A stretch of 64,000 bases of DNA from Arthrobacter sp. ISL-48 (GTDB taxonomy: Bacteria > Actinomycetota > Actinomycetes > Actinomycetales > Micrococcaceae), in the NCBI RefSeq assembly GCF_018613805.1, contig NZ_JAGGPL010000018.1, positions 1 through 64,000 on the forward strand, given 5' to 3'. Positions 1-64,000 of the stretch are shown one piece after another. The notes beneath the pieces were generated by a model that worked only from the letters and a program-made list of their open reading frames with translations, had not been told where the DNA came from and made no database searches. A program made the position numbers and the translations under genes. The stretch's first letter is position 1, and the number at the start of each line of letters is the position of its first letter.

Positions 1-22
1 CCAACCTGCCTGGGCAGTACAA

Positions 23-541
23 CTAGTCCAGGCTCCGGAGGTTGGTGGCACGCTTGCCCAGGCGCCGGAAAGCCCTGCGCTGGCCTATTTCGCTTGGTTC
101 GACGTCTGTACCCGGGTGGGGTGACGGAATCGATGTGACGAACTTGGCGAGTTCCTCACAGAGGACTCTCCAGCTGATGTCGGGATCAGTCGGGTAGGCG
201 TCTATCTCGGCCTGGCGTGCAGCCTCAAGTGCCGCCTCGCCGGCCGCTGTCAGTTCCACCTTGAATTGCCTTCGGTCTGAAGCGTGGCGGGTACGGGTGA
301 TATGGCCGGTGCTTTCCAACCGGGTCAGGACCCGGCCGAGCGTCTGGCTCTGCACATGCACCACGGACGCGAGCTGTTCCTGATTCAACGGCCCCAATGC
401 CAGTCCTTCGAGCGCGATCACAGCGGCCCGGGTCAGTCCGAGCGGAGCCAGGGCATCATCCTGCCGGCGCTGCACCATGCGGGCGGCCACAGTCAGCAAG
501 CGGTAGCTGTTCCGGGCATCTGGATCAACACTGCTGGTCAT
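23..541 (-). CDS. MarR-family transcriptional regulator
   Basis: This is a 172-residue winged-helix regulator of the MarR family, expected to bind palindromic DNA as a dimer. The winged-helix core runs from about residue 15 to 120, with the recognition region around 'VHVQSQTLGRVLTRLES' and the wing around 'RHASDRRQFKVELT'. I chose the ATG at 541 because AGGAAGG lies nine bases upstream; an in-frame ATG at 592 would add 17 residues but has a weak ribosome site. Two copies of a palindrome (614-625 and 638-649) sit just upstream, and the same palindrome lies before the flavin-split-barrel gene at 5331-5813. Autoregulation and control of that gene are inferred from these sites. The ligand is unknown. 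The basic tail (about residues 150-172) looks non-conserved. Confidence 0.85.
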   Translation of the reverse strand: MTSSVDPDARNSYRLLTVAARMVQRRQDDALAPLGLTRAAVIALEGLALGPLNQEQLASVVHVQSQTLGRVLTRLESTGHITRTRHASDRRQFKVELTAAGEAALEAARQAEIDAYPTDPDISWRVLCEELAKFVTSIPSPHPGTDVEPSEIGQRRAFRRLGKRATNLRSLD

Positions 542-613
542 CGGCCGCGGCCTTCCTGTGGATGGCGGGATCAGGGCACCTTCACCCTCCATGCGTCGCT
601 ACAGTCTCTACCA

Positions 614-649
614 TAAGCATGCTTAGCAACTGATTTGCAAGTATGCTTA
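614..649. promoter_or_regulatory. Putative MarR operator pair
   Basis: The perfect 12-bp palindrome TAAGCATGCTTA is at 614-625 and a near copy, CAAGTATGCTTA, is at 638-649, so the two are 24 bases apart from start to start. They lie upstream of the marR start. The same perfect palindrome recurs at 5867-5878. A role as binding sites for the adjacent MarR protein is inferred. Confidence 0.6.
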
Positions 650-712
650 CTAATTTGCCTGCTGATTCGCTTCACGAGCGCTTCCGCGGCCGGTCCCACC
701 GGCCAATGAACG

Positions 713-1462
713 CTAGCGCTTGCCCTTTTTCCGGGAGCCCTTGCCCCGACCCTTGTCCGGATTGGGCGCGTAGCGCTGGGCCACCTTCGGCTTCTTGACT
801 CCGGTCCCCCGCCTGTCCGGTTTTGGTTCCTTCTTGGGCTTCTCCTGCTGGGCGGACGGCTGGCGGGAGCTCTGGGCCGTGCGCCCGCGGACGATTCCGA
901 TGAACTCCTCAATGACCTCGTCCGTGGAATCGCTTGGCCAGGCCAATGCGATTTCAGTAACGGGGGCACCCGTGAGCCGGCGTGCCACGGTGTCCTTGAC
1001 GTTGAAGTGCCGGGCCACGGACATGGGCAGGACCACCAGGCCGGCACCCGACGCCACAATATGCATGGCAGCCTCGGGCCCACCCAGCGCGGCGACGTCC
1101 AAAAGCGTCTCCTCGGCCAGGTCTGCCAACGCCACTTCTTCAAACACCGAGATCTCGTGCCCTTTGGGCGCCACGACCACTGGCTGCTCCTCGTAGAGCG
1201 GGATGACATTGAGGCCTTCACGCTCCACCGGAAGCCGGACAAAGCTGAGGTCAGCGGCACCGTCACGCAACACGTCCAGTTGGGCGCCGTCGTCGGACAT
1301 GAATGCTTGCAGCGGGATATCCAATACGCGCTCTTCCCAGCGGCGGATCCACTTGCCCGGCGTCACCCCGGCAACGTAGGCGAACCGCAGCACGCGGGGG
1401 GCAGCCGGCTCGAAGGATTCGGAGGGGCTGGGGCTCTGCGGGGAATCATTGTCTGCGGGCAC
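713..1462 (-). CDS. LysR-type substrate-binding domain protein without HTH, basic C-terminal tail
   Basis: The protein resembles the effector-binding half of LysR-type regulators (periplasmic-binding-protein fold, about residues 20-190, with 'LRFAYVAGVTPGKWIRRWEE' at its start and 'GAGLVVLPMSVARHF' near its end), but there is no helix-turn-helix before it. The C-terminal ~45 residues are very rich in Lys, Arg and Pro, suggesting nucleic-acid or ribosome contact. I chose the GTG at 1462, giving 249 residues; a longer reading to 1621 would overlap the divergent gene at 1563. It faces the DUF5997 gene head to head; from my knowledge of actinobacterial genomes these two families are often neighbours. 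A DNA-binding regulatory role cannot be assumed, and the function is unknown. Confidence 0.75.
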   Translation of the reverse strand: MPADNDSPQSPSPSESFEPAAPRVLRFAYVAGVTPGKWIRRWEERVLDIPLQAFMSDDGAQLDVLRDGAADLSFVRLPVEREGLNVIPLYEEQPVVVAPKGHEISVFEEVALADLAEETLLDVAALGGPEAAMHIVASGAGLVVLPMSVARHFNVKDTVARRLTGAPVTEIALAWPSDSTDEVIEEFIGIVRGRTAQSSRQPSAQQEKPKKEPKPDRRGTGVKKPKVAQRYAPNPDKGRGKGSRKKGKR

Positions 1463-1562
1463 GTCTTCACAGTACCGCCCGGACAGCCGCGGGTTGCCTG
1501 GCTGGTGCTGCTCTGGTGCTGCTTTGGTGCTCTGCGAGCAGGCAGCCGGATACCCTTGAAGC

Positions 1563-1967
1563 ATGACCTCTGCAAACTCCCAGTCCATGAAGCCGGCCAC
1601 CGTTGCCAAGAAGCTTGGCATCTACCTGCCCGCGACACCGCAGGAGTTCCAGGATTCAACCATCAGCCGCGAGGATTTCGCCGAACTGCAGGCCAACCCG
1701 CCGGAGTGGCTCCTCGAACTGCGTCGCAACGGACCGCACCCGCGCCCCGTCGTGGCACAGAAGCTGAACGTCTCCATCAGCGGCCTGGCCCGCGGCGGCG
1801 TTGAGGACGCGCTCACGACGGCGGAAATCACCGCGCTGCTGCAGGCTCCCCCGGCCTGGCTGGTCGCCGAACGCTCCACCCACGCTGCCGTCCGCGCCGA
1901 GGCCCAGCGGGTCAAGGACGAGGCGGCCAAGAAGGAAGCCAAGAAGGCCCGCGCCTCGGCTGAGTAG
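1563..1967 (+). CDS. DUF5997 family protein
   Basis: This 134-residue soluble protein matches the DUF5997 family as I know it, with an N-terminal 'MKPATVAKKLGIYLPATP' block, a 'NPPEWLLELRRNGPHPRPVVA' block and a predicted helix-turn-helix-like stretch 'LNVSISGLARGGVEDALTT'. The last ~25 residues form a charged, Lys/Ala-rich helix. It is divergent from the LysR-like effector-domain gene, whose start is about 100 bases away, so both probably share the 1463-1562 spacer as promoter. An alternative ATG at 1587 would remove eight residues. No biochemical role is known to me. Confidence 0.8.
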   Translation: MTSANSQSMKPATVAKKLGIYLPATPQEFQDSTISREDFAELQANPPEWLLELRRNGPHPRPVVAQKLNVSISGLARGGVEDALTTAEITALLQAPPAWLVAERSTHAAVRAEAQRVKDEAAKKEAKKARASAE

Positions 1968-2063
1968 GCCCTGCCGGTGCGAAGTCCTATGCCTGTCCGC
2001 CCGTCCATACCTTAACGGTCAGGATCCGCCGGACGAGGTTAGGACCGTCCAGCCGGTGCACCG

Positions 2064-2444
2064 TCAGTCCTGGTGCAGCTGCACGAAGTTGCCGCAGCCG
2101 TCGTCGAACACTGCTGTGGTCCCGGACGGGCCGTTGCTGGGTTCGCCCTGGAAAATCACTCCGGCGCCAACAAGCCTGCGGTATTCCGCCTCCACGTCCG
2201 GCACGCCAAAGACGATGGCTGGGATCCCCGCGTCATGCAGTCCGTTCATGTAGGCCGCACCGATCGGGTTGTCGCTGGGCTCCAGCAGCAGCCCTACTGA
2301 ACCCGTATCTGCTCCCGGATCCTTGATGATGAACAGGTTGTATTCCGGCACAACCAGCAGCGTTTCGAAGCCCAGCGTCCCCGTATAGAACGCATGGGCC
2401 GCGGCCGGATCCTGGACGTGGATGCTGCACATTTTGAGTCTCAT
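2064..2444 (-). CDS. VOC-family (glyoxalase/bleomycin-resistance-like) protein
   Basis: This 126-residue protein has the two-module beta-alpha-beta-beta-beta layout of the vicinal-oxygen-chelate superfamily. It begins 'MCSIHVQDPAAAHAFYTGTL', typical of the first module, and ends with 'GPSGTTAVFDDGCGNFVQLHQ', typical of the last strand with its metal-ligand Gln or Glu position. Members include dioxygenases, lyases and antibiotic-binding proteins, so the substrate cannot be assigned. It converges on the DUF5997 gene across 96 bases and is divergent from the membrane protein at 2567. AGGACC immediately upstream of the ATG supports the start. Confidence 0.85.
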   Translation of the reverse strand: MRLKMCSIHVQDPAAAHAFYTGTLGFETLLVVPEYNLFIIKDPGADTGSVGLLLEPSDNPIGAAYMNGLHDAGIPAIVFGVPDVEAEYRRLVGAGVIFQGEPSNGPSGTTAVFDDGCGNFVQLHQD

Positions 2445-2566
2445 GGTCCTACGCTACGCGGCCGCAACGCGCCGAAACAGCAGCCATTGACCGACGCGTC
2501 CGCAGGGGTTGCAATGGAAGGAGCGGCCCCCAGATTCCATGGGCCGACCCTGATGCTTGGAGGTGC

Positions 2567-3157
2567 GTGGTGCCAGCCGTTACAGAATCCATCGTGCTGG
2601 GAGCCTGGACCGCACTGTTCTGGGGTGCCATCCTGGTCTGCACGGTTGCCGTCACGGTGTTCGCCGTTCGACGTCACATTTCCCTGTCCGGGGAGCGCGG
2701 CGACACGTTGTTCTGGGACCTGTTTATGGGATCGGCCGTGGCGGTCCCGGCGATCCTCATCCCCACGCTGGCGTCGCCTTGGGCTGGCGTAGCCCTTGCT
2801 GCGTTGGGCGGAGCAACAGGCTTTGCGGCCTACCGGAGCCACCCGCGGATCATGGCATGGCAGTCCCTCCGCCGGCAACAGCGCCAGGACCAGCCGCGTA
2901 ACCGGGCCGCGGCTGAACGGCACGATGCCCTGCTGGAACGCTGGCGGCAGTACGAACTGGACCCGGCCTCCTGTATCGACTACCCGGCCATGACCGATGT
3001 CCGGCTGCCTGAAACCTCCGCTCTCATCAGGGCCATGCGCGAGGCAGAGCAGCTCAGGGCGGCGCGGCACCTGGGCTACCTTCCCGCCGTCGACCGTTTG
3101 GATCAGGCACTGCTGGCTGCGGAGAAGGCTGCTGGCATTCCAGTCCGCGGCATTTGA
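2567..3157 (+). CDS. Hypothetical membrane protein
   Basis: I do not recognise this 196-residue protein. It starts at a GTG in GTGGTG and shows three likely membrane segments: about residues 8-32 ('IVLGAWTALFWGAILVCTVA'), 52-70 and 72-90. After these it becomes cytoplasmic, charged and helical, with many Arg, Glu and Gln and a conserved-looking stretch 'RWRQYELDPASCIDYPAMTD' around residue 125. That arrangement resembles small actinobacterial membrane proteins with a C-terminal coiled-coil tail. It is followed 69 bases later by another hypothetical gene on the same strand; co-transcription is possible but unproven. Confidence 0.75.
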   Translation: MVPAVTESIVLGAWTALFWGAILVCTVAVTVFAVRRHISLSGERGDTLFWDLFMGSAVAVPAILIPTLASPWAGVALAALGGATGFAAYRSHPRIMAWQSLRRQQRQDQPRNRAAAERHDALLERWRQYELDPASCIDYPAMTDVRLPETSALIRAMREAEQLRAARHLGYLPAVDRLDQALLAAEKAAGIPVRGI

Positions 3158-3226
3158 CGCGGCCCATGTTAAGGGCCGTGTCCTCATGGCTGGAACCGGG
3201 CAGGGGCACCCCCGTAGCCTTCGAAG

Positions 3227-3838
3227 ATGGAACCCACAGAAGCGGAACTTCGTGATCAGTACGGCAGACGACTGGAAGACAAGGGGGCCTGGCGGCAGGC
3301 CACCACTCTTGAAGCCGCCGGCGAACTGACGGCCCGCTGGCTCGAAGGCACCAGCCAGTACCAGGCGGCAACGTTCACGCCCGGTTACGACGACGAGACG
3401 GGTCCCATCGCTGCCGAGCTCGCCGCGCTCAACAGGAATGGCCTGTTCACCAAGGAATCACAACCCGGACTCAAGTCCCCCCGCAGCGCCCAGCGCCAAT
3501 ACGTTACCGGCTTCTGCAGCGCCGAAACGGCAGCAGAGCTCCTGAACCTTTCCACCCGGACCGAGTTGGTCACGGTGGCGCATGCCCCTGGCGAGTCGAG
3601 CAGCGCGGCAATCCCCGTGACCCTGGATGGCCGCGAGGTGGTCACCGTCCTGGGGTCCAGCGAGAATCCTGTGCAGGAGGACCAGATCGAGGGCTGGGCG
3701 GATGAGTCCAATGAAACCCTGGCACTCCTGCTCGCCGATTCCTGGTACGTAGAAATCCTGGACCCGATCTGGGGACGCAATAACGTCCTGCTGCCGGCCA
3801 TACAATCCGCGCTTAGGGCACGGCAAGCGCCGATTTAG
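3227..3838 (+). CDS. Hypothetical protein resembling DUF6919
   Basis: This is a 203-residue soluble protein. The order 'TARWLEG', 'PGYDDETGPIAAEL', 'LNRNGLFTKESQPG' and a later 'QRQYVTGFC' is what I recall from the actinobacterial DUF6919 family, whose function is unknown. The second half (residues 105-200) contains 'VTLDGREVVTVLG' and ends in 'WYVEILDPIWGRNNVLLPAI'. There is no signal peptide or membrane segment. The family assignment rests on motif memory only. Confidence 0.7.
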   Translation: MEPTEAELRDQYGRRLEDKGAWRQATTLEAAGELTARWLEGTSQYQAATFTPGYDDETGPIAAELAALNRNGLFTKESQPGLKSPRSAQRQYVTGFCSAETAAELLNLSTRTELVTVAHAPGESSSAAIPVTLDGREVVTVLGSSENPVQEDQIEGWADESNETLALLLADSWYVEILDPIWGRNNVLLPAIQSALRARQAPI

Positions 3839-3902
3839 CAGTCGATGCAGCGCGTCCCACGGTTGGTTGTCCCGGTCCGGCGGTCGCGGCTGTACGACGC
3901 CG

Positions 3903-5201
3903 CTATGTAGATATCGCCGCCACAATTTCCGCGACGTAGGCCTGCGAGGAACTCATCGAGCCGCGGAACCAGCACACGGCGTGCACGCCCGGATCGCCGG
4001 GAACTACCATGGGCCGCAGATTGTCCACGTCCGAACCTTCAGTGACGGCTTCCCAGGCCCACGTGGCACCTGCGTTGGAGGTGCGCCCTGAGTAGATCTC
4101 GTGGTGGTCGGTGGGCTCACCGGAGCGCGGATCCACGGGCGTGGAAATGTACACCTGGTCCAGATCGTGCGGGTTGATGGCACCGAGCCCGGTGTAGTCC
4201 TGCTCATGCGGCAGGAGCGCTGCACCGGCAACCGCCAGCGGGTGCAGGCTCCAGGACGCCCCGTCGAAGCGGGCATAGAGCAAGCGATGATCGTCCACGT
4301 CGAGCTGCTGCCTCTGCGTAATGACTCCGCTGACGTCGTTGGCCCGGCAAGTCAAGACGGCGGCCACTTGCGTCCCTTGGCCGCGCAGATCCGCGGTCCA
4401 ACCATGGGTGAGGACATCTCCGTTCATCTCGGTGCCGGCCTTGAAGATGGTGGTCAGCCCGGCCTGGGAGACTCCGGCGGAGCCAATCACCGGCTTGCCG
4501 ACGACGCGGCCGTCGGCGTCGTGCAGCGCGTCCCCCTGCACGTAGCCGTGGTAGATGCTGTTGTTGAAATCGCGCGGGTGGTGGTCTGTGGTGATGAGGT
4601 CAATCCGGTCCGTACCGTTGGAGCAGTAGCGGGTGTAACCGTTGACATACCCAATCTTGGGCCGGGTGAAGAGCTTGCCGCCATAGCCCCAGGAGGTGCC
4701 GTCGTCGTCCGAGACGATCAGTGTGGGATCGTCGTTGATGGCGCGGACAAAGTTGTAGGTCCGGCCCTCCGACGAAAGCCGGTGCAGGTTCGAGTACGTG
4801 ACGCCCCGGCCGGCTGCGAGTTCGGTCCAATCGAACGTTCCCTCGGGGCCCCACTCCGAGGCGTCGTGAGGACGGACTGAAATGCGCCAACGGGAGAAGT
4901 TGTCCGTCTTGTGCTTGGCGTACATCGCAACGTACCGGCCGTCAGGCCTGATCAGGAGTGCCGGTGCGTTGTGGTCGTCCGATTCCAACTGCTCGTGCAG
5001 GACATGGACCGTCGCTTCGCCCGTGGACAGGTCAAGGACTGCCACCTCGATGTTGCCGCCCCTGACCGGACCGCCTGCACCTTCCGGGGCGGCCACCGAT
5101 CCCACCAGCAAGGTGTTGTTGGCGGGATCGATGAGGGCCCGCTCGTCCTGGAACCAGCACCAGGCGCCGTTGTCGTTAAGGAGTACAGGAGCATTCGGCA
5201 T
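3903..5201 (-). CDS. BNR-repeat (beta-propeller) protein, sialidase-like fold
   Basis: This 432-residue protein looks like a member of the BNR_4-type propeller group. Evidence is the 'GAWCWFQDERALID' opening and recurring Asp-box-like stretches such as 'SDDDGTSWGYGGKLF' and 'SNAGATWAWEAVT'. Relatives include polysaccharide lyases and glycan-binding proteins, so a carbohydrate target is plausible. No signal peptide is visible, which argues for an intracellular enzyme or for export by another route. The ATG at 5201 has GAGGAAC upstream. Catalytic residues cannot be assigned by eye. It stands alone between unrelated genes, so the context gives no pathway. Confidence 0.75.
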   Translation of the reverse strand: MPNAPVLLNDNGAWCWFQDERALIDPANNTLLVGSVAAPEGAGGPVRGGNIEVAVLDLSTGEATVHVLHEQLESDDHNAPALLIRPDGRYVAMYAKHKTDNFSRWRISVRPHDASEWGPEGTFDWTELAAGRGVTYSNLHRLSSEGRTYNFVRAINDDPTLIVSDDDGTSWGYGGKLFTRPKIGYVNGYTRYCSNGTDRIDLITTDHHPRDFNNSIYHGYVQGDALHDADGRVVGKPVIGSAGVSQAGLTTIFKAGTEMNGDVLTHGWTADLRGQGTQVAAVLTCRANDVSGVITQRQQLDVDDHRLLYARFDGASWSLHPLAVAGAALLPHEQDYTGLGAINPHDLDQVYISTPVDPRSGEPTDHHEIYSGRTSNAGATWAWEAVTEGSDVDNLRPMVVPGDPGVHAVCWFRGSMSSSQAYVAEIVAAIST

Positions 5202-5291
5202 CGGAGTTCCTCGGCTTGCATCGTTTCAAAAATCGATCCCGAACATCCTAGCCAACGAGGTTGCCGGAATACAGGGCGCGCCCACGCAGAC

Positions 5292-5324
5292 GGCGGGGCT
5301 GGCGCATACGCGCCCGGCCCCGCC
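5292..5324 (-). terminator. Candidate terminator after the flavin-split-barrel gene
   Basis: An 8-bp inverted repeat (GGCGGGGC at 5292-5299 and GCCCCGCC at 5317-5324) starts seven bases beyond the stop codon of the gene at 5331-5813. There is no clear U-tract, so intrinsic termination is uncertain. Confidence 0.4.
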
Positions 5325-5330
5325 GGTCAG

Positions 5331-5813
5331 TTACAGCTCAACCGTGCCGCTTTCGCCAACACTCATCCGGCTGTGCGTCACTTTGGACTTCACCCATTGG
5401 AAGACCGTGGCCGCGGTACCGCCGGGACTGGTCCAGTACTCCGCAGAATCCGAGTCCACGCGGAGCAGGCACACTTCAGGGGTGTCCGGTCCGTCGGGGA
5501 ACCAGGCTTCAACCGTCTGGTTCCACATTTCACGGATCTTGGCGCGGTCGGTGACCACTTCGGCAATTCCGGCCGCGGAAACCCATTCGGTGCGTTTTCC
5601 GAAGGAGACGTTGACCCGCGGATCAGCCCGGACATGGGCCACTTGGGAGGTGCCGAGCCCGGTGAAGAACCACATGTCGCCGTCATCCTTCACTTCCTGG
5701 ACAGCCAGGGGCCGGCTGACGAGGGCGCCTTCCTCGTTGATCGTGGTCAGCATTCCGATGTGGGAGTCATTGATGATCTCCGTAACCTTGTTGATGTTTT
5801 CAGCTTCAGTCAT
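5331..5813 (-). CDS. Pyridoxamine 5'-phosphate oxidase-family (general stress protein 26-like) flavin/F420 split-barrel protein
   Basis: This 160-residue protein has the split beta-barrel of the PNPOx-like superfamily and looks most like the general-stress-protein 26 group. The start is 'MTEAENINKVTEIINDSHIG' followed by 'MLTTINEEGALVSRPLAVQE', the usual flavin-contact strand pair, then 'GDMWFFTGLGTSQVAHV' and 'PRVNVSFG'. It ends with an acidic/Trp-containing tail. The ATG at 5813 is preceded by GAGGTGAG; a longer reading upstream would run through the operator-like palindrome at 5867-5878. That palindrome matches the site before the MarR gene at 23-541, so MarR control is inferred. Cofactor (FMN, FAD or F420) and substrate cannot be decided here. 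Confidence 0.85.
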   Translation of the reverse strand: MTEAENINKVTEIINDSHIGMLTTINEEGALVSRPLAVQEVKDDGDMWFFTGLGTSQVAHVRADPRVNVSFGKRTEWVSAAGIAEVVTDRAKIREMWNQTVEAWFPDGPDTPEVCLLRVDSDSAEYWTSPGGTAATVFQWVKSKVTHSRMSVGESGTVEL

Positions 5814-5866
5814 GTACTCACCTCGTTCTGATCCATGCAGGGAAGATCCCTCGGCCAGCCTATTGG

Positions 5867-5878
5867 TAAGCATGCTTA
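5867..5878. promoter_or_regulatory. Putative MarR operator upstream of the PNPOx-family gene
   Basis: The perfect palindrome TAAGCATGCTTA lies 54 bases upstream of the ATG at 5813 and is identical to the one at 614-625 in front of marR. The identity over 12 bases is observed; control by the MarR protein is inferred. Confidence 0.6.
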
Positions 5879-5914
5879 TATTCCAGCCCGAGCGTGCCCA
5901 GCCAGTCCGCAGGC

Positions 5915-7309
5915 TTAGGCGGGAGCGGGAACGCGGGCCACCTCGCAGATGCGGGCTGCGGTCAGGCGGCCCATCCGGATGGCACCGTCCACGTGCTGGT
6001 ATCCCTCCGCCGCGAGGTCGGAGGAAGACCAGTAAATCGGTCCGACGGGTGCGTGCTGGTCCTTGCCGTAGCGATGCAGGCCACCCAGATCGTAGCTTGA
6101 GGCGTAGGCGCCCCGCGTCCATTCCTCGGAGCCCCAGTCGGATTCGTAGTAGACCTCCGGCTCCAGCGCCTTATCCCCCAGGAAACCGGCAAGTGACTCA
6201 AGCACCACGCGCTTACGGTCTTCGGCGCTCAGCTCGAAGACGGCGTCGGCTTTTTCGTCGGAAATGAAGCCCACCAGAGTGCCACGCGAATCGCCGTGGT
6301 TGGTGTTGTCATACACCTCCTGGACCAGCGAACCGGCGCCGAAGCCGGTACCGGACAATCCATCTTCACGCCAGAACGGTGTGCTGTAGACGGCATGGAC
6401 CTTGATGACCAGGCCCAGCGACTGGTGCTGGTGCATCTGGTGCTGGCGTCGCGGCAGCGGCGGATTGAAGGACACGCGCGAATAAAGGTTGGGTGGCACG
6501 GCCATGATCACAAACCGCGCGTTCACGGTGGCACGCTCGGAAACCACGCTCACGCGGTAGTTGCTGGCATCGCCTGATGCCGCCGGCTCCCAGTTGATGG
6601 TCCGCACCGGACTATTAAGGACGACGTCGTCCCCCAGCTCCTGCGCCTGCAGCAGGGAGACCTGCTGCATTCCGCCGATGACCCGCTTGTCCAGGATGAA
6701 GTCCTCGTCCGTCAGATGGGTGAAGGACCCCGCCGAGGCCGCCATCAGGATGGCCTGGAGCGCTGAGAATGCGTGCGCAGGCTTGGTGAGCATGCCGCCG
6801 GCGATGAACAAGCCGATGTTCTTACAAGCTTCCTCGTTGTTCGAGTGGGCACGCAGCCAGTGGTGGAAGGAGATGGTGTCCAGTTCACGGGCCTTGGGGT
6901 GAGCCCAAGGTTCGGTGGGTCCGATTTCCGCGGCAAGCCCGTCCAGCAGCGCTATCAGCTTGTCCATCTCGACGGCGGTGGCGGCGTCGACGGGGAAGGA
7001 GTCGCCTGTGTAGCGCAAGGGGCTCCCGTCGGCGCCGATATAGATCGACTCACCGTCCCGGTACCGGGAATAGGTCTTGAGGCCGAGTTCGTCCAGCAGG
7101 TCCAGGAGTACTGTCTGGTCCGGCGAGACCCACTGGCCGCCGATTTCCAGCATGGCGCCATCCACGGTCTCGGTCCAGGTGCGTCCACCCACCCGGTCCC
7201 GGGCCTCCAGCACGGCAACGCTGAGGCCGGCTTTTTTCAGTTCGCGGGCAGCTGTCAGTCCCGACGGCCCGGCTCCGACGACAACGACGTCGCGGTCAAG
7301 GTTAAGCAT
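5915..7309 (-). CDS. Flavin-containing monoamine/putrescine oxidase-like protein
   Basis: This 464-residue protein is a flavin amine oxidase of the monoamine/putrescine oxidase type, oxidising primary amines to aldehydes with release of ammonia and hydrogen peroxide. The N-terminal FAD-binding motif is 'VVVGAGPSGLTAARELKKAG' at about residues 9-28, followed by the 'EARDRVGGRTWT' block. The C-terminal FAD block is 'GPIYWSSSDLAAEGYQHVDG' near residue 430. Length and motif order match bacterial putrescine oxidases, but the exact amine cannot be read from sequence. It is divergent from a TetR gene, and a 21-bp palindrome lies in the 140-base spacer, so local TetR repression is likely. Confidence 0.88.
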   Translation of the reverse strand: MLNLDRDVVVVGAGPSGLTAARELKKAGLSVAVLEARDRVGGRTWTETVDGAMLEIGGQWVSPDQTVLLDLLDELGLKTYSRYRDGESIYIGADGSPLRYTGDSFPVDAATAVEMDKLIALLDGLAAEIGPTEPWAHPKARELDTISFHHWLRAHSNNEEACKNIGLFIAGGMLTKPAHAFSALQAILMAASAGSFTHLTDEDFILDKRVIGGMQQVSLLQAQELGDDVVLNSPVRTINWEPAASGDASNYRVSVVSERATVNARFVIMAVPPNLYSRVSFNPPLPRRQHQMHQHQSLGLVIKVHAVYSTPFWREDGLSGTGFGAGSLVQEVYDNTNHGDSRGTLVGFISDEKADAVFELSAEDRKRVVLESLAGFLGDKALEPEVYYESDWGSEEWTRGAYASSYDLGGLHRYGKDQHAPVGPIYWSSSDLAAEGYQHVDGAIRMGRLTAARICEVARVPAPA

Positions 7310-7350
7310 GATGTTCCTCTCTCTGTGGCCGCGTCCGTGATGCGGACCAC

Positions 7351-7371
7351 TAAATGAATGTCATTCATTTA
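7351..7371. promoter_or_regulatory. TetR-type operator between amine oxidase and TetR genes
   Basis: A 21-bp palindrome has arms TAAATGAATG and CATTCATTTA around a central T. It sits 42 bases upstream of the amine oxidase start and 79 bases upstream of the TetR start. The TGAATG/CATTCA core is typical of TetR operators. Binding by the neighbouring TetR protein is inferred from position. Confidence 0.75.
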
Positions 7372-7449
7372 TTAGAACTATAGCTGTTCGCGCCACCAGC
7401 CGGAAGAGGCTGATGGAATAATGCTGGAGAACCCACCGAAAGGCCAGTA

Positions 7450-8178
7450 ATGCCGGCAGCATCAGCCGCACCAGGAAGTCCCGCCGGAACCAAACGCACG
7501 CGTGACGCCGCAGCACCGTCCGGGAACACCCCGGCAACCATCCGCCGGCGGGCCGGACGGCCTTCGTCTGCGGTCCTGGACAAAGCGGGCATCACGGCTG
7601 CGGCGCTCGATCTCATTAGCAGGAATGGCTACGACGGCCTCACCATGGCCGGGCTGGCGAGGCTGCTGGACGTGGCGCCGTCGGCCCTTTACAACCACGT
7701 GACATCAAAGCAGGACGTACTCCTGCTGGTGGAAGACCATCTCGCCGCTTTGGTGGACGTCTCCGGCTTTGGGGCGGGAAGCTGGGAGGACGCAGTCCGC
7801 ACGTGGGCCTGGAGTTACCGCGACGTTTTCGCCCAGCACACTCCCCTGATTCCGGTGATTGCAGTCCTTCCCGTCACGGATGCGCCCCAGACCCTCGCCA
7901 TGTACGAGACCGTGAGCAGGGGCTTCCTTGATGCAGGCTTCCCGCAGGAGCGCATCGTCTCCTCCATCGTGGCGCTGGAGTCCTTCATCTTCGGCTCGGC
8001 CTATGACGTCACGGCACCGGCGGACATTTTCGACGCCGGAAGCATGGCTGGCTCGACGCCGCATTTCACCGCCGCAGTGCAGACCCTCGCGGAGCAGGGG
8101 CACGAGCGTCCGGCCGACGCCGCCTTCCGCCTGGGACTCGAGGCGCTTATCGCCGGCTTGGGGGCACTGCGGGGCTAG
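7450..8178 (+). CDS. TetR-family transcriptional regulator
   Basis: This 242-residue protein has a long, probably disordered Ala/Pro/Arg-rich N-terminus (about 40 residues), then a TetR DNA-binding domain. The helix-turn-helix is 'TMAGLARLLDVAPSALYNHV' followed by 'TSKQDVL'. The C-terminal part (about 100-240) is the helical ligand-binding domain, with no recognisable ligand signature. An internal start near residue 37 ('AGRPSSAVLDKAGITAAALD') would fit the family length better, but no ATG or GTG with a clear ribosome site decides it. It is divergent from the amine oxidase and probably represses it through the palindrome at 7351-7371. Confidence 0.87.
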   Translation: MPAASAAPGSPAGTKRTRDAAAPSGNTPATIRRRAGRPSSAVLDKAGITAAALDLISRNGYDGLTMAGLARLLDVAPSALYNHVTSKQDVLLLVEDHLAALVDVSGFGAGSWEDAVRTWAWSYRDVFAQHTPLIPVIAVLPVTDAPQTLAMYETVSRGFLDAGFPQERIVSSIVALESFIFGSAYDVTAPADIFDAGSMAGSTPHFTAAVQTLAEQGHERPADAAFRLGLEALIAGLGALRG

Positions 8179-8230
8179 CTAAAGCGGAGCGTGCCGCGGT
8201 TTGACGCATTCCATCCGCGCAGCTTCCCTC

Positions 8231-8259
8231 TTGTCATACAAGTTAACAACTTATATCCT
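8231..8259 (+). promoter_or_regulatory. Promoter with embedded GntR-type operator for the dehydratase-regulator pair
   Basis: A sigma-70-like promoter is visible: TTGTCA at 8231-8236, a 17-base spacer, and TATCCT at 8254-8259. A 21-bp inverted repeat with one mismatch (ATACAAGTT, AAC, AACTTATAT; 8236-8256) covers the spacer and both edges of the promoter elements. This position would let a repressor block RNA polymerase. The downstream FadR-type gene is the obvious candidate; that link is inferred. Confidence 0.65.
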
Positions 8260-8302
8260 AAGTAGATGGGCGATGCGGCCCTACATCTTCCTAGGAGAAT
8301 CC

Positions 8303-9430
8303 ATGAGCAGCGTCGACCTGATCCGGCACGTCAGACTTTCCACCGCGAGACTACCGCTGGTCGTTCCCATCAGCGACGCCAAGGTGTTCACCGGGCGCCA
8401 GAAGCCGATGACTGAGGTGGTTTTCCTCTTTGCCGAAATCACCACAGAACAGGGCCACCATGGCATCGGCTTCAGCTACTCCAAGCGCGCCGGCGGACCT
8501 GCCCAGTACGCACATGCCAGGGAGGTGGCCGAAGGCACCATCGGCGAAGACCCCAACGACATCGGGAAGATCTACACCAAGCTCCTCTGGGCCGGTGCCT
8601 CCGTGGGCCGGTCAGGAGTGGCCACCCAAGCCCTTGCCGCCATCGACATCGCCCTCTATGACCTCAAGGCCAAGCGCGCCGGCCTACCGCTCGCCAAGCT
8701 CCTGGGTTCCTACCGGGACTCCGTACAGACCTACAACACGTCAGGGGGCTTCCTCAACGCCTCATTGGACGAAGTCAAGGCCCGCGCCACCCAGTCCCTC
8801 AACGACGGCATAGGCGGCATCAAGATCAAGGTGGGCCTCCCAGACAGCAAGGAGGATTTGCGTCGCGTTGCCGGCATCCGCGAACACATCGGCTGGGATG
8901 TCCCCCTGATGGTAGACGCCAACCAGCAGTGGGACCGCGCCACCGCCCTGCGGATGGGCCGCCGGCTGGAGGAATCCAACCTCATCTGGATCGAGGAACC
9001 GCTGGACGCCTATGACTTTGAAGGCCACGCCCACCTGGCGGCTGTGTTGGACACCCCCATCGCAACAGGGGAGATGCTGGCCTCCGTGGCCGAGCACAAA
9101 GGCCTGATCGGTGCCAATGGCTGTGACATCATCCAGCCGGACGCACCCCGGGTCGGCGGCATCACCCAATTCCTGCGGCTCGCTGCGCTGGCGGACGAGC
9201 GCGGACTTGGCCTTGCGCCCCACTTCGCCATGGAAATCCACCTCCACCTCGCGGCCGCCTACCCGCGCGAGCCCTGGGTGGAGCACTTCGACTGGCTGGA
9301 TCCGCTGTTCAACGAGCGTCTTGAAACCAAGAACGGCCGGATGATCGTTCCGGACCGTCCCGGCCTGGGCGTCACACTCAGTGAGCAGGCACGCGCCTGG
9401 ACCACCGAGTGTGTGGAGTTCGGCGCGTAA
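8303..9430 (+). CDS. L-talarate/galactarate dehydratase (mandelate-racemase group of the enolase superfamily)
   Basis: This 375-residue enzyme closely resembles the Salmonella L-talarate/galactarate dehydratase as I recall it, including the stretches 'PLMVDANQQWDR', 'NLIWIEEPLDAYD', 'TPIATGEML', 'QPDAPRVGGI' and 'LAPHFAMEIHLHL'. It should remove water from galactarate or L-talarate to give a keto-deoxy aldarate. The catalytic set is complete: the Lys pair 'KIK' at 174-176, metal ligands Asp205, Glu231 and Glu257, and the His307-Asp280 dyad. The ATG at 8303 has AGGAG six bases upstream; a longer reading to 8201 would cross the promoter. The regulator gene starts 11 bases after the stop, so the two form an operon. 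No other aldarate-pathway genes lie nearby. Confidence 0.9.
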   Translation: MSSVDLIRHVRLSTARLPLVVPISDAKVFTGRQKPMTEVVFLFAEITTEQGHHGIGFSYSKRAGGPAQYAHAREVAEGTIGEDPNDIGKIYTKLLWAGASVGRSGVATQALAAIDIALYDLKAKRAGLPLAKLLGSYRDSVQTYNTSGGFLNASLDEVKARATQSLNDGIGGIKIKVGLPDSKEDLRRVAGIREHIGWDVPLMVDANQQWDRATALRMGRRLEESNLIWIEEPLDAYDFEGHAHLAAVLDTPIATGEMLASVAEHKGLIGANGCDIIQPDAPRVGGITQFLRLAALADERGLGLAPHFAMEIHLHLAAAYPREPWVEHFDWLDPLFNERLETKNGRMIVPDRPGLGVTLSEQARAWTTECVEFGA

Positions 9431-9440
9431 CCTTGAAGCC

Positions 9441-10145
9441 ATGAGCCGGAACCTGACTGCGGACCTCGCCGCAGACCTTCGCACCCGCATTGTGGACGGC
9501 GCGATCCAGCCCGGGGAAAAACTCCCGAGCGAAAACAGCCTGATCGGCGAATTTGGCGTCAGCCGGACAGTGGTGCGCTCGGCCCTTACCCGGCTCCAGG
9601 CGGAGGGGCTCGTCGAAACCGAGCGGGGGCGGGGCAGCTTCGCGTTGACGCCACCCGCGGAGGGACCTCAGGCCGGGCCGGGCGCCCGGCCCGTGGTGAG
9701 CATGGAGGACCGCCTCCACATGCTGGAGTTCCGGATGGGCGTGGAGGCTGAAGCCGCGGCCCTGGCGGCCCGCAACCATACAGAACGCCAGCTCCGGGCA
9801 GTCAATGCAGCCTTGGAGGAGTTCGCGGCCAGCGCGGATCATCCCGCGCACGCCATGAAGTCTGACTTCGAGTTCCACCGGGCCATCGCTGCCGCCTCCG
9901 GCAACCCGTTCTATTCGGATTGCCTGGCCGCCCTCGGCCAGACCATGATAGCGATGCCGCGCACCCGGCTGATGACCGGGGCTGAGCATTATGCGCGCGA
10001 CCACTTCGACCAGGTAGTACACGAGCACCGGTCTATTTCCGCCGCGATCGGCGACCGCGATGAAACCTCAGCAGCGGCCGCCATGCGCAGCCATTTGGCC
10101 AACTCACGACGGCGGTTCAAGGCTTCCGCCCGCGCCTCCAGCTAG
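9441..10145 (+). CDS. GntR-family regulator, FadR subfamily (FCD domain)
   Basis: This 234-residue protein has an N-terminal GntR winged helix with 'GAIQPGEKLPSENSLIGEFG' and 'VSRTVVRSALTRLQAEGLVE', then a flexible Pro/Gly stretch, then an all-helical FCD effector domain from about residue 90. The FCD metal/ligand residues appear present, in 'DFEFHRAIAAASGNPF' and the later 'VHEHRSISAAI'. I chose the ATG at 9441, directly after the dehydratase stop; an earlier in-frame ATG at 9381 lies inside that gene. It probably represses the dehydratase operon through the inverted repeat at 8236-8256, with an aldarate or a keto-deoxy product as inducer (inferred). Confidence 0.88.
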   Translation: MSRNLTADLAADLRTRIVDGAIQPGEKLPSENSLIGEFGVSRTVVRSALTRLQAEGLVETERGRGSFALTPPAEGPQAGPGARPVVSMEDRLHMLEFRMGVEAEAAALAARNHTERQLRAVNAALEEFAASADHPAHAMKSDFEFHRAIAAASGNPFYSDCLAALGQTMIAMPRTRLMTGAEHYARDHFDQVVHEHRSISAAIGDRDETSAAAAMRSHLANSRRRFKASARASS

Positions 10146-10151
10146 ACGCAA

Positions 10152-10181
10152 AAGAGCCCCAGTCCTCAGACCGGGGCTCTT
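10152..10181. terminator. Bidirectional terminator between gntR and tRNA-Leu
   Basis: Perfect 9-bp arms AAGAGCCCC and GGGGCTCTT enclose a 12-base loop. The hairpin lies seven bases after the gntR stop and just beyond the 3' end of the convergent tRNA-Leu, so it can serve both. T residues follow on each strand only sparsely. Confidence 0.7.
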
Positions 10182-10193
10182 CCTGTGTTTGCG

Positions 10194-10276
10194 TGCGCGA
10201 GGGGGGATTTGAACCCCCACGCCCTTTCGGACACTGGCACCTGAAGCCAGCGCGTCTGCCGTTCCGCCACTCGCGC
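10194..10276 (-). tRNA. tRNA-Leu (CAG)
   Basis: An 83-nt class II tRNA folds on the minus strand. The acceptor stem pairs GCGCGAG with CTCGCGC, with discriminator A. The anticodon stem CTGGC/GCCAG encloses the loop TTCAGGT, giving anticodon CAG. A long variable arm follows, and the T-arm carries GGTTCAAATCC. The CCA end is not encoded. Confidence 0.95.
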
Positions 10277-10619
10277 GCAACTTCTTTTCCATCGGTCATG
10301 GCCGGATTCCCGGAACCGCAACCTTGCAAAAGCAGCGAGATCAAGCATAACGGACACCGGCGGCAAAACACCAATTGGCCCTGGCAGGCGCCCACCCAGA
10401 CCCTGGGAAGGGCCACGCCTAAGCCGCCAGCAGACAGAGTGGATTCAACGATTCCCGCGGCCCAGCCGTTGTGCATTAAGGTCATTCACAGCCCCGCCCA
10501 GTAGTATCTGATGTAGTAGTGCCTGCCGTTGGCGGGCCTGCGACTGTGTTGTGAATTCTGTTGCTCGTTGCGTTCCGGAACGAAGACTGCCCCGCAGCCG
10601 GGGGGAAAGGAGAAGGACC
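10277..10619. other. Spacer between tRNA-Leu and the fhaA-pknB cluster
   Basis: This 343-base spacer must hold the tRNA-Leu promoter (minus strand) and the promoter of the cluster starting with fhaA (plus strand). I see no convincing gene, repeat or -10/-35 pair. The purine-rich AAAGGAGAAGG at 10606-10616 is the fhaA ribosome-binding site. Confidence 0.5.
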
Positions 10620-11363
10620 ATGGGATTGCTGGATAAGGTCGAGCGCGGCATCGAAAAGGCCGTCCGCGGTGTCTTCTCCACCGGCTCAAGGGCCCAAGTG
10701 GAGCCCGTGGAGATCGCCAGCCGGCTCCGCCGGGAAGTGGACCACAAGGCCATCACCATCGCCGCTGGCCGCACTCTGGCACCCAACGTCTTCGACGTGA
10801 AGCTCAGCGACGATGACTTCAAACGGGCCCAGGAATGGGGCACGCCGCTGGCCGAGGAACTTTGCGACGTGGTGATCAACCATGTCCGCAGCCAGGGCTA
10901 CACCCTGCAGGGTCCGGTCCGGATTTCCTTCCGCCGGGCCGAGGAACTGCGGGCGGGCGACTTCGAGATCGCCTCCTCCACCGAGAAGTCCACGGGCGCG
11001 CCCGGGAGGCCTACGCCCCGCCCCAATGTGCCCGCTGCGCCCAGCCGTCAGCCGGTCCGCCTTCAGCCCGTTTTGGACATCGATGGCCAACGGTATTCAC
11101 TCAATGCCCCCTCCATCGTCCTGGGCCGGTCCTCAGAGGCCGACATTCTTGTTGATGACACCGGCGTTTCACGCCGCCACCTCGAAATCCGCACGGCAAA
11201 CGGCACCACCAGCGCAGTGGACATGGGCTCCACCAACGGCAGTTACGTCAACGGCCACAAAGTGTCCGGAAGCACCGAACTTACTGACGGCTCCACCATC
11301 ACGATGGGACGGACAAAGATCATCTTCCGCCTGCTTCCCGCCAACACCGGTGGCCGCCCATGA
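10620..11363 (+). CDS. fhaA: FHA-domain protein FhaA (DUF3662 plus FHA)
   Basis: This 247-residue signalling adaptor has an N-terminal DUF3662 domain (about residues 1-120, beginning 'MGLLDKVERGIEKAVRGVFS'), a short Pro-rich linker and a C-terminal FHA domain (about 150-245). The FHA phosphothreonine-binding residues are visible in 'VLGRSSEADI', 'VSRRHLEI' and 'STNGSYVNG'. In mycobacteria FhaA binds phosphorylated threonines of the MurJ-linked pseudokinase and restrains peptidoglycan synthesis. Its linker here is much shorter than in the ~527-residue mycobacterial protein. The ATG at 10620 has a strong AAAGGAGAAGG. The gene opens the seven-gene cluster through pknB and overlaps fhaB by four bases. 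Confidence 0.95.
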   Translation: MGLLDKVERGIEKAVRGVFSTGSRAQVEPVEIASRLRREVDHKAITIAAGRTLAPNVFDVKLSDDDFKRAQEWGTPLAEELCDVVINHVRSQGYTLQGPVRISFRRAEELRAGDFEIASSTEKSTGAPGRPTPRPNVPAAPSRQPVRLQPVLDIDGQRYSLNAPSIVLGRSSEADILVDDTGVSRRHLEIRTANGTTSAVDMGSTNGSYVNGHKVSGSTELTDGSTITMGRTKIIFRLLPANTGGRP

Positions 11364-11842
11364 GCGAACTGACCATCACGGCCCTGCGCTTCGGGTTCCT
11401 GCTTCTGCTCTGGGTGCTGATCTTTAGCATCGTTTCGGCCATGCGCCGGGACCTGATGGTGGGGCGCAAGGCCGCCGTCGGTTCCCCCACGGCCCGGCAG
11501 GTCCGCAAGAATCCGGAACTGGCCGAAGGACCTGCCCAGCCCGTGAAGCAGCAGGCCCGGCAACTCGTAGTCACCGAGGGGCCACTCAAAGGCACCACCA
11601 TCCCGCTGGCTGCCAGCCCCATTCTGCTGGGCAGGGCCCAGGAAGCCACTTTGGTACTGGAAGACGACTACGCTTCCGGCCGTCACGCCAGGCTCTTCCC
11701 GCAGGGCAGCCGCTGGTTCATCGAGGACCTCGGCTCCACCAACGGCACCTACCTGGCGGACCAGCAACTTACCCGGGCCCTGCCCGTTGAACCTGGCGTA
11801 CCCGTGAGAATCGGCAAGACGGTCATCGAATTGAGGCCATAA
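11360..11842 (+). CDS. fhaB: Membrane-anchored FHA-domain protein FhaB (FipA-like)
   Basis: This 160-residue protein has one N-terminal membrane segment (about residues 8-29, 'ALRFGFLLLLWVLIFSIVSA'), a basic linker, and a cytoplasmic FHA domain (about 70-160). The key residues are in 'LLGRAQEATLVL', 'SGRHARLF' and 'STNGTYL'. In mycobacteria this protein, also called FipA, is recruited to the septum and is phosphorylated by PknA/PknB. Its start ATG overlaps the fhaA stop (ATGA), showing translational coupling, and the phosphatase gene follows after two bases. Confidence 0.94.
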   Translation: MSELTITALRFGFLLLLWVLIFSIVSAMRRDLMVGRKAAVGSPTARQVRKNPELAEGPAQPVKQQARQLVVTEGPLKGTTIPLAASPILLGRAQEATLVLEDDYASGRHARLFPQGSRWFIEDLGSTNGTYLADQQLTRALPVEPGVPVRIGKTVIELRP

Positions 11843-11844
11843 CC

Positions 11845-13644
11845 ATGGCCGGCCCTGAAACTCCCGCAAACGAGGACCAGCCCGTGCAGCGGCCCCTCAT
11901 CATGCGCTATGCAGCGCGCTCCGATGTGGGGCGCATCCGCGCGAAGAATGATGACTCCGCCTATGTGGGCCGCCATCTTGCCGTGGTTGCGGACGGCATG
12001 GGTGGCCACGCCGGCGGCGACGTGGCCTCTGCAGCCACCGTCCTGGACATGCTCCACCTTGACCGCGGGGATTACGACGACGACGACGCCGGCACCGTAC
12101 TCGCCGACGAGATCCAGACGGCCAACTCGCTTTTGTCTGAACTGGTGCATATCAACCCCAAACTTGCCGGAATGGGCACCACGGTCACGGCACTGCTGCT
12201 GGCTGAGGGAAAGCTCCACTTCGCCCACATCGGCGATTCCCGCGCCTACCGCCTGCGTGACGGTGTATTCGAACAGGTCAGCGTGGACCACACCTTCGTC
12301 CAGCGGCTTATCGATGAGGGCAGGCTCCGCCCCGAAGAAGCCGAAACCCACCCCCATAAGAACGTCCTGATGCGCGTCCTCGGCGATGTGGACGCGAGCC
12401 CCGAACTCGACCTCGACACCCTGGACGTGAAGCCAGGGGAACGCTGGCTGCTGTGCTCGGACGGACTGAACTATGTCGCCGGCCATGTGGTGGAACGGAC
12501 GGTCCGCGAAACGAAGGACCTGCGCGAATGTGTGGAAACGCTCGTTGACCTGACCCTAGAGGCCGGCTCCCCGGACAACGTCACCGTGGTGATGGTGGAA
12601 ATCGTGGAGGAAACGCCCGACGACGTCAACACCGCCGCCGTCGACGTCGTTCCCGCCGCACCGGTCACCGAAGCCGCCGCCAGTGGACCGACTGTCGGGG
12701 CAGCTGCCTCGTCGCCGGCCGTAGAGCCTGACGATGCGGGCGAGACGACCCAGGATCCGCCACCGAAGGCTGCGCCACTCAATGATGCACCGGCAGAGGA
12801 CGCGCCAGCCGCTGGGAAGCCTGCCGACGACACAACAACCTTCCGTGCCCCGTCCGCCTCCGATAGTGACTCCGGTACGGCAGATTCCGATGATGCAGAC
12901 TCTGATACTGGTGCAACCACCTCCGGGGGCTCCGGCGCTTCCGATTCCTCGTCCTCCACAGACCCGCACCTGGGCGAGCACCTTTCAGCCGAGGTCCTGC
13001 GGCAGGAGCTCGCCTCGCGTCCGCACGAACTGGTCGGGGCGGCGGCCTCGGCAGCCGAGTCCGGATCGATTCCCACCATCGCCGGGCGCACCGTTGCCCG
13101 CCGGGCCGCAACCGTCCTGACGCATAAAGCCGAAACGCCTGCCCTGGAGGCCGATGACCCCCTGGCACGGCCCCCGCGCCGCTGGGTCACCGTGTCCATC
13201 GCCGCCTCCGTGCTGATAGTCCTCACCGTTGGACTCTGGCTGGGCTATGCCTGGACGCAGACCCGCTACTACATCGGCGAATATGATTCCAAGGTTGCCA
13301 TCTTCAACGGCGTTTCGCAGCGACTTGGCCCCATCGAGCTTTCAAGCTTGGAAGCAGTGACCGAGATCCGGATGGATTCCCTTCCCCCGTTCTCCCAGCA
13401 GCGGGTCCGGCAGACTGTCCCCGCGCGGGACCTTTATGACGCCCAGCGGATTGTGAAGAACCTGGAGCTCACGGGCACTACATCACCAGCCGATGAATGC
13501 CTGACGCCGTCGCCGTCTCCGTCGGCCACTACAGCGCCGGCCACAACGGCGCCACCACCTGCCCCGTCAGACCCGGCGGCGGCTTCCGCCACGCCGCCAC
13601 CGTCCTCCAGCCCCACTGCCACCACCTGCGAGGGGGGCCAATGA
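11845..13644 (+). CDS. pstP: Membrane-bound PP2C-type Ser/Thr protein phosphatase PstP
   Basis: This 599-residue phosphatase reverses PknA/PknB phosphorylation. The PP2C domain covers about residues 12-255, with metal-binding 'AVVADGMGGHAGGDVAS', 'GMGTTVTALL', 'HIGDSRAYRL', 'LCSDGLNYV' and 'SPDNVTVVMV'. A very long acidic Ser/Ala/Asp/Thr-rich linker of about 190 residues follows, longer than I recall for mycobacterial PstP. One membrane segment lies at about 447-470, then an extracytoplasmic domain (about 475-575) and a Pro/Ser/Thr-rich tail. The start is two bases after fhaB; the stop overlaps the rodA start. The catalytic Asp residues are all present. Confidence 0.95.
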   Translation: MAGPETPANEDQPVQRPLIMRYAARSDVGRIRAKNDDSAYVGRHLAVVADGMGGHAGGDVASAATVLDMLHLDRGDYDDDDAGTVLADEIQTANSLLSELVHINPKLAGMGTTVTALLLAEGKLHFAHIGDSRAYRLRDGVFEQVSVDHTFVQRLIDEGRLRPEEAETHPHKNVLMRVLGDVDASPELDLDTLDVKPGERWLLCSDGLNYVAGHVVERTVRETKDLRECVETLVDLTLEAGSPDNVTVVMVEIVEETPDDVNTAAVDVVPAAPVTEAAASGPTVGAAASSPAVEPDDAGETTQDPPPKAAPLNDAPAEDAPAAGKPADDTTTFRAPSASDSDSGTADSDDADSDTGATTSGGSGASDSSSSTDPHLGEHLSAEVLRQELASRPHELVGAAASAAESGSIPTIAGRTVARRAATVLTHKAETPALEADDPLARPPRRWVTVSIAASVLIVLTVGLWLGYAWTQTRYYIGEYDSKVAIFNGVSQRLGPIELSSLEAVTEIRMDSLPPFSQQRVRQTVPARDLYDAQRIVKNLELTGTTSPADECLTPSPSPSATTAPATTAPPPAPSDPAAASATPPPSSSPTATTCEGGQ

Positions 13645-15038
13645 GCCAGCTCAGCACCATTCCGAAACCGCGGCGCAACGTTGAACTGGCACTGCTGATC
13701 CTTGCCCTGGCTGTCGGCATCGGCGCCAGCATGCTTGCTGGCGCAGGCCAGCAAAAAGCGCTGGACACTGACTTCTGGTTCCAATCGAGCCTGCTGGCAG
13801 TTGCGTCCCTCGCGTTCCATGTGGTGCTCCGCATCCGTGCAAAGTATGCCGATCCAGTAATGCTTCCGCTGGTGGTGGCGCTGAACGGCCTGGGCCTCGC
13901 CATGATCCACCGCCTGGATGCGCCCGGCGATGACACCGGCAACAACCAGCTGCGCTGGACGTTGATCGCCATGGCGGTGGCGATCGCGGTGATCTGGTTC
14001 CTCAAGGACCACAGGATCCTCCGCCGGTTCACCTACATTTCGCTGGCGGCCAGCGCGCTTCTGCTCGTGCTGCCCCTGATTCCCGGGATCTCCGCCGGCG
14101 ACATTCTGGGCGCGCAGGTCTGGATCAAGATCGGGCCAATGACCTTCCAGCCGGGCGAGGTCGCGAAGATCACGCTCGCCATATTCTTCGCCGGCTATCT
14201 ATCGTCCAACCGTGACCTCATCCTGCTGGCCGGACGCAAAGTCGGCCCCCTTCAGTTCCCTCGCGTCAAGGACATGGGCCCAATGATCATGGCCTGGCTG
14301 GTCAGCATTGGCGTGCTGGTCTTCCAACGGGACCTCGGGACCTCGGTGCTGTTCTTCGGCCTTTTCATCGTCATGATCTACGTGGCCACCAGCCGCATCA
14401 GCTGGGTGGTGATCGGCCTGGTCCTGCTCCTCGGTGGTGGTTTTGTTGCCTCCAAGGTGTTCTCCCACGTGGGCCTCCGCATCGACGGCTGGCTGAACGC
14501 CTTCACGGACGAGGTCTACGGACGCCAGTACGGCGGCAGTTTCCAGATTGTGGAAGGGCTGTTCGGGATGGCAAGTGGGGGCCTGGTGGGCACGGGACTG
14601 GGCCAGGGCAGGCCCGAGCTAGTGCCGTTTTCAAACAGTGACATGATCATTGCCTCATACGGCGAGGAACTGGGACTGATCGGCCTGTTCGCCATCGTCA
14701 TGATGTTCCTGCTGCTCTTCACCCGCGGCTTCCGGGCTGCGCTCGGAACACGTGACGCCTTTGGCAAGCTCCTCGCATGCGGATTGTCCTTCGCCGTCGC
14801 CCTGCAGTGTTTCGTGGTGATTGGCGGCGTCACCCGGCTTATTCCCTTGACCGGCCTGACCACGCCCTTTATGGCAGCCGGCGGCTCATCGCTGCTGGCG
14901 AACTGGATCATCGTTGGGCTGCTGCTGATGATTTCGCATACGGCCCGCGGCCCGGTGGACACTACTCCGCTGCCGCCAGCGACGGGCGAAGTTGCGGATG
15001 GCATCGACACACCTACCGAGGCGGTGAAGCACCTGTGA
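13641..15038 (+). CDS. rodA: SEDS-family peptidoglycan polymerase (RodA/FtsW-like)
   Basis: This 465-residue polytopic membrane protein belongs to the SEDS glycosyltransferases, which polymerise lipid II into glycan. About ten to twelve membrane helices are visible. Family signatures include 'VWIKIGPMTFQPGEVAKI', 'QRDLGTSVLFFGLF' (with the essential Asp), 'EELGLIGLF' and 'TPFMAAGGSSLLANW'. Being next to pbpA and the PASTA kinases argues for the RodA elongation role rather than FtsW, which normally sits in the division and cell-wall cluster. The ATG at 13641 overlaps the pstP stop; a longer frame from 13497 is inside pstP. It couples to pbpA through a GTGA overlap. Confidence 0.93.
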   Translation: MSQLSTIPKPRRNVELALLILALAVGIGASMLAGAGQQKALDTDFWFQSSLLAVASLAFHVVLRIRAKYADPVMLPLVVALNGLGLAMIHRLDAPGDDTGNNQLRWTLIAMAVAIAVIWFLKDHRILRRFTYISLAASALLLVLPLIPGISAGDILGAQVWIKIGPMTFQPGEVAKITLAIFFAGYLSSNRDLILLAGRKVGPLQFPRVKDMGPMIMAWLVSIGVLVFQRDLGTSVLFFGLFIVMIYVATSRISWVVIGLVLLLGGGFVASKVFSHVGLRIDGWLNAFTDEVYGRQYGGSFQIVEGLFGMASGGLVGTGLGQGRPELVPFSNSDMIIASYGEELGLIGLFAIVMMFLLLFTRGFRAALGTRDAFGKLLACGLSFAVALQCFVVIGGVTRLIPLTGLTTPFMAAGGSSLLANWIIVGLLLMISHTARGPVDTTPLPPATGEVADGIDTPTEAVKHL

Positions 15039-16492
15039 ACCAGGCAATCAGACATTCATGGGTGGCGGCGATCGCCATGTTCGCACTGATCTTCGGCGCG
15101 ATCAGCTACGTCCAGGTAGTAGGCGCCGACGACCTCAACGCCAATGCGTGGAACAAACGCGCCATCCTGCAGAACTACTGCAACGACCGCGGCGCCATCA
15201 TCGTGGGCGGGACACCGGTGGCCGAATCGGTGGAGGGTTCAGACGCATGTAAGTTCCAGCGGACCTACCCGCAGCCCGAACTCTATGCTGGCATCACCGG
15301 ATACTTCTCGCAGAACTATGGGGCCACCGGCCTCGAGCAGGCCATGCGCGACCAGCTCGCGGGAAGTTCGGACCAGCTTTTCCTTGACCGGGTCGGCCAG
15401 CTCTTCCTCGGCAACCAGGCCAAGGGTGCATCGGTGGAACTGACCATCGATCCCAAAATCCAGCAGCTCGCCTACAGCCTCATTCCGGACGGCCAACGGG
15501 GCTCCATTGTGGTCACGAATCCCAAGACCGGAGCAATCCTGGCCATGGTGTCCAAGCCGTCCTACAACCCCAACCTCATCGCAACCCAGGACTCTGCCGC
15601 CGAGACCGCCAATTACAACGACGTCAACAAGATCCCCGGGATCAATCTGAACCAAAGCCTGAGTGGCCCTACGGGCGAGCTTCTTGCGCCCGGGTCCGTC
15701 TTCAAGCTTGTTGATACCGCGGCTGCCCTCAGCTCAGGCAAGTACAACAAGGACAGCGTCCTGCCGAATCCCGCGGAGATGCCGTTCGACGGCATCCAGT
15801 ACAAGCTGCCCAACTACGCGGGCGGCAATTGCTACACCCAGAACACCGCCACGTTCGCTTTTGCCCTGCAGCAGTCCTGCAATACTCCGTTCGCCAGCAT
15901 CGCGCTTGACCTCGGCCGGGACGCCATCGCTCAACAGGCCGAAAAGTTCGGACTGGGCCAGGACCTCGGCGACCAACTGAAGCTCGGCTACGCCCTGGGC
16001 AACGGTTTCCCCGATAACCTGGACCAACCAGGACTCGCGCAGTCTGCCATCGGCCAGAGGGACGTGCGCGCCACGCCGCTGCAGATCGCCCTGATGACGG
16101 CGGCCATCGCCAACGGGGGCGTACAAATGAGCCCCAGCCTGATCAAGACCGTACGGTCCCCGGATCTCCGGGTTATCGACGAACCCAAGCCGACCCCCCT
16201 CCGGACCTCCACCACCCCTGATATCGCCAAGCAAATCACCGAATGGATGACCAGCGTTGTGAACCAGGGAATCGCCAGCGGTGCAGCGGTCCCGGGAGTC
16301 CAAGTCGCCGGCAAGACCGGCACGGCCGAACTGGGCAACGGCCTGAACAACTCATGGTTCACCGGGTTTGCTCCGGCGAACAACCCGCAAGTGGCTGTCA
16401 CCATCGTCATGGAAGGCGTTGACATCTACGCGGGAGCAAAGCTAACCAGTCCGAACGCGAAGAAGATTTTTGAGGCGGTGTTGAATAAGTGA
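15035..16492 (+). CDS. pbpA: Class B penicillin-binding protein PbpA
   Basis: This 485-residue transpeptidase cross-links peptidoglycan as partner of the SEDS polymerase just upstream. One N-terminal membrane anchor spans about residues 9-29 ('[20 protein letters not shown]'), then a pedestal region, then the transpeptidase domain (about 155-480). Its active-site motifs are the nucleophile box 'SVFK' in '[10 protein letters not shown]', 'SCN' in '[10 protein letters not shown]', and 'KTGTAE' in '[13 protein letters not shown]'. I chose the GTG at 15035 overlapping the rodA stop; upstream frame lies inside rodA. Its stop overlaps the pknA GTG. Length matches mycobacterial PbpA. Confidence 0.94.
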
Positions 16493-18147
16493 GGCCTACA
16501 ACGGGAATCACCCTCGGCGGCAGATTCCAGCTGACCACGCGGATTGCGATCGGTGGGATGGGAGAGGTCTGGAAGGCCAAAGACCTTATCCTGGGCCGCA
16601 TAGTCGCCATCAAGGTCCTGAAGGAGGAGTACACCGGTGACCCCGGCTTCCTCCAGCGCTTCCGCGCGGAAGCACGCCACACTGCACTGCTGAACCACGT
16701 GGGCATCGCCAATGTCTTTGACTATGGCGAGGAGGAGGGCTCGGCGTACCTCGTGATGGAGCTCGTTCCCGGCCAGCCCCTGAGCAGCATCATCGAGCAC
16801 GAACAGGTGCTGTCCCCGGACCGAACCCTGTCCATCATGGCCCAGACGGCCCGCGCCCTGTCCGTCGCCCACGCCCAGGGCCTCGTGCACCGCGACATCA
16901 AGCCGGGCAATCTGCTGATCACCCCGGACGGCCGGGTCAAGGTCACCGACTTCGGCATCGCCCGCCTGGCTGACCAGGTCCCGCTCACGCAGACCGGTCA
17001 GGTGATGGGCACCGCGCAGTACCTCGCGCCCGAACAGGCAACGGGACAGACTGCCACGGGATCCTCGGACATCTACTCGCTCGGCGTGATCGGTTACGAG
17101 TGCCTCACAGGTCACCGGCCGTTCTCCGGCGAGTCCCAGATTGCCATAGCCCTGGCGCAGGTCAATGACGCTCCGCCCCCGCTGCCGGACACGCTGCCCA
17201 GGCCCGTCCGCGCGCTCCTGATGTCGATGCTCGCCAAGGATCCCAAGAACCGCCCGGCCAACGCCATCAAGCTCTCCGAGGCCGCCGAGGCCATCCGCAA
17301 CGGCGACATCAATGCTGCCCATGCGGCCGTCCCTGGCATGCTGCTTTTCGAGGCAACCACGGGTCCGATCACTGCTCCCGTGGATGTTGCCACGGCGCCC
17401 ACCGGCATTATCGCCGGACAAAAAGACAGTTCGACGCCGGCGACCTCCGCCTTGCCGGTACTCGGCGCTGGTGCGGCAGACGCCGGCGACACCGGGCCTG
17501 GCAGCACGTTGTCGCGTGCTGACGCGCTGGCTGCCGAGCGCAGCTGGGTCCGGGAAGAAGAGACATACGACGAGGAGCCGGCTGATGAGCCGGAACGCCG
17601 CGGCCGCAGCCCATGGACTTGGCCGCTCGTCGCCCTGATCCTGCTGGTGCTGTTTGCACTGGTGGGCTTCTTCCTCACACAGCAGGGCATCCTGTTCCCA
17701 TCGAAGAATGCGACCAGCAGTACAGTATCCAGCCCGGCATCCACCAGCGCCAGCCCGTCAACGACCTCCGCGTCGCCTACTCCCAGTGCAACCAGCACCA
17801 AGGCCACTCCAACGCCGACACCAACGCCTACCACGGTCAACATCATCGCCTCCGCCTACCTGGGCAAGGACTACAGGGAAGTGCAGAACGCCCTGGCCAA
17901 CATGGGGCTGGCTGTGACAGTACTGCCTCAGGAAAGCGCTGAGACCCCGGGTACAGTCCTCGAACTGAACCCCGTGGGCACCGTAGCCAAGGGGACCCAG
18001 GTGGTGGTCATGTACGCCGTGCCGAAACCGCCCGCCACGACCGCGCCGGCCACCACGCCGCCGCCGTCGGCATCGGCCAGCCCGTCCTCCCTGCCCAACT
18101 GCACCACCGGCCAACTGCCGGGCGTGCCTCCCACCTGCAAGCCGTAG
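16489..18147 (+). CDS. pknA: Ser/Thr protein kinase PknA, with one C-terminal PASTA domain
   Basis: This 552-residue Hanks-type kinase has its catalytic domain at about residues 11-280. Visible motifs are the glycine loop '[10 protein letters not shown]', catalytic Lys42 in 'VAIKVL', 'HRDIKPGN' with Asp136, 'DFG' at 154-156 and the activation segment '[19 protein letters not shown]'. A juxtamembrane region rich in Glu, Thr and Asp leads to one membrane segment (about 377-399). Outside is a Ser/Thr-rich linker, then a single PASTA module (about 450-513) and a Pro/Ala tail. Mycobacterial PknA lacks PASTA modules, so this version can probably sense muropeptides or lipid II itself. The GTG start overlaps the pbpA stop. 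Confidence 0.94.
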
Positions 18148-18162
18148 CCGCCAGGACCACCA

Positions 18163-20112
18163 GTGACTGACTCGCCTCGCACCCCGTCCCACCGGGAGGA
18201 CACCCTCCCGGTGGATAACCAGCGTGTCCTCAGCGGCCGCTACGAACTGGGCGGACTCATCGGCCGGGGCGGGATGGCGGACGTCCACCGGGGAGTGGAC
18301 GCCCGGCTGGGGCGCACCGTCGCCGTCAAGCTGCTCCGCCCCGACATGGCCAGGGATCCGCAGTTCCAGGCCCGGTTCAAGCGGGAAGCTCAGTCTGTTG
18401 CGGCGCTGAACCACCCGTCCATTGTGGCCATCTACGACACCGGTGAGCATGCGGTTCCCGACGGTTCGGAGGACAACGTCCGGGTTCCGTACATCGTGAT
18501 GGAATTCGTCGAGGGCAGCACCCTCCGGGACCTGATCCGGGCCAACGAGGTCAGCATCGACCAGGCCATCGACTTCTCCCTCGGCGTACTGTCAGCGCTC
18601 GAGTACAGCCACAAGGCCGGGATTGTCCACCGGGATATCAAGCCGGCCAACGTCATGTTCTGCGAGGCCTCCAACTCGGTGAAGGTCATGGACTTCGGCA
18701 TTGCCCGGGCCATGGCGGATTCTTCGGCCACCATGACGCAGACCCAGGCTGTGGTGGGGACGGCGCAGTATCTGTCACCGGAGCAGGCGCGCGGTGAAAC
18801 CGTCGATGCACGCAGCGATCTGTACTCCGCCGCATGCCTGCTGTATGAAATGCTGACCGGACGTCCGCCGTTCGTCGGCGACAGCCCGGTGTCCGTGGCT
18901 TACCAGCATGTCCGTGAAATCCCCGAGCCGGCCAGCAGCGTTAACCCCGAGGTCTCCGCGGCCCTGGACAGTGTCCTGGCCAAGGCCCTTCAAAAGAACC
19001 GCGCAGACCGTTTCCAGGATGCTGCTGCTTTCCGGCGTGCGTTGCGCGCCGCCAGGGCAGGCGTCCCGGTCCCGGATCTGCCGGCAACGGAGGCTCCTAC
19101 GGACCCGAACGACCATGTCCCGACGCGGGAACGCACGCCGGCGACGGAGGCGTTCGCCTACACCGGCGCCAGCTTCCTGGATGATGCACCCGCTGGCAGG
19201 TTGCGGTCCACGGGCAACACCCTTGGTGACGGAAACGGGGTCTCCGACCAGCCGGCCGCCGTCTACGAACCCTCAGAGGCGGACGAATTGCCCCTGGGCC
19301 TCCCCCAGGAAGTTGAGCGGACCCCGCGGCAGAAGTCCCGTCGTCGTGCCTGGGTCACCACTTTGGTAATTTTCACTGTGCTGGTCCTGGCAGGCGGTGG
19401 ACTCTGGGTGTACACCATCGTGAACCGTCCCGCGCCCGCGCCTCCCAAGGTCCAAATCCCTGCGGTCGCAGCCCTGACCGAGTCGGCGGCGCTGCAGGAG
19501 CTCTACGGGGCCAACCTGCGTCCACAGATCAAGCGCATCCAGAACGACACAGTGCCCAAGGGGACAGCCATCGGCACGGACCCCGCTGCCGGAGCTTCGC
19601 TCGATCCCAACTCCGAGGTGGTGCTGAACATCTCCGAAGGTCCCAGCACCATCAAGATCCCGGACAACATTCCGGGCCAGACGGAGGCTGCCGCCCGCGA
19701 TGTGCTGCGCCAAAGCGGCCTAGTGGGTGCTCCGTCGACCACCGAGGCCGACAGCGCCACAGTTCCTGCCGGAAGGGTGATAACCACCAGTCCCGCGCCG
19801 GGCCAGATGGTGGCACCGGGCAGCACAGTGGAGATCGTTGTTTCCACCGGCAAGGTCTCCATGCCCGAGCTCCGGGGCCGCACGCGCGCTGAAGCGGAGG
19901 CTGCCCTCAAGGAGCTGGGGCTGGTCCCCAATGTCCAGGAAGTGGAGAATTCCCAGGTAGAAGCAGGCCGGGTGACGGATCAGAGTGATCCGGTCAACGC
20001 TGCCGTTGCCCAGGGCAAGACCATCAACATTGTCGTGGCAAAGGCGCCAGCACCTCCTGTGACGCCGACCCCTACCCCTACCCCGACGCCGACCCCCACC
20101 AAAAAGGACTGA
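18163..20112 (+). CDS. pknB: Ser/Thr protein kinase PknB with three PASTA domains
   Basis: This 649-residue transmembrane kinase controls cell-wall synthesis and division. The kinase domain covers about residues 25-300: 'GLIGRGGMADVHRG', Lys56 in 'VAVKLL', 'HRDIKPAN' with Asp158, 'DFG' at 177-179 and activation-loop threonines at 190, 192 and 194 ('ATMTQTQAVVGT'). One membrane segment lies at about 395-422. Three PASTA modules follow (about 428-628), ending in a Thr/Pro repeat tail. The start is GTG, 15 bases after pknA; the weak ribosome site overlaps the pknA end. This is the last gene of the cluster. It converges on trpG across a hairpin. Confidence 0.95.
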   Translation: MTDSPRTPSHREDTLPVDNQRVLSGRYELGGLIGRGGMADVHRGVDARLGRTVAVKLLRPDMARDPQFQARFKREAQSVAALNHPSIVAIYDTGEHAVPDGSEDNVRVPYIVMEFVEGSTLRDLIRANEVSIDQAIDFSLGVLSALEYSHKAGIVHRDIKPANVMFCEASNSVKVMDFGIARAMADSSATMTQTQAVVGTAQYLSPEQARGETVDARSDLYSAACLLYEMLTGRPPFVGDSPVSVAYQHVREIPEPASSVNPEVSAALDSVLAKALQKNRADRFQDAAAFRRALRAARAGVPVPDLPATEAPTDPNDHVPTRERTPATEAFAYTGASFLDDAPAGRLRSTGNTLGDGNGVSDQPAAVYEPSEADELPLGLPQEVERTPRQKSRRRAWVTTLVIFTVLVLAGGGLWVYTIVNRPAPAPPKVQIPAVAALTESAALQELYGANLRPQIKRIQNDTVPKGTAIGTDPAAGASLDPNSEVVLNISEGPSTIKIPDNIPGQTEAAARDVLRQSGLVGAPSTTEADSATVPAGRVITTSPAPGQMVAPGSTVEIVVSTGKVSMPELRGRTRAEAEAALKELGLVPNVQEVENSQVEAGRVTDQSDPVNAAVAQGKTINIVVAKAPAPPVTPTPTPTPTPTPTKKD

Positions 20113-20151
20113 CCCTGCCGCCTTAAGGCAACGCGGGGTCCCGGGTCCCTT

Positions 20152-20182
20152 ATCGCCCATCCATTTGTGGAACATGGGCGAT
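20152..20182. terminator. Candidate bidirectional terminator between pknB and trpG
   Basis: Perfect 9-bp arms ATCGCCCAT and ATGGGCGAT enclose a 13-base loop between the convergent pknB and trpG genes. There is no T-run on either side, so strong intrinsic termination is not assured. Confidence 0.5.
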
Positions 20183-20215
20183 GAGGAACCCCCCATTAGG
20201 GTGGCGTGATTGAGG

Positions 20216-20857
20216 TCAGTGCTGGATGAGAGGGCTCAGCTTCGCGGCCCTGGAAGCCGCTCCGGCCATTCCCAAGGACTCAAGCCAGTTGCCGAGCATC
20301 TGGTAGCCGCCCTCGGTCAGCACAGACTCAGGGTGGAACTGCACACCGCAGAGCGGAGCAGTGCGGTGCTGCAGACCCATGACCACGCCTGACGCCGTTT
20401 CCGCCGTGATCTCCAGGACATCGGGAATGGTCTCGCGGACGGCCGCCAGCGAATGGTAGCGGGTGGCGGTGACGGGAGAGGGGAGACCGGCGAAGACGCT
20501 GGTCCCGCTGTGCTCCACCAGTGAGGTCTTGCCGTGCATCAACTCCGGGGCATGGGTCACCTTGCCGCCGTAGGCCTCTGCCAGTGCCTGATGGCCCAAA
20601 CAGACACCGAACATCGGCTTGGTGCTGCCGCCGCACCACTTGATCAGCTCGATGCAGACGCCCGCTTCGGCGGGGTTGCCGGGGCCGGGCGAGATGAGTA
20701 CGCCGTCGCGCGATTCGGCCATCTCGATGGCCTCGGCGAGCGTGACATCGTCATTGCGCACCACCGTGGTTTCCGCGCCGAGCTCCTGGAGGTAGCCCAC
20801 CAGGGTGTAGACAAAGCTGTCGTAGTTATCTACGACCAGGATCTTAGTTGTGGTCAT
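20216..20857 (-). CDS. trpG: Class I glutamine amidotransferase, anthranilate/aminodeoxychorismate synthase component II
   Basis: This 213-residue glutaminase supplies ammonia to a chorismate-amination partner for tryptophan or folate synthesis. It begins 'MTTTKILVVDNYDSFVYTLV', shows the oxyanion region 'ISPGPGNP', the catalytic Cys86 in 'FGVCLGHQALAEAYGG', and the catalytic His-Glu pair in 'GVQFHPESVLTEGG'. The component I partner is not in the window, so PabA versus TrpG cannot be decided; the same locus in mycobacteria is annotated trpG. The ATG at 20857 overlaps the stop of a 56-codon membrane peptide gene. A reading extended to 21121 would cross that gene and part of the sortase. Confidence 0.92.
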   Translation of the reverse strand: MTTTKILVVDNYDSFVYTLVGYLQELGAETTVVRNDDVTLAEAIEMAESRDGVLISPGPGNPAEAGVCIELIKWCGGSTKPMFGVCLGHQALAEAYGGKVTHAPELMHGKTSLVEHSGTSVFAGLPSPVTATRYHSLAAVRETIPDVLEITAETASGVVMGLQHRTAPLCGVQFHPESVLTEGGYQMLGNWLESLGMAGAASRAAKLSPLIQH

Positions 20858-21024
20858 GGCTGACTTGCGGAACCAATCGTTGAGTCGGTGAATTGGGTGA
20901 ACTGTGACATCCAAGGGAAGAGGAACTGAACCATCATCACCAGCGCCGCCGCTAACAGCACCAGTGAAGTGAGGATTCGGAGCCAGAGTGGGCCCGGAAG
21001 GTGGCGGAAGATCCAGCCGTACAA
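20854..21024 (-). CDS. Small single-pass membrane protein, 56 residues
   Basis: A short open frame lies exactly between the sortase stop and the trpG start. Read from a TTG at 21024 it encodes 56 residues. It begins 'MYGWIFRHLPGPLWLRI', has one strong membrane segment (about 16-36, 'RILTSLVLLAAALVMMVQFL'), then 'FPWMSQFTQFTDSTIGSA'. Its stop overlaps the trpG ATG (ATGA) and its start is three bases after the sortase stop, so the three genes look translationally coupled. GGGGG about ten bases upstream may be the ribosome site. The tight packing and hydrophobic design argue for a real gene. Function unknown. Confidence 0.75.
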   Translation of the reverse strand: MYGWIFRHLPGPLWLRILTSLVLLAAALVMMVQFLFPWMSQFTQFTDSTIGSASQP

Positions 21025-21026
21025 GG

Positions 21027-21803
21027 TCAGTTACCCCCGATCGCTGCAGCAACCTGGGTGGCGATTTCAGCCGGGGGGCCGGCGGAGGCAGGCCGCCAGC
21101 TGTCCAGCAGGGCGTACGCAATGATGCGTTCCTGCGAACCGAAACGGGGGTTGCAACTGGTCATGGTGAGGAAGCTTTCCGTCGGTTTGGCACCGGGCTG
21201 GGTGGGAACCGGTTCGAGCACGTCGGTGCGGGAGGGCAGCACTATCTGGTTGTTCCGGAACACGTAGACGTAATAGCCGTCCTTGGTCTGGACGTAGATC
21301 TTATCGCCCGGGACCAGGGTGTGGATGTTGTCCAGGACGGCACCGTGGGTCTGCCGGTGGCCGGCCACCGCGAAGTTGCCCACGGCTCCCGGCATGGCGG
21401 TGTTGTTGTAGTGGCCCAGCCCGAGCGTGTCCAGGACGTCACTGCTGGTTCCCTGGACGATGGGCCGCGTGTAATTCGGGCCGAAGCGGGGAATGTACAT
21501 GATCCCAATGGTTCCGCCATGCCCTGGGGCTTCCGATAACACAGGTACGCCGTAATCCTCTGGAGCGGCAGGGTCCGGGCGCACAGGCGCGGTGCCACCC
21601 AGGCCCTGGGCAAATTCCTTAATGACCTCATGCTGCTTCGCGTCCGATTCCACGTTGGTCCACCACAGCTGCCAGGCGACAAAGAGCAGCAGGATGACGC
21701 CGGCCGTGATGAGCAGTTCACCCAGGACCTGAACGGTCCCGCGCAGAATGACGACGCCGGTGGCCGGCGCAGCGGCAGACCTCGCCTTCTCCTGCAATAC
21801 CAC
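21027..21803 (-). CDS. Class E sortase
   Basis: This 258-residue protein is a membrane-anchored cysteine transpeptidase that attaches secreted proteins to peptidoglycan, most like the class E sortases of actinobacteria. There is an N-terminal membrane segment at about 28-48. The catalytic triad is complete: His149 in 'VAGHRQTHG', Cys217 in 'LTMTSCNPRF' and Arg226 in 'GSQERIIAY'. The context, next to trpG and divergent from crgA near the pknB cluster, is a conserved actinobacterial arrangement. No LPXTG- or LAXTG-bearing substrate gene was seen nearby, so the substrate is encoded elsewhere. Confidence 0.93.
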   Translation of the reverse strand: MVLQEKARSAAAPATGVVILRGTVQVLGELLITAGVILLLFVAWQLWWTNVESDAKQHEVIKEFAQGLGGTAPVRPDPAAPEDYGVPVLSEAPGHGGTIGIMYIPRFGPNYTRPIVQGTSSDVLDTLGLGHYNNTAMPGAVGNFAVAGHRQTHGAVLDNIHTLVPGDKIYVQTKDGYYVYVFRNNQIVLPSRTDVLEPVPTQPGAKPTESFLTMTSCNPRFGSQERIIAYALLDSWRPASAGPPAEIATQVAAAIGGN

Positions 21804-21977
21804 GCGTTCTCCTTTGGGGCCGTCATGTGGGCGTTCGTGGGCCCTGAAGTACGGCTAGAATTGGCTGCTAGTAAGAATCCAGATTTGACCAAGATCGCGC
21901 AGACCGCTGGCAATTTCCTTCTTGCAGGATATCAAGCCCTGGCCGCCGAGCTTGTTTCAGCCCGCCAAGGAGAGCAC

Positions 21978-22232
21978 GTGCCCGAGTCAAAGCCACGCAA
22001 GAAGACTTCCCGCGCCGCGCAGCCGGCATCGGCAACCCAGGCGTACAAACCCAACGCTGTCTGGTTCAAGCCCGTGATGTTCGGCCTGATGATCATTGGC
22101 CTGCTCTGGATCATCACCTTCTACATCAGCGAGGGCATCCTTCCGGTGCAGGCCTGGGGCTCTTGGAATATCGTGGCCGGGTTCGGCATTGCCATCGTCG
22201 GCTTCCTGATGACCACCCGCTGGCGTTCCTAG
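21978..22232 (+). CDS. crgA: Cell division protein CrgA
   Basis: This 84-residue protein is CrgA, a divisome assembly factor that interacts with FtsZ, FtsQ, FtsI and others in actinobacteria. A basic N-terminus ('MPESKPRKKTSRAAQPAS') precedes two membrane helices (about 30-52, 'FKPVMFGLMIIGLLWIITFY', and 62-79, 'WNIVAGFGIAIVGFLM'). The ending 'TTRWRS' is a family hallmark. I chose the GTG at 21978 because AAGGAG lies six bases upstream; the frame is open further upstream but lacks a better start. It is divergent from the sortase gene. Confidence 0.93.
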   Translation: MPESKPRKKTSRAAQPASATQAYKPNAVWFKPVMFGLMIIGLLWIITFYISEGILPVQAWGSWNIVAGFGIAIVGFLMTTRWRS

Positions 22233-22239
22233 TTCGCGC

Positions 22240-22854
22240 ATGACTCCCGGCAGTATCGGCACGGTTATTGGCGACGACGGACTGGCCCGGCCGCCGTGGG
22301 CCTCGGTGGATCCGCTCCTGCGCGAATATTACGACACCGAGTGGGGCCTGCCTGTTCGGGACGAGCAGGGACTTTACGAACGCATCTGCTTGGAGGGCTT
22401 CCAGGCGGGGCTTTCCTGGGCCACTATCCTGCGCAAGCGCCCAGCCTTTCGTGCAGCATTCCACGACTTCCGGCCTGACGCCGTAGCGGCCTTCACCGAC
22501 GACGACGCGGAGCGGCTGCTCCAGGATGCGGGCATTGTCCGCAACCGCCTTAAGATCCGCGCGGCGATCACCAACGCCCGGGCCACTGTGGCGCTGCGGA
22601 GCGAGGGCGGCCTGGTGGATTTCGTGTGGCAGTTCCAGCCCGAGGCAACACCGGAGCCCTACGTTCACGCCGATGTCCCTACCCAGTCCCCGGAGTCCGT
22701 AGCGCTGTCCAAGGCGCTGCGGAAGAAGGGGTTTTCCTTCGTGGGGCCCACAACGATGTTCGCCCTGATGGAGGCCATCGGCATGATCGATACGCATCTG
22801 GTGGACAGCCACCGCCGTGACTCCTCAGGAGTGTGGCCTTCCAGCCAGGCGTAG
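22240..22854 (+). CDS. tag: DNA-3-methyladenine glycosylase I (Tag family)
   Basis: This 204-residue base-excision enzyme removes 3-methyladenine from alkylated DNA. Family blocks are 'YYDTEWGLPVRDE', 'LEGFQAGLSWATILRKR' (with the catalytic Glu), 'RNRLKIRAAITNA' and 'KALRKKGFSFVGPTTMFALM'. The zinc ligands of the Escherichia coli enzyme (Cys4, His17, His175, Cys179) are not conserved: there is no N-terminal Cys, Tyr replaces the first His and no C-terminal His-Cys pair is present. It therefore belongs to a zinc-free variant or a relative with shifted specificity. It starts seven bases after crgA and is probably co-transcribed. Confidence 0.9.
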   Translation: MTPGSIGTVIGDDGLARPPWASVDPLLREYYDTEWGLPVRDEQGLYERICLEGFQAGLSWATILRKRPAFRAAFHDFRPDAVAAFTDDDAERLLQDAGIVRNRLKIRAAITNARATVALRSEGGLVDFVWQFQPEATPEPYVHADVPTQSPESVALSKALRKKGFSFVGPTTMFALMEAIGMIDTHLVDSHRRDSSGVWPSSQA

Positions 22855-23072
22855 GCGTTCACGTCAGGGCATAGTAAGCGGAGAACTTCTCCCCAGCTGT
22901 GGGGAAAAGTTATCCACAGCGTGCATAACTTTCCTCCCGAAGACGGTCCAGGAGGAAACGGCGCCCTCCCCGCAAGCCTCCGGGAAAAATGCCCGTGGGA
23001 GCCTACTTATTAACAGTGTGGATTTCCTGTGGATATCGGCCCGAATCGCTCAGGGAGCGGGTGCCGTCAGCG
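22855..23072. other. DnaA-box-bearing spacer, left of the AhpD/MFS pair
   Basis: This 218-base spacer has an exact DnaA box TTATCCACA at 22910-22918, just after a CCCCAGCTGTGGGG hairpin, and a composite element at 23007-23037 (TTATTAACAGTGTGGAT then TCCTGTGGATATC). Close relatives of that composite lie at 25314-25345 and 25555-25586. The similarity is observed; DnaA binding is inferred. Confidence 0.55.
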
Positions 23073-23540
23073 TCATCGATGACGCCTCACCGGATGGTGG
23101 CTGACGATCGACACCCGGTTGAAGGCGTTCATGGTGATTGCCAGCCAGTTGACCGCCGAGAATTCGTCCGCACTGAGGTGTTCACGCGCCGATGCCTCGT
23201 CTTGTTCCCGGAAGCAGTGATCCGGCAGCTCGGTGACGCTTTCGGCCAGCGCGAGAAAGGCCCTTTCCTTCTCGGTGAAGAGCGCGGTTTCCCGCCATGC
23301 TGGCAGGACGGCAAGGCGCTGTGGCGTTTCACCGGCATCCACCGCATTCTGCACGTGCATGTCCAGGCAGTAAGCGCAGCCGTTGATCTGGGAGATCCGC
23401 ATGTAGAGAAGCTCGATGGTCTTCCGGTCGATGCCCGCCTCCTCTGCCGCCTCGCGGGCTTTAAGTCCCAGGCCGTTCAGCGCCCGCCAGACCGCAGGGT
23501 GCTGTTTGTCGATGAAGATGTGCTGCGTGGTGTCGCTCAT
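23073..23540 (-). CDS. Carboxymuconolactone decarboxylase / AhpD-like alkylhydroperoxidase
   Basis: This 155-residue all-helical protein carries the AhpD-core redox signature 'GCAYCLDMHVQNA', with two cysteines three apart and a nearby His as proton relay. Such proteins reduce hydroperoxides or act as thiol oxidoreductases. The order 'AGIDRKTIELLYMRISQING', then the CxxC, then 'ALFTEKERAFLALAESVTEL' fits the family. The ATG at 23540 has AGGAGG nearby. It is divergent from the MFS exporter gene at 23801, and this pair sits between two DnaA-box-rich spacers, which suggests it entered as a block (inferred). Confidence 0.87.
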   Translation of the reverse strand: MSDTTQHIFIDKQHPAVWRALNGLGLKAREAAEEAGIDRKTIELLYMRISQINGCAYCLDMHVQNAVDAGETPQRLAVLPAWRETALFTEKERAFLALAESVTELPDHCFREQDEASAREHLSADEFSAVNWLAITMNAFNRVSIVSHHPVRRHR

Positions 23541-23800
23541 GGGTGTCCTCCTGGCCGGGAAGTTCTACTGTGACAGATCGTAACCGTGGGGCCGCCAATC
23601 GTGCTGGGCGCGAACGTGGATCTCACTCACGCAGCGATCTCGGTTGCCGGTAGCGGGCCGCCGCCGCCCCCCATCATCTGACCGGCGATGAAGGTCCGTG
23701 TCTGCCCCAGTAGATAGCAGGCGGGGGCCGGCGGCGGTTTGATCTTCTCCGGATCCTGGCTGAGGCCGCCCGGCTGTCGGGTGTCCTATACGTTGGTTGC
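23541..23800. other. Spacer between the AhpD-like and MFS genes
   Basis: This 260-base divergent spacer must contain promoters for both flanking genes. I see no gene and no convincing operator palindrome. Confidence 0.4.
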
Positions 23801-25129
23801 ATGAGCCGACGCCTAGTCCTCGTCATCTTGTGCCTGGTGCAGTTCGTCGACGTGCTCGGCGTGACGAGCGCGACGACGGCGATTCCCGCCATCCTGCACG
23901 GTCTCAAGGCTCCCGACACCGCCGCCGCCCCGGTAGCCACCGTTTACGCGATGTTCTTCGGCGGACTCTTGATCCTGGGGTCCAGGCTCGGGGACAAGTA
24001 CGGGCATCGTCGCCTGCTGCTTATTGGGATCCTTCTGTTCTCCCTCGTTTCCGTTGTTGGAGCGACAGCGGCCAGCATAGGGCAGCTTCTGGTTGCTCGC
24101 GCGCTCCAAGGGGCGGCCGCCGCCCTCTCGGTGCCGTCCGCCCTTCGCCTGCTGCTGCACTCAGCCACCTCCGAGCGCATCCGACAGGTGGCTTTGGCAT
24201 TATGGAGTGCCTCCGGAGCCGCGGCCGGCGCGTTAGGTTTCATCGTTGGCGGCGTGCTGGCCCAGACGTGGGGGTGGCCCTCCGTGTTCTGGGTGAACGC
24301 CCCCGTTGGCTGCCTGCTCATCATCGGCATCCTGACTTCGGTACCGGCATTGGCTCCCGAGAACCATCGGCAGCGTCTCGATGTTGTCGGCGCCGCTTTG
24401 ATGATTGCGGCAGTGACGGCGATCGTGGCGGGCGGTTCGCTGATCGAGGCAGCAGCACTCCGAATCGTCGGTATCGTCCTCGTTGCATCTGGCGGCACCC
24501 TCGGCGCCATCTTCGTAATTCGCCAACGGTTGGCCGCCGAGCCGCTGATCCCGGTCGAAGCATTTGTGTCGCCCAACTTGCGGGCCGGGACCGTAGTGTC
24601 TTTCGTCAATACCGCGACCACCAGCTCCACAATGGTGCTTGCGACCCTGCTACTGCAGAATCGACTCGACGCGTCGCCGGTTCAGGCCGGGCTGTCGCTC
24701 ATCTCCTTCAGCGTCGCCGTCATCGTCGGATCATACCTGTCCAGGCCCCTCTCCGAATCGATCCGTCCCTACCGGATGGCAGCCCTCGGACTGGGGACCA
24801 TCGCAGTAGGCAGCGCCATCCTAGTCATCACCTACGGAACCTGGTGGGGCATCGTTTGCGGCGCAGCCGTCTCCGGTGCGGGAATCGGCATCTCCTCTGT
24901 CGCAGGCACCAACATCGGTACCGACGTTCCCGATCACCTGGCCGCCAGCGCCTCTGGCGTGTTGAACACCGGGGCCCAACTTGGCACAGCCATCGGAGTA
25001 GCTGCCCTGGTCCTGGTGGCCTCCACCATCAGTCTCGGCCCAATCCACGGAACAGCAATAGCCTGGGCTGGGGCCGGCATCGCCGCCCTCGGAACCGCTT
25101 TATGGATCAACCGCGCTCCGGCGCGCTAA
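23801..25129 (+). CDS. MFS transporter, drug:H+ antiporter-like
   Basis: This 442-residue exporter of the major facilitator superfamily has about 13-14 membrane helices, closest to the DHA2-type drug:proton antiporters. Motif A is visible in the 2-3 loop as 'GSRLGDKYGHRRLLLIG', and motif B-like 'LQGAAAALSVPSAL' follows. The substrate cannot be predicted. The ATG at 23801 has no strong ribosome site. It is divergent from the AhpD-like gene. No regulator gene is adjacent, so control is unclear. Confidence 0.88.
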   Translation: MSRRLVLVILCLVQFVDVLGVTSATTAIPAILHGLKAPDTAAAPVATVYAMFFGGLLILGSRLGDKYGHRRLLLIGILLFSLVSVVGATAASIGQLLVARALQGAAAALSVPSALRLLLHSATSERIRQVALALWSASGAAAGALGFIVGGVLAQTWGWPSVFWVNAPVGCLLIIGILTSVPALAPENHRQRLDVVGAALMIAAVTAIVAGGSLIEAAALRIVGIVLVASGGTLGAIFVIRQRLAAEPLIPVEAFVSPNLRAGTVVSFVNTATTSSTMVLATLLLQNRLDASPVQAGLSLISFSVAVIVGSYLSRPLSESIRPYRMAALGLGTIAVGSAILVITYGTWWGIVCGAAVSGAGIGISSVAGTNIGTDVPDHLAASASGVLNTGAQLGTAIGVAALVLVASTISLGPIHGTAIAWAGAGIAALGTALWINRAPAR

Positions 25130-25668
25130 GAACTCTGTAGCAAGACCGCCACAAACCTCTCTTGAACCAGCCGTGGCAAGGGTTCTCCACTTACTAACAC
25201 CCGACTACCCACAACTTATCCACAGCTGTGGACAACAATCCACAGGAGTGAGGACCCAGTGGGGACGACAGCGCCCGCGCGCCATCATCCGATGTGAATT
25301 ACCTGCTTGTAAGTTATTAACACTGTGAATAATCCTGTGGAAATCCTGCGCTAACTTAGCGTTTCAGGGCATACCGTGGGCAGACGGAGCTTGGCTGTCC
25401 ACAAGGCACCCATTTCACGAGTAATTGTCCACTTAACCACAGGGGCTTCCCCAGCAGTTATCCACAATTGTGGAAATCCAGTACAGGTCCGTTTGAATAG
25501 CCGCTGGCCTGCGGGAAGTCTTACCTCCTGCCTGTCGAACTACAACTGTGTAAGTTACCAACAATGTGGATAACCTCTGTGGATAAGTCGCTGGTCACTG
25601 GTTACGGCGGACTTACCTACAGGGACCCAAAGGCGCGTTATCGTCCTGGCGGTCTGCTTAAAGAGCGC
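25130..25668. other. DnaA-box cluster, right of the MFS gene
   Basis: Four exact 9-mer DnaA boxes lie here: TTATCCACA at 25216-25224 and 25458-25466, and TGTGGATAA at 25565-25573 and 25578-25586. Close variants include TGTGGACAA at 25227-25235, TGTGAATAA at 25324-25332 and CTGTCCACA at 25395-25403. Two composite elements (25314-25345 and 25555-25586) share an AAGTTA-N-NNAACA-NTGTG layout. I see no protein gene. The cluster is about 17 kb from dnaA. Roles as a DnaA-titration site, regulatory site or accessory origin are all possible and untested. Confidence 0.65.
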
Positions 25669-25699
25669 AGGACCCCGGTGCACTGCGCACCGGGGTCCT
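25669..25699 (-). terminator. Terminator after the rhomboid gene
   Basis: Thirteen-base arms (AGGACCCCGGTGC and GCACCGGGGTCCT) enclose a five-base loop, about 75 bases beyond the rhomboid stop on the minus strand. The T-run is weak. Confidence 0.65.
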
Positions 25700-25773
25700 G
25701 AATTCTGTCTCGTTCGGGTTCAATCCCCCGGTTCAACCCGGGTTCGCCAGTCTGTCAGCCTGGCGGCGCCTGC

Positions 25774-26655
25774 TCAGCCTGCGGTAACCCTGACCCAGGT
25801 CACCACCAGGAGCAGGGCCAGAACAGCGGCTAGCCCGAAGGCCTGCAGGACGGCTTGCCGGGGCCCACGGGGAGTGTAGGCGATCACGGCGGCGCACAGG
25901 CCGCCCGTGAGGAGGCCACCCAAGTGCGCCTGCCACGCGATTTGTGGAATCAGGAAGCCGATCACGCCATTGATGGCAATCAATACCCACAGTTGCCTGG
26001 TGTCCCCGCCCCGCTGCCGCTGGACCAGCAGCATGGCGCCGAAGAGCCCGAAGATGGCACCAGAGGCACCCACCAGGCCTGAGAGCTGCTGCCCGGGAAC
26101 GAAGATGGGATTGAGCAGCAGATACCCAACCGAGCCGCCGAGGGCGGAGATCAGGTAAACAGCCAGGAAGCGGATGCGCCCGAGCAACGGCTCCAAGGCT
26201 TGGCCAAAGATCCACAAGGTATACATGTTCAGCACGATGTGCAGGATGGAATCGGGCGAGTGGAGGAACGCTGCCGTCAGCATGCGCCACGGTTCAAAGG
26301 CGCCAAGGGCGGGGCTGATGAAAAAGTTGTTGTAGGCGAACTGTTCGTACACGGCCTGGCCGGGGATCACCCACTGCAGGACGTAAACCACGGCGCACAG
26401 CGCGATGATGCCGAACGTCACAAGGGGTCTGCCAGTTGCCACGGCGCCGCCGTAGACGGTCCGGACTCCTGGCTGCGCACGTTTTGTTTCGTTGACGCAG
26501 TCGACGCATTGGAACCCGACGGCGGCCGCCCGCTGGCAGTCCGGGCACGCAGGGCGCCCGCAGCGCTGGCAGCGCACGTAGGAGGGCCGGTCCGGGTGCC
26601 TGGGGCAGACCGGAACCTGCGCGGACGGCTCGGCCGACGGGATTCCGTAACTCAT
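25774..26655 (-). CDS. Rhomboid-family intramembrane serine protease with N-terminal zinc ribbon
   Basis: This 293-residue protein begins with a cysteine-rich zinc-ribbon-like stretch (residues 17-53, four CxxC-type pairs: 'CPRHP', 'CQRCGRPACPDC', 'CVDC'), then a rhomboid core with about six or seven membrane helices from residue 78. The catalytic dyad is Ser198 in 'LVGASGAIFG' and His244 in 'WQAHLGGLL'; His139 and Asn143 in 'HIVLNMYTLW' complete the oxyanion region. It cleaves other membrane proteins within the bilayer; the substrate is unknown. It lies nine bases downstream of the cyclophilin gene on the same strand, so the two may be co-transcribed. Confidence 0.92.
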   Translation of the reverse strand: MSYGIPSAEPSAQVPVCPRHPDRPSYVRCQRCGRPACPDCQRAAAVGFQCVDCVNETKRAQPGVRTVYGGAVATGRPLVTFGIIALCAVVYVLQWVIPGQAVYEQFAYNNFFISPALGAFEPWRMLTAAFLHSPDSILHIVLNMYTLWIFGQALEPLLGRIRFLAVYLISALGGSVGYLLLNPIFVPGQQLSGLVGASGAIFGLFGAMLLVQRQRGGDTRQLWVLIAINGVIGFLIPQIAWQAHLGGLLTGGLCAAVIAYTPRGPRQAVLQAFGLAAVLALLLVVTWVRVTAG

Positions 26656-26664
26656 GCGACGAAA

Positions 26665-27210
26665 CTAGAGCTGTTCGATGTCGATGCTGTTGATGGTGAC
26701 ATCCTCCACGGGGCGGTCGCCCATGCCGGTGCGGACACCTTCGATGGCGTCAACGACCTTCTTGGATTCGTCGTCCGCCACTTCGCCGAAAATGCTGTGC
26801 TTGCCCTGGAGCCAGTCAGTAGGGATGGTGGTGATGAAGAACTGCGAGCCGTTAGTACCCTTGCCCATCTGGACGCCAGCGTTGGCCATGGCCAGCTTGT
26901 ACGGCTGGTTGAAGCTGAGCTCCGGGTGGATCTCGTCATCGAACTTGTAACCCGGTCCACCGATGCCGCGGCCCAGGGGGTCGCCCGCCTGGATCATGAA
27001 GTCCTTGATGATGCGGTGGAAGATGGTGCCGTTGTACAGCGGGGTGCCCGTCTTGTCCTCGCCGGTTTCCGGGTGGGTCCAGGCCTGCTCGCCGGTGGAG
27101 AGTCCAATGAAGTTCTTGACCGTCTTGGGCGCGTGGTTGCCGAAGAGGCTAACGACGATGTCGCCGAGGCTGGTGTGGATGGTTGCTTTTGCAGTTGCGA
27201 TGGCAGTCAT
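26665..27210 (-). CDS. ppiA: Peptidyl-prolyl cis-trans isomerase, cyclophilin type
   Basis: This 181-residue cyclophilin catalyses proline isomerisation and assists folding. Active-site stretches are 'FHRIIKDFMIQAGDPLGRG' (with the catalytic Arg), 'MANAGVQMGKGTNGSQFFIT' and 'WLQGKHSIFGEV' (with the Trp/His positions that bind the ligand). No signal peptide is visible, so it is cytoplasmic. I chose the ATG at 27210; an ATG nine bases upstream (27219) is possible, and a reading to 27318 is unsupported. The divergent gene at 27365 shares its promoter spacer. Confidence 0.93.
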   Translation of the reverse strand: MTAIATAKATIHTSLGDIVVSLFGNHAPKTVKNFIGLSTGEQAWTHPETGEDKTGTPLYNGTIFHRIIKDFMIQAGDPLGRGIGGPGYKFDDEIHPELSFNQPYKLAMANAGVQMGKGTNGSQFFITTIPTDWLQGKHSIFGEVADDESKKVVDAIEGVRTGMGDRPVEDVTINSIDIEQL

Positions 27211-27364
27211 ACCGCCCATTCTTTCACGGCGGGTCAAAGCGGAAGCGGCGGGAAGGACAGTTCCGCGCTGGGTGAAATCGACCGGAATTGAGTGGGGAGA
27301 ATAGCCGGTGAAGACCAATCCACGTAGGCTAACAACAGACCGTCACATTAATTGGGAGGTAGTT

Positions 27365-28330
27365 GTGAAGAAATCGGATCGTATTGCCCGTGACCTTGAG
27401 CAATCAGTCAGCAGCGCAGTAGAGAACGCCAAGGATTGGGCAACTCCCCGCGTGGAAGCAGCAGTTGACTGGGCAGTTCCCCGCCTCCAGCATGGCCTGG
27501 ATACCGCATCCCCCAAGATTCAGGAGGGGCTCAAGACAGCGGCCCACAACCTGGCCGACGGCGTCGCAACAGTCACGCCGCGCATCCAGGACGGACTGGC
27601 GCAGCTCGCCCCCAAGATCCACGACGCCGTTGAAGACGCCACCCCGCGCCTCCACGAGGCGCTGGACAAGGCCACCCCGGTGATCCAGAACGCACGTGAC
27701 CGGGTAGTGGTGGAGTACTTGCCGCGCCTCTCGGACCAGATCGGCCAAGCTTCCGACGCCGTTCACCGAACTTTGGAAAACGCCCCGGCCCACGTGGATG
27801 CCGTTGCGCAGAAGCTCGGCGACGTCGGCATTGTGCATGCCCTCCAGGAGCAGGCGCAGACAGCCGGCACCCAGATCAAGGCTGCTGCCAGCCAGGCGGG
27901 CAAGGCAGTGGGAGTGCAGCTTGCCCAGCCAGAGAAGCCAAAGAAGCGTGGCTGGCTGGTGTTTGGCGTGATCGCTGCGGCCGTGGCCGCTGGCGTGGCT
28001 GCCTGGAAGGCCTCCAAGCCTGTGGAAGACCCCTGGAAGACCCCGTCGCCCGTCACGCCCACGCCGGCCCCGGTTCCGGCGACCACAGTGAACGAGGGCA
28101 TGGATTCTGCGGCCGACGCGGGAGCCTCCGCTGAAGTCCCTACGGCTACTGCCGTAGAGGCCGTCCCGGACACAGCCGAGGACTTTGCGGAAGATGATGC
28201 CGAGGACAAGGCCAAGCACGTAGCTGACGATGCGTCGGAAGCGGCAGCGAAGGCTGCCACGGATGCCAAGACCGCGATGAAGAACATTGCTGCCAACATG
28301 AACGGTTCGGCGGACAAGAGCACCAACTAG
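27365..28330 (+). CDS. Amphipathic-repeat membrane-associated protein
   Basis: I do not recognise a named family. The protein has 321 residues. Residues 1-190 are built of repeated 10-11-residue amphipathic units such as 'ATPRVEAAVDW', 'AVPRLQHGLDT', 'ASPKIQEGLKT', 'VTPRIQDGLAQ' and 'ATPRLHEALDK', an apolipoprotein- or late-embryogenesis-like pattern that suggests surface binding to membranes or storage granules. One membrane segment follows at about 198-218 ('KKRGWLVFGVIAAAVAAGVA'), then an acidic Pro/Ala/Asp-rich tail. The GTG at 27365 has GGGAGGT upstream. A terminator follows at 28359. It stands alone as a transcription unit. Confidence 0.82.
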   Translation: MKKSDRIARDLEQSVSSAVENAKDWATPRVEAAVDWAVPRLQHGLDTASPKIQEGLKTAAHNLADGVATVTPRIQDGLAQLAPKIHDAVEDATPRLHEALDKATPVIQNARDRVVVEYLPRLSDQIGQASDAVHRTLENAPAHVDAVAQKLGDVGIVHALQEQAQTAGTQIKAAASQAGKAVGVQLAQPEKPKKRGWLVFGVIAAAVAAGVAAWKASKPVEDPWKTPSPVTPTPAPVPATTVNEGMDSAADAGASAEVPTATAVEAVPDTAEDFAEDDAEDKAKHVADDASEAAAKAATDAKTAMKNIAANMNGSADKSTN

Positions 28331-28358
28331 CACCACCATGCCGCTGGAAGCGGCGCAT

Positions 28359-28390
28359 TGAAGGGGTTCCGCGCGTGCGGGACCCCTTCA
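28359..28390 (+). terminator. Intrinsic terminator
   Basis: Perfect 9-bp arms TGAAGGGGT and ACCCCTTCA enclose a 14-base GC-rich loop, followed by TTCTTTT. It lies 28 bases after the stop of the amphipathic-repeat gene. Confidence 0.8.
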
Positions 28391-28466
28391 TTCTTTTCCC
28401 AATGTTTGTCCGGTCTTCGACCCGTCCCCGGAGGGGCGGGAGGCCAACGATGCTAAATTTGGAGGG

Positions 28467-29342
28467 ATGTCAGCCGATAAACCCTCCGGGGATACCTTGA
28501 ACGACGCAGCACTGCTGCCCCGCGTGTCCATTGTCATCCCGGCCTACAACGAGGAAAGCGTGATTCGGCAGTGCCTCATCGCTGCCATCTACCAATCGGT
28601 TCCGGCCCACGAAATCATCGTGGTGGACAATCTCTCCACGGACCGCACCGCGGGCATCGTCCGGCAGATGCAGCTGGAATACCCCGAAAGCCCCATCATC
28701 CTGCTGAGCCAGGACCAATGCCAGGGCCTCATTCCCACCCGGAATTTTGGCCTCAACCACGCCACCGGAGACGTCCTGGGACGTATCGACGCCGATTCAG
28801 TGGTGGAGCCGGACTGGGTCGAGCAGGTGCAGAACACGTTCCTGGACCAGTCGGTGCAGGCGGCCACCGGTCCCGTTGTGTATTACGACATGCCCATGCG
28901 GCGGTTCGGACTGAAGGCCGACGACAAGATGCGCCAACTGATGCTGAAGCTGGCCAAGCACCAGTACCACTTCCTGTTCGGGTCCAACATGGCCCTGCGC
29001 GCGTCGGCATGGGAAACCATCCGGGATGAAACCTGCCGGGATGAAAAGGACGAGATGCACGAGGACATCGACCTCTCGCTGCATCTCGCCGACCATGAGC
29101 TCAAGGTTCAGTACTCGCCGCAGATGGTCTCCGGTATGTCCGCCCGCCGGCTCGAGGACTCACCACGGGACTACCGCTACTACGTGACCCGCTTCGACCG
29201 CACCTACAAGGCGCACAACGTCAAGAAGATGGCGCTCAAGGCACCCATGGTGGTGTTCTTCTCCGTCTATTTCCCGGCAAAGCTCCTGCGCGCCATCCAC
29301 ACGGTAAACACGGCACAGCCCGTCCGGCGCGGCGGCCAGTAG
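28467..29342 (+). CDS. Glycosyltransferase family 2 protein
   Basis: This 291-residue protein has a GT-A fold typical of GT2 enzymes. It opens the nucleotide-sugar domain with 'VSIVIPAYNEESVIRQCLIA', continues with 'EIIVVDNLSTDRTAGIV', carries a DxD metal motif in 'GRIDADSVVEPDW', and a likely base region in 'DEMHEDIDLSLHLADHELK'. A hydrophobic patch near the end ('APMVVFFSVYFPAKLL') may dock to the membrane. Donor and acceptor are unknown. The ATG at 28467 has GGAGG five bases upstream. The next gene is convergent. Confidence 0.88.
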   Translation: MSADKPSGDTLNDAALLPRVSIVIPAYNEESVIRQCLIAAIYQSVPAHEIIVVDNLSTDRTAGIVRQMQLEYPESPIILLSQDQCQGLIPTRNFGLNHATGDVLGRIDADSVVEPDWVEQVQNTFLDQSVQAATGPVVYYDMPMRRFGLKADDKMRQLMLKLAKHQYHFLFGSNMALRASAWETIRDETCRDEKDEMHEDIDLSLHLADHELKVQYSPQMVSGMSARRLEDSPRDYRYYVTRFDRTYKAHNVKKMALKAPMVVFFSVYFPAKLLRAIHTVNTAQPVRRGGQ

Positions 29343-29385
29343 GCCCAGTCCCACCCGGGAGTCCCAGTCCCTCGCTGTGTGGGGG

Positions 29386-30336
29386 TCAGTCCGTTCCAAG
29401 TTCGGCGACAGGCCTGTTCGACGGCGGTTCGCCGTCATAGTTGTGCTGCGCGGCGCCGCGGCGTCCGGCAATGCCAGACTTCTGGCCCATTACTACGACG
29501 GCGAGTCCAGCCAGGATGAGCGCCAATCCCGCGTACGTACCGGCCGGAAGTGTTTCGTGCAGGAACAGGGCGGCGAGGAGGGCTGCCCCTGGAATTTCCA
29601 GCAGGATGATCATCGACACCAGCAGCGGACTCATGGTGGCCAGCAGGTGATTGAACGCCGTATGGCCCACCAGCTGGGCACATATGGTGACGGCCGCGAT
29701 GCCCAGCCACCCAGCGGCGTCGAACCCTACCAGTGGCTGGCCACTGAAGAGGGCCAGCAGAGCCACCAGGGCCGTACACATCCCATAGCAGAGCGTGGTG
29801 TACATCCCCAGGGACATGCTTTGCCGGGCCCTGCCTCCTGCCAGGGTGTAGACGCCGGCCAAAGCCCCGCCGGCCACCGCCAGCAGGTCTCCCATCAGCG
29901 CACCGGAGGAGGAACCCATATCGAAGCCCGTGATAGCCACAACGCCGCCAAAGGCCATGCCCAGGCCCGCCAGCACCTGCCACCGGTGCCTCGTGCCGCG
30001 GAGGAGCTGGAAAACGGCAATCCACCCGGACTGAAGGCAAACCAGTGCCGTAGCAGCCGCAACGGAGGTGAGCTGCAGGGAGGTGATGAAGCACGCGAAG
30101 TGCAGGGCAAGGGCGACGGCGGCCAGCAGGGACCAGCGGAACTCGCGGCGGGTGGTCCGGCCAAATTGCCGCGGTCCGCGGATCAGGGTGGGGGATGCCA
30201 TCACGGCTGCCCCGATGGCATTGCGCCAGAAGGCTATAGCCAGCGGACCCACCGTGGTGGCGCCGAGGGTAGCGGCGATCAGAGGCCCGGACGAGGCAAC
30301 ACCCAGAACGCCGAGCGCTGCCACCAAGAAGTTCAC
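29386..30336 (-). CDS. DMT-superfamily EamA-like transporter
   Basis: This 316-residue protein has about ten membrane helices in two EamA repeats, the drug/metabolite transporter arrangement. The first repeat is marked by 'FWRNAIGAAVMASPTLI', the second by 'PLVSMIILLEIPGAALLAAL' followed by 'FLHETLPAGTYAGLALILAG'. Members export amino acids, sugars or drugs; no substrate can be assigned. The start is a GTG at 30336. The C-terminus ends in a short charged tail. Confidence 0.86.
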   Translation of the reverse strand: MNFLVAALGVLGVASSGPLIAATLGATTVGPLAIAFWRNAIGAAVMASPTLIRGPRQFGRTTRREFRWSLLAAVALALHFACFITSLQLTSVAAATALVCLQSGWIAVFQLLRGTRHRWQVLAGLGMAFGGVVAITGFDMGSSSGALMGDLLAVAGGALAGVYTLAGGRARQSMSLGMYTTLCYGMCTALVALLALFSGQPLVGFDAAGWLGIAAVTICAQLVGHTAFNHLLATMSPLLVSMIILLEIPGAALLAALFLHETLPAGTYAGLALILAGLAVVVMGQKSGIAGRRGAAQHNYDGEPPSNRPVAELGTD

Positions 30337-30443
30337 GGTCCAACCCTACTGGTCCGGTTCATCAGAGGGTCACACCAAAACAAAAAGTCCCGGACAGAGA
30401 CGTGTTGCTTTAGGTGCGGCCAAGCGTCTTATTGGCCGCGCTT

Positions 30444-31247
30444 TTAGCTGGCAGGCCCGTACTCCCTGGTCCAGTCAACTTCCATCCATGACGGCTGTGG
30501 ATTGGTCGCCGCGCTGTCACCAGGGAACCAGTCCAACTGGATCGTTTGGTGCATCGGCCCGGTAGGGATATGCGCGGCATTGGTGTCCGCAAACAGCAGC
30601 ACCCCGTCGATGTACGTCTTGACGCCCGCCGCCGTCCATTCAACCGCATAATTATGCCACTGCGTTGTATCAAGCACCCTGGACTCTGTGGACTGGCCCG
30701 CACAAGTGTTGGGCCAGTGCAGGAACGTCTGCATCAGTGTTGTATCAGCACCGCCCTCCGCATAGTCAATCTCCGGGCATGATGTTGAGGTCCAGCCGCC
30801 GTCAGGCCAGACGATCAACACAGGGTGGTACTCCTGGTCGCGCACACCGGTCCGCATACGTGTCTCCACACGGTTGTATACGGTGCCCACATCGAACTTT
30901 GCGCCCATGCCTCCAGTGCTTCCATTAGCATCGCCGGATACGCGCATGACCGCGCCGTCAGCATTCCACACCGTTGGCACCCGCAGCCCGTTGCCAGCAT
31001 GCCCAACCGAGTCGTAGACGCTCCACTTTGCCGGGTCAGGTGCCCCGGTGTAGTTGAACTCGTCGCCCTTCGTAACCGGCCCCCAGTTCAGCAATTGTGC
31101 AGCCTGCGTGCCATCACTGGACGTGGGCGCAGCTCCCGGGGTTACACTCACTGTCTGCGAGGGCAACAGATCACGGAACTGCGGGGCTGCGCAACCGGCC
31201 AGCAGAAACGTGGCCGCTCCCGCTGCCGCAATCAGTTGCTTTCTCAT
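30444..31247 (-). CDS. Secreted lipoprotein with GH16-like glycoside hydrolase domain
   Basis: This 267-residue protein has a lipoprotein signal peptide with the lipobox 'LLAGC' (Cys19), so it is lipid-anchored outside the membrane. The remainder looks like a GH16 laminarinase-type jelly roll. The catalytic motif E-x-D-x-x-E is present as 'EIDYAE' with Glu159, Asp161 and Glu164. 'HNYAVEWTAAGVKTYIDGVL' near residue 205 is also typical. It probably hydrolyses or binds a beta-glucan or other polysaccharide. No ribosome site decides the ATG, but the signal peptide starts there. It is a single-gene unit. Confidence 0.85.
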   Translation of the reverse strand: MRKQLIAAAGAATFLLAGCAAPQFRDLLPSQTVSVTPGAAPTSSDGTQAAQLLNWGPVTKGDEFNYTGAPDPAKWSVYDSVGHAGNGLRVPTVWNADGAVMRVSGDANGSTGGMGAKFDVGTVYNRVETRMRTGVRDQEYHPVLIVWPDGGWTSTSCPEIDYAEGGADTTLMQTFLHWPNTCAGQSTESRVLDTTQWHNYAVEWTAAGVKTYIDGVLLFADTNAAHIPTGPMHQTIQLDWFPGDSAATNPQPSWMEVDWTREYGPAS

Positions 31248-31561
31248 GGCTTTACAGCCACACGATCAGCCAAGGCTTATATGCCATAAGACGCCGCATT
31301 CTTCGTGCCAGAGCAAAAGACTAGGTCACACTGCATTCAGCTACTCTCGGCCTGTTCTTGGTGGACATGCCATGCATCAACAATGCCGACTAACCAAATG
31401 GCACCGGCTACGGCCTCGATGTCACTGGCCCTCAGCGAGGTTGAGGAGCACTAGGGACACGGAATGAAGGCTTGGGCATGCTTGCTGCCCGTCCACCTGT
31501 CACTGAACCAGATGCTCATCACAGTTTATAGGCGTATCAAGCAAACGCCACCAGTAAAACA
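31248..31561. other. Spacer upstream of the GH16-like gene
   Basis: Over 300 bases separate the GH16-like gene from the tRNA-Ala terminator. I see no gene. The imperfect inverted repeat CTTATATGCCATAAG near 31276-31290 could be a regulatory site for the GH16-like gene, but its arms are only five bases. Confidence 0.35.
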
Positions 31562-31600
31562 AAAGGCCCTGATCGTGCGTTTCCGCAGATCAGGGCCTTT
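31562..31600 (-). terminator. Terminator of tRNA-Ala
   Basis: Thirteen-base arms (AAAGGCCCTGATC and GATCAGGGCCTTT) enclose a 13-base loop. On the minus strand it follows the tRNA-Ala 3' end by four bases and is followed by TTTTGTTTT. Confidence 0.8.
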
Positions 31601-31604
31601 CTTA

Positions 31605-31680
31605 TGGTGGAGGCACGGGGACTCGAACCCCGAACCACCTGCTTGCAAAGCAGGTGCGCTACCAATTGCGCCATGCCCCC
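31605..31680 (-). tRNA. tRNA-Ala (TGC)
   Basis: A 76-nt tRNA including an encoded CCA folds on the minus strand. The acceptor stem pairs GGGGGCA with TGCCTCC. The anticodon loop TTTGCAA between CCTGC and GCAGG gives anticodon TGC. The T-arm has GGTTCGAGTCC. It follows tRNA-Ile, the usual actinobacterial arrangement behind gyrA. Confidence 0.95.
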
Positions 31681-31752
31681 ATAAGAAGTAACCCGTCAAT
31701 CATACCCTAGAACCAGGAAGCCTCTTGCCAGCTCCAGGTCCGGGAGTCCGGC

Positions 31753-31869
31753 CTAGTGAACCGTGTCGGTTGACTTGCTCCAGACCGTTTTCCGGGCCTC
31801 GGATTCCTGTGCTTTCTTGTAAAGCAGGACGCCTGCGATCGCAGCTGCAAGTACCAGCAACTTCTTCAC
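31753..31869 (-). CDS. DLW-39 family small membrane protein, 38 residues
   Basis: A short frame between the two tRNAs encodes 38 residues from a GTG at 31869. The sequence begins 'MKKLLVLAAAIAGVLLYKKA', one membrane segment, followed by a charged stretch with a conserved-type Trp ('RKTVWSKSTD'). This is the layout of the actinobacterial DLW-39 family found in this same place, behind gyrA and DUF3566. The upstream GGTGCAT does not give a strong ribosome site. Function is unknown. Confidence 0.85.
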   Translation of the reverse strand: MKKLLVLAAAIAGVLLYKKAQESEARKTVWSKSTDTVH

Positions 31870-31934
31870 ATGCACCCCGTTCCGGCTCTGCCTACTTGCG
31901 TAAACCGAACCTCCATGAACCTGCACAGGTTCCG

Positions 31935-32008
31935 TGGGCGTACCAGGACTTGAACCTGGGACCTCTTCGTTATCAGCGAAGCGCTCTAACCGCCTGAGCT
32001 ATACGCCC
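31935..32008 (-). tRNA. tRNA-Ile (GAT)
   Basis: A 74-nt tRNA folds on the minus strand. The acceptor stem pairs GGGCGTA with TACGCCC on complementary arms, and the anticodon stem-loop contains CTGATAA with anticodon GAT. The T-arm has GGTTCAAGTCC. The CCA end is not encoded. Confidence 0.95.
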
Positions 32009-32106
32009 CGATGCCTCATCGGGCCGAGATACGACTTTACAGTACATCCCGGCCCGATCTCAAATCGAGGCATTTGACCGGAAAATCTCCGGAAAGTGAC
32101 GGGATC

Positions 32107-32702
32107 TTAGTCGTCCGTGAGGGTGACGCCAATGCCGCCTACGAGCGTTGCCGAGATGTTGTACAGCACAGCGGACAGCATGGACAGTGCCGTCAGCAGA
32201 ACCACGTTCACTACGGCGATGATGGTGGCAAAGGAGGCCACCTGTCCCAGGGAGGCGACCTTCTTCAGCTCGAAACCGCCGCCTTCGGAACCTGCCAGGG
32301 TTCCCAGAAGGCTGTCCACCTGATCGAAAATGCCAGTGAGGTCCAGGACGGTCCAAAGCACGATGGCGGCCACCACCGTCACGATTCCCAGCGCAACGGA
32401 GAGGAGGAAAGCCATCTTCAGGACTGACCACGGATCGACCTTGCTGACGAGCAGCCGTGCACGCCTGACCTTCGCCTTGGGTGCCGGCTTGATCAGTCCG
32501 GGAGCACCCTGGGCGGGCCGCTGACCGGGAGCGCCTGGTCTCTGGCCCTGTCCTGGCTGGCTTTGGGTCGGCCGCTGGCCTTGTGCCGGCACGGCTGGTC
32601 GCTGCTGGGGACGAACAGGGGCGTTCACCCGGGGAGCGGCCGCGGGTTCACGCGTAGCGCCGGGAGCATTGCTGCCCTGCTTGGGATATGAGTCGGGATT
32701 AC

Positions 32703-32706
<4 letters not shown>
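32107..32706 (-). CDS. DUF3566 domain membrane protein
   Basis: This 199-residue protein has a Pro/Gln/Ala-rich disordered N-terminus (about residues 1-80), then the DUF3566 domain with two membrane helices (about 98-122, '[20 protein letters not shown]', and 158-182, '[20 protein letters not shown]'). DUF3566 proteins follow gyrA in actinobacteria and their function is poorly known; a link to gyrase or cell-envelope processes is only contextual. The start overlaps the gyrA stop by four bases, so it is translationally coupled to gyrA. Confidence 0.92.
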
Positions 32707-35381
<2,675 letters not shown>

Positions 35382-35441
35382 AGTTTATATTTTCCGTTTC
35401 AGGTATATGTCGGGTGCGGGATATCAGCAAGGCCTTGAGCC

Positions 35442-37913
<2,472 letters not shown>

Positions 37914-38477
37914 CTATCCGTAGGTATCGCGTGGGCCGCGGCCATTCACGCTGCGGCCACCCTTGCGCCAGCTGGGTGCCGACGGTCCAAGCACCTGGAT
38001 GCTGGTGACAACACCATCGCCCAGTTCGGTCCGGAACTTCTCCAACAGGCTGATGCTCAGGAGCCGCAGCTGGGTCGCCCAGGCCGTTGAATCGCAGCGA
38101 ACGTGGAGCGTGGTGTCGGTGAAGCTTTCGGGGGTGCAGTGGGCGGAGATCTCCGGCCCCACCAAAGTGGCCCATTCGGCCATCACGGATCCCACCGCCA
38201 CCGGCGAGGTCCAGCCACGTTCGGCAACCAGCCGTCCCACCACCTTGCCCAGTCCCAAGGGATCACGTCCGGTCGAATGGAACTGGCTGAAGCCGCGGGT
38301 GTCCTTCATTCCACGCTTGGCCTTTGAGGCGCTGCCTGCCCTGGGGGCGGCGCGGCGGATCTCGCCGCGGGCAGCTGCTGCCTCGCGCATTCTGTTCAGT
38401 GCCGCCTGCGGCGCATCGATGTCATCCGGATCACGGCCGGGCTGCAGGCCGCCATGGTTTCCGTCGTCCCTACCCAT
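37914..38477 (-). CDS. DUF721/DciA family protein (putative replicative-helicase loader)
   Basis: This 187-residue protein contains the DUF721 (DciA) domain at about residues 70-165, with 'LGKVVGRLVAERGWTSPVAV' and 'VAEWATLVGPEIAAHCTPES'-like blocks. In bacteria without DnaC or DnaI, DciA helps load the DnaB helicase. The N-terminal third is basic and probably disordered. It overlaps the recF stop by eight bases, so it is translationally coupled to recF. The gyrB gene begins 388 bases downstream. Confidence 0.88.
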   Translation of the reverse strand: MGRDDGNHGGLQPGRDPDDIDAPQAALNRMREAAAARGEIRRAAPRAGSASKAKRGMKDTRGFSQFHSTGRDPLGLGKVVGRLVAERGWTSPVAVGSVMAEWATLVGPEISAHCTPESFTDTTLHVRCDSTAWATQLRLLSISLLEKFRTELGDGVVTSIQVLGPSAPSWRKGGRSVNGRGPRDTYG

Positions 38478-39675
38478 CGATTCCTCCCGGGATAACCTTC
38501 ACCCGCCGGCCGGAAAGCTCTTCCGGAATATCGGCGTCGACGGCGGCGGTCACCAGGACCTGTTCCGCGCCGGAGACTATTGCCGCCAGTTTACGCCGCC
38601 GCTGGACATCCAGCTCGGCAAAAACGTCGTCGAGGATGAGGATCGGGGCGGACCCGCCGGTCCGCGCATCATCGAGCATCACGTAGTAGGAGGCCAGGCG
38701 GAGCGAGAGGCACATGGACCAGGTTTCGCCGTGCGAGGCATAACCCTTGGCGGGGGCCTCGCCAAGAACCAGCTCCAGTTCGTCCCGGTGTGGCCCCACT
38801 AGTGAAATTCCGCGTTCCAGCTCCTTGCGGCGGGACGCCCGGAATGCCACAACATAGCGTTCGGTGAGGTCGTCGACAGAAAGCTGCCGAAGGTCTTCGG
38901 GCGGGGTAGCGCTCTCCCCATCAGTTCCGCCGCCGGCACGGAAAGCCGGGGCGCCGTCGTCATCGTCCACCAGGTTCTGGAGGGTGGACCTGTAAACGGC
39001 GCCTGCCTGTTTGGATTTATCGGTCAGCTGCTCGTATGCCTTTGCCAAGTGGGGTCGCAGGCGTTCCACGAGTTCCAGCCGAGCGTGGAGAAGCTGGGCA
39101 CCGGCCCGGGCCATGTGCTGGTCCCAGACATCCAGGGTGGCCTCATGTCCGGGAGTAAATTTTCCGGCCCGGGCCGACTTCAGCAAGGCATTGCGCTGTT
39201 TAAGGACACGGTCATAATCACTGCGTGTCGCGGAGTGCCGGGGAACCAGGCTCACCAGCAGTTCATCAAGGAAACGGCGGCGGTTAGAGGGGTCTCCCTT
39301 GACGAGGGCGAGGTCCTCGGGCGCGAAAAGCACCGTCTGGCAGATTCCCAGGAGGTCGCGTGCACGCACCGGATTGCTACGGTTGATGCGGCCGCGGTTG
39401 GCCCGGCTGGCGTTGATCTCCAGCTCAAGGACCGTGGTCTGTCCGCCCCGGACCAAACGGGCCCGGACCAGGGCACGGTCCATTCCGAAACGCAGCAGCG
39501 GACCGTCTGAACTGACCCGGTGGGAACTGAGCGTGGCCAGATACCCGATGGCCTCCATCAGGTTCGTCTTGCCGATGCCGTTGGAACCGACCAGCACTGT
39601 CACACCGGGTTCCAGGGCGAGCTCAACCTGGGCATAACTGCGGAAGTCAGTCAGCGAAAGGTGTTCTAGGTACAC
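38470..39675 (-). CDS. recF: DNA replication/repair protein RecF
   Basis: This SMC-like ATPase has 401 residues from the GTG at 39675 and helps load RecA at gaps through RecR/RecO. The start 'MYLEHLSLTDFRSYAQVELA' and Walker A 'VGSNGIGKTNLMEAIG' are typical. The signature region lies around residue 300 and Walker B is 'ILILDDVFAELDVQRR'. An upstream in-frame GTG at 39702 would add nine residues; neither has a strong ribosome site, so I preferred the family-typical start. It overlaps the DUF721 gene at its end. Confidence 0.95.
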   Translation of the reverse strand: MYLEHLSLTDFRSYAQVELALEPGVTVLVGSNGIGKTNLMEAIGYLATLSSHRVSSDGPLLRFGMDRALVRARLVRGGQTTVLELEINASRANRGRINRSNPVRARDLLGICQTVLFAPEDLALVKGDPSNRRRFLDELLVSLVPRHSATRSDYDRVLKQRNALLKSARAGKFTPGHEATLDVWDQHMARAGAQLLHARLELVERLRPHLAKAYEQLTDKSKQAGAVYRSTLQNLVDDDDGAPAFRAGGGTDGESATPPEDLRQLSVDDLTERYVVAFRASRRKELERGISLVGPHRDELELVLGEAPAKGYASHGETWSMCLSLRLASYYVMLDDARTGGSAPILILDDVFAELDVQRRRKLAAIVSGAEQVLVTAAVDADIPEELSGRRVKVIPGGIDG

Positions 39676-39719
39676 GCTGTCTTCAGAATTCTCGGAACCC
39701 ACAGGTTCCGGGCTGGCTA

Positions 39720-40604
39720 TTACTTGGCGGGACGGGTGGCATGCCCACCGAACTGGTGGCGCAGTGCTGAAACCATCTTCATGGCCGGGGAGTTGTCTTC
39801 CCGGGATGAAAAACGGGCAAAGAGGGCGGCCGTGATGGCGGGGGCGGGAACAGCGTTGGCGATGGCCTCCTCAACAGTCCAGCGTCCCTCACCGGAATCC
39901 TCGACATAATCATCGATGCTCTGCAGGCCCGGATCCTCATCCAGTGCCTTGACCATAAGGTCCAGTAGCCAGGAACGAACCACTGTACCTTTCTGCCAGG
40001 CCCGGAACGTTCCCGGCAGATCGGTAACGATGTCTTTGGCCGCGAGAAGTTCGTAGCCTTCTGCGTAGGCTTGCATCAGCCCGTATTCGATGCCGTTATG
40101 AACCATTTTGGCGTAGTGCCCGGCCCCTATGCCGCCCACGTGGACGAAGCTGTCCGCCCGTTCCCCCTCGGGTCGGAGGGCGTCAAAGACCGGCAGGGCT
40201 CGTTCGATGTCGGCAGCGTCGCCGCCGGCCATTAGTCCGTAGCCGTTCTGGAGTCCCCAGACGCCCCCGGACACGCCGCAGTCAGCGAACCGGATACCCT
40301 TTTCGGCCAGCAACGCGCCGTGCTTCTGGTCTTCCGTGAAGCGCGAGTTCCCGCCGTCGATAACTAAGTCGCCGGTGTCGAGCTTGTCCCCGAGTTCCGC
40401 GATGACCGCATCAGTGATTCCGCCGGAAGGGACCATTACCCAGATTAAGCGTGGTGCGGGCACCGCCGCAATGAGTTCATCCACCGATTCCACATCAGTG
40501 ACATCGGGGTTCCTGTCGAAACCGGTGACGTCGATTCCTCCCTTGCGCAGGCGTTCGCGCATGTTGAAACCCATTTTTCCAAGGCCGATCAGTCCGATAT
40601 GCAC
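39720..40604 (-). CDS. gnd: 6-phosphogluconate dehydrogenase, decarboxylating (short form)
   Basis: This 294-residue enzyme oxidises and decarboxylates 6-phosphogluconate to ribulose 5-phosphate in the pentose phosphate route. It starts with the dinucleotide-binding motif 'HIGLIGLGKMGFNMRERLRK'; the substrate-binding block 'FADCGVSGGVWG' and the catalytic-region 'HVGGIGAGHYAKMVHNGIEY' are present. It belongs to the short class of about 300 residues, often NAD+-dependent, rather than the ~470-residue NADP+ class. Its place between dnaN and recF is usual in actinobacteria. A 55-bp inverted repeat separates it from dnaN. Confidence 0.94.
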   Translation of the reverse strand: MHIGLIGLGKMGFNMRERLRKGGIDVTGFDRNPDVTDVESVDELIAAVPAPRLIWVMVPSGGITDAVIAELGDKLDTGDLVIDGGNSRFTEDQKHGALLAEKGIRFADCGVSGGVWGLQNGYGLMAGGDAADIERALPVFDALRPEGERADSFVHVGGIGAGHYAKMVHNGIEYGLMQAYAEGYELLAAKDIVTDLPGTFRAWQKGTVVRSWLLDLMVKALDEDPGLQSIDDYVEDSGEGRWTVEEAIANAVPAPAITAALFARFSSREDNSPAMKMVSALRHQFGGHATRPAK

Positions 40605-40655
40605 GGTGGAAACTCTTTTCTGCGCTGACAGTGGTGGTGTTGGAAGCGGACGCGG

Positions 40656-40710
40656 CTAGGTCGCAGTAACTGTCGTTTGGTGTCCGACAACGACAGTTAT
40701 TGCTACCTAG
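40656..40710. repeat. Long inverted repeat overlapping the dnaN stop codon
   Basis: Two 22-base arms, complementary at 20 positions, enclose an 11-base loop. The left arm begins CTAGGTCGCAG and the right arm ends TTGCTACCTAG. The right arm includes the dnaN stop codon at 40707-40709. There is no T-run, so it is not a standard terminator. It resembles a palindromic intergenic (REP-like) element. Other copies in the genome would be needed to prove this. Confidence 0.75.
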
Positions 40711-41831
40711 TTGGGGAGCCGGACAGGCATCACAAGGTAGCGGTAGTCGTCCTGGTCCTCGCCGTCGGCGTCCACCTGGGCAGTGATCATGGCCGGCTTG
40801 GGTGCGGTGGTAAACGAGAACCTGACGTACTTGGTTTCGATCACGCTGAGTCCCTCGACCAGGTAATGCGGGTTGAAGGCCACGGTGATGTCGTCGCCCG
40901 AAAGCTGTGCTTCCAGCTCTTCGGAGGCTTGTGCATCTTCTCCGGTTCCGGCGTCCAGGTGCAGCTGGCCTTCGGTGAAAGCCAGGCGGACAGGGGTGTT
41001 GCGTTCGGCCACAAGTGACACGCGGCGGACTGCCTCTACCAATTCCTGCGTCTGCACGGTGGCGTGGATCGGTGTGGAATCAGGGAAGAGCGAGCGGATC
41101 TTGGGATAGTCACCGTCAACCAGCAGCGACGTCGTGGTGCGCCCGCCGCTTTCGAAGCCTATGAGTCGGCTGTCGTCATCAGCAAGGGCCAGATTGATGT
41201 TTCCACTGTTGCCCAGCGTCTTGGCGACCTCGTTCAGGGTTTTCGCCTTGACCAGGGCGCTGGTGGAAATGCCGGGAGTGACTGGTTTCCACGGCACTTC
41301 GCGCATGGCGAGCCTGTAGCGGTCGGTGGCCAGGAGAGTGATGAGGTCATCTTCGATTTCCATCCGGACGCCGGTGAGGATGGGAAGCGTGTCGTCCTTG
41401 CTGGCGGCGATGATCACCTGGGAAACAGCCTGGGCGAAGGCATCCCCCGGGACGGTGCCGCTGATAGTCGGCAAAGCAGGAAGGGGCGGGTACTCTGCCT
41501 CGGGCATGGTGGCGAGGTGGAAACTGCTGCGGCGGCAGGTAAGCGTGACTTTGTTGCCTTCGGTTTCCACATCCACGGGAGCGGATGGCAGGCTGCGGCA
41601 AATGTCGGCCAAGAGCCGGCCTGACACCAGGATTGTGCCCTCGTCTGTGATGTCAGCAGCGATTTCGAGCCGTGCGGACGTCTCGTAGTCAAAGCTTGAA
41701 AGGCTGACAGTTCCGGCTTCGGCTTTGAGGAGCAGGCCGGACAAGACGGGTACCGGCGGCCGCGGAGACAACGACCGGGCTGTCCAGGTGACGGCTTCTG
41801 CCAGGACGTCCCGTTCGACTCTGAACTTCAC
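40707..41831 (-). CDS. dnaN: DNA polymerase III beta subunit (sliding clamp)
   Basis: This 374-residue protein is the ring-shaped clamp that tethers DNA polymerases to DNA. Its three repeated domains are clear: about 1-120, 128-245 and 250-374. It starts 'MKFRVERDVLAEAVTWTARS', and the hydrophobic groove contributing residues are near 'LLATDRYRLAMREV' and the C-terminal 'YLVMPVRLPN', which ends with the usual Met-Pro-Val/Met-Arg-Leu tail. It lies 525 bases from dnaA, across the DnaA-box and AT-rich spacer. Confidence 0.98.
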   Translation of the reverse strand: MKFRVERDVLAEAVTWTARSLSPRPPVPVLSGLLLKAEAGTVSLSSFDYETSARLEIAADITDEGTILVSGRLLADICRSLPSAPVDVETEGNKVTLTCRRSSFHLATMPEAEYPPLPALPTISGTVPGDAFAQAVSQVIIAASKDDTLPILTGVRMEIEDDLITLLATDRYRLAMREVPWKPVTPGISTSALVKAKTLNEVAKTLGNSGNINLALADDDSRLIGFESGGRTTTSLLVDGDYPKIRSLFPDSTPIHATVQTQELVEAVRRVSLVAERNTPVRLAFTEGQLHLDAGTGEDAQASEELEAQLSGDDITVAFNPHYLVEGLSVIETKYVRFSFTTAPKPAMITAQVDADGEDQDDYRYLVMPVRLPN

Positions 41832-42356
41832 GGAGGGGTGCCGCCTTTCATTGCTGCTGCCATGTCTGAACTGGAAACTCCGTCAGGGAGTCTCAGAGTA
41901 GTTGCCCCAAAAACCTGAACCTGCATGGTCCGTGCCTGCCGAACCACAGAGAAACCCAAGGATGGGAGCGCTGCTGACAGCTTAGCCGCAAGATCGGGGA
42001 TTAACCCATCTTCGGTAAGGATCCTGCCCTTCAACGGGCACCGGCCCAGGCATGGTCGGCAGTGCGGATCGAAATTGTTGTTTGAGGGAAATCAATTTTT
42101 TGGGATTAGTAGTGTTAATAACTGCTGTGGAAACTGTGGATAACTGGATCTCAGTGCGGGATCCAGCGGTTAAGGCCTGTTCATGGACTGTGGGTGGCGC
42201 AGGTTTTAAACAGGGTGTGGATGGGGATAACGTTTTGGTGGGTTTCGCCGGTCCACAGACGCCTTAAGGGTTTTAAGCCCATTAACCGCGGTTGTCCCCT
42301 TAAGTATCCACAGGGTTGTCCACACCCCCCTGTTAATAAGGGAGGAGTGCGCGGGA
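41832..42356. other. dnaA-dnaN spacer, oriC candidate
   Basis: This 525-base spacer has an AT-rich stretch (42068-42120) and DnaA boxes: exact TGTGGATAA at 42135-42143, TTGTCCACA at 42316-42324, and variants TGTGGATGG at 42216-42224 and TATCCACAG at 42305-42313. The AT-rich part may be the unwinding element. No gene is visible. It also holds the dnaN promoter. A functional test is needed to tell it from the spacer on the other side of dnaA. Confidence 0.75.
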
Positions 42357-43778
42357 TCAGGAATCCCGTTGCTGCTGTTTGATCCTGTTGGTGAGCTCGG
42401 TTACCTGGTTGTAGATCACACGTCGCTCTGCCATCAGCTCGCGGATCTTGCGGTCCGCATGGATGACAGTGGTGTGGTCGCGACCACCGAGCTCCTGACC
42501 GATCTTCGGGAGAGACATGTCCGTCAGTTCACGGCAGAGGTACATGGCGATCTGGCGGGCCGTTACCAGGGTCCGGGTACGTGACTTGCTGCAGAGTTCC
42601 TCCATGCTGAGCTTGAAGTAGTCAGCTGTCTGCGTGAGGATCTGGCTCGACGTGATTTCCTGGGCGCCGTCGTCGGTGATGAGGTCCTTCAGGACCATCT
42701 CTGCGAGGGCGACATCGACAGCCTCCCGGTTGAGGCTTGCGAACGCCGTCACCCGGATGAGGGCCCCTTCGAGTTCGCGGATGTTGCTGGAGATCTTGGA
42801 AGCGATGTACTCGAGGGCGTCGTCCGGTGCCGACAGTCCCTCGCTGAGGGCCTTCTTCCGCAGGATGGCGATGCGGGTTTCGAGTTCCGGCGGCTGGATG
42901 TCTGTCAGGAGACCCCACTCAAAGCGGGACTTCATCCGGTCCTCGAATCCTGCCAGCAGTTTGGGTGGCTGATCCGAGGTGATGACCACCTGTTTGTTGT
43001 TGTTGTGGAGCGAATTGAAGGTGTGGAAGAACTCCTCCAGCGTCCGGTCCTTGCCGGCCAGGAACTGGATGTCGTCAATCAGCAGCACATCCACATTCCT
43101 GTACGTGGTTTTGAAGCTGGCGCCTTCGTCGTCGCGGATGGAGTTGATGAAGTCGTTGGTGAATTCTTCGGAGTTCACGTAACGGACGCGGATTCCGCTG
43201 TAGAGTCGGCGCGCATAGTGGCCGATGGCGTGCAGCAGGTGCGTCTTGCCAAGGCCGGAATCACCGTAAATGAACAGTGGGTTGTAGGCCTTGGCCGGCG
43301 CTTCAGCCACGGCCACCGCTGCAGCATGGGCAAAGCGGTTGGAAGAGCCGATGACGAACGTGTCAAAGACGTACTTGGGGTTCAGCCTGCCGAATTCGTG
43401 CGATGTGCTCGGCAGCATTGGCTGGGGCTTCTGTTCGATGAGCTGATCCGAGGCAAAGGACGGCTCGACGACGAGTTCGGGCTCTACGTGTACGGGAACC
43501 AGATCGGTATCCACATCGATGGCGCACCGGATGTCTTCGGAGAATACGTTGTGGAGGGCGTCGTCCAGGGCGTCTTTGACCTGGGTCTGAAGGACTTCGC
43601 GGGTGAGTTCGTTGGGCACGGCCACCAGGAGGGTGGAACCTATCAGGCCCTGCGCCTGGGCCAGGATGACGAAACCCCGCTGCCGGGGCGTAACCCGGTC
43701 GTCCTGTTCCAGCAGGGTGACAACGCGGCGCCAGGAACTTCCGACAGTATTGGCGTGGTTGGCTTCGTCTACTGTCAT
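42357..43778 (-). CDS. dnaA: Chromosomal replication initiator DnaA
   Basis: This 473-residue AAA+ initiator binds DnaA boxes and opens the origin. Domain I covers about 1-95. The ATPase has Walker A 'GDSGLGKTHLLHAIG', Walker B 'LLIDDIQFLAGKD', and sensor residues further on. Domain IV has the DNA-binding signature 'LGGRDHTTVIHA'. I chose the ATG at 43778 because GAGGAAC lies about eight bases upstream; a five-residue longer reading to 43793 lacks support. It is divergent from rpmH across a spacer with more DnaA boxes. Confidence 0.98.
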   Translation of the reverse strand: MTVDEANHANTVGSSWRRVVTLLEQDDRVTPRQRGFVILAQAQGLIGSTLLVAVPNELTREVLQTQVKDALDDALHNVFSEDIRCAIDVDTDLVPVHVEPELVVEPSFASDQLIEQKPQPMLPSTSHEFGRLNPKYVFDTFVIGSSNRFAHAAAVAVAEAPAKAYNPLFIYGDSGLGKTHLLHAIGHYARRLYSGIRVRYVNSEEFTNDFINSIRDDEGASFKTTYRNVDVLLIDDIQFLAGKDRTLEEFFHTFNSLHNNNKQVVITSDQPPKLLAGFEDRMKSRFEWGLLTDIQPPELETRIAILRKKALSEGLSAPDDALEYIASKISSNIRELEGALIRVTAFASLNREAVDVALAEMVLKDLITDDGAQEITSSQILTQTADYFKLSMEELCSKSRTRTLVTARQIAMYLCRELTDMSLPKIGQELGGRDHTTVIHADRKIRELMAERRVIYNQVTELTNRIKQQQRDS

Positions 43779-44240
43779 CAAAGAGTTCCTCAAAACTTGC
43801 TTGCCTGCATTACCTGCAGCCCCAAGTCCGGAACCAGGATGCTGGCCCAGCTTAATCCACAGGGTTATGCACAGTCCGTGGATAATCGGCTACTGAGCCA
43901 CTCTAGGGGATCAAAACGCTAGAAGATAGCTGGGAAGTAGCTTGTGGATAATTACACGGTTGTGGTTCGAAAACAGGTGCTGTGAGGCAGTTCATCCACA
44001 GCCTGTGAAGGGCGCTTAATCACAGTTGGGGACAGGTATCCCGGCCCCGGCCGGTTTGACTCAGGGGTGCATTTTGCCCTAACGTTGTGAAGTCCTTTGT
44101 GTCCGCTTTTGGCCCCATCTTGACGTCTCAGACGCAATGCGTTCGAGCAGCCGGGGAAGCGTGCATATACAAAACTTAGCGTCGGCCAGTTCTTCCCCTT
44201 GATCGGGTGGGCGCACCTTTGATCCACTGGAGTAACTAAC
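43779..44240. other. dnaA-rpmH spacer with DnaA boxes
   Basis: This 462-base divergent spacer carries exact TGTGGATAA at 43943-43951 and variants: TAATCCACA 43853-43861, TTATGCACA 43865-43873, CGTGGATAA 43877-43885 and TCATCCACA 43992-44000. They lie in the dnaA upstream region, so autoregulation by DnaA is likely. The spacer could also be part of a bipartite origin. It contains no protein gene. Confidence 0.7.
44056..44085 (+). promoter_or_regulatory. Putative rpmH promoter
   Basis: TTGACT at 44056-44061 and TAACGT at 44080-44085 are separated by 18 bases, giving a plausible housekeeping promoter about 155 bases before rpmH. The -10 match is moderate. Confidence 0.45.
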
Positions 44241-44378
44241 GTGAGCAAGCGGACTTTTCAGCCGAATAACCGCCGTCGAGCCAAGAAGCACGGCTTCCGC
44301 CTTCGTATGCGTACCCGTGCCGGCCGTGCCATCCTGGCAGCCCGTCGTGGCAAGGGCCGCACCGAACTGTCGGCCTAG
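44241..44378 (+). CDS. rpmH: 50S ribosomal protein L34
   Basis: This 45-residue basic ribosomal protein begins '[20 protein letters not shown]' and ends '[12 protein letters not shown]', the universal L34 pattern. It is too short for most automatic cut-offs but is unmistakable. The start is a GTG at 44241, 12 bases after GGAGTAA. It is the first gene of the plus-strand group that runs to rsmG and on to parAB, and it is divergent from dnaA. Confidence 0.98.
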
Positions 44379-44416
44379 ATCTGACTCGTCGGTTTACATT
44401 TCTATGCGAGTTTAAG

Positions 44417-44827
44417 GTGCTGGCCACCCGCAACCGCTTGAGGACTGCAACCGATTTTTCAACAACTGTACGTTCCGGTGTCCGCAATGGACGCCGGAAC
44501 GTAGTGTTATATGCGGCGGCTATTGCTGCCGACGAACCCAGCCGGATCGGGTTCATCGTTTCCAAGAGTGTCGGGAACGCTGTGGTCAGGAACCTCGTTA
44601 AGAGGAGACTGAGGGAAGCCGGTGCCGCCTCGCTGAATGAGTACGGTACGGGGTTCGCCATAGTGGTTCGGGCATTGCCCGCATCCGCATCCGCCAGCTG
44701 GGATCAACTGCTGGCGGATTACAACGCTGCATTGGAATCGACCATGAACCGGTTGGGCAGCCGCCTTCCGCGGGCTGCTGTAGACGGTTCAACCGGTACA
44801 ACACAGGAAGGGACACAGCGTGCGTAA
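44417..44827 (+). CDS. rnpA: Ribonuclease P protein component
   Basis: This 136-residue basic protein assists the RNase P RNA in trimming tRNA 5' ends. Family signatures are '[20 protein letters not shown]', '[20 protein letters not shown]' and 'RRLREA', which is the RNR box with its Arg/Lys cluster. The start is a GTG at 44417, 38 bases after rpmH. It overlaps yidD by eight bases, so translation is coupled. Confidence 0.96.
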
Positions 44828-45215
44828 CGTGACAGCCGCCGTCGTCCGTTATCTTTACCCTGTGGCCTTCATCCTGGGCAGGGCTGCCTGGAACTTGCCC
44901 CGGAACATACTCATTCTGCTGCTGCTTGCTTACCGCAAGGTGATTTCCCCCTTGTACGGCCAAGTCTGCCGCTTCTTTCCTTCATGTTCGGCCTATGCCC
45001 TTGAAGCGATCACTGTCCACGGTGCCGTTAAGGGAAGCTGGCTTGCTGCCCGCCGCCTTGCACGTTGCCATCCATGGAACGCCGGCGGAGTGGACCACGT
45101 CCCCGCCGGGCACAGGGAATGGCCTGAAAACCAGACCCCCACAATTGTTGTGCTGAACAATCCGGACAAGTACTTGGCTGCTCAGACTGATGGAGAAGGC
45201 CGCCTTGCGGCCTGA
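44820..45215 (+). CDS. yidD: Membrane protein insertion efficiency factor YidD
   Basis: This 131-residue protein helps YidC insert inner-membrane proteins. The YidD core (about residues 25-95) is present: '[20 protein letters not shown]', '[20 protein letters not shown]' and '[18 protein letters not shown]'. An N-terminal amphipathic or membrane segment precedes it. The C-terminal ~30 residues are non-conserved. It starts with GTG inside rnpA and is followed by yidC after 16 bases. Confidence 0.95.
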
Positions 45216-45231
45216 CGAATAGGGATATCGT

Positions 45232-46209
45232 ATGGACTTCTTTGGAACAATCATGGCCCCGTTCAAGTGGCTGGTGTCCGTCATCATGGTCGGATTCCAC
45301 GACGGGCTGAGTGCCATTGGCCTTCCTGCCGCCAACGGCTGGACCTGGACGCTGTCCATCATCGGGCTGGTGTTGGTCATCCGCGCCGCCCTAATCCCGG
45401 TTTTCGTTAAGCAGATCAAGGCGCAGCGCGGCATGCAGTTGCTGCAGCCGGACCTGAAGAAGCTTCAGGATAAGTACAAGGGCAAGACTGACCAGTTGTC
45501 CCGCCAGGCAATGGCGCAGGAACAGATGGCCATGTACAAGAAGCACGGGACCAACCCGTTCTCGGCCTGCCTGCCGATGCTGATCCAGATGCCGTTCTTC
45601 TTTGCGCTCTTCCAGGTCCTCTCGGGCATCTCCCAGGCCAAGGACCAGGGTGCCGGCATCGGTGCCATGAGCCACGAGCAGGTCACGCAGTTTGATGAGT
45701 CCAGCATTTTTGGTGCCCCCCTCTCAGCGACTCTCCTGCACGGGGGCGGCGGCAGCGGGCAGATGGCCGTCAACATCCTCTCGATCATCATGATCCTTGC
45801 CATGACGGCATCGCAGTTCATCACGCAGAAGCAAATCATGGCCAAGAACATGTCCGAAGAGGCCATGGCCAGCCCCTTCATGCGCCAACAGAAAATGATG
45901 CTCTACATCCTGCCCCTCGTCTTCGGCGTGGGCGGCATCAACTTCCCCATCGGTGTCCTCATCTACTGGACCACCACCAACCTCTGGACGATGGCCCAGC
46001 AGTTCTTCGTCATCCGACGCATGCCCACGCCAGGATCACCGGCTGCCAAGGCCCTTGCCGAGCGCAGGGCCGCCAAGGGCCTGCCGGTCCTGCCTATCCT
46101 TGGTGGTAAGAAGGTCGACGTCGAAGCCGAGGCTGCTGCCGCAGCTGCTGTTGCAGAGACCAAGGGTCAGCGCACCCAGCCACAACGCAAGAACAGGAAG
46201 AAGAAGTAA
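45232..46209 (+). CDS. yidC: Membrane protein insertase YidC (Oxa1 family)
   Basis: This 325-residue insertase has about five membrane helices, as in Gram-positive Oxa1/YidC proteins without a large periplasmic domain. The conserved hydrophilic-groove Arg is in 'LVIRAALIPVFVKQIKAQRG'. The cytoplasmic loop 'DKYKGKTDQLSRQAMAQEQM' and 'KHGTNPFSACLPMLIQMPFF' are hallmarks. The C-terminus is a charged Ala/Lys tail ending in a run of basic residues, which may contact the ribosome. Its last base overlaps the khpB start. Confidence 0.96.
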   Translation: MDFFGTIMAPFKWLVSVIMVGFHDGLSAIGLPAANGWTWTLSIIGLVLVIRAALIPVFVKQIKAQRGMQLLQPDLKKLQDKYKGKTDQLSRQAMAQEQMAMYKKHGTNPFSACLPMLIQMPFFFALFQVLSGISQAKDQGAGIGAMSHEQVTQFDESSIFGAPLSATLLHGGGGSGQMAVNILSIIMILAMTASQFITQKQIMAKNMSEEAMASPFMRQQKMMLYILPLVFGVGGINFPIGVLIYWTTTNLWTMAQQFFVIRRMPTPGSPAAKALAERRAAKGLPVLPILGGKKVDVEAEAAAAAAVAETKGQRTQPQRKNRKKK

Positions 46210-46775
46210 TGTCAGCCGAGAGCACCGACCACGCCATTTCAGACGGGGTCCTTGACGATCAGGACGAGTCCGTGAGTGACGCTGCCGCGTCCCCTAAAGG
46301 ATCTGCTGCAAGCCGCCTGGAAGAAGAGGGCGACGTTGCTGCCGACTACTTGGAGGAGCTTCTGGATATTGCGGACATCGATGGTGACATTGACATCGAA
46401 GTCCGGAACGGACGGACATACATCTCCATCGTTGCCGAGGAAGGGTCGGACAGCCTTGACAGCCTCGTGGGTGAAGAAGGCGAAGTGCTGGAGGCTCTGC
46501 AGGAATTGACCCGGCTTTCTGTCCTTTCAGCCACGGAGAACCGCTCTCGCCTGGTGTTGGACATCAATGGCTACCGCAAGCAGCGTGCCGGACACCTGCA
46601 ACAAATTGCAGAGGATGCGGCCGCGTCTGTGAAAGCGAGCGGCAACGCTGTTGCCCTTGAGCCGATGAGTGCCTACGAACGCAAGATTGTCCACGACGCG
46701 GTTGCCGACCTCGGTCTGGTTAGTGAGTCCGAGGGCGAAGGCGCCGGACGACACATCGTAGTATCCGCTGACTAG
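46209..46775 (+). CDS. khpB: RNA-binding protein KhpB/Jag (KH plus R3H domains)
   Basis: This 188-residue protein has an acidic N-terminal ~45 residues, then a KH-like domain (about 45-115; 'DYLEELLDIADIDGDIDIEV' and 'GEEGEVLEALQELTRL') and a C-terminal R3H domain (about 118-186) with 'RSRLVLDINGYRKQRAGHLQ' and 'MSAYERKIVHDAV'. KhpB works with KhpA on RNAs that control cell-wall and division genes. The start ATG overlaps the yidC stop (TAATG). Confidence 0.92.
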   Translation: MSAESTDHAISDGVLDDQDESVSDAAASPKGSAASRLEEEGDVAADYLEELLDIADIDGDIDIEVRNGRTYISIVAEEGSDSLDSLVGEEGEVLEALQELTRLSVLSATENRSRLVLDINGYRKQRAGHLQQIAEDAAASVKASGNAVALEPMSAYERKIVHDAVADLGLVSESEGEGAGRHIVVSAD

Positions 46776-46795
46776 AGAATGCTGATCCGCTAATC

Positions 46796-47449
46796 ATGGT
46801 TGATATCACGGCAGCTGAACTGCTGGCGGCCGAGAAGATTTTCGGCGAACGCTTGGACCTCGCCAAGCGCTATGTTGAGCACCTGGCGACGTCCGGGACG
46901 GAACGTGGACTCATCGGCCCGCGCGAAGTCCCGCGGCTGTGGAGCAGGCATGTGCTTAACTGCGCAGTTATTGAAAGTGAAATTGGGCACGGCAGCCACG
47001 TTGCAGACGTCGGCAGCGGCGCTGGCCTTCCTGGACTGTGCCTCGCCATCGCACGTCCGGATCTGGAACTGACTCTCATCGAACCCCTGGAGCGCCGCGT
47101 GATCTGGCTTCAGGAGGTCGTGGATGATCTGGGACTAAACAATGTCACCGTCATGAGGACCCGCGCCGAACTGGCTGTGGGGCTCGTAGACGCTGATGTC
47201 GTGACTGCCCGTGCCGTTTCGGCCTTGATCAACCTCGCCGGCCTCACCATCCCCCTCCTTGCGGGGAAGGGCGAAGTTGTTGCCATCAAGGGCCGCAGTG
47301 CAAACGAAGAAATAGAGAAGGCGGCCAGGGTCATCCGCAGGCTTGGCGGGGTTCAGACATCCGTCCGGACGGTCGGTGGAGATCTCCTCGAAGAACCCAC
47401 CACGGTGGTACGCATCGTTGTAGACAAGTCCCAAAAGATTGCGGGCTGA
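46796..47449 (+). CDS. rsmG: 16S rRNA (guanine-527-N7)-methyltransferase RsmG
   Basis: This 217-residue SAM-dependent methyltransferase modifies G527 of 16S rRNA. Rossmann-fold motifs are 'VADVGSGAGLPGLCLAIARP' (SAM binding), 'LTLIEPLERRVIWLQEV' and 'VVTARAVSALINLAGLTIPL'. The 'RHVLNCAVIE' element of the family is present near residue 50. Loss of this gene commonly gives low-level streptomycin resistance. It starts 20 bases after khpB. Confidence 0.95.
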   Translation: MVDITAAELLAAEKIFGERLDLAKRYVEHLATSGTERGLIGPREVPRLWSRHVLNCAVIESEIGHGSHVADVGSGAGLPGLCLAIARPDLELTLIEPLERRVIWLQEVVDDLGLNNVTVMRTRAELAVGLVDADVVTARAVSALINLAGLTIPLLAGKGEVVAIKGRSANEEIEKAARVIRRLGGVQTSVRTVGGDLLEEPTTVVRIVVDKSQKIAG

Positions 47450-47532
47450 GGGCCCGCTAACGTCGGTCCGAAGGTGTAAGCGGTTAGGCTAGACAACGGC
47501 AGCAGAAGCTGAACGAGAGTGAGTGTGTCCCA

Positions 47533-48600
47533 GTGACCAGTAGCGAAGCCTCCACACAACGGATCCCGCCGTTTGTGTCCTTGGGGTCAGCACGATCAGT
47601 AACTGGGGCGGGCCTCGTACCAGGGCGTGGCGGCAATCATCCAAATCCGGTTTCAGATGCTGCCGTACTGTCAGCTGTTTCACGTGAAACAACCTCATCC
47701 GGTAGGACGAACGTTATCGACACGATGGATGACTCAAGCCCGATCGCCCGGGAACTAGCGCATGAGACCAAGCGCCGGGAGCGGCTCCTAGGGCGGGAGC
47801 TTCCCAAGCCGGAGAAGACCAGAATCTTTACGGTCTCTAACCAAAAAGGTGGCGTCGGCAAGACCACCACCACAGTAAACATCGCGGCGGCCCTGGCTGC
47901 TGCCGGACTCAACGTCCTGGTCATTGATATCGACCCTCAGGGAAATGCCTCTACGGCCTTGGGCGTCGAGCATCATGCCGACGTGGACAGCATCTATGAC
48001 GTCCTGATCAACGACTTTCCGCTCGCGGACGTGGTGGCTCCGTGCCCGGACATCAGTAACCTGATTTGCGCGCCAGCGACCATCCACCTGGCCGGCGCGG
48101 AGATTGAGCTCGTCTCGCTTGTGGCCCGGGAGCAGCGGCTACGCCGCGCCATCGATGTGTATTCCAAGGTGCGCGAAAAAAACGGCGAAGAGCGGCTGGA
48201 CTATATCTTCATCGACTGCCCGCCGAGTCTGGGCCTCCTCACCGTCAATGCGTTCTGTGCCGCTGGTGAGGTCTTGATTCCCATTCAATGCGAGTACTAC
48301 GCGCTCGAGGGCCTGAGTCAACTGCTGAAGAACATCGAGATGATCCAGAAGCACCTCAACGCTGACCTTGAAGTCTCTACTATCCTCCTGACCATGTACG
48401 ACGGCCGCACCAACCTGGCGGCACAGGTGGCAGCCGAGGTGCGGCAGCACTTTCCGGATCAGGTTCTGGGGGCCGTGGTCCCCCGTTCGGTGCGGATCTC
48501 GGAGGCACCCAGCTACCAGCAGACCGTCATGACTTACGATCCTTCCTCCAGCGGAGCCCTGTCTTATCTGGAAGCCGCAGCCGAAATCGCTGAGCGCTAG
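47533..48600 (+). CDS. parA: Chromosome-partitioning ATPase ParA
   Basis: This protein is a Walker-type ATPase that segregates chromosome origins with ParB. The P-loop is 'NQKGGVGKTTTTVNIAAAL', the switch region 'VIDIDPQGNAST' and the later 'IFIDCPPSLGLL' are standard. From the GTG at 47533 it has 355 residues with a poorly conserved ~75-residue N-terminal extension; an ATG at 47725 would give 291 residues. The parS site at 47676-47691 lies within the extension, encoding '-VSRET-', and would be upstream if 47725 is used. I record the longer form because the extension has no stop, but the start is uncertain. Confidence 0.93.
   Translation: MTSSEASTQRIPPFVSLGSARSVTGAGLVPGRGGNHPNPVSDAAVLSAVSRETTSSGRTNVIDTMDDSSPIARELAHETKRRERLLGRELPKPEKTRIFTVSNQKGGVGKTTTTVNIAAALAAAGLNVLVIDIDPQGNASTALGVEHHADVDSIYDVLINDFPLADVVAPCPDISNLICAPATIHLAGAEIELVSLVAREQRLRRAIDVYSKVREKNGEERLDYIFIDCPPSLGLLTVNAFCAAGEVLIPIQCEYYALEGLSQLLKNIEMIQKHLNADLEVSTILLTMYDGRTNLAAQVAAEVRQHFPDQVLGAVVPRSVRISEAPSYQQTVMTYDPSSSGALSYLEAAAEIAER
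47676..47691. promoter_or_regulatory. parS: parS site within the 5' part of parA
   Basis: This is an exact TGTTTCACGTGAAACA, the consensus ParB-binding palindrome. It lies between the two possible parA starts. Confidence 0.95.
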
Positions 48601-48666
48601 AATCTTCAAGAACTGCAACAACCGGAGTCAGGCAATGCCGGGCTCGTCCACTGGAGGGATTTATCC

Positions 48667-49929
48667 ATGAGCGAAAAGCGACGGGGCTTAGGCCGCGGTC
48701 TTGGCGCACTCATTCCAAGTTCCGCCGCTGGCACCGGGTCTGGCACCGGGACGGCCGTTTCTCGGCCGGTGGACCTTTTCTTTCCGGAAGGCCGGAAGAA
48801 AGTGGTTCCAGGCGACGGTTCCGTCGATACCGATGAAACCGGGGCACCGTCTCCCGCCTCCCCCTTTGGCTCCGACGCTCAGCCTGCAGCTGCAGTGAAG
48901 ACGGCCGCGGATTCAACGGCGAAGGTTGCCAGCAAAGCAACCGGCAAGGGGGCAGAGAAGCCGGCTACACCCAAGGTTGCCGCGACTGACCGGACTGCTG
49001 CAAAGGCCTCGACCAACGGCAGTGGGCGTGCGGGCGCTCCTGGAGCTACGGAGTCCGTGCACGCTGACGGCGAGATCGCCGGTGTGGACAATGGTGTAGA
49101 CCTCGTGGAAGTCCCCGGCGTGCGTTTCGCTGAAATCCCTGTCACGGACATCCATCCCAACCGTAAACAGCCGCGCTCCGTCTTCGATGAGGACGACATG
49201 GCAGAGCTTATTCACTCGGTGCGAGAAATCGGCGTCCTCCAGCCAATTGTGGTGCGGACTTCAACCGAAGAAGGTGGAGAACCGTATGAGCTGGTAATGG
49301 GCGAACGCCGGTGGAGGGCAGTACAGGCAGCTGGCCTGGCAACAATCCCCGCGATCGTGCGTGACACCACTGATGATGATCTCCTCCGCGACGCACTGCT
49401 GGAGAACCTTCACCGAAGCCAGCTGAATCCCCTGGAGGAGGCTGCCGCATATCAGCAACTGCTCGAAGACTTTGGAACTACCCACGAACAGCTCGCTGAC
49501 CGCATTGGACGCTCACGGCCTCAGGTGTCGAATACCTTGCGGCTGCTCAAGCTTCCCCCGCTGGTCCAACGCCGGGTAGCGGCCAGCGTTCTGTCTGCCG
49601 GCCACGCCCGCGCACTGCTCGCTCTTCCGGACGCTGCAGCCATGGAACGGCTGGCGCAGAAGATCGTGGCGGAAGGCATGTCGGTTCGTGCCACTGAAGA
49701 AGCAGTGACGCTTTATCAGGATCCTGCAAAGCCGGCTAAGAACAACATTCCGAGGCCTGGTGCACGTCACGAGCGCCTGGATTATTTGGCTTCTTCTCTG
49801 TCTGATCGCCTGGACACAAACGTCAAGATTTCGCTGGGCGTCCGTAAGGGACGTGTGAGCATCGAATTCGCCAGCGTCGAAGACCTGAACCGTATTATGG
49901 AGGTCTTGGCTCCTGGTGCCGAGAGCTAG
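48667..49929 (+). CDS. parB: Chromosome-partitioning protein ParB (CTP-dependent clamp)
   Basis: This 420-residue protein binds parS and spreads as a CTP-gated clamp. The N-terminal ~150 residues are a disordered Ala/Thr/Pro-rich region beginning '[20 protein letters not shown]', which contains the ParA-activating basic end. The CTP-binding motifs are '[14 protein letters not shown]', '[12 protein letters not shown]' and '[14 protein letters not shown]'. The HTH is '[20 protein letters not shown]'. The C-terminal dimerisation part is intact. It starts 66 bases after parA with GGAGGG upstream and ends in a terminator made from a parS. Confidence 0.96.
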
Positions 49930-49947
49930 CCCGACTAGGAGTCAATT

Positions 49948-49982
49948 GCGGGCCTGTTTCACGTGAAACAGGCCCGCTTTTT
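49948..49982 (+). terminator. parB terminator built on a parS palindrome
   Basis: A perfect 30-bp palindrome (15-base arms) at 49948-49977 is followed by five Ts. Its middle 16 bases, 49955-49970, are an exact parS. The GC clamp GCGGGCC/GGCCCGC plus the T-run are terminator features. Confidence 0.8.
49955..49970. promoter_or_regulatory. parS: parS site (in the parB terminator stem)
   Basis: Exact TGTTTCACGTGAAACA. It is the core of the 30-bp palindrome after parB. Confidence 0.95.
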
Positions 49983-50375
49983 GTTTATCGGCGGAGAGGC
50001 CAGGCCGATTGGGTATTGTTCCTCTGTCTCCTATCGCACTATTCCGCATGTTCTGCCAGTCATGGTTTCATGGTTGCCGTTGACGCGTTCCCCAGTGAGG
50101 ACTGGAACGCTTTCCGAAAACAATAGTCTCTTGTTCCTGTCTCGCTACGTACGTTTTTGATCGCGGCTTGGGTTTTGCTCGCAGGTTCAACTGTCGAGCC
50201 GCAGGATCCGCCGACCCAGCAGTTCCACCCAGCAGTTCCACTGCCGTAGTACGGTGGCCCCCACATGATTGTTTTCGCCCGAAGAGCCCTTTACAGGGCT
50301 GGTTTGATGTTGGTGGTATAGATTCCCTCTTCAAAGAACGCGAGAGCCGGTGCGAGTTCCGGGTGGAACGGTACT

Positions 50376-50391
50376 TGTTTCACGTGAAACG
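50376..50391. promoter_or_regulatory. parS: parS site, one mismatch
   Basis: TGTTTCACGTGAAACG differs from consensus only at the last base. Confidence 0.9.
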
Positions 50392-50553
50392 CCGGTCGAC
50401 GGAGGTGAACGAAGGGTGGGTCCGTGTGGGCGCAGCAGCGCGGGGTGCGGAATGCGCCGTGAGTCCCGTCGGGGGTGGCGATTCGAGTGGGAATAACTGC
50501 TCCCGCTCCCCTTCTTGCGGCACGGTTGGACGGTCCTTGTTATGTAGTGTCCC

Positions 50554-50569
50554 TATTTCACGTGAAACG
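50554..50569. promoter_or_regulatory. parS: parS site, two mismatches
   Basis: TATTTCACGTGAAACG keeps the whole central TTTCACGTGAAA core; the outer bases differ. Confidence 0.8.
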
Positions 50570-51454
50570 AGACAGGTTGTTCTGGACGGGATACTACGAT
50601 CGGCGGTTGACCCCCGGCGCTATCGGCTTCCGCAGTGAGGGTTGTGGGGTACCTTGGGAGACGGTCTGGGAGTTGGGACCGCATTTAGGAGAGCCACGGA
50701 TGGCGCCATGGTGGGACTCGGGTCTAGCTACCCTTGATGGAAATGCTGGGCCGAGTCGCTAGGTGACCGCCTCCACTAGGTGACTGCCTGCTTGCCTATC
50801 ACCACAGGGGTAGGCAGAAGAGCTAGTCATCTGGGATACTTCGTGACTGGGTAAAGGTGACCGAGCATAAGTCGCTCACGCTGATCGACAGAGTCAGCTG
50901 TGAGAATGAAGTATGCCGGGCCGACAGGAGACCGCCGTAGTCGATATACGGGTCGTCTTGGCAGCCCATTTACTGGAGTGACCGGTGTCCATGCGCCCAG
51001 GGTCCGCCGGTTTCGAACGGCTGCCGGGAAGTGGATATCGGGAGTCACTCCGTCTCCAGCGGACCGGCATCCCCTCTCTTTGGCGTTGGGTTGCCAATAT
51101 GGCGGCGGGCGACATTGCGGTCAGCGGGGCGACGGGTAGGCTGACAAATCGAACCCGCTCGCTCACTGATTTCACCCCTTGCGGCATCACCCTCGACGCT
51201 CCGCCCGCCGCATCAGACAATTGACTGCGGCCAACCTGATGACCATTTGTACGAGCTCGGACCGGCTCAGTATGCGTCGGCTCCTTGAGCACTGGATCTT
51301 CGCTGGGCAGTCGTCTAGACCGCGTTGACCATCCGCCGGTTCGCTTCTGCGGCTGCCTCTTGGACGGATTGATGGCCTCCGCAGATTTCCTGGGAGCAGG
51401 CCGCCCTACTGGCCAGCTGTCTGCCGGCGCGGTCCCGTTGTCCCTCCAGGCGTG

Positions 51455-51647
51455 GCCCGACTCGCTTTGGCGGGCCGAACACCAGGGCTGGCCCGAGTCG
51501 CTTTGGCGGGCCGAGCACCAGGGCTGGCCCGGCTTCGTTGGGCCGACCCCAGTGCTGGTCCACTTCGCTTCGTTGGGCCGACCCCAGTGCTGGTCCACTT
51601 CGCTTCGCTGGACCGCCCCCAGGGCTGGCCCGGCTCGCTTTCACGGG
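51455..51647. repeat. GC-rich tandem repeat, 31-36-bp units
   Basis: Five consecutive diverged units (51455-51490, 51491-51526, 51527-51557, 51558-51592, 51593-51627) and a partial sixth (51628-51647) share a 'GCCCG..TTCGCTT..GGGCCGA.C.CCAG.GCTG' pattern. Units one and two differ at two or three bases. No reading frame here looks like a protein repeat with selection. Confidence 0.85.
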
Positions 51648-52081
51648 TTGCCAGTCCCGGCATGCCTGCGACATGAACAACGACCCAGAGGAGCCTCCTG
51701 CCGCTATCCAGCAACGCCTACGAACGTCACGACCCTTCACCGTACAGTTTGATGGTGGGGTCGGCTCACTAGCTTAGTGGGGCAACATGGCTAGAGTCCC
51801 CCAAGGCATTTTGGATACGTGGCGATCAGAGCGACGACTGTCGGGGCAGATCGGGCTGGCGATCATTGTGACCGGGCCGTCGCCGGTGTAGTTCCGCACC
51901 TTGGGCCTGCGCCAGCGTAACGCCTTGGCGATACCCGCAGATGTCTCCTCATACTGCGCTGCTGGAGGATTCATCTGGGACCCTAGTACAAGCCCCACAT
52001 TGTGCAGCCGCGGCGCTTCCGCCACCGCCCTCCCTTAGCAAGAACCCCGTGCCTGGCTGTGAATTATCCGGTGGATATCGC

Positions 52082-52102
52082 TGTGGATAACTTTGTGGAT
52101 AA
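52082..52102. promoter_or_regulatory. Pair of exact DnaA boxes in the parS region
   Basis: TGTGGATAA occurs at 52082-52090 and 52094-52102, separated by three bases. Direct repeats this close could hold a DnaA dimer. The site is about 8.3 kb from dnaA. Confidence 0.7.
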
Positions 52103-52196
52103 TGCGAGCTTAGGGGGCGGCTGCTGGCAAGAGGAGAGTTGGGGACTTCGTACAACAATGTCCCCCTTTTGATGGGTCCCTTGCCGGCATCACTTT

Positions 52197-52212
52197 TGTT
52201 TCACGTGAAACG
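52197..52212. promoter_or_regulatory. parS: parS site, one mismatch
   Basis: TGTTTCACGTGAAACG differs from the consensus only at the last base. It is about 100 bases from a DnaA-box pair. Confidence 0.9.
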
Positions 52213-52426
52213 GTGTGGTCAGTGCGACCCGGCTTCTTCGCAGGGGGCTAAATCGCCGTATAGAGGAGAATTTCGTCGCGTTTTATGAGTGGTGACACGC
52301 CCGGGGCAACTGTCGAATCACCCACCTCCCGATGTCTTGAACTGACGGCCGCCACTTCCCCTCGCCGTCGTCTGCGACGCTGGCTCATCGGCAGACGAAT
52401 TCCACCCCGCGCCCCCTTGGCGGGCC

Positions 52427-52447
52427 TGTGGATAACATTGTGAATAA
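52427..52447. promoter_or_regulatory. DnaA box pair (one exact, one variant)
   Basis: TGTGGATAA at 52427-52435 is followed three bases later by TGTGAATAA at 52439-52447, the same spacing as the 52082 pair. Confidence 0.65.
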
Positions 52448-53032
52448 CTTCTGGGGATAACTCTCACACAGCCGCCCAGCACAGGGATTCCGGGCGTAGT
52501 GGACGTGGCGAAAACTCCTGGATGCTTCTGTTGGCGGCACCGTCCGGCCGTACCGTGAGCGCGGATGTCCGTGTCATTCCGGCACCGAAATCGTGTCTCC
52601 CGTCTGCGAGGACCGACTCACAGTGGCGGACCAAGTCGTCCTGCGTTCTTTAGGTTCCGAGGTGGGCTCCTCGGATAGCTAGGTTGAGACGCCTTGTCGC
52701 GCACCTAGAGCTCCTTGGCCAGAACTCCTTGGCTTGGGCACTGCGGAGTACAACGCCGGCCACTGGGGCGTCTGGTTCGACGGCCGTGGTTGAGCCACCG
52801 AGTAGCCTCCGTCCGTTGCGCTCAGGATGAGAGGTTCGCTATTGAGCGTTACGCTCTGCGGCAAATCCTCCCATCGGTTCGGACACCCCGCATTGATCCA
52901 GCTTCGGCGTGATCTGCTCCCCCGCCTGTCATGGGTGGTTCCGACCCAGACTGCAGACGACATGTAGGCAGCCCGCGTGTGGTCTGGCATGACGTCCTGG
53001 GTCAGGGCAGCGCTTCAGCTCACCAGTCCCCC

Positions 53033-53048
53033 CGTTTCACGTGAAACT
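53033..53048. promoter_or_regulatory. parS: parS site, two mismatches
   Basis: CGTTTCACGTGAAACT keeps the 12-14 central bases; both end bases differ. Confidence 0.8.
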
Positions 53049-53825
53049 CTGACCTCGATGTGAGGAGCCCTACGCGAAGTTCATGCCGCGCCTGATGTCC
53101 CTGCGGCCGTTCCGTGCGGCAGTTCCTACGATCTTGTTCTCGCCGGTGTCCATCCGTTACAGGACTTGCCAAGCGCCGTTGCGGAGGCGCGCTGGCGTTG
53201 GCGTAGCGGCAAAGCACCTGCCGCGGAGAGGCGATAGGACTAACGGCTGGAGCGAATCGGGTGGGCGTGTCGCCTGGGCAAGAGCGGTCGGTCTGTTCGC
53301 GCGAACCTCCATCACCCTGACGGCGGTAGTGGTTTTGGCCCATTAGGCTGGTGCCTCTGGCAGATGATACTTCGGTCTGTAGGTGGCTCCTATAAGACGG
53401 TTTATGGTGGGGAGATCGGATATTGTCGCCAGGGTGTGGCAGACAAATTCTGGAGTTGCACGTGGGTCATGACCAGCACAGTCGTCCAGCGAAGACTCCT
53501 ATCACCATTGCTTCCAAGGGTTGTGGAATCCGATTTGCGGCGTGAACAACGGCGATATGGCAGGATCCGCGGATTGGAACCGCTTAAGGGGCGCTTTAGA
53601 GCTGGTGAGACTTTCGTGCGGGCCAGGCTACCAGTTCAGTGCGGCACTAGTCACTTGGCACGCAACCCAAGGGCGCTAGAGAGCGCGCCCAGGGAGGGGG
53701 GCCAAAAAGCGTCTACGGCAGCGAGGGAAGACTACTTTGGTTTGATCCTGTTGCAAGCGCCCCATCGGGTGTTGGGTTCTTCGGAGTGTCCACACAAAGG
53801 TGAGTGATCGCCGCTTGGAGTACCA

Positions 53826-53841
53826 CGTTTCACGTGAAACA
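53826..53841. promoter_or_regulatory. parS: parS site, one mismatch
   Basis: CGTTTCACGTGAAACA differs from the consensus only at its first base. Confidence 0.9.
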
Positions 53842-54038
53842 ACTCGTCGGAAGATTCGTCTCTGGTTGCTAGGTCCCCTTCGCTATACAAGGCATCCGGT
53901 GCCTGCCGAAGGGCTCCGGGATGTCGACAAGATTCCGCGCATTCAGCTAATCCCTGGTTCAGGTGCCGGCTTCATCGAAAGTGAGCCTCGTGATTCTGCT
54001 TCTGGAGAGCCTGCGCTGGTTCACCGGCTATTCAGTCA

Positions 54039-54087
54039 CCTTGGCGTCATACTGCCTTCGGGGTGCCAGCCCCGTCGCACGCCAAGG
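54039..54087. other. Nested inverted repeats, possible structured element
   Basis: Perfect 9-bp arms CCTTGGCGT and ACGCCAAGG enclose a smaller stem CGGGGTGCC..GCCCCG at 54060-54075. It could fold as a branched hairpin in RNA or DNA. No function is assigned. Confidence 0.4.
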
Positions 54088-54469
54088 CACCAGAACCGAT
54101 TCATGATTCTGACCGAAGTGATAGGAATAGTGCGAGAAGGTCCGGCGTGGGTCAATGAAAGCGCCAGCTTTTGGTTGTGAAGTGATTTCCGAATACTCCA
54201 CGACCAACGGGGTACGTGTCGTTTATCCCCAATGTAGGGATCGCGGACAACCAGTGTTTGAGTTGGCGATCAGCGCGACAGCTCCTGTCCCACTGAACAG
54301 TCCACCCACCAGGAGTGGGATTCTCTGCAAATCAGCAAATCCACCCGAATGATGTGGCGCCTCGGCGGCTTGTCACACCGCTACTTCCGAGTTTGGCACC
54401 CAGCGAGAATAAAGCTGGAGATTGCCTAGCCGGGCGTGAAGCGCCATTCCGGTGTGGATCGGCATCGCG

Positions 54470-54485
54470 TGTTTCACGTGAAACA
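54470..54485. promoter_or_regulatory. parS: parS site
   Basis: Exact TGTTTCACGTGAAACA. Confidence 0.95.
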
Positions 54486-54612
54486 GCCGGTATTTCCGGT
54501 TCGCGTACCCAAACACGAACTCATGCTGATGCAGGTGCTCCGACATCCAGCCGGCGCTCCCCGGGCTTGCTTCGCGTATCGCGGCAACATATGGCGGCAC
54601 ATGGTCTTCGGA

Positions 54613-54628
54613 TGTTTCACGTGAAACA
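54613..54628. promoter_or_regulatory. parS: parS site
   Basis: Exact TGTTTCACGTGAAACA, 143 bases after the previous one; it is the last parS before trxA. Confidence 0.95.
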
Positions 54629-54853
54629 AGGCCACATCGTGGCGGCGCCAGGCTAGTCAATGAAGCAACCTACTCTTCTTCGAATCAAAGTGCACTGAGG
54701 CCGCTACTAAGGCAGCGACGATAAGTAGTTGCCCGAATACAGACAAACTGGATTGTTTTCCACCGAAGAGCTGTCCTCAACGGGTCAGGAGAAGACGGTT
54801 AGCCGTGGCACAGACTGGGCTGGAAAATATTGAGCCGGACTGGACAAAGAAAA

Positions 54854-54881
54854 TGGCCACCGCTTCGGGAAGCGGTGGCCA
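54854..54881 (-). terminator. Terminator of trxB-trxA
   Basis: Twelve-base arms (TGGCCACCGCTT and AAGCGGTGGCCA) with a four-base loop lie about 50 bases beyond the trxA stop on the minus strand and are followed by TTTTCTTT. Confidence 0.85.
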
Positions 54882-54931
54882 CAAACTCAAGTTGCCAAGC
54901 TGTGCTCAGGTACCGAGAGGAGACTAGGTCC

Positions 54932-55258
54932 TCAGGAGAGCACGTCTGCGAATTCCTTCTCGAAGAACTGCTTGGGCTTGGCGCCGATAACAGTGCTCTT
55001 CACCTGGCCGTTCTGGAAGAGGTAGACGGCGGGGATGGAGGTAATTCCGTATTCAGCCGCGATGGAGGGATTATCGTCCACGTTAACCTTGACGACATTA
55101 ACCTTCTCGCCGTACTCAACGGAGATTTCGTCGAGGATGGGGCCAAGTTTGCGGCACGGCCCGCACCATTCAGCCCAAAAATCCACGATGACCGGCTTCT
55201 CGGCTGACAGTACGTCTGTTCCGAAGCTTGCATCTGTTACGTCTTTGGCGTTGCTCAT
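54932..55258 (-). CDS. trxA: Thioredoxin
   Basis: This 108-residue thioredoxin is a general dithiol reductant. The active site is '[13 protein letters not shown]' with Cys32 and Cys35, and the conserved cis-Pro is in '[13 protein letters not shown]'. Length is exactly that of the family. It lies 37 bases after trxB on the same strand and ends at the hairpin 54854-54881, so the two form an operon in the order trxB-trxA, probably transcribed from the SigR-type promoter before trxB. Confidence 0.97.
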
Positions 55259-55295
55259 AACCTTGTCTCTCTCTTCGATTGTCGGGTTACGCGGG

Positions 55296-56252
55296 TTACG
55301 CGTGAAGGTCTGCGAGGTAGTGCTCTACATCGATGGCGGCGACACACCCTGAGCCGGAAGCTGTGATGGCCTGGCGGTACGTGGGGTCCACGACATCGCC
55401 GGCAGCAAAAACGCCAGGAACGCTGGTCCGGGAACTGCGGCCCTCTACGGCGATAGTTCCGGCAGGGGTGATCTCCAGAGTGTCCTTGACCAGTTCAGTG
55501 CGCGGGTCGTTGCCGATCGCCACAAAGACACCGGTCACAGCCAGGTCCGAGATAGTTCCGTCCACGAGATTCTTGATCTTTAGTCCCGTGACCTTGTCCT
55601 GCCCGATGACGTCGTCAACAGCGCTGTTCCAGATAAAGCTGATCTTCTCGTGGGCCAGGGCGCGGTCGGCCATGATCTTGGAGGCCTTGAGGGAGTCGCG
55701 CCGGTGAACCACCGTAACTGACTTGGCAAACTTGGTCAGGAAGAGCGCCTCTTCCATGGCAGAGTCTCCTCCGCCGATGACGGCGATGTCCTGATCCTTG
55801 AAAAAGAAACCATCGCAGGTTGCACACCAGCTGACGCCGTGCCCGGAAAGCCGCTTTTCGTTAGGCAAGCCAAGTTCGCGGTAAGCGGACCCGGTCGAGA
55901 GAATAATTGCGCGGGCCTGAAAAGACTCACCGGTAGCGATGGTGACAGTCTTGATGTCGCCGTCGAGCTGCAGCGCCGTGACATCCTCGAACTGGATCTC
56001 AGTCCCAAACCGTGCCGCCTGCTTTTCGAAGTTCTCCATGAGGTCAGGACCCATGATGCCTTCCGGGAAACCCGGGTAGTTTTCGACGTCGGTGGTATTC
56101 ATCAGTTCCCCGCCGGCGGTGACAGATCCTGCCAGAAGCAACGGCTTCAGGTTGGCACGCGCGGTGTAGACGGCTGCCGTGTAACCAGCCGGGCCGGAGC
56201 CGACGATGATGACATCACGTACTTCGGACGCGGTGTTTTCTGCGTTGCTCAC
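55296..56252 (-). CDS. trxB: Thioredoxin reductase
   Basis: This 318-residue NADPH-dependent flavoprotein reduces thioredoxin. FAD-binding is marked by '[20 protein letters not shown]', the redox pair by '[11 protein letters not shown]' (Cys143 and Cys146), NADPH-binding by '[20 protein letters not shown]' and the C-terminal FAD block by '[20 protein letters not shown]'. I chose the GTG at 56252 with GGAAGAGG upstream; the frame is open to 56306 but that extension has no ribosome site. A SigR/SigH-type promoter lies 60 bases upstream. Confidence 0.97.
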
Positions 56253-56311
56253 TGAACGGTGAACCTCTTCCTTAGTCGATGCGCTGGCCTTGAGGGCCGG
56301 CCACATGGCAC

Positions 56312-56337
56312 AACTGAATCTTGATGATGAATATTCC
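56312..56337 (-). promoter_or_regulatory. SigR/SigH-type promoter for trxB
   Basis: On the minus strand GGAAT (56337-56333) and GTT (56314-56312) are separated by 18 bases, matching the GGAAT-N18/19-GTT promoters of disulfide-stress sigma factors SigR (Streptomyces) and SigH (Mycobacterium). trxB is a classic target of these factors. Use in this organism is inferred. Confidence 0.75.
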
Positions 56338-56499
56338 GGGCGCCATGGAAACGGAGGAACCGTGAATCAGGGCACAGAGTCACCTCTACAAGACGCCATA
56401 CCAGATTACCGTCTGCAGACGCCAGAGCCGCGTCCTGTGACCGCCGAAGCAACTCGACGCAACATAGACGCGGCCCGGGGCCGAACACAACTGCCAGCG

Positions 56500-58110
56500 C
56501 TACTGGATCTTGATCTCCGCAAGGCGAAGCCCGTAACCGTACCGGGTCTTGGGAGCAGCCAGTTTCGGGAGTGCCTTGATGTTGATGATGACGTACTGGG
56601 CCTGGACCGGCTCAGCCAGCGGCATGGTCAGGTCAGTTGAGGTGAAACTGTTCGTTCCCACCAGCTTGGCACCGTCCACGGATGGGCGATCGTTGGTGAG
56701 GACGCTGATGTTTCCGCCGGATGCTCCCAATTGGTTCAGGGTGATGGAGGAAATCCGGGCCGAGTTCTTAAGCTTGACAATGAGCGGTACGCCTTCGGGG
56801 GCCAGCCCGCCCCACGCTTCCGTGGCGAACTCCATGTCCGACCAGTAACTGGCAGCATTCCCGTCAAAGGCCTTCACCAAATCGCCGTCGTAAGTGGCAG
56901 CGAAGTCGAAGTCCCCCTGCCGGGTGATGCTCTCAATGGCTGGTGGCGCCGCTGGAGGCGCGGAACTCGCCGTCGGGCCGGTAGAACCGGTCCCCGGCGT
57001 GGAAGAAGAGGACGCACCGGAGGTGGTGTTTGCCTGCGGATCGCTTTTGAAGAGGCTGCCAAGGTTGGTAACAGCGAACACCAGGCCGGCAATCAGGACG
57101 ACGGCGAGAAGGCCGCCCACAAGCCAGCGCATGGAACGGGGTTCGCGCTCGGCTTCGTCCTCGTAGTCGTCCCCGGGCTCCGAAGCGGGCGGCATGGGCC
57201 TCTCAGATGAGGTGGACCGGGCAAAAGCAGGAAACATCTTCTTCGAGCCATCTGCCGCGCGTGGTTCCCTGGCCTCGGCTGGCTCTTCATCGGCGACGTT
57301 CGGATCCGCTGCAGCGTTGCCATAGTCGTCCTCCGACCAGAGCGACACCTTGGGAGAGCCGGGGCCCGGGCCGTCGTTCGATCCGGTGGTTTCCGAGCTT
57401 GGAGCATCAGCCTGCGGCATAACCGGCTGGACAGGCTGTGGTGCGGTGGCCTGCTGCCGGGCAGCGAAGTCTCTGGACGATTCAGCGCCCGGGGCATCCC
57501 TGCTGGCTCCCGCTCCACTGAAAGCGGCGGCATTTGCGGCACCCGAAGCGGCGGCACCTGCTGCCGCACTGGCACCTGGCGCACCCGAAGAAGGAGCCGA
57601 CGTCGGACGGGCCGGCGGCCTGGGGGGAACCACCGGGGCCGTCCCGTGAGCGTCAACCTCGGCCGGGTGGTTGTCCCGGTAACTGATGTAGCCGGCATCG
57701 ACGTTTTCTTCGTCGTCGTACGGTTCCGGCTCCTGCGACCGCGGCTGGCCGAAGATTTCACTGCCCAGCGTGTCCGTGAAGAAGGGCTCAACGTAAGGCG
57801 GGTTGGAGGCGACCACGAGGTCCAGCAGGTCTGCGGCTGAAGTGTGGTTGGTGATCAGGTACGTGGCAGCGTCGGTCACGCCGAGGTCCAGGACCTGGAC
57901 GTTGCCCGGGCGCTCACCCGTGGCAACCTCGCGTGCGCTCTGCGCCACCTGCTCGGTGTTGTCCGGCCCGGCAACCAGAATGCTGACCGGACGGTTGAGA
58001 ACCTGGTCCACCCCGTCCAGCACCAGATCGTGGCCGTGCGAGGTCAATACAGTGGCTGTGACCTTGTACCGGCCGCCGAGTACTGATCCAACATCGATCG
58101 GGTGGGACAC
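56500..58110 (-). CDS. Pseudokinase-like membrane protein with C-terminal discoidin-like domain, separate from MurJ
   Basis: This 536-residue protein has an N-terminal kinase-fold remnant (about residues 1-100): 'GSVLGGRYKVTATVLTSHGH' and 'NRPVSILVAGPD' mimic the glycine-loop and Lys strands, but no 'HRD' or 'DFG' motif occurs, so it cannot be an active kinase. A long Pro/Ala/Glu/Asp-rich cytoplasmic linker follows, then one membrane segment at about 327-349, then an extracytoplasmic discoidin-like domain (about 400-536). In mycobacteria the equivalent pseudokinase is fused to MurJ (MviN) and is bound by FhaA when phosphorylated. Here it is a separate gene, one gene downstream of murJ, with AGGAGGAACAC before the GTG start. 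Confidence 0.85.
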   Translation of the reverse strand: MSHPIDVGSVLGGRYKVTATVLTSHGHDLVLDGVDQVLNRPVSILVAGPDNTEQVAQSAREVATGERPGNVQVLDLGVTDAATYLITNHTSAADLLDLVVASNPPYVEPFFTDTLGSEIFGQPRSQEPEPYDDEENVDAGYISYRDNHPAEVDAHGTAPVVPPRPPARPTSAPSSGAPGASAAAGAAASGAANAAAFSGAGASRDAPGAESSRDFAARQQATAPQPVQPVMPQADAPSSETTGSNDGPGPGSPKVSLWSEDDYGNAAADPNVADEEPAEAREPRAADGSKKMFPAFARSTSSERPMPPASEPGDDYEDEAEREPRSMRWLVGGLLAVVLIAGLVFAVTNLGSLFKSDPQANTTSGASSSSTPGTGSTGPTASSAPPAAPPAIESITRQGDFDFAATYDGDLVKAFDGNAASYWSDMEFATEAWGGLAPEGVPLIVKLKNSARISSITLNQLGASGGNISVLTNDRPSVDGAKLVGTNSFTSTDLTMPLAEPVQAQYVIINIKALPKLAAPKTRYGYGLRLAEIKIQ

Positions 58111-58281
58111 GTGTTCCTCCTAGACTGTCCGGGAATTGCCGGTGTAGATGATGCCATCACCGGTCAAAGGCCTGCCGGCGAGCTGGCTGATGCTTCACTG
58201 CAACTACCCTTGTTCACAGTCGATCCTAGCCGATGGGCCGCGGCGGCCGGTGGAGACAGGCGGCCAAAAAGCCCGTCGGGA

Positions 58282-60399
58282 TCACTTTTTCCGCGGCCGC
58301 CGAGACCTGAAGTAGGGGTTGTGGCCAGCCTTTCCTTGGAACGTGTGACGGCCAGGCAAGGGGATCTCGTCGCGCAGCAGGCTCCCCCGCGACGTACCGG
58401 GTACGTCCTCGCCGGGGAGGTAGCGTGCATCCGTGGCGGCGCCCTCCGGGGCGGTTCCGCGGTCCACGGCAGGCCCCCGCGGTGCTAAGCGTTCGGGGGC
58501 CGGTCCCGCCCGGAAGGAGGCAGCGTCGAACTCGCCGGAGATCCGGGGAATCAGGCCGGTGTCCACCGAGACTGTGGCGCGGCCCGGCGTCGGATGTTGC
58601 GTTCCGGAGCCGCTCGCCTCCGCCGTGGATGACGACGGCGTCCCCACAGGAGCCGGCCCGGGCGTGCCCCGCCCGAAGCGACCCAGCAGGGGGCGCAGCA
58701 GATCCCGCAGTTCGGCCACGTGGAAGAGCTTGAGGAGGAACAGGTAGGCCACCAGCATGACCGGGCCGACGACGACGATCGTCACGAGGGCAGCGAGCCG
58801 GTCGCTCCACGCAAAGCCGTCCGGGCTGTAGCTGCCCATAAGCCACAGAGCCAAGGCGCCCGCCATGGCGGAACCGAGGGCTGCATACCCCATCCGGATG
58901 TACGAATTGGCGATCCGCGGGCCGTCCAGGTGCCCCAGGAGCCGGCGCAGGAAGTAGGCGCTGATGACCACCGAGAGGATATTGCCCACCATGTACAGGA
59001 TGGCAATGGCGTAGATGATCTGGCCCACGGGCAGGAACTGGATGGCAAAGGCACCGGCGACATACACGAAGGCCAGGAGGAGCTGGACGTAGAAGGGGGT
59101 GCGGGCGTCTTCGTTGGCATAGAAGACGCGGGACATCATGAAGTTGGCGCTCATGAAGGGGGTGCTCAGGGCCAGGATGGTGAGCGTCTGGGCCAGCATC
59201 ACGCCGTCCTGGCGATTTCCGCCGGAGAAGAACATACCCAAAGGTCCAGCCAGTGCGAAGAGGGCCAGGGCGCCAAAAACTGTGGCCACGGCCATGGTGC
59301 GCAGCCCGTGTGACAGGGCATCGCGAAGCTCCGCCCTGTTGCCGTCCTGGGAAGCGCGCGTCATGCGGTTAAAGAGCACGGTGGCCAGCGAAAGCGCGAT
59401 GATCGAGTGCGGCAGCAGGTACAACTGGCTTGCCACTTCCAGGACGGCATTACCGGGGAGCATGGCGGCAGCAGGGTCCTTGGCCTCCTGTAAGCGGAGG
59501 CGCTCTGCACCGGGAATGGTGGCGATCCTCATGACATACAGGAAGGCCAACTGCCCGACGGCGGCAGTCAGCAGGGTCCACACGCTCAGCTTCGCTGCCT
59601 GGCCCAGTCCCACACCCCGCCAGCCGAACCGGGGCCGGAGGCCCAGCTTCAGGCGGAACACCGGAATAAGCAGGATCGCTGTCTGGGCCACTACCCCGAT
59701 GGTGGAGAAACCCGCGACGAGCAGGGTCTGCGAGGAACCCCAGTTGTCCAGCGTGTGCGGATCGTCCAGGTTAGAGCCGAAGATCCAGATGAACATGCCC
59801 AGGCCGGCGATGGCCACGAGATTGTTAAGGATCGGGGCCCACATTGCCGGACCGAACGCCCCGTTGGCGTTGAGGACCTGGGTGAGCAGCGCGTAGAGGC
59901 CGTAAAAGAAGATCTGCGGCAGGCACCAGAATGCAAAGGCAACCGCCAGCGACTTTTGCTGTGGCGAATAGCCCTGGGTGGTCAGCTCGATGACCCAGGG
60001 GGCGGCGAGGGTGACCAGCGCGGTAAGCCCCAGCAGGAGCAGCACAGCCAGCGTCAGCAGCCGGCTGATGTAGTCCGCTCCCCTGTCCGCAGCCTTGCTG
60101 GCCTTGATGATCTGCGGCACCAGCACGGCGTTGAACACGCCTCCGGCCACCAGCAGGAAGATCAGGTTGGGCAGGTTGTTCGCATTGATGAACGTGTCAT
60201 TGACCGTGGAACCAAGCCCCAGCGCGGCACCAAGCATCCACGTCTTGCCGAAGCCCAGGAAGCGCGAAACCAGAGTGCCCGCGGCCATGATGGCACTGGA
60301 GCGGGACTCACTCTGCTGCGCCGGAGCCGGCTGGGCAGCAGCGGGCCCCGACTCACCGGCAGGGCTTGCATTATCGGAAGGAAAGTTGGTAGCTGACAT
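58282..60399 (-). CDS. murJ: Lipid II flippase MurJ (MviN)
   Basis: This 705-residue protein flips lipid II across the membrane. It has about fourteen membrane helices over residues 30-545. Typical stretches are 'GTLVSRFLGFGKTWMLGAAL', 'NTFINANNLPNLIFLLVAGG' and 'LAPWVIELTTQGYS'-like blocks. A 'C-tail' of about 150 residues follows, Pro/Gly/Arg-rich and ending 'SRRPRKK'; it is probably disordered. Mycobacterial MurJ carries a pseudokinase after this point; here that part is the neighbouring gene at 56500. The gap between the two is about 170 bases. The ATG at 60399 has a weak upstream GGGTGAG. Confidence 0.93.
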   Translation of the reverse strand: MSATNFPSDNASPAGESGPAAAQPAPAQQSESRSSAIMAAGTLVSRFLGFGKTWMLGAALGLGSTVNDTFINANNLPNLIFLLVAGGVFNAVLVPQIIKASKAADRGADYISRLLTLAVLLLLGLTALVTLAAPWVIELTTQGYSPQQKSLAVAFAFWCLPQIFFYGLYALLTQVLNANGAFGPAMWAPILNNLVAIAGLGMFIWIFGSNLDDPHTLDNWGSSQTLLVAGFSTIGVVAQTAILLIPVFRLKLGLRPRFGWRGVGLGQAAKLSVWTLLTAAVGQLAFLYVMRIATIPGAERLRLQEAKDPAAAMLPGNAVLEVASQLYLLPHSIIALSLATVLFNRMTRASQDGNRAELRDALSHGLRTMAVATVFGALALFALAGPLGMFFSGGNRQDGVMLAQTLTILALSTPFMSANFMMSRVFYANEDARTPFYVQLLLAFVYVAGAFAIQFLPVGQIIYAIAILYMVGNILSVVISAYFLRRLLGHLDGPRIANSYIRMGYAALGSAMAGALALWLMGSYSPDGFAWSDRLAALVTIVVVGPVMLVAYLFLLKLFHVAELRDLLRPLLGRFGRGTPGPAPVGTPSSSTAEASGSGTQHPTPGRATVSVDTGLIPRISGEFDAASFRAGPAPERLAPRGPAVDRGTAPEGAATDARYLPGEDVPGTSRGSLLRDEIPLPGRHTFQGKAGHNPYFRSRRPRKK

Positions 60400-60468
60400 C
60401 GACTTTATCGTCTCACCCGGACACGGTTAACGCCGCAATGCATGGGCCGACTAAAGCGAGCACAAAGC

Positions 60469-61017
60469 TCAAAGGTGCTCTGGCAGGACTTCCCGCGCCA
60501 GGTCCGCGATACGCCGCTCATTCGGAAAGGAGAGCTTGCGCGCCAACTCCTGGATGGGCACCCACGCCACGTCAACGGCCTCCTGATCGGGATCGTTCTC
60601 GATGGTGAGCTCCCCGCCGGTGGCCCGCAGGAGGTAGTGGTGCACGGTTTTGTGGACGCGGTGCCCGCTGACCGTGAACCAGTAATCGATGCTGCCCAGC
60701 GGAGCAAGAATGCGCCCGTCAATGCCTGTTTCTTCGGCGATCTCCCGGACGGCAGCCTGTTCGTTGTTTTCGTTGCCTTCCGGATGGCCCTTTGGCAGGC
60801 ACCACTCCAGCCGACCGCCCCTATTAAGGCGGGCAATAATTGCGACCCTAAGTTCGGCGTCGGACGTGTCCACCACAACGCCGCCAGCAGAGATTTCCTC
60901 CACCGTAGGGAGCGAGGCCGGCGCCGAATGCGGGGCAGGCGCGACATGGGCACCGATTGCCGACGGCAACGGTGGGTTTGTCCTCCTGCCGGGAGCGCTC
61001 GGTACGGGATGGGCCAT
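60469..61017 (-). CDS. NUDIX hydrolase
   Basis: This 182-residue hydrolase has a complete NUDIX box, 'GHPEGNENNEQAAVREIAEE' plus 'TGI', matching GX5EX7REUXEEXGU. Such enzymes cleave nucleoside diphosphates linked to another group. A ~45-residue Pro/Ala/Arg-rich N-terminus precedes the fold. This gene occupies the same place between mviN/murJ and pcnA as the mycobacterial mutT4, which is a useful guide but not proof of substrate. I chose the ATG at 61017; an open frame extends to 61275 across the pcnA promoter. It is divergent from pcnA. Confidence 0.9.
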   Translation of the reverse strand: MAHPVPSAPGRRTNPPLPSAIGAHVAPAPHSAPASLPTVEEISAGGVVVDTSDAELRVAIIARLNRGGRLEWCLPKGHPEGNENNEQAAVREIAEETGIDGRILAPLGSIDYWFTVSGHRVHKTVHHYLLRATGGELTIENDPDQEAVDVAWVPIQELARKLSFPNERRIADLAREVLPEHL

Positions 61018-61176
61018 GAAGTCCACTCTAACGACTCTTGCCCCCCGGTGATGACCGGAACATGACATCAAGATGGACTGCGTATGACGCGCTTTGCTGG
61101 CCTTCGAGCGAATAGGCAAGATCTTGACACGATTTTGGCCTGCCGAGCCGCTGGTTTCTGACAAGCTTAAGTAACT

Positions 61177-62685
61177 ATGGCGCACGCACATCACAAGACT
61201 GATACCCACACCGTCGATTTCCAGGTGGATCCAGTGGTCCTGGAGCTCGGCCAGCGCTTTGTCGACGCCGGCCACGAACTGTCGCTGGTGGGGGGGCCGG
61301 TGCGGGATCTATTCCTCGGGCGGACGTCGCCTGACCTGGACTTCACCACGGACGCAACACCCGACCAGACGGTGGCCCTGATCAAGAAATGGGCTGACAA
61401 CTACTGGGAAATCGGCCGGGCCTTCGGAACCATCGGCATGCGTAAGGCGGGCTTCCAGATCGAGGTCACCACGTACCGTGCCGAGGCCTACGATCCTGAG
61501 TCCCGAAAGCCCGTGGTGGCCTTCGGCTCCTCCCTGACAGATGATCTTCTACGCCGCGATTTCACTATTAACGCCATGGCACTGCGGTTGCCCACCCTGG
61601 AACTCATCGACCCGTTCGGCGGCGTCCGGGACCTCCACGCCTCGGTGCTGGCCACGCCCGGAGCACCCGAAGCCTCCTTCTCTGACGATCCCCTCCGGAT
61701 GATGCGCGCGGCACGGTTTGCGTCCCAGCTCGGGATCAGCGTGCACGACGACGTCCGGCTGGCCATGAGCCAGATGGCCGAACGGATCACCATCATTTCC
61801 GCAGAACGGGTCCGAGACGAGCTGGTCAAGCTCATTTGCGGCGCCAGCCCCCGCGTGGGCGTTGACCTGCTGGTGGAAACGGGCTTGGCGGAGTTTGTGC
61901 TGCCCGAAGTGTCGGCGTTGCGGCTCGAATCGGATGAGCACCACCGCCATAAAGATGTGTACCAGCACTCCCTGCAGGTACTGGAGCAGGCCGCAGGCCT
62001 GGAAACAGATTCCGACGGCGACGTGCCCGCCCCGGATTTCGTGCTGCGGTTCGCAGCTTTGATGCACGACGTCGGCAAGCCGGCAACGCGCCGTTTTGAA
62101 CCGGGCGGCGCCGTCAGCTTCCGCCACCACGACATGGTGGGATCCAAGCTCACGGCGAAACGGATGAAGGCCCTGCGCTTCGACAACGACACTATCAAGG
62201 CAGTGGCCCGCCTGGTGGAGCTGCACATGCGGTTCTACGGCTACGGAGAGGCCGGCTGGAGTGACTCGGCCGTCCGCCGCTACGTCACTGACGCCGGCCC
62301 GCTGCTTGAACGGCTGCATCTGCTGACACGCTCGGACGTCACCACACGCAACCAGCGGAAGGCCGAAAGGCTCGCTTTTGCCTACGATGACCTTGAAGCC
62401 CGGATTGCGGCCCTGCGGGAGCAGGAGTCCCTGGACGCCGTCCGTCCGGATCTTGACGGCGCCCAGATCATGGCCATCCTGGGCATCAAACCGGGACCCG
62501 TCGTAGGCCGGGCTTATAAGTTCCTGCTCGACGAACGGATGGAATACGGTCCCTTGCAGCCGGATGACGCGAGGTCCAGGCTGCTTCGCTGGTGGGCGGA
62601 GCAGCCCGAATCAGCGCCTCCGGTGCCGGAGGCGGACAAGTCCCCTGCCGGCGTCGAACTTTCCCCCAAAGAGGAGTCCAAGTGA
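61177..62685 (+). CDS. pcnA: tRNA nucleotidyltransferase/poly(A) polymerase family protein (CCA-adding)
   Basis: This 502-residue protein is a class II nucleotidyltransferase that adds CCA to tRNA 3' ends. The head motif is 'LVGGPVRDLFLGRTSPDLDF', with metal-binding Asp53 and Asp55. The helical body follows, including 'DDLLRRDFTINAMALRL'. An HD hydrolase domain is also present, with 'HHRHKDVYQHS' and 'LMHDVGKPATRRFE' near residue 300. Two tRNAs in this window lack an encoded CCA, so this activity would be needed. The phosphatase gene overlaps its stop codon. It is divergent from the NUDIX gene. Confidence 0.93.
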   Translation: MAHAHHKTDTHTVDFQVDPVVLELGQRFVDAGHELSLVGGPVRDLFLGRTSPDLDFTTDATPDQTVALIKKWADNYWEIGRAFGTIGMRKAGFQIEVTTYRAEAYDPESRKPVVAFGSSLTDDLLRRDFTINAMALRLPTLELIDPFGGVRDLHASVLATPGAPEASFSDDPLRMMRAARFASQLGISVHDDVRLAMSQMAERITIISAERVRDELVKLICGASPRVGVDLLVETGLAEFVLPEVSALRLESDEHHRHKDVYQHSLQVLEQAAGLETDSDGDVPAPDFVLRFAALMHDVGKPATRRFEPGGAVSFRHHDMVGSKLTAKRMKALRFDNDTIKAVARLVELHMRFYGYGEAGWSDSAVRRYVTDAGPLLERLHLLTRSDVTTRNQRKAERLAFAYDDLEARIAALREQESLDAVRPDLDGAQIMAILGIKPGPVVGRAYKFLLDERMEYGPLQPDDARSRLLRWWAEQPESAPPVPEADKSPAGVELSPKEESK

Positions 62686-63266
62686 ACGTTCCGATGATGA
62701 CGCCCCGTCCTCAGCTCTGGATTTTGCGCCACGGTGAGACCGAATGGTCGAAGAGCGGACAATACACAGGCCTCACGGACCTGCCCCTGACCGTGGAGGG
62801 CGAGCAGCAGGCAGTGGAGGCACGGAAGGTCCTGGATTCCGTTGACTTCGATCTGGTGCTGACGTCTCCCCTGCGCCGGGCCCGCCGCACGGCAGAACTG
62901 GCAGGCTTCCCTGACGCCCAGCATGAGCCCCTCGCCGTGGAATGGAACTACGGCGACTACGAGGGCATCAGCTCGGACCTGATCCGCAAAGACAACCCGG
63001 ACTACCTGATCTGGACGCATGGCGTGCCCAACGGCGAAACCCTGGACGAGGTGGCTGCCCGCGCGGACAAGATCGTGGCACGGGTGCTCGAATCAGGGTT
63101 AGACAACGTGCTCATTGTGGCCCACGGACATTTCTCCAGGATTCTCACCGCGCGCTGGCTCGAGCTCCCGCCCGGCGAAGGCCGGCACTTCATCCTGGGA
63201 ACGGCTAAGGTGTGCACCCTTGGCTGGGATAAAAAGACTCCGGCCATTGTCCGATGGGGACTATAA
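62682..63266 (+). CDS. Histidine phosphatase (phosphoglycerate-mutase-like)
   Basis: This 194-residue enzyme carries the 'LRHGETEWS' motif of the histidine phosphatase superfamily, with the catalytic His17. The second phosphopocket His lies in 'VLIVAHGHFSRILTARWL' near residue 145, and 'EWNYGDYEG' holds the proton donor Glu. The substrate could be a sugar phosphate or another small phospho-compound. The GTG at 62682 overlaps the pcnA stop (GTGA) with GAGGAG six bases upstream, so the two genes are coupled; downstream ATGs at 62694 and 62697 are weaker. Confidence 0.9.
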   Translation: MNVPMMTPRPQLWILRHGETEWSKSGQYTGLTDLPLTVEGEQQAVEARKVLDSVDFDLVLTSPLRRARRTAELAGFPDAQHEPLAVEWNYGDYEGISSDLIRKDNPDYLIWTHGVPNGETLDEVAARADKIVARVLESGLDNVLIVAHGHFSRILTARWLELPPGEGRHFILGTAKVCTLGWDKKTPAIVRWGL

Positions 63267-63914
63267 AAGCCGTATTTACAATCTTTCTTGAAATCTTTGC
63301 GGATTAAGTGGCGAACTGCTGTATTCGTAGTGTAATTTTATTTCTGACCCCAGAGCGGATTGCCGGGGTCACGGCGCACGTTGCCTGGCGAGTCAGCCCG
63401 AGCAGCGGCAGAGCGGAAAAGGAGGTTGGGAAAATGATTACTTTGACTAGCGGATGGAAGATGACCATCGCCGCGTTCCCGGCCCCTGTCGCTCATGCAC
63501 GCCGTCTTGACCGACGAACTGACTCCTAGGACTCTGCGCTCCTGGTGCCCGGCACCAGTGCAGCGATAGCAGTTCAGTAGCCGCCCCGTCAGTGGGTGGC
63601 TGAAGGTCAGCGTCCGTCCATGCGGAACCCTTTGCGCAGCATCCCATAGTTCGGAACCAGCTTCTTGTTGGGTCTGCCGTGCAATTGCCTCAGGCGCCGC
63701 AATTTCGCTTTTGCGAAATCACCACTAATCAAGCCGGGCATTTCTTTGTCCAAATTTACGCCCGATATTGTCGCGACTTTAGACGGCTCTATTTGTCATG
63801 CCCATTTCCATTCCCGGATGTTCAAGGAAACGATGACCGCCTCAAATGCCGCAACATCCCGCTCCCAGCCTGTCACCCGGGCTGCCCGAAACCCGCGGAA
63901 GGAGGTGACTAAGA
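63267..63914. other. AT-richer spacer after the phosphatase gene
   Basis: This 648-base stretch looks visibly richer in A and T (for example 63275-63350 and 63700-63800) than its neighbours. It holds a tiny ORF at 63434-63529 and a short stem at 63702-63719 (ATTTCGC, TTTT, GCGAAAT). I see no full-length gene. Confidence 0.5.
63434..63529 (+). CDS. Short ORF with strong ribosome-binding site (31 codons)
   Basis: The sequence GGAGGTTGGGAAA directly precedes an ATG at 63434 that opens 31 codons: 'MITLTSGWKMTIAAFPAPVA' then 'HARRLDRRTDS'. The strong Shine-Dalgarno sequence is the only support; I do not recognise the peptide. It is not hydrophobic enough to be a clear membrane peptide. A leader-peptide role is conceivable, but the next start is about 385 bases away. 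Confidence 0.35.
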   Translation: MITLTSGWKMTIAAFPAPVAHARRLDRRTDS

Positions 63915-64000
63915 TGATCAAGAAGATCCAGGAAATGCTGTTTTCCGGCCGCAAGCCAGTCCGTGACAGCCCCCGAAAATTCAATGGGGAACTGCTGGAC
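63915..64000 (+). CDS. Start of an unidentified gene, truncated by the window edge
   Basis: A near-perfect Shine-Dalgarno sequence (AGGAGGTGA at 63901-63909) sits six bases before an ATG at 63915. The frame is open to the window end, covering 28 full codons: 'MIKKIQEMLFSGRKPVRDSP' then 'RKFNGELL'. I do not recognise the protein. The positively charged start followed by a short hydrophobic patch does not form a signal peptide. Only the rest of the gene could decide it. Confidence 0.5.

Follow-up and report, generated by a model that had tools for sequence, protein, structure and literature searches.

How bacteria link the start of replication with the separation of the copies is an open question, and the reported examples, as far as the excerpted literature goes, act mostly at the protein level (ParA acting on DnaA) or are loci of Caulobacter and Vibrio. 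In the DNA stretch of 64 kb analysed here (the window), 4.9 kb between parB and trxA lie next to oriC of a soil bacterium of the Arthrobacter type, with parA and parB, as identified by Pfam, directly alongside. The dnaA-dnaN interval, which carries conserved origin-type sequence, lies at 41832-42356. An earlier note had interpreted the field as a gene-free centromere that may hide RNAs and in which DnaA boxes interleaved with parS suggest a physical link of initiation to partition; our analysis upholds the centromere and the absence of genes by sequence and lends support to the link, but to neither the hidden RNAs nor the interleaving.

Table 1. Features of the parS field and its flanks, in window coordinates.
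Feature	Position	Strand	Basis or remark
parA (AAA_31/ParA-type ATPase)	47533..48600	+	ORF list; Pfam AAA_31 E 2.8e-56 on 47710-48597; start codon approximate
parS 1, within parA reading frame	47676..47691	.	0 mismatches; encodes VSRET; same place in 37/37 genomes
parB	48667..49929	+	Pfam ParB_N 8.2e-35, HTH_ParB 6e-35, ParB_C 3.5e-7
parB terminator	49948..49977	+	terminator scan; stem built around parS 2 (49955-49970)
parS 2, in parB terminator	49955..49970	.	parS scan of window
Gene-free parS field (centromere body, by sequence)	49983..54852	.	without coding signal, above-cut-off Pfam match or listed cross-species ORFs
parS 3	50376..50391	.	1 mismatch
parS 4	50554..50569	.	2 mismatches
DnaA array A (predicted)	52070..52102	-	three head-to-tail boxes, 12-bp period; 52070-52078 imperfect, 52082-52090 and 52094-52102 perfect
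parS 5, composite-element parS	52197..52212	.	1 mismatch; core 117 bp from array A central box; position conserved
AT-rich patch between parS 5 and array B	52247..52286	.	placed from cross-species average
DnaA array B (predicted)	52427..52460	-	box scan; 52427-52435 perfect, 52439-52447 and 52452-52460 one mismatch each
parS 6	53033..53048	.	2 mismatches
parS 7	53826..53841	.	1 mismatch
parS 8	54470..54485	.	0 mismatches
parS 9	54613..54628	.	0 mismatches
trxA terminator	54853..54882	-	terminator scan; right-hand closure of the field
trxA (thioredoxin)	54932..55258	-	Pfam Thioredoxin 1.3e-29; convergent with parB

Nine matches to TGTTTCACGTGAAACA with at most 3 mismatches were found in the window (0.21 expected; nine were reached in none of 100 shuffles), and the assembly (4.54 Mb, 37 contigs, completeness 95.86) contains nine copies of the exact core TTTCACGTGAAA, all at this locus. 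The seven field sites lie where the earlier note had placed them and, together with those in parA and the parB terminator, are the only exact cores of the assembly. With several near-consensus 16-bp parS beyond chance, parA and parB adjacent and oriC near, the parB-trxA interval is, judged by its sequence, the parS centromere of the chromosome. The parA frame stays open through parS 1, reading V-S-R-E-T, in all 37 genomes examined. Strong hairpins bound the field at both ends, namely a terminator with a 13-bp stem after parB and a terminator after trxA; since the scan found terminator-like sites in nearly the expected number (6 versus 4.4), only these two are considered meaningful.

For comparison, 36 spacers of the same genus were used, i.e., the window and 35 relatives (relative L053, which ends before trxA, was dropped), with species counted as independent and kinship ignored. 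These spacers are 3.9-13.2 kb long, and 34 of them are without coding signal. The comparison across the Arthrobacter group that the earlier note had called for thus returned parS fields that are retained over underlying sequence that is not, i.e., the putatively gene-free, parS-rich character is maintained while the sequence drifts. As raw counts without a chance baseline, terminator-like hairpins occur on the parB side in 33/36 spacers (with a parS core inside in 12/36), on the trxA side in 31/36 and on both sides in 28/36. The earlier note was also right in calling such a spacer unusual: where distant named loci, Cellulomonas-type or other, have a sizeable spacer, this interval mostly carries coding sequence and lacks parS, with the exception of Actinomyces bowdenii, in which nine parS lie in a partly coding 8-kb interval.

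At the centre of the field, the boxes at 52082, 52094 and 52427 are perfect copies of TTATCCACA, and that at 52439 (TTATTCACA) has one mismatch. The earlier note had given these positions correctly but had counted two pairs, where in fact there are two tandem arrays, each with about three boxes; nor are the boxes interleaved with parS at large, as they are grouped around one particular site. With tandem boxes defined as a score of at least 27 of 30 at a spacing of 11-13 bp, the 36 spacers contain 142 tandem pairs, whereas none occurred in any of 10 shuffles or in 436 kb of the flanks, and the word TGTGGATAA is present in all 36 (1.5 expected). Every spacer has exactly two same-strand, head-to-tail clusters with a period of about 12 bp, 312-382 bp apart; in an alignment of 18 spacers, array A was above and array B below the conservation cut-off. 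Outside the spacer, such boxes are almost confined to oriC: in 16 further genomes, 71 tandem pairs, sorted by hand against coordinates (a reversed control pattern matched once), comprise 53 in the parB-trxA spacer, 16 in oriC (one each) and 2 about 15.6 kb beyond oriC, with none at any other place.

A parS or degenerate parS was found 84-140 bp from array A in all 36 spacers: in 29, a parS core lies past the central box of array A, at 93-140 bp; 4 have a parS on the opposite side at 84-104 bp; and 3 have a parS-like site, at 118 bp (1 mismatch), 118 bp (2 mismatches) and 129 bp (3 mismatches). Degenerate parS with at least 3 mismatches did not recruit ParB in Corynebacterium glutamicum, according to the excerpted text of PMC7083940, and the 3-mismatch site of L042 may therefore be dead. 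Across the 29 spacers, the distance between array A and parS varies little (standard deviation of ln 0.08) compared to those to the next parS on the right (0.32) and left (0.54). The distances are stepwise (107, 114-118, 127-131 and 139-140 bp), with a best period, among those tried, of 11.8 bp (mean vector 0.77; 0.64 for 10.5 bp); helical phasing is not claimed, because gain or loss of 12-bp boxes could yield the same steps.

Between the parS and array B, the 32 species with a parS between the arrays share an AT-rich patch (mean AT 0.516 versus a background of 0.395; 0 of 20000 permutations), which is above the 80th percentile of its own background in 24/32 species and has no counterpart at the other parS tested (AT 0.396 and 0.403). 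No word in this segment exceeded the shuffles; the patch is a composition signal, possibly a bend or architectural-protein site. The middle of the field is thus occupied by a predicted composite element of array A, one parS, the AT-rich patch and array B, with both arrays on one strand. The connection between initiation and partition proposed in the earlier note gains weight from these two conserved same-strand arrays of predicted boxes in near-fixed geometry with one parS.

The arrangement extends beyond the same-genus set. Two same-strand arrays were found in the parB-trxA spacer of five sister-genus genomes (g28 and g40), picked for having tandem matches, and of Sinomonas L127, for all of which a score of at least 26 was used. 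In L188 and L192, a parS is found at a distance of about 105 bp from array B, and in L191 a degenerate site, seen by eye, precedes array B, whereas the arrays of L189, L190 and L127 have no close parS. Of the 80 named loci, 24 carry tandem boxes in the spacer (Pseudarthrobacter, Paenarthrobacter, Arthrobacter and one Sinomonas), some of them from the same genomes as in the 36-spacer set, 36 were scored without, 12 spacers under 300 bp were left unscored and 8 had no trxA/trxB on the piece; as GTDB genera were not assigned to these loci, the counts give no clean split into inside and outside. The spacer of Arthrobacter sp. MA-N2 (L114) has coding signal, and its arrays are separated by about 1.85 kb. 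Genome-wide, tandem boxes occur in 22 of 25 other genomes of the family; among those in which parS was also located, they lie inside the parS field in g28 and g40 only. Of 21 pieces from other families, one had no parB match.

A pattern search of 395 family genomes, to be taken as a pointer only, matched 75 of 77 same-genus rows by hand count; it missed G031 and G410, although G031 has both arrays in the spacer scan. The g53 matches, from assemblies starting near dnaA, lie about 1.6-1.8 kb and 15-16 kb into the sequence, i.e., where oriC and a DnaA-box cluster left of oriC are located, outside the centromere.

What could such an element do? The reading that we favour, with roughly balanced confidence for and against, is that of a centromere that is insulated by terminators, loads ParB and contains a ParB-coupled DnaA-control element of the datA kind, by which DnaA control after initiation would be tied to partition. 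ParB clamps would load at the many parS and slide where RNA polymerase traffic is low, giving a compact partition complex. Both arrays would seed cooperative DnaA oligomers, which would be brought together with the help of the AT-rich patch and of ParB bound to the intervening parS, as IHF is held to do for datA. Being about 10 kb from oriC, the element would be copied soon after initiation, and the two copies would then bind or inactivate DnaA and restrain re-initiation, while ParB on the embedded parS would let the state of the partition complex influence this control. Tentatively, ParB on the close parS can further be pictured as the architectural partner of the two DnaA oligomers (IHF's part in datA) in what would be a new kind of composite DNA element, with the partition complex setting DnaA activity and the gene-free field being selected for undisturbed clamp sliding. 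Precedents for the favoured reading are the parS of Caulobacter, to which DnaA binds, and rctA/parS2 of Vibrio cholerae (both PMC6399470, excerpted text). Counting against it are the inconstant parS near the arrays of L188-L192 and L127, the wide array spacing of L114, the weaker conservation of array B in the alignment, the possibly dead parS of L042 and the AT-rich patch being a signal of composition only; moreover, control of DnaA by ParA in Bacillus subtilis is described in the excerpted text of PMC7614844 as independent of parS location.

A somewhat doubtful alternative is a segregation switch of the Caulobacter type, in which DnaA-ATP on the arrays would release, license or block ParB at the embedded parS without acting on initiation, and segregation would start as DnaA rises. 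The position of the element inside the centromere and the tight distance between array and parS fit this, as does the report that Caulobacter DnaA binds parS and, at levels too low for replication, still starts segregation (PMC6399470, excerpted text). However, only one of the nine parS is near the arrays, multi-box arrays of the oriC kind exceed the needs of a single contact, and in L189, L190 and L127 the lack of a close parS makes the arrays look primary.

These same three genomes are compatible with a plain DnaA titration site that came to lie by chance in gene-free DNA near oriC, next to a parS without a role in DnaA control. Box clusters near oriC evidently need no parS, as a second cluster, found left of oriC (25216-25586) and in the corresponding region of 10/10 relatives, lies outside the parS field; moreover, parS are dense here, with about one per 600-700 bp. 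We nevertheless consider this improbable, since a parS or parS-like site keeps its place beside array A in 36/36 spacers while neighbouring parS distances vary by at least hundreds of bp, and since the AT-rich patch is placed relative to the embedded parS and to no other parS tested.

A second or relic replication origin, in which the arrays would be a copy of oriC able, now or once, to open DNA, is suggested by the fact that the only other tandem boxes in the genome of the window are those of oriC, and origins of bipartite type, with boxes in two clusters, are on record (PMC4285127, in part). The dnaA-dnaN interval contains a conserved box and ACTAC(T/G)AAT stretch with AT-rich DNA in 11/11 genomes, but no conserved unwinding-type stretch was seen by eye beside either array, so that the arrays do not qualify as an oriC; the highest AT of a 40-bp piece was 0.65-0.73 in the dnaA-dnaN interval versus 0.55-0.68 in the array interval, with slightly overlapping ranges. 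A second origin was therefore rejected as very improbable.

That unannotated small proteins or RNAs fill the interval, with parS and DnaA boxes being incidental, deserved attention, since 4.9 kb without genes are rare in bacteria and chance ORFs of up to 234 aa occur. The best-frame codon score of 300-bp spacer pieces (mean -0.195, highest -0.02) is near that of permuted spacer letters (-0.24, sd 0.06) and below that of known genes (mean +0.29, with a 5% quantile of +0.15), and none of the 10 window spacer ORFs was above a curated Pfam cut-off, the weak sub-threshold match being ProSAAS (E 0.013). Window spacer ORFs (at least 50 aa, stop to stop) had no match in the 35 other spacers among the matches listed. 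In an all-versus-all comparison of six-frame ORFs from the 36 spacers, none of the best 60 matches was common to more than one other species; as these were sorted by species number and the top value was one, no ORF matches more than one other species. The best 60 consist of the sister pairs L038/L041 and L039/L056, whose DNA itself is alike, and two short matches overlapping parS or DnaA boxes; hidden protein genes were thus rejected by ORF comparison, GC by codon position, codon score and Pfam. Rfam, searched at E up to 1 over 44000-58000, gave a sole match on the trxA terminator, to a viral element (17 bits against a cut-off of 140). With parS masked, all 9-mers present in at least 16/36 spacers are DnaA boxes or the trxA terminator, a frequency unreached in shuffles. 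The absence of a recognisable gene, as the earlier note had it, is thereby confirmed at the sequence level, and its suggestion of unannotated RNAs found no support, although non-conserved transcripts may occur. Divergence of the spacer compared to parB 4-fold sites (0.178/0.204, 0.301/0.154, 0.542/0.387, 0.547/0.438, 0.573/0.688 and 0.563/0.589 in six pairs, the last four near saturation) is slightly lower in three of the six, which would favour hidden genes; given the codon score, the Rfam result and the ORF comparison, we regard them as highly implausible.

The favoured reading suggests that replication start and copy separation may be wired together in one piece of DNA. It would place a compact cis element, alterable at known bases, in a large soil genus and inside DNA otherwise free to change, and the gene-free field would offer a natural setting in which to ask whether ParB needs DNA free of transcription in order to spread. 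A paired-array arrangement at a centromere was not found in the literature searched.

Among known systems, the Streptomyces DnaA-box cluster H69, reportedly described by Smulczyk-Krawczyszyn et al. in 2006 and said to restrain initiation, is likewise an actinobacterial cluster near oriC, but is not known to contain a parS, whereas here a parS lies among the boxes; the separate cluster at 25216-25586 may be the better match to H69. datA of Escherichia coli, a locus that inactivates DnaA, lies downstream of a tRNA operon and comprises DnaA boxes together with a single IHF site (PMC10950094, excerpted text), shares with our element a DnaA-box cluster, here predicted, outside oriC, and a possible bend site lies within the cluster here; the excerpt on datA mentions no parS, while here a parS lies between the arrays and, as to an IHF-type site, there is at most an AT-rich patch. 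In rctA/parS2 of Vibrio cholerae chromosome II, which binds RctB and tunes initiation, counteracted by ParB (PMC6399470, excerpted text), a parS is similarly embedded in an initiator-binding locus (with predicted DnaA sites here), but the initiator is RctB instead of DnaA and the chromosome is secondary, with a plasmid-like origin. C. glutamicum has one cluster of near-consensus parS near oriC as well, ten in number and nine of them intergenic (PMC7083940, excerpted text); those span 35 kb at 73 kb from oriC, compared to seven in one 4.9-kb gene-free block with DnaA arrays here. DnaA at a centromere is already known in Caulobacter crescentus, in which DnaA boxes lie in the parS region and DnaA binds parS (Mera et al. 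2014, as excerpted in PMC6399470 and PMC6667618). Conserved predicted boxes within the parS region of all 36 same-genus spacers are of the same kind, with initiator sites next to parS in the centromere, at 8 kb from the origin in Caulobacter compared to about 10 kb here; what sets the present locus apart is its actinobacterial host, its pair of head-to-tail arrays enclosing a single parS, its AT patch and the several kilobases of its gene-free field.

The parB-trxA spacer of the window carries a conserved and rare composite element, in which two tandem arrays of DnaA boxes (A and B) enclose a parS site and an AT-rich patch (see the table). When tandem DnaA boxes scoring at least 27 of 30 were sought in 36 same-genus spacers (the window and 35 relatives), each of the 36 had exactly two clusters, always on the strand opposite parB and 312-382 bp apart. 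The tandem pairs total 142; ten shuffles gave 0 each, and 436 kb of flanking DNA also gave 0. Array A of the window reads GTGGATATCGCTGTGGATAACTTTGTGGAT and is similar in most species.

Coordinates of features in the window
Feature	Position	Remark
Second DnaA-box cluster	25216-25586	five perfect boxes, both strands; between MFS transporter and rhomboid genes
dnaA-dnaN interval	41832-42356	taken to be oriC
parS inside parA	47676-47691	in-frame V-S-R-E-T
parB terminator	49948-49977	stem formed around a parS
Gene-free field	49983-54852	between the two terminators
parS sites of the field	50376, 50554, 52197, 53033, 53826, 54470, 54613	
Longest chance ORF	50894-51598	overlaps the tandem repeat
Tandem repeat	51446-51640	35-bp unit, ~5.6 copies
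DnaA array A	52070-52102	
Embedded parS	52197-52212	
DnaA array B	52427-52460	
trxA terminator	54882-54853	bounds the other side of the field

The parS site within this element keeps a narrow distance to array A. In 29/36 species, a parS core follows 93-140 bp past the central box of the array, while the next parS lies anywhere from 503 to 2144 bp to the right and from 541 to 8147 bp to the left, which argues that the embedded site is held in place whereas the others drift. Three further loci have a parS-like site instead (L055, 1 mismatch, and L063, 2 mismatches, both at 118 bp; L042, 3 mismatches, at 129 bp), and in L047, L058, L059, and L060 a parS lies 84-104 bp from array A on its other side. 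Across the same-genus spacers, the interval separating array A and the embedded parS varies in steps of ~11-12 bp (107, 114-118, 127-131, and 139-140). Furthermore, in the 32 species with the site between the arrays, the DNA 50-90 bp past it is AT-rich (0.516 versus 0.395; reached in 0/20000 permutations). No such enrichment was found beside other parS sites (0.396 and 0.403 on their two sides), and a motif search within the AT-rich patch returned none.

Tandem boxes are also rare genome-wide. With at most one mismatch, the window's genome has four, three in the composite element and one in oriC, while 16 further same-genus genomes contain 71 pairs, of which 53 lie in the parB-trxA spacer, 16 in oriC, where each genome has one, and 2 (G026 and G035) ~15.6 kb beyond oriC at the left DnaA cluster; no other site in these 16 genomes has tandem boxes. 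The 71 matches were sorted by hand against parB positions, with oriC in six genomes assigned from a shared distance of 6.3-6.4 kb to parB, and a reversed control pattern gave one match across the 16 genomes. The interval that we take to be oriC, ~10 kb from the composite element, contains a box-plus-ACTAC(T/G)AAT stretch conserved in 11/11 genomes and resembling the DnaA-trio element known from other origins. The second DnaA-box cluster of the window lies ~17 kb left of oriC, and the matching region of 10/10 relatives also has a box cluster, eight times directly beside the rhomboid gene and 1-1.5 kb further in L097 and L101; the window's cluster possibly corresponds to H69 of Streptomyces.

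Within the window, the nine parS sites listed in the earlier note (seven in the field, one in parA, and one in the parB terminator) were all recovered with at most 3 mismatches, far above the 0.21 expected by chance, and no further copy of the exact twelve-base core exists in the 4.54-Mb assembly. The four DnaA boxes likewise lie where that note placed them; the one at 52439 has a mismatch. Its description of the 4.9 kb between the terminators as gene-free also holds, as there is no coding signal: the mean best-frame codon score of the spacer is -0.195, compared to -0.24 for the permuted spacer and +0.29 for genes. None of ten spacer ORFs has a Pfam match above cut-off, and Rfam gave no credible match in the field. 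Blastn matched the 35-bp repeat to none of the other spacers. The parA-internal parS is kept in frame in 37/37 genomes and, judging from this, probably doubles as protein-coding sequence. It is worth noting that another same-genus genome (G023) differs from that of the window in having two exact parS cores ~0.5 Mb from the cluster on either side.

The region downstream of parB was taken from 36 same-genus genomes, and trxA was reached in 35. The comparison of spacer length and parS count proposed in the earlier note gave 3.9 to 13.2 kb and 6 to 11 parS cores per spacer. In 34/36 spacers, every 300-bp piece had a coding score of 0.1 or less; in L050 (13.2 kb) and L064 (9.4 kb), coding signal is present toward parB, and these two also keep the pair of DnaA arrays and the embedded parS. 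With parS masked, all 9-mers shared by at least 16 spacers, a level reached by no shuffle, fall in the trxA terminator or in DnaA boxes. When the window's spacer was compared with the others by blastn, the main matches were the two DnaA arrays and the parB terminator together with the parS inside it; a few short, low-scoring pieces also matched. In an alignment of 18 spacers from one subgroup (12 same-genus relatives and 6 named loci), five blocks exceeded the conservation cut-off, namely three parS, array A, and the trxA terminator, and array B fell below it. Spacer divergence exceeded that of parB 4-fold sites in 3/6 pairs (0.301 vs 0.154, 0.542 vs 0.387, 0.547 vs 0.438) and was lower in the other three (0.178 vs 0.204, 0.573 vs 0.688, 0.563 vs 0.589), rough evidence only, as 4/6 pairs are near saturation, that the filler sequence may be free to change.

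The field is bordered by parA and parB on the left and by trxA-trxB, on the opposite strand, on the right. A terminator scan yielded six terminator-like sites (4.4 expected), with those at the parB and trxA edges having by far the longest stems; both genes are thus directed into the field and would be stopped at its border. In raw finder counts, uncorrected for chance matches, 33/36 spacers have a terminator-like hairpin no more than 250 bp from the parB end (including a weak one in L050, 183 bp into the spacer), 31/36 have one as close to the trxA end, and 28/36 have both. Counted in the same raw manner, a parS forms the stem of the parB terminator in 12/36 spacers; ParB binding at this site could influence termination or autoregulation.

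Outside the genus set, with the cut-off relaxed slightly to 26, two groups of same-strand tandem boxes, 366-454 bp apart, occur in the parB-trxA spacers of Sinomonas cellulolyticus (L127) and of five genomes from two sister genera (g28 and g40), the latter picked for having tandem matches; the nearby parS varies more in these. Among 72 named spacers, tandem boxes were present in 24 (Pseudarthrobacter, Paenarthrobacter, Arthrobacter, and one Sinomonas, partly overlapping with the same-genus set) and absent from 36 scored, while 12 were too short. One exception to the near-fixed spacing is Arthrobacter sp. MA-N2 (L114), where the arrays are ~1.85 kb apart and the spacer shows coding signal. DnaA arrays are missing from the gene-free parS fields of Arthrobacter sp. 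MYb227 and MYb229, Glutamicibacter creatinolyticus (3.9 kb), and Tersicoccus (2.2 kb), and the field therefore looks more widespread than the DnaA element. The fields of MYb227 (L136; 9.2 kb, 5 parS) and MYb229 (L145; 7.0 kb, 4 parS) lack coding signal and exceed that of the window. Spacers are short in Rothia mucilaginosa and Psychromicrobium (~0.1 kb) and in Kocuria polaris (0.3 kb); in seven Cellulomonas species and several other distant genera, most of the interval is coding and parS is absent, and in A. gandavensis, A. koreensis, and Actinomyces bowdenii it is coding in part and contains parS. Because its training set was the window, the codon model is approximate for distant genomes, but it still detected genes in Cellulomonas and others. 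In the order's other families, 5/20 genomes with a parB match have parS downstream of parB, including L084 with eight.

DnaA and ParB would be expected to bind the composite element, possibly with cooperative oligomers of DnaA and formation of a loop. Its most likely function, to which we give about an even chance, is that of a DnaA-control element of the datA type (described in PMC10950094), coupled to partition. A segregation switch of the Caulobacter type ranks next, as a possible but distinctly less probable reading; according to PMC6399470, DnaA binds at the Caulobacter centromere. Plain titration of DnaA, with no role for the embedded parS, is doubtful. A second origin, despite the tandem boxes shared with oriC, and genes hidden in the field, despite its length, are both very improbable.

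In openly licensed literature, no paper was found that treats parS, DnaA boxes, and Arthrobacter jointly, and none of the matches listed had the composite arrangement in its title or abstract start. The arrangement can be compared with several known systems. RctB binds at parS2 of V. cholerae (PMC6399470). For Caulobacter, PMC6667618 likewise has DnaA binding to parS and places parS 8 kb from ori. C. glutamicum has ten parS across 35 kb, nine of them intergenic, and its degenerate parS do not recruit ParB (PMC7083940). In B. subtilis, the control of DnaA by ParA does not require a parS close to oriC (PMC7614844).
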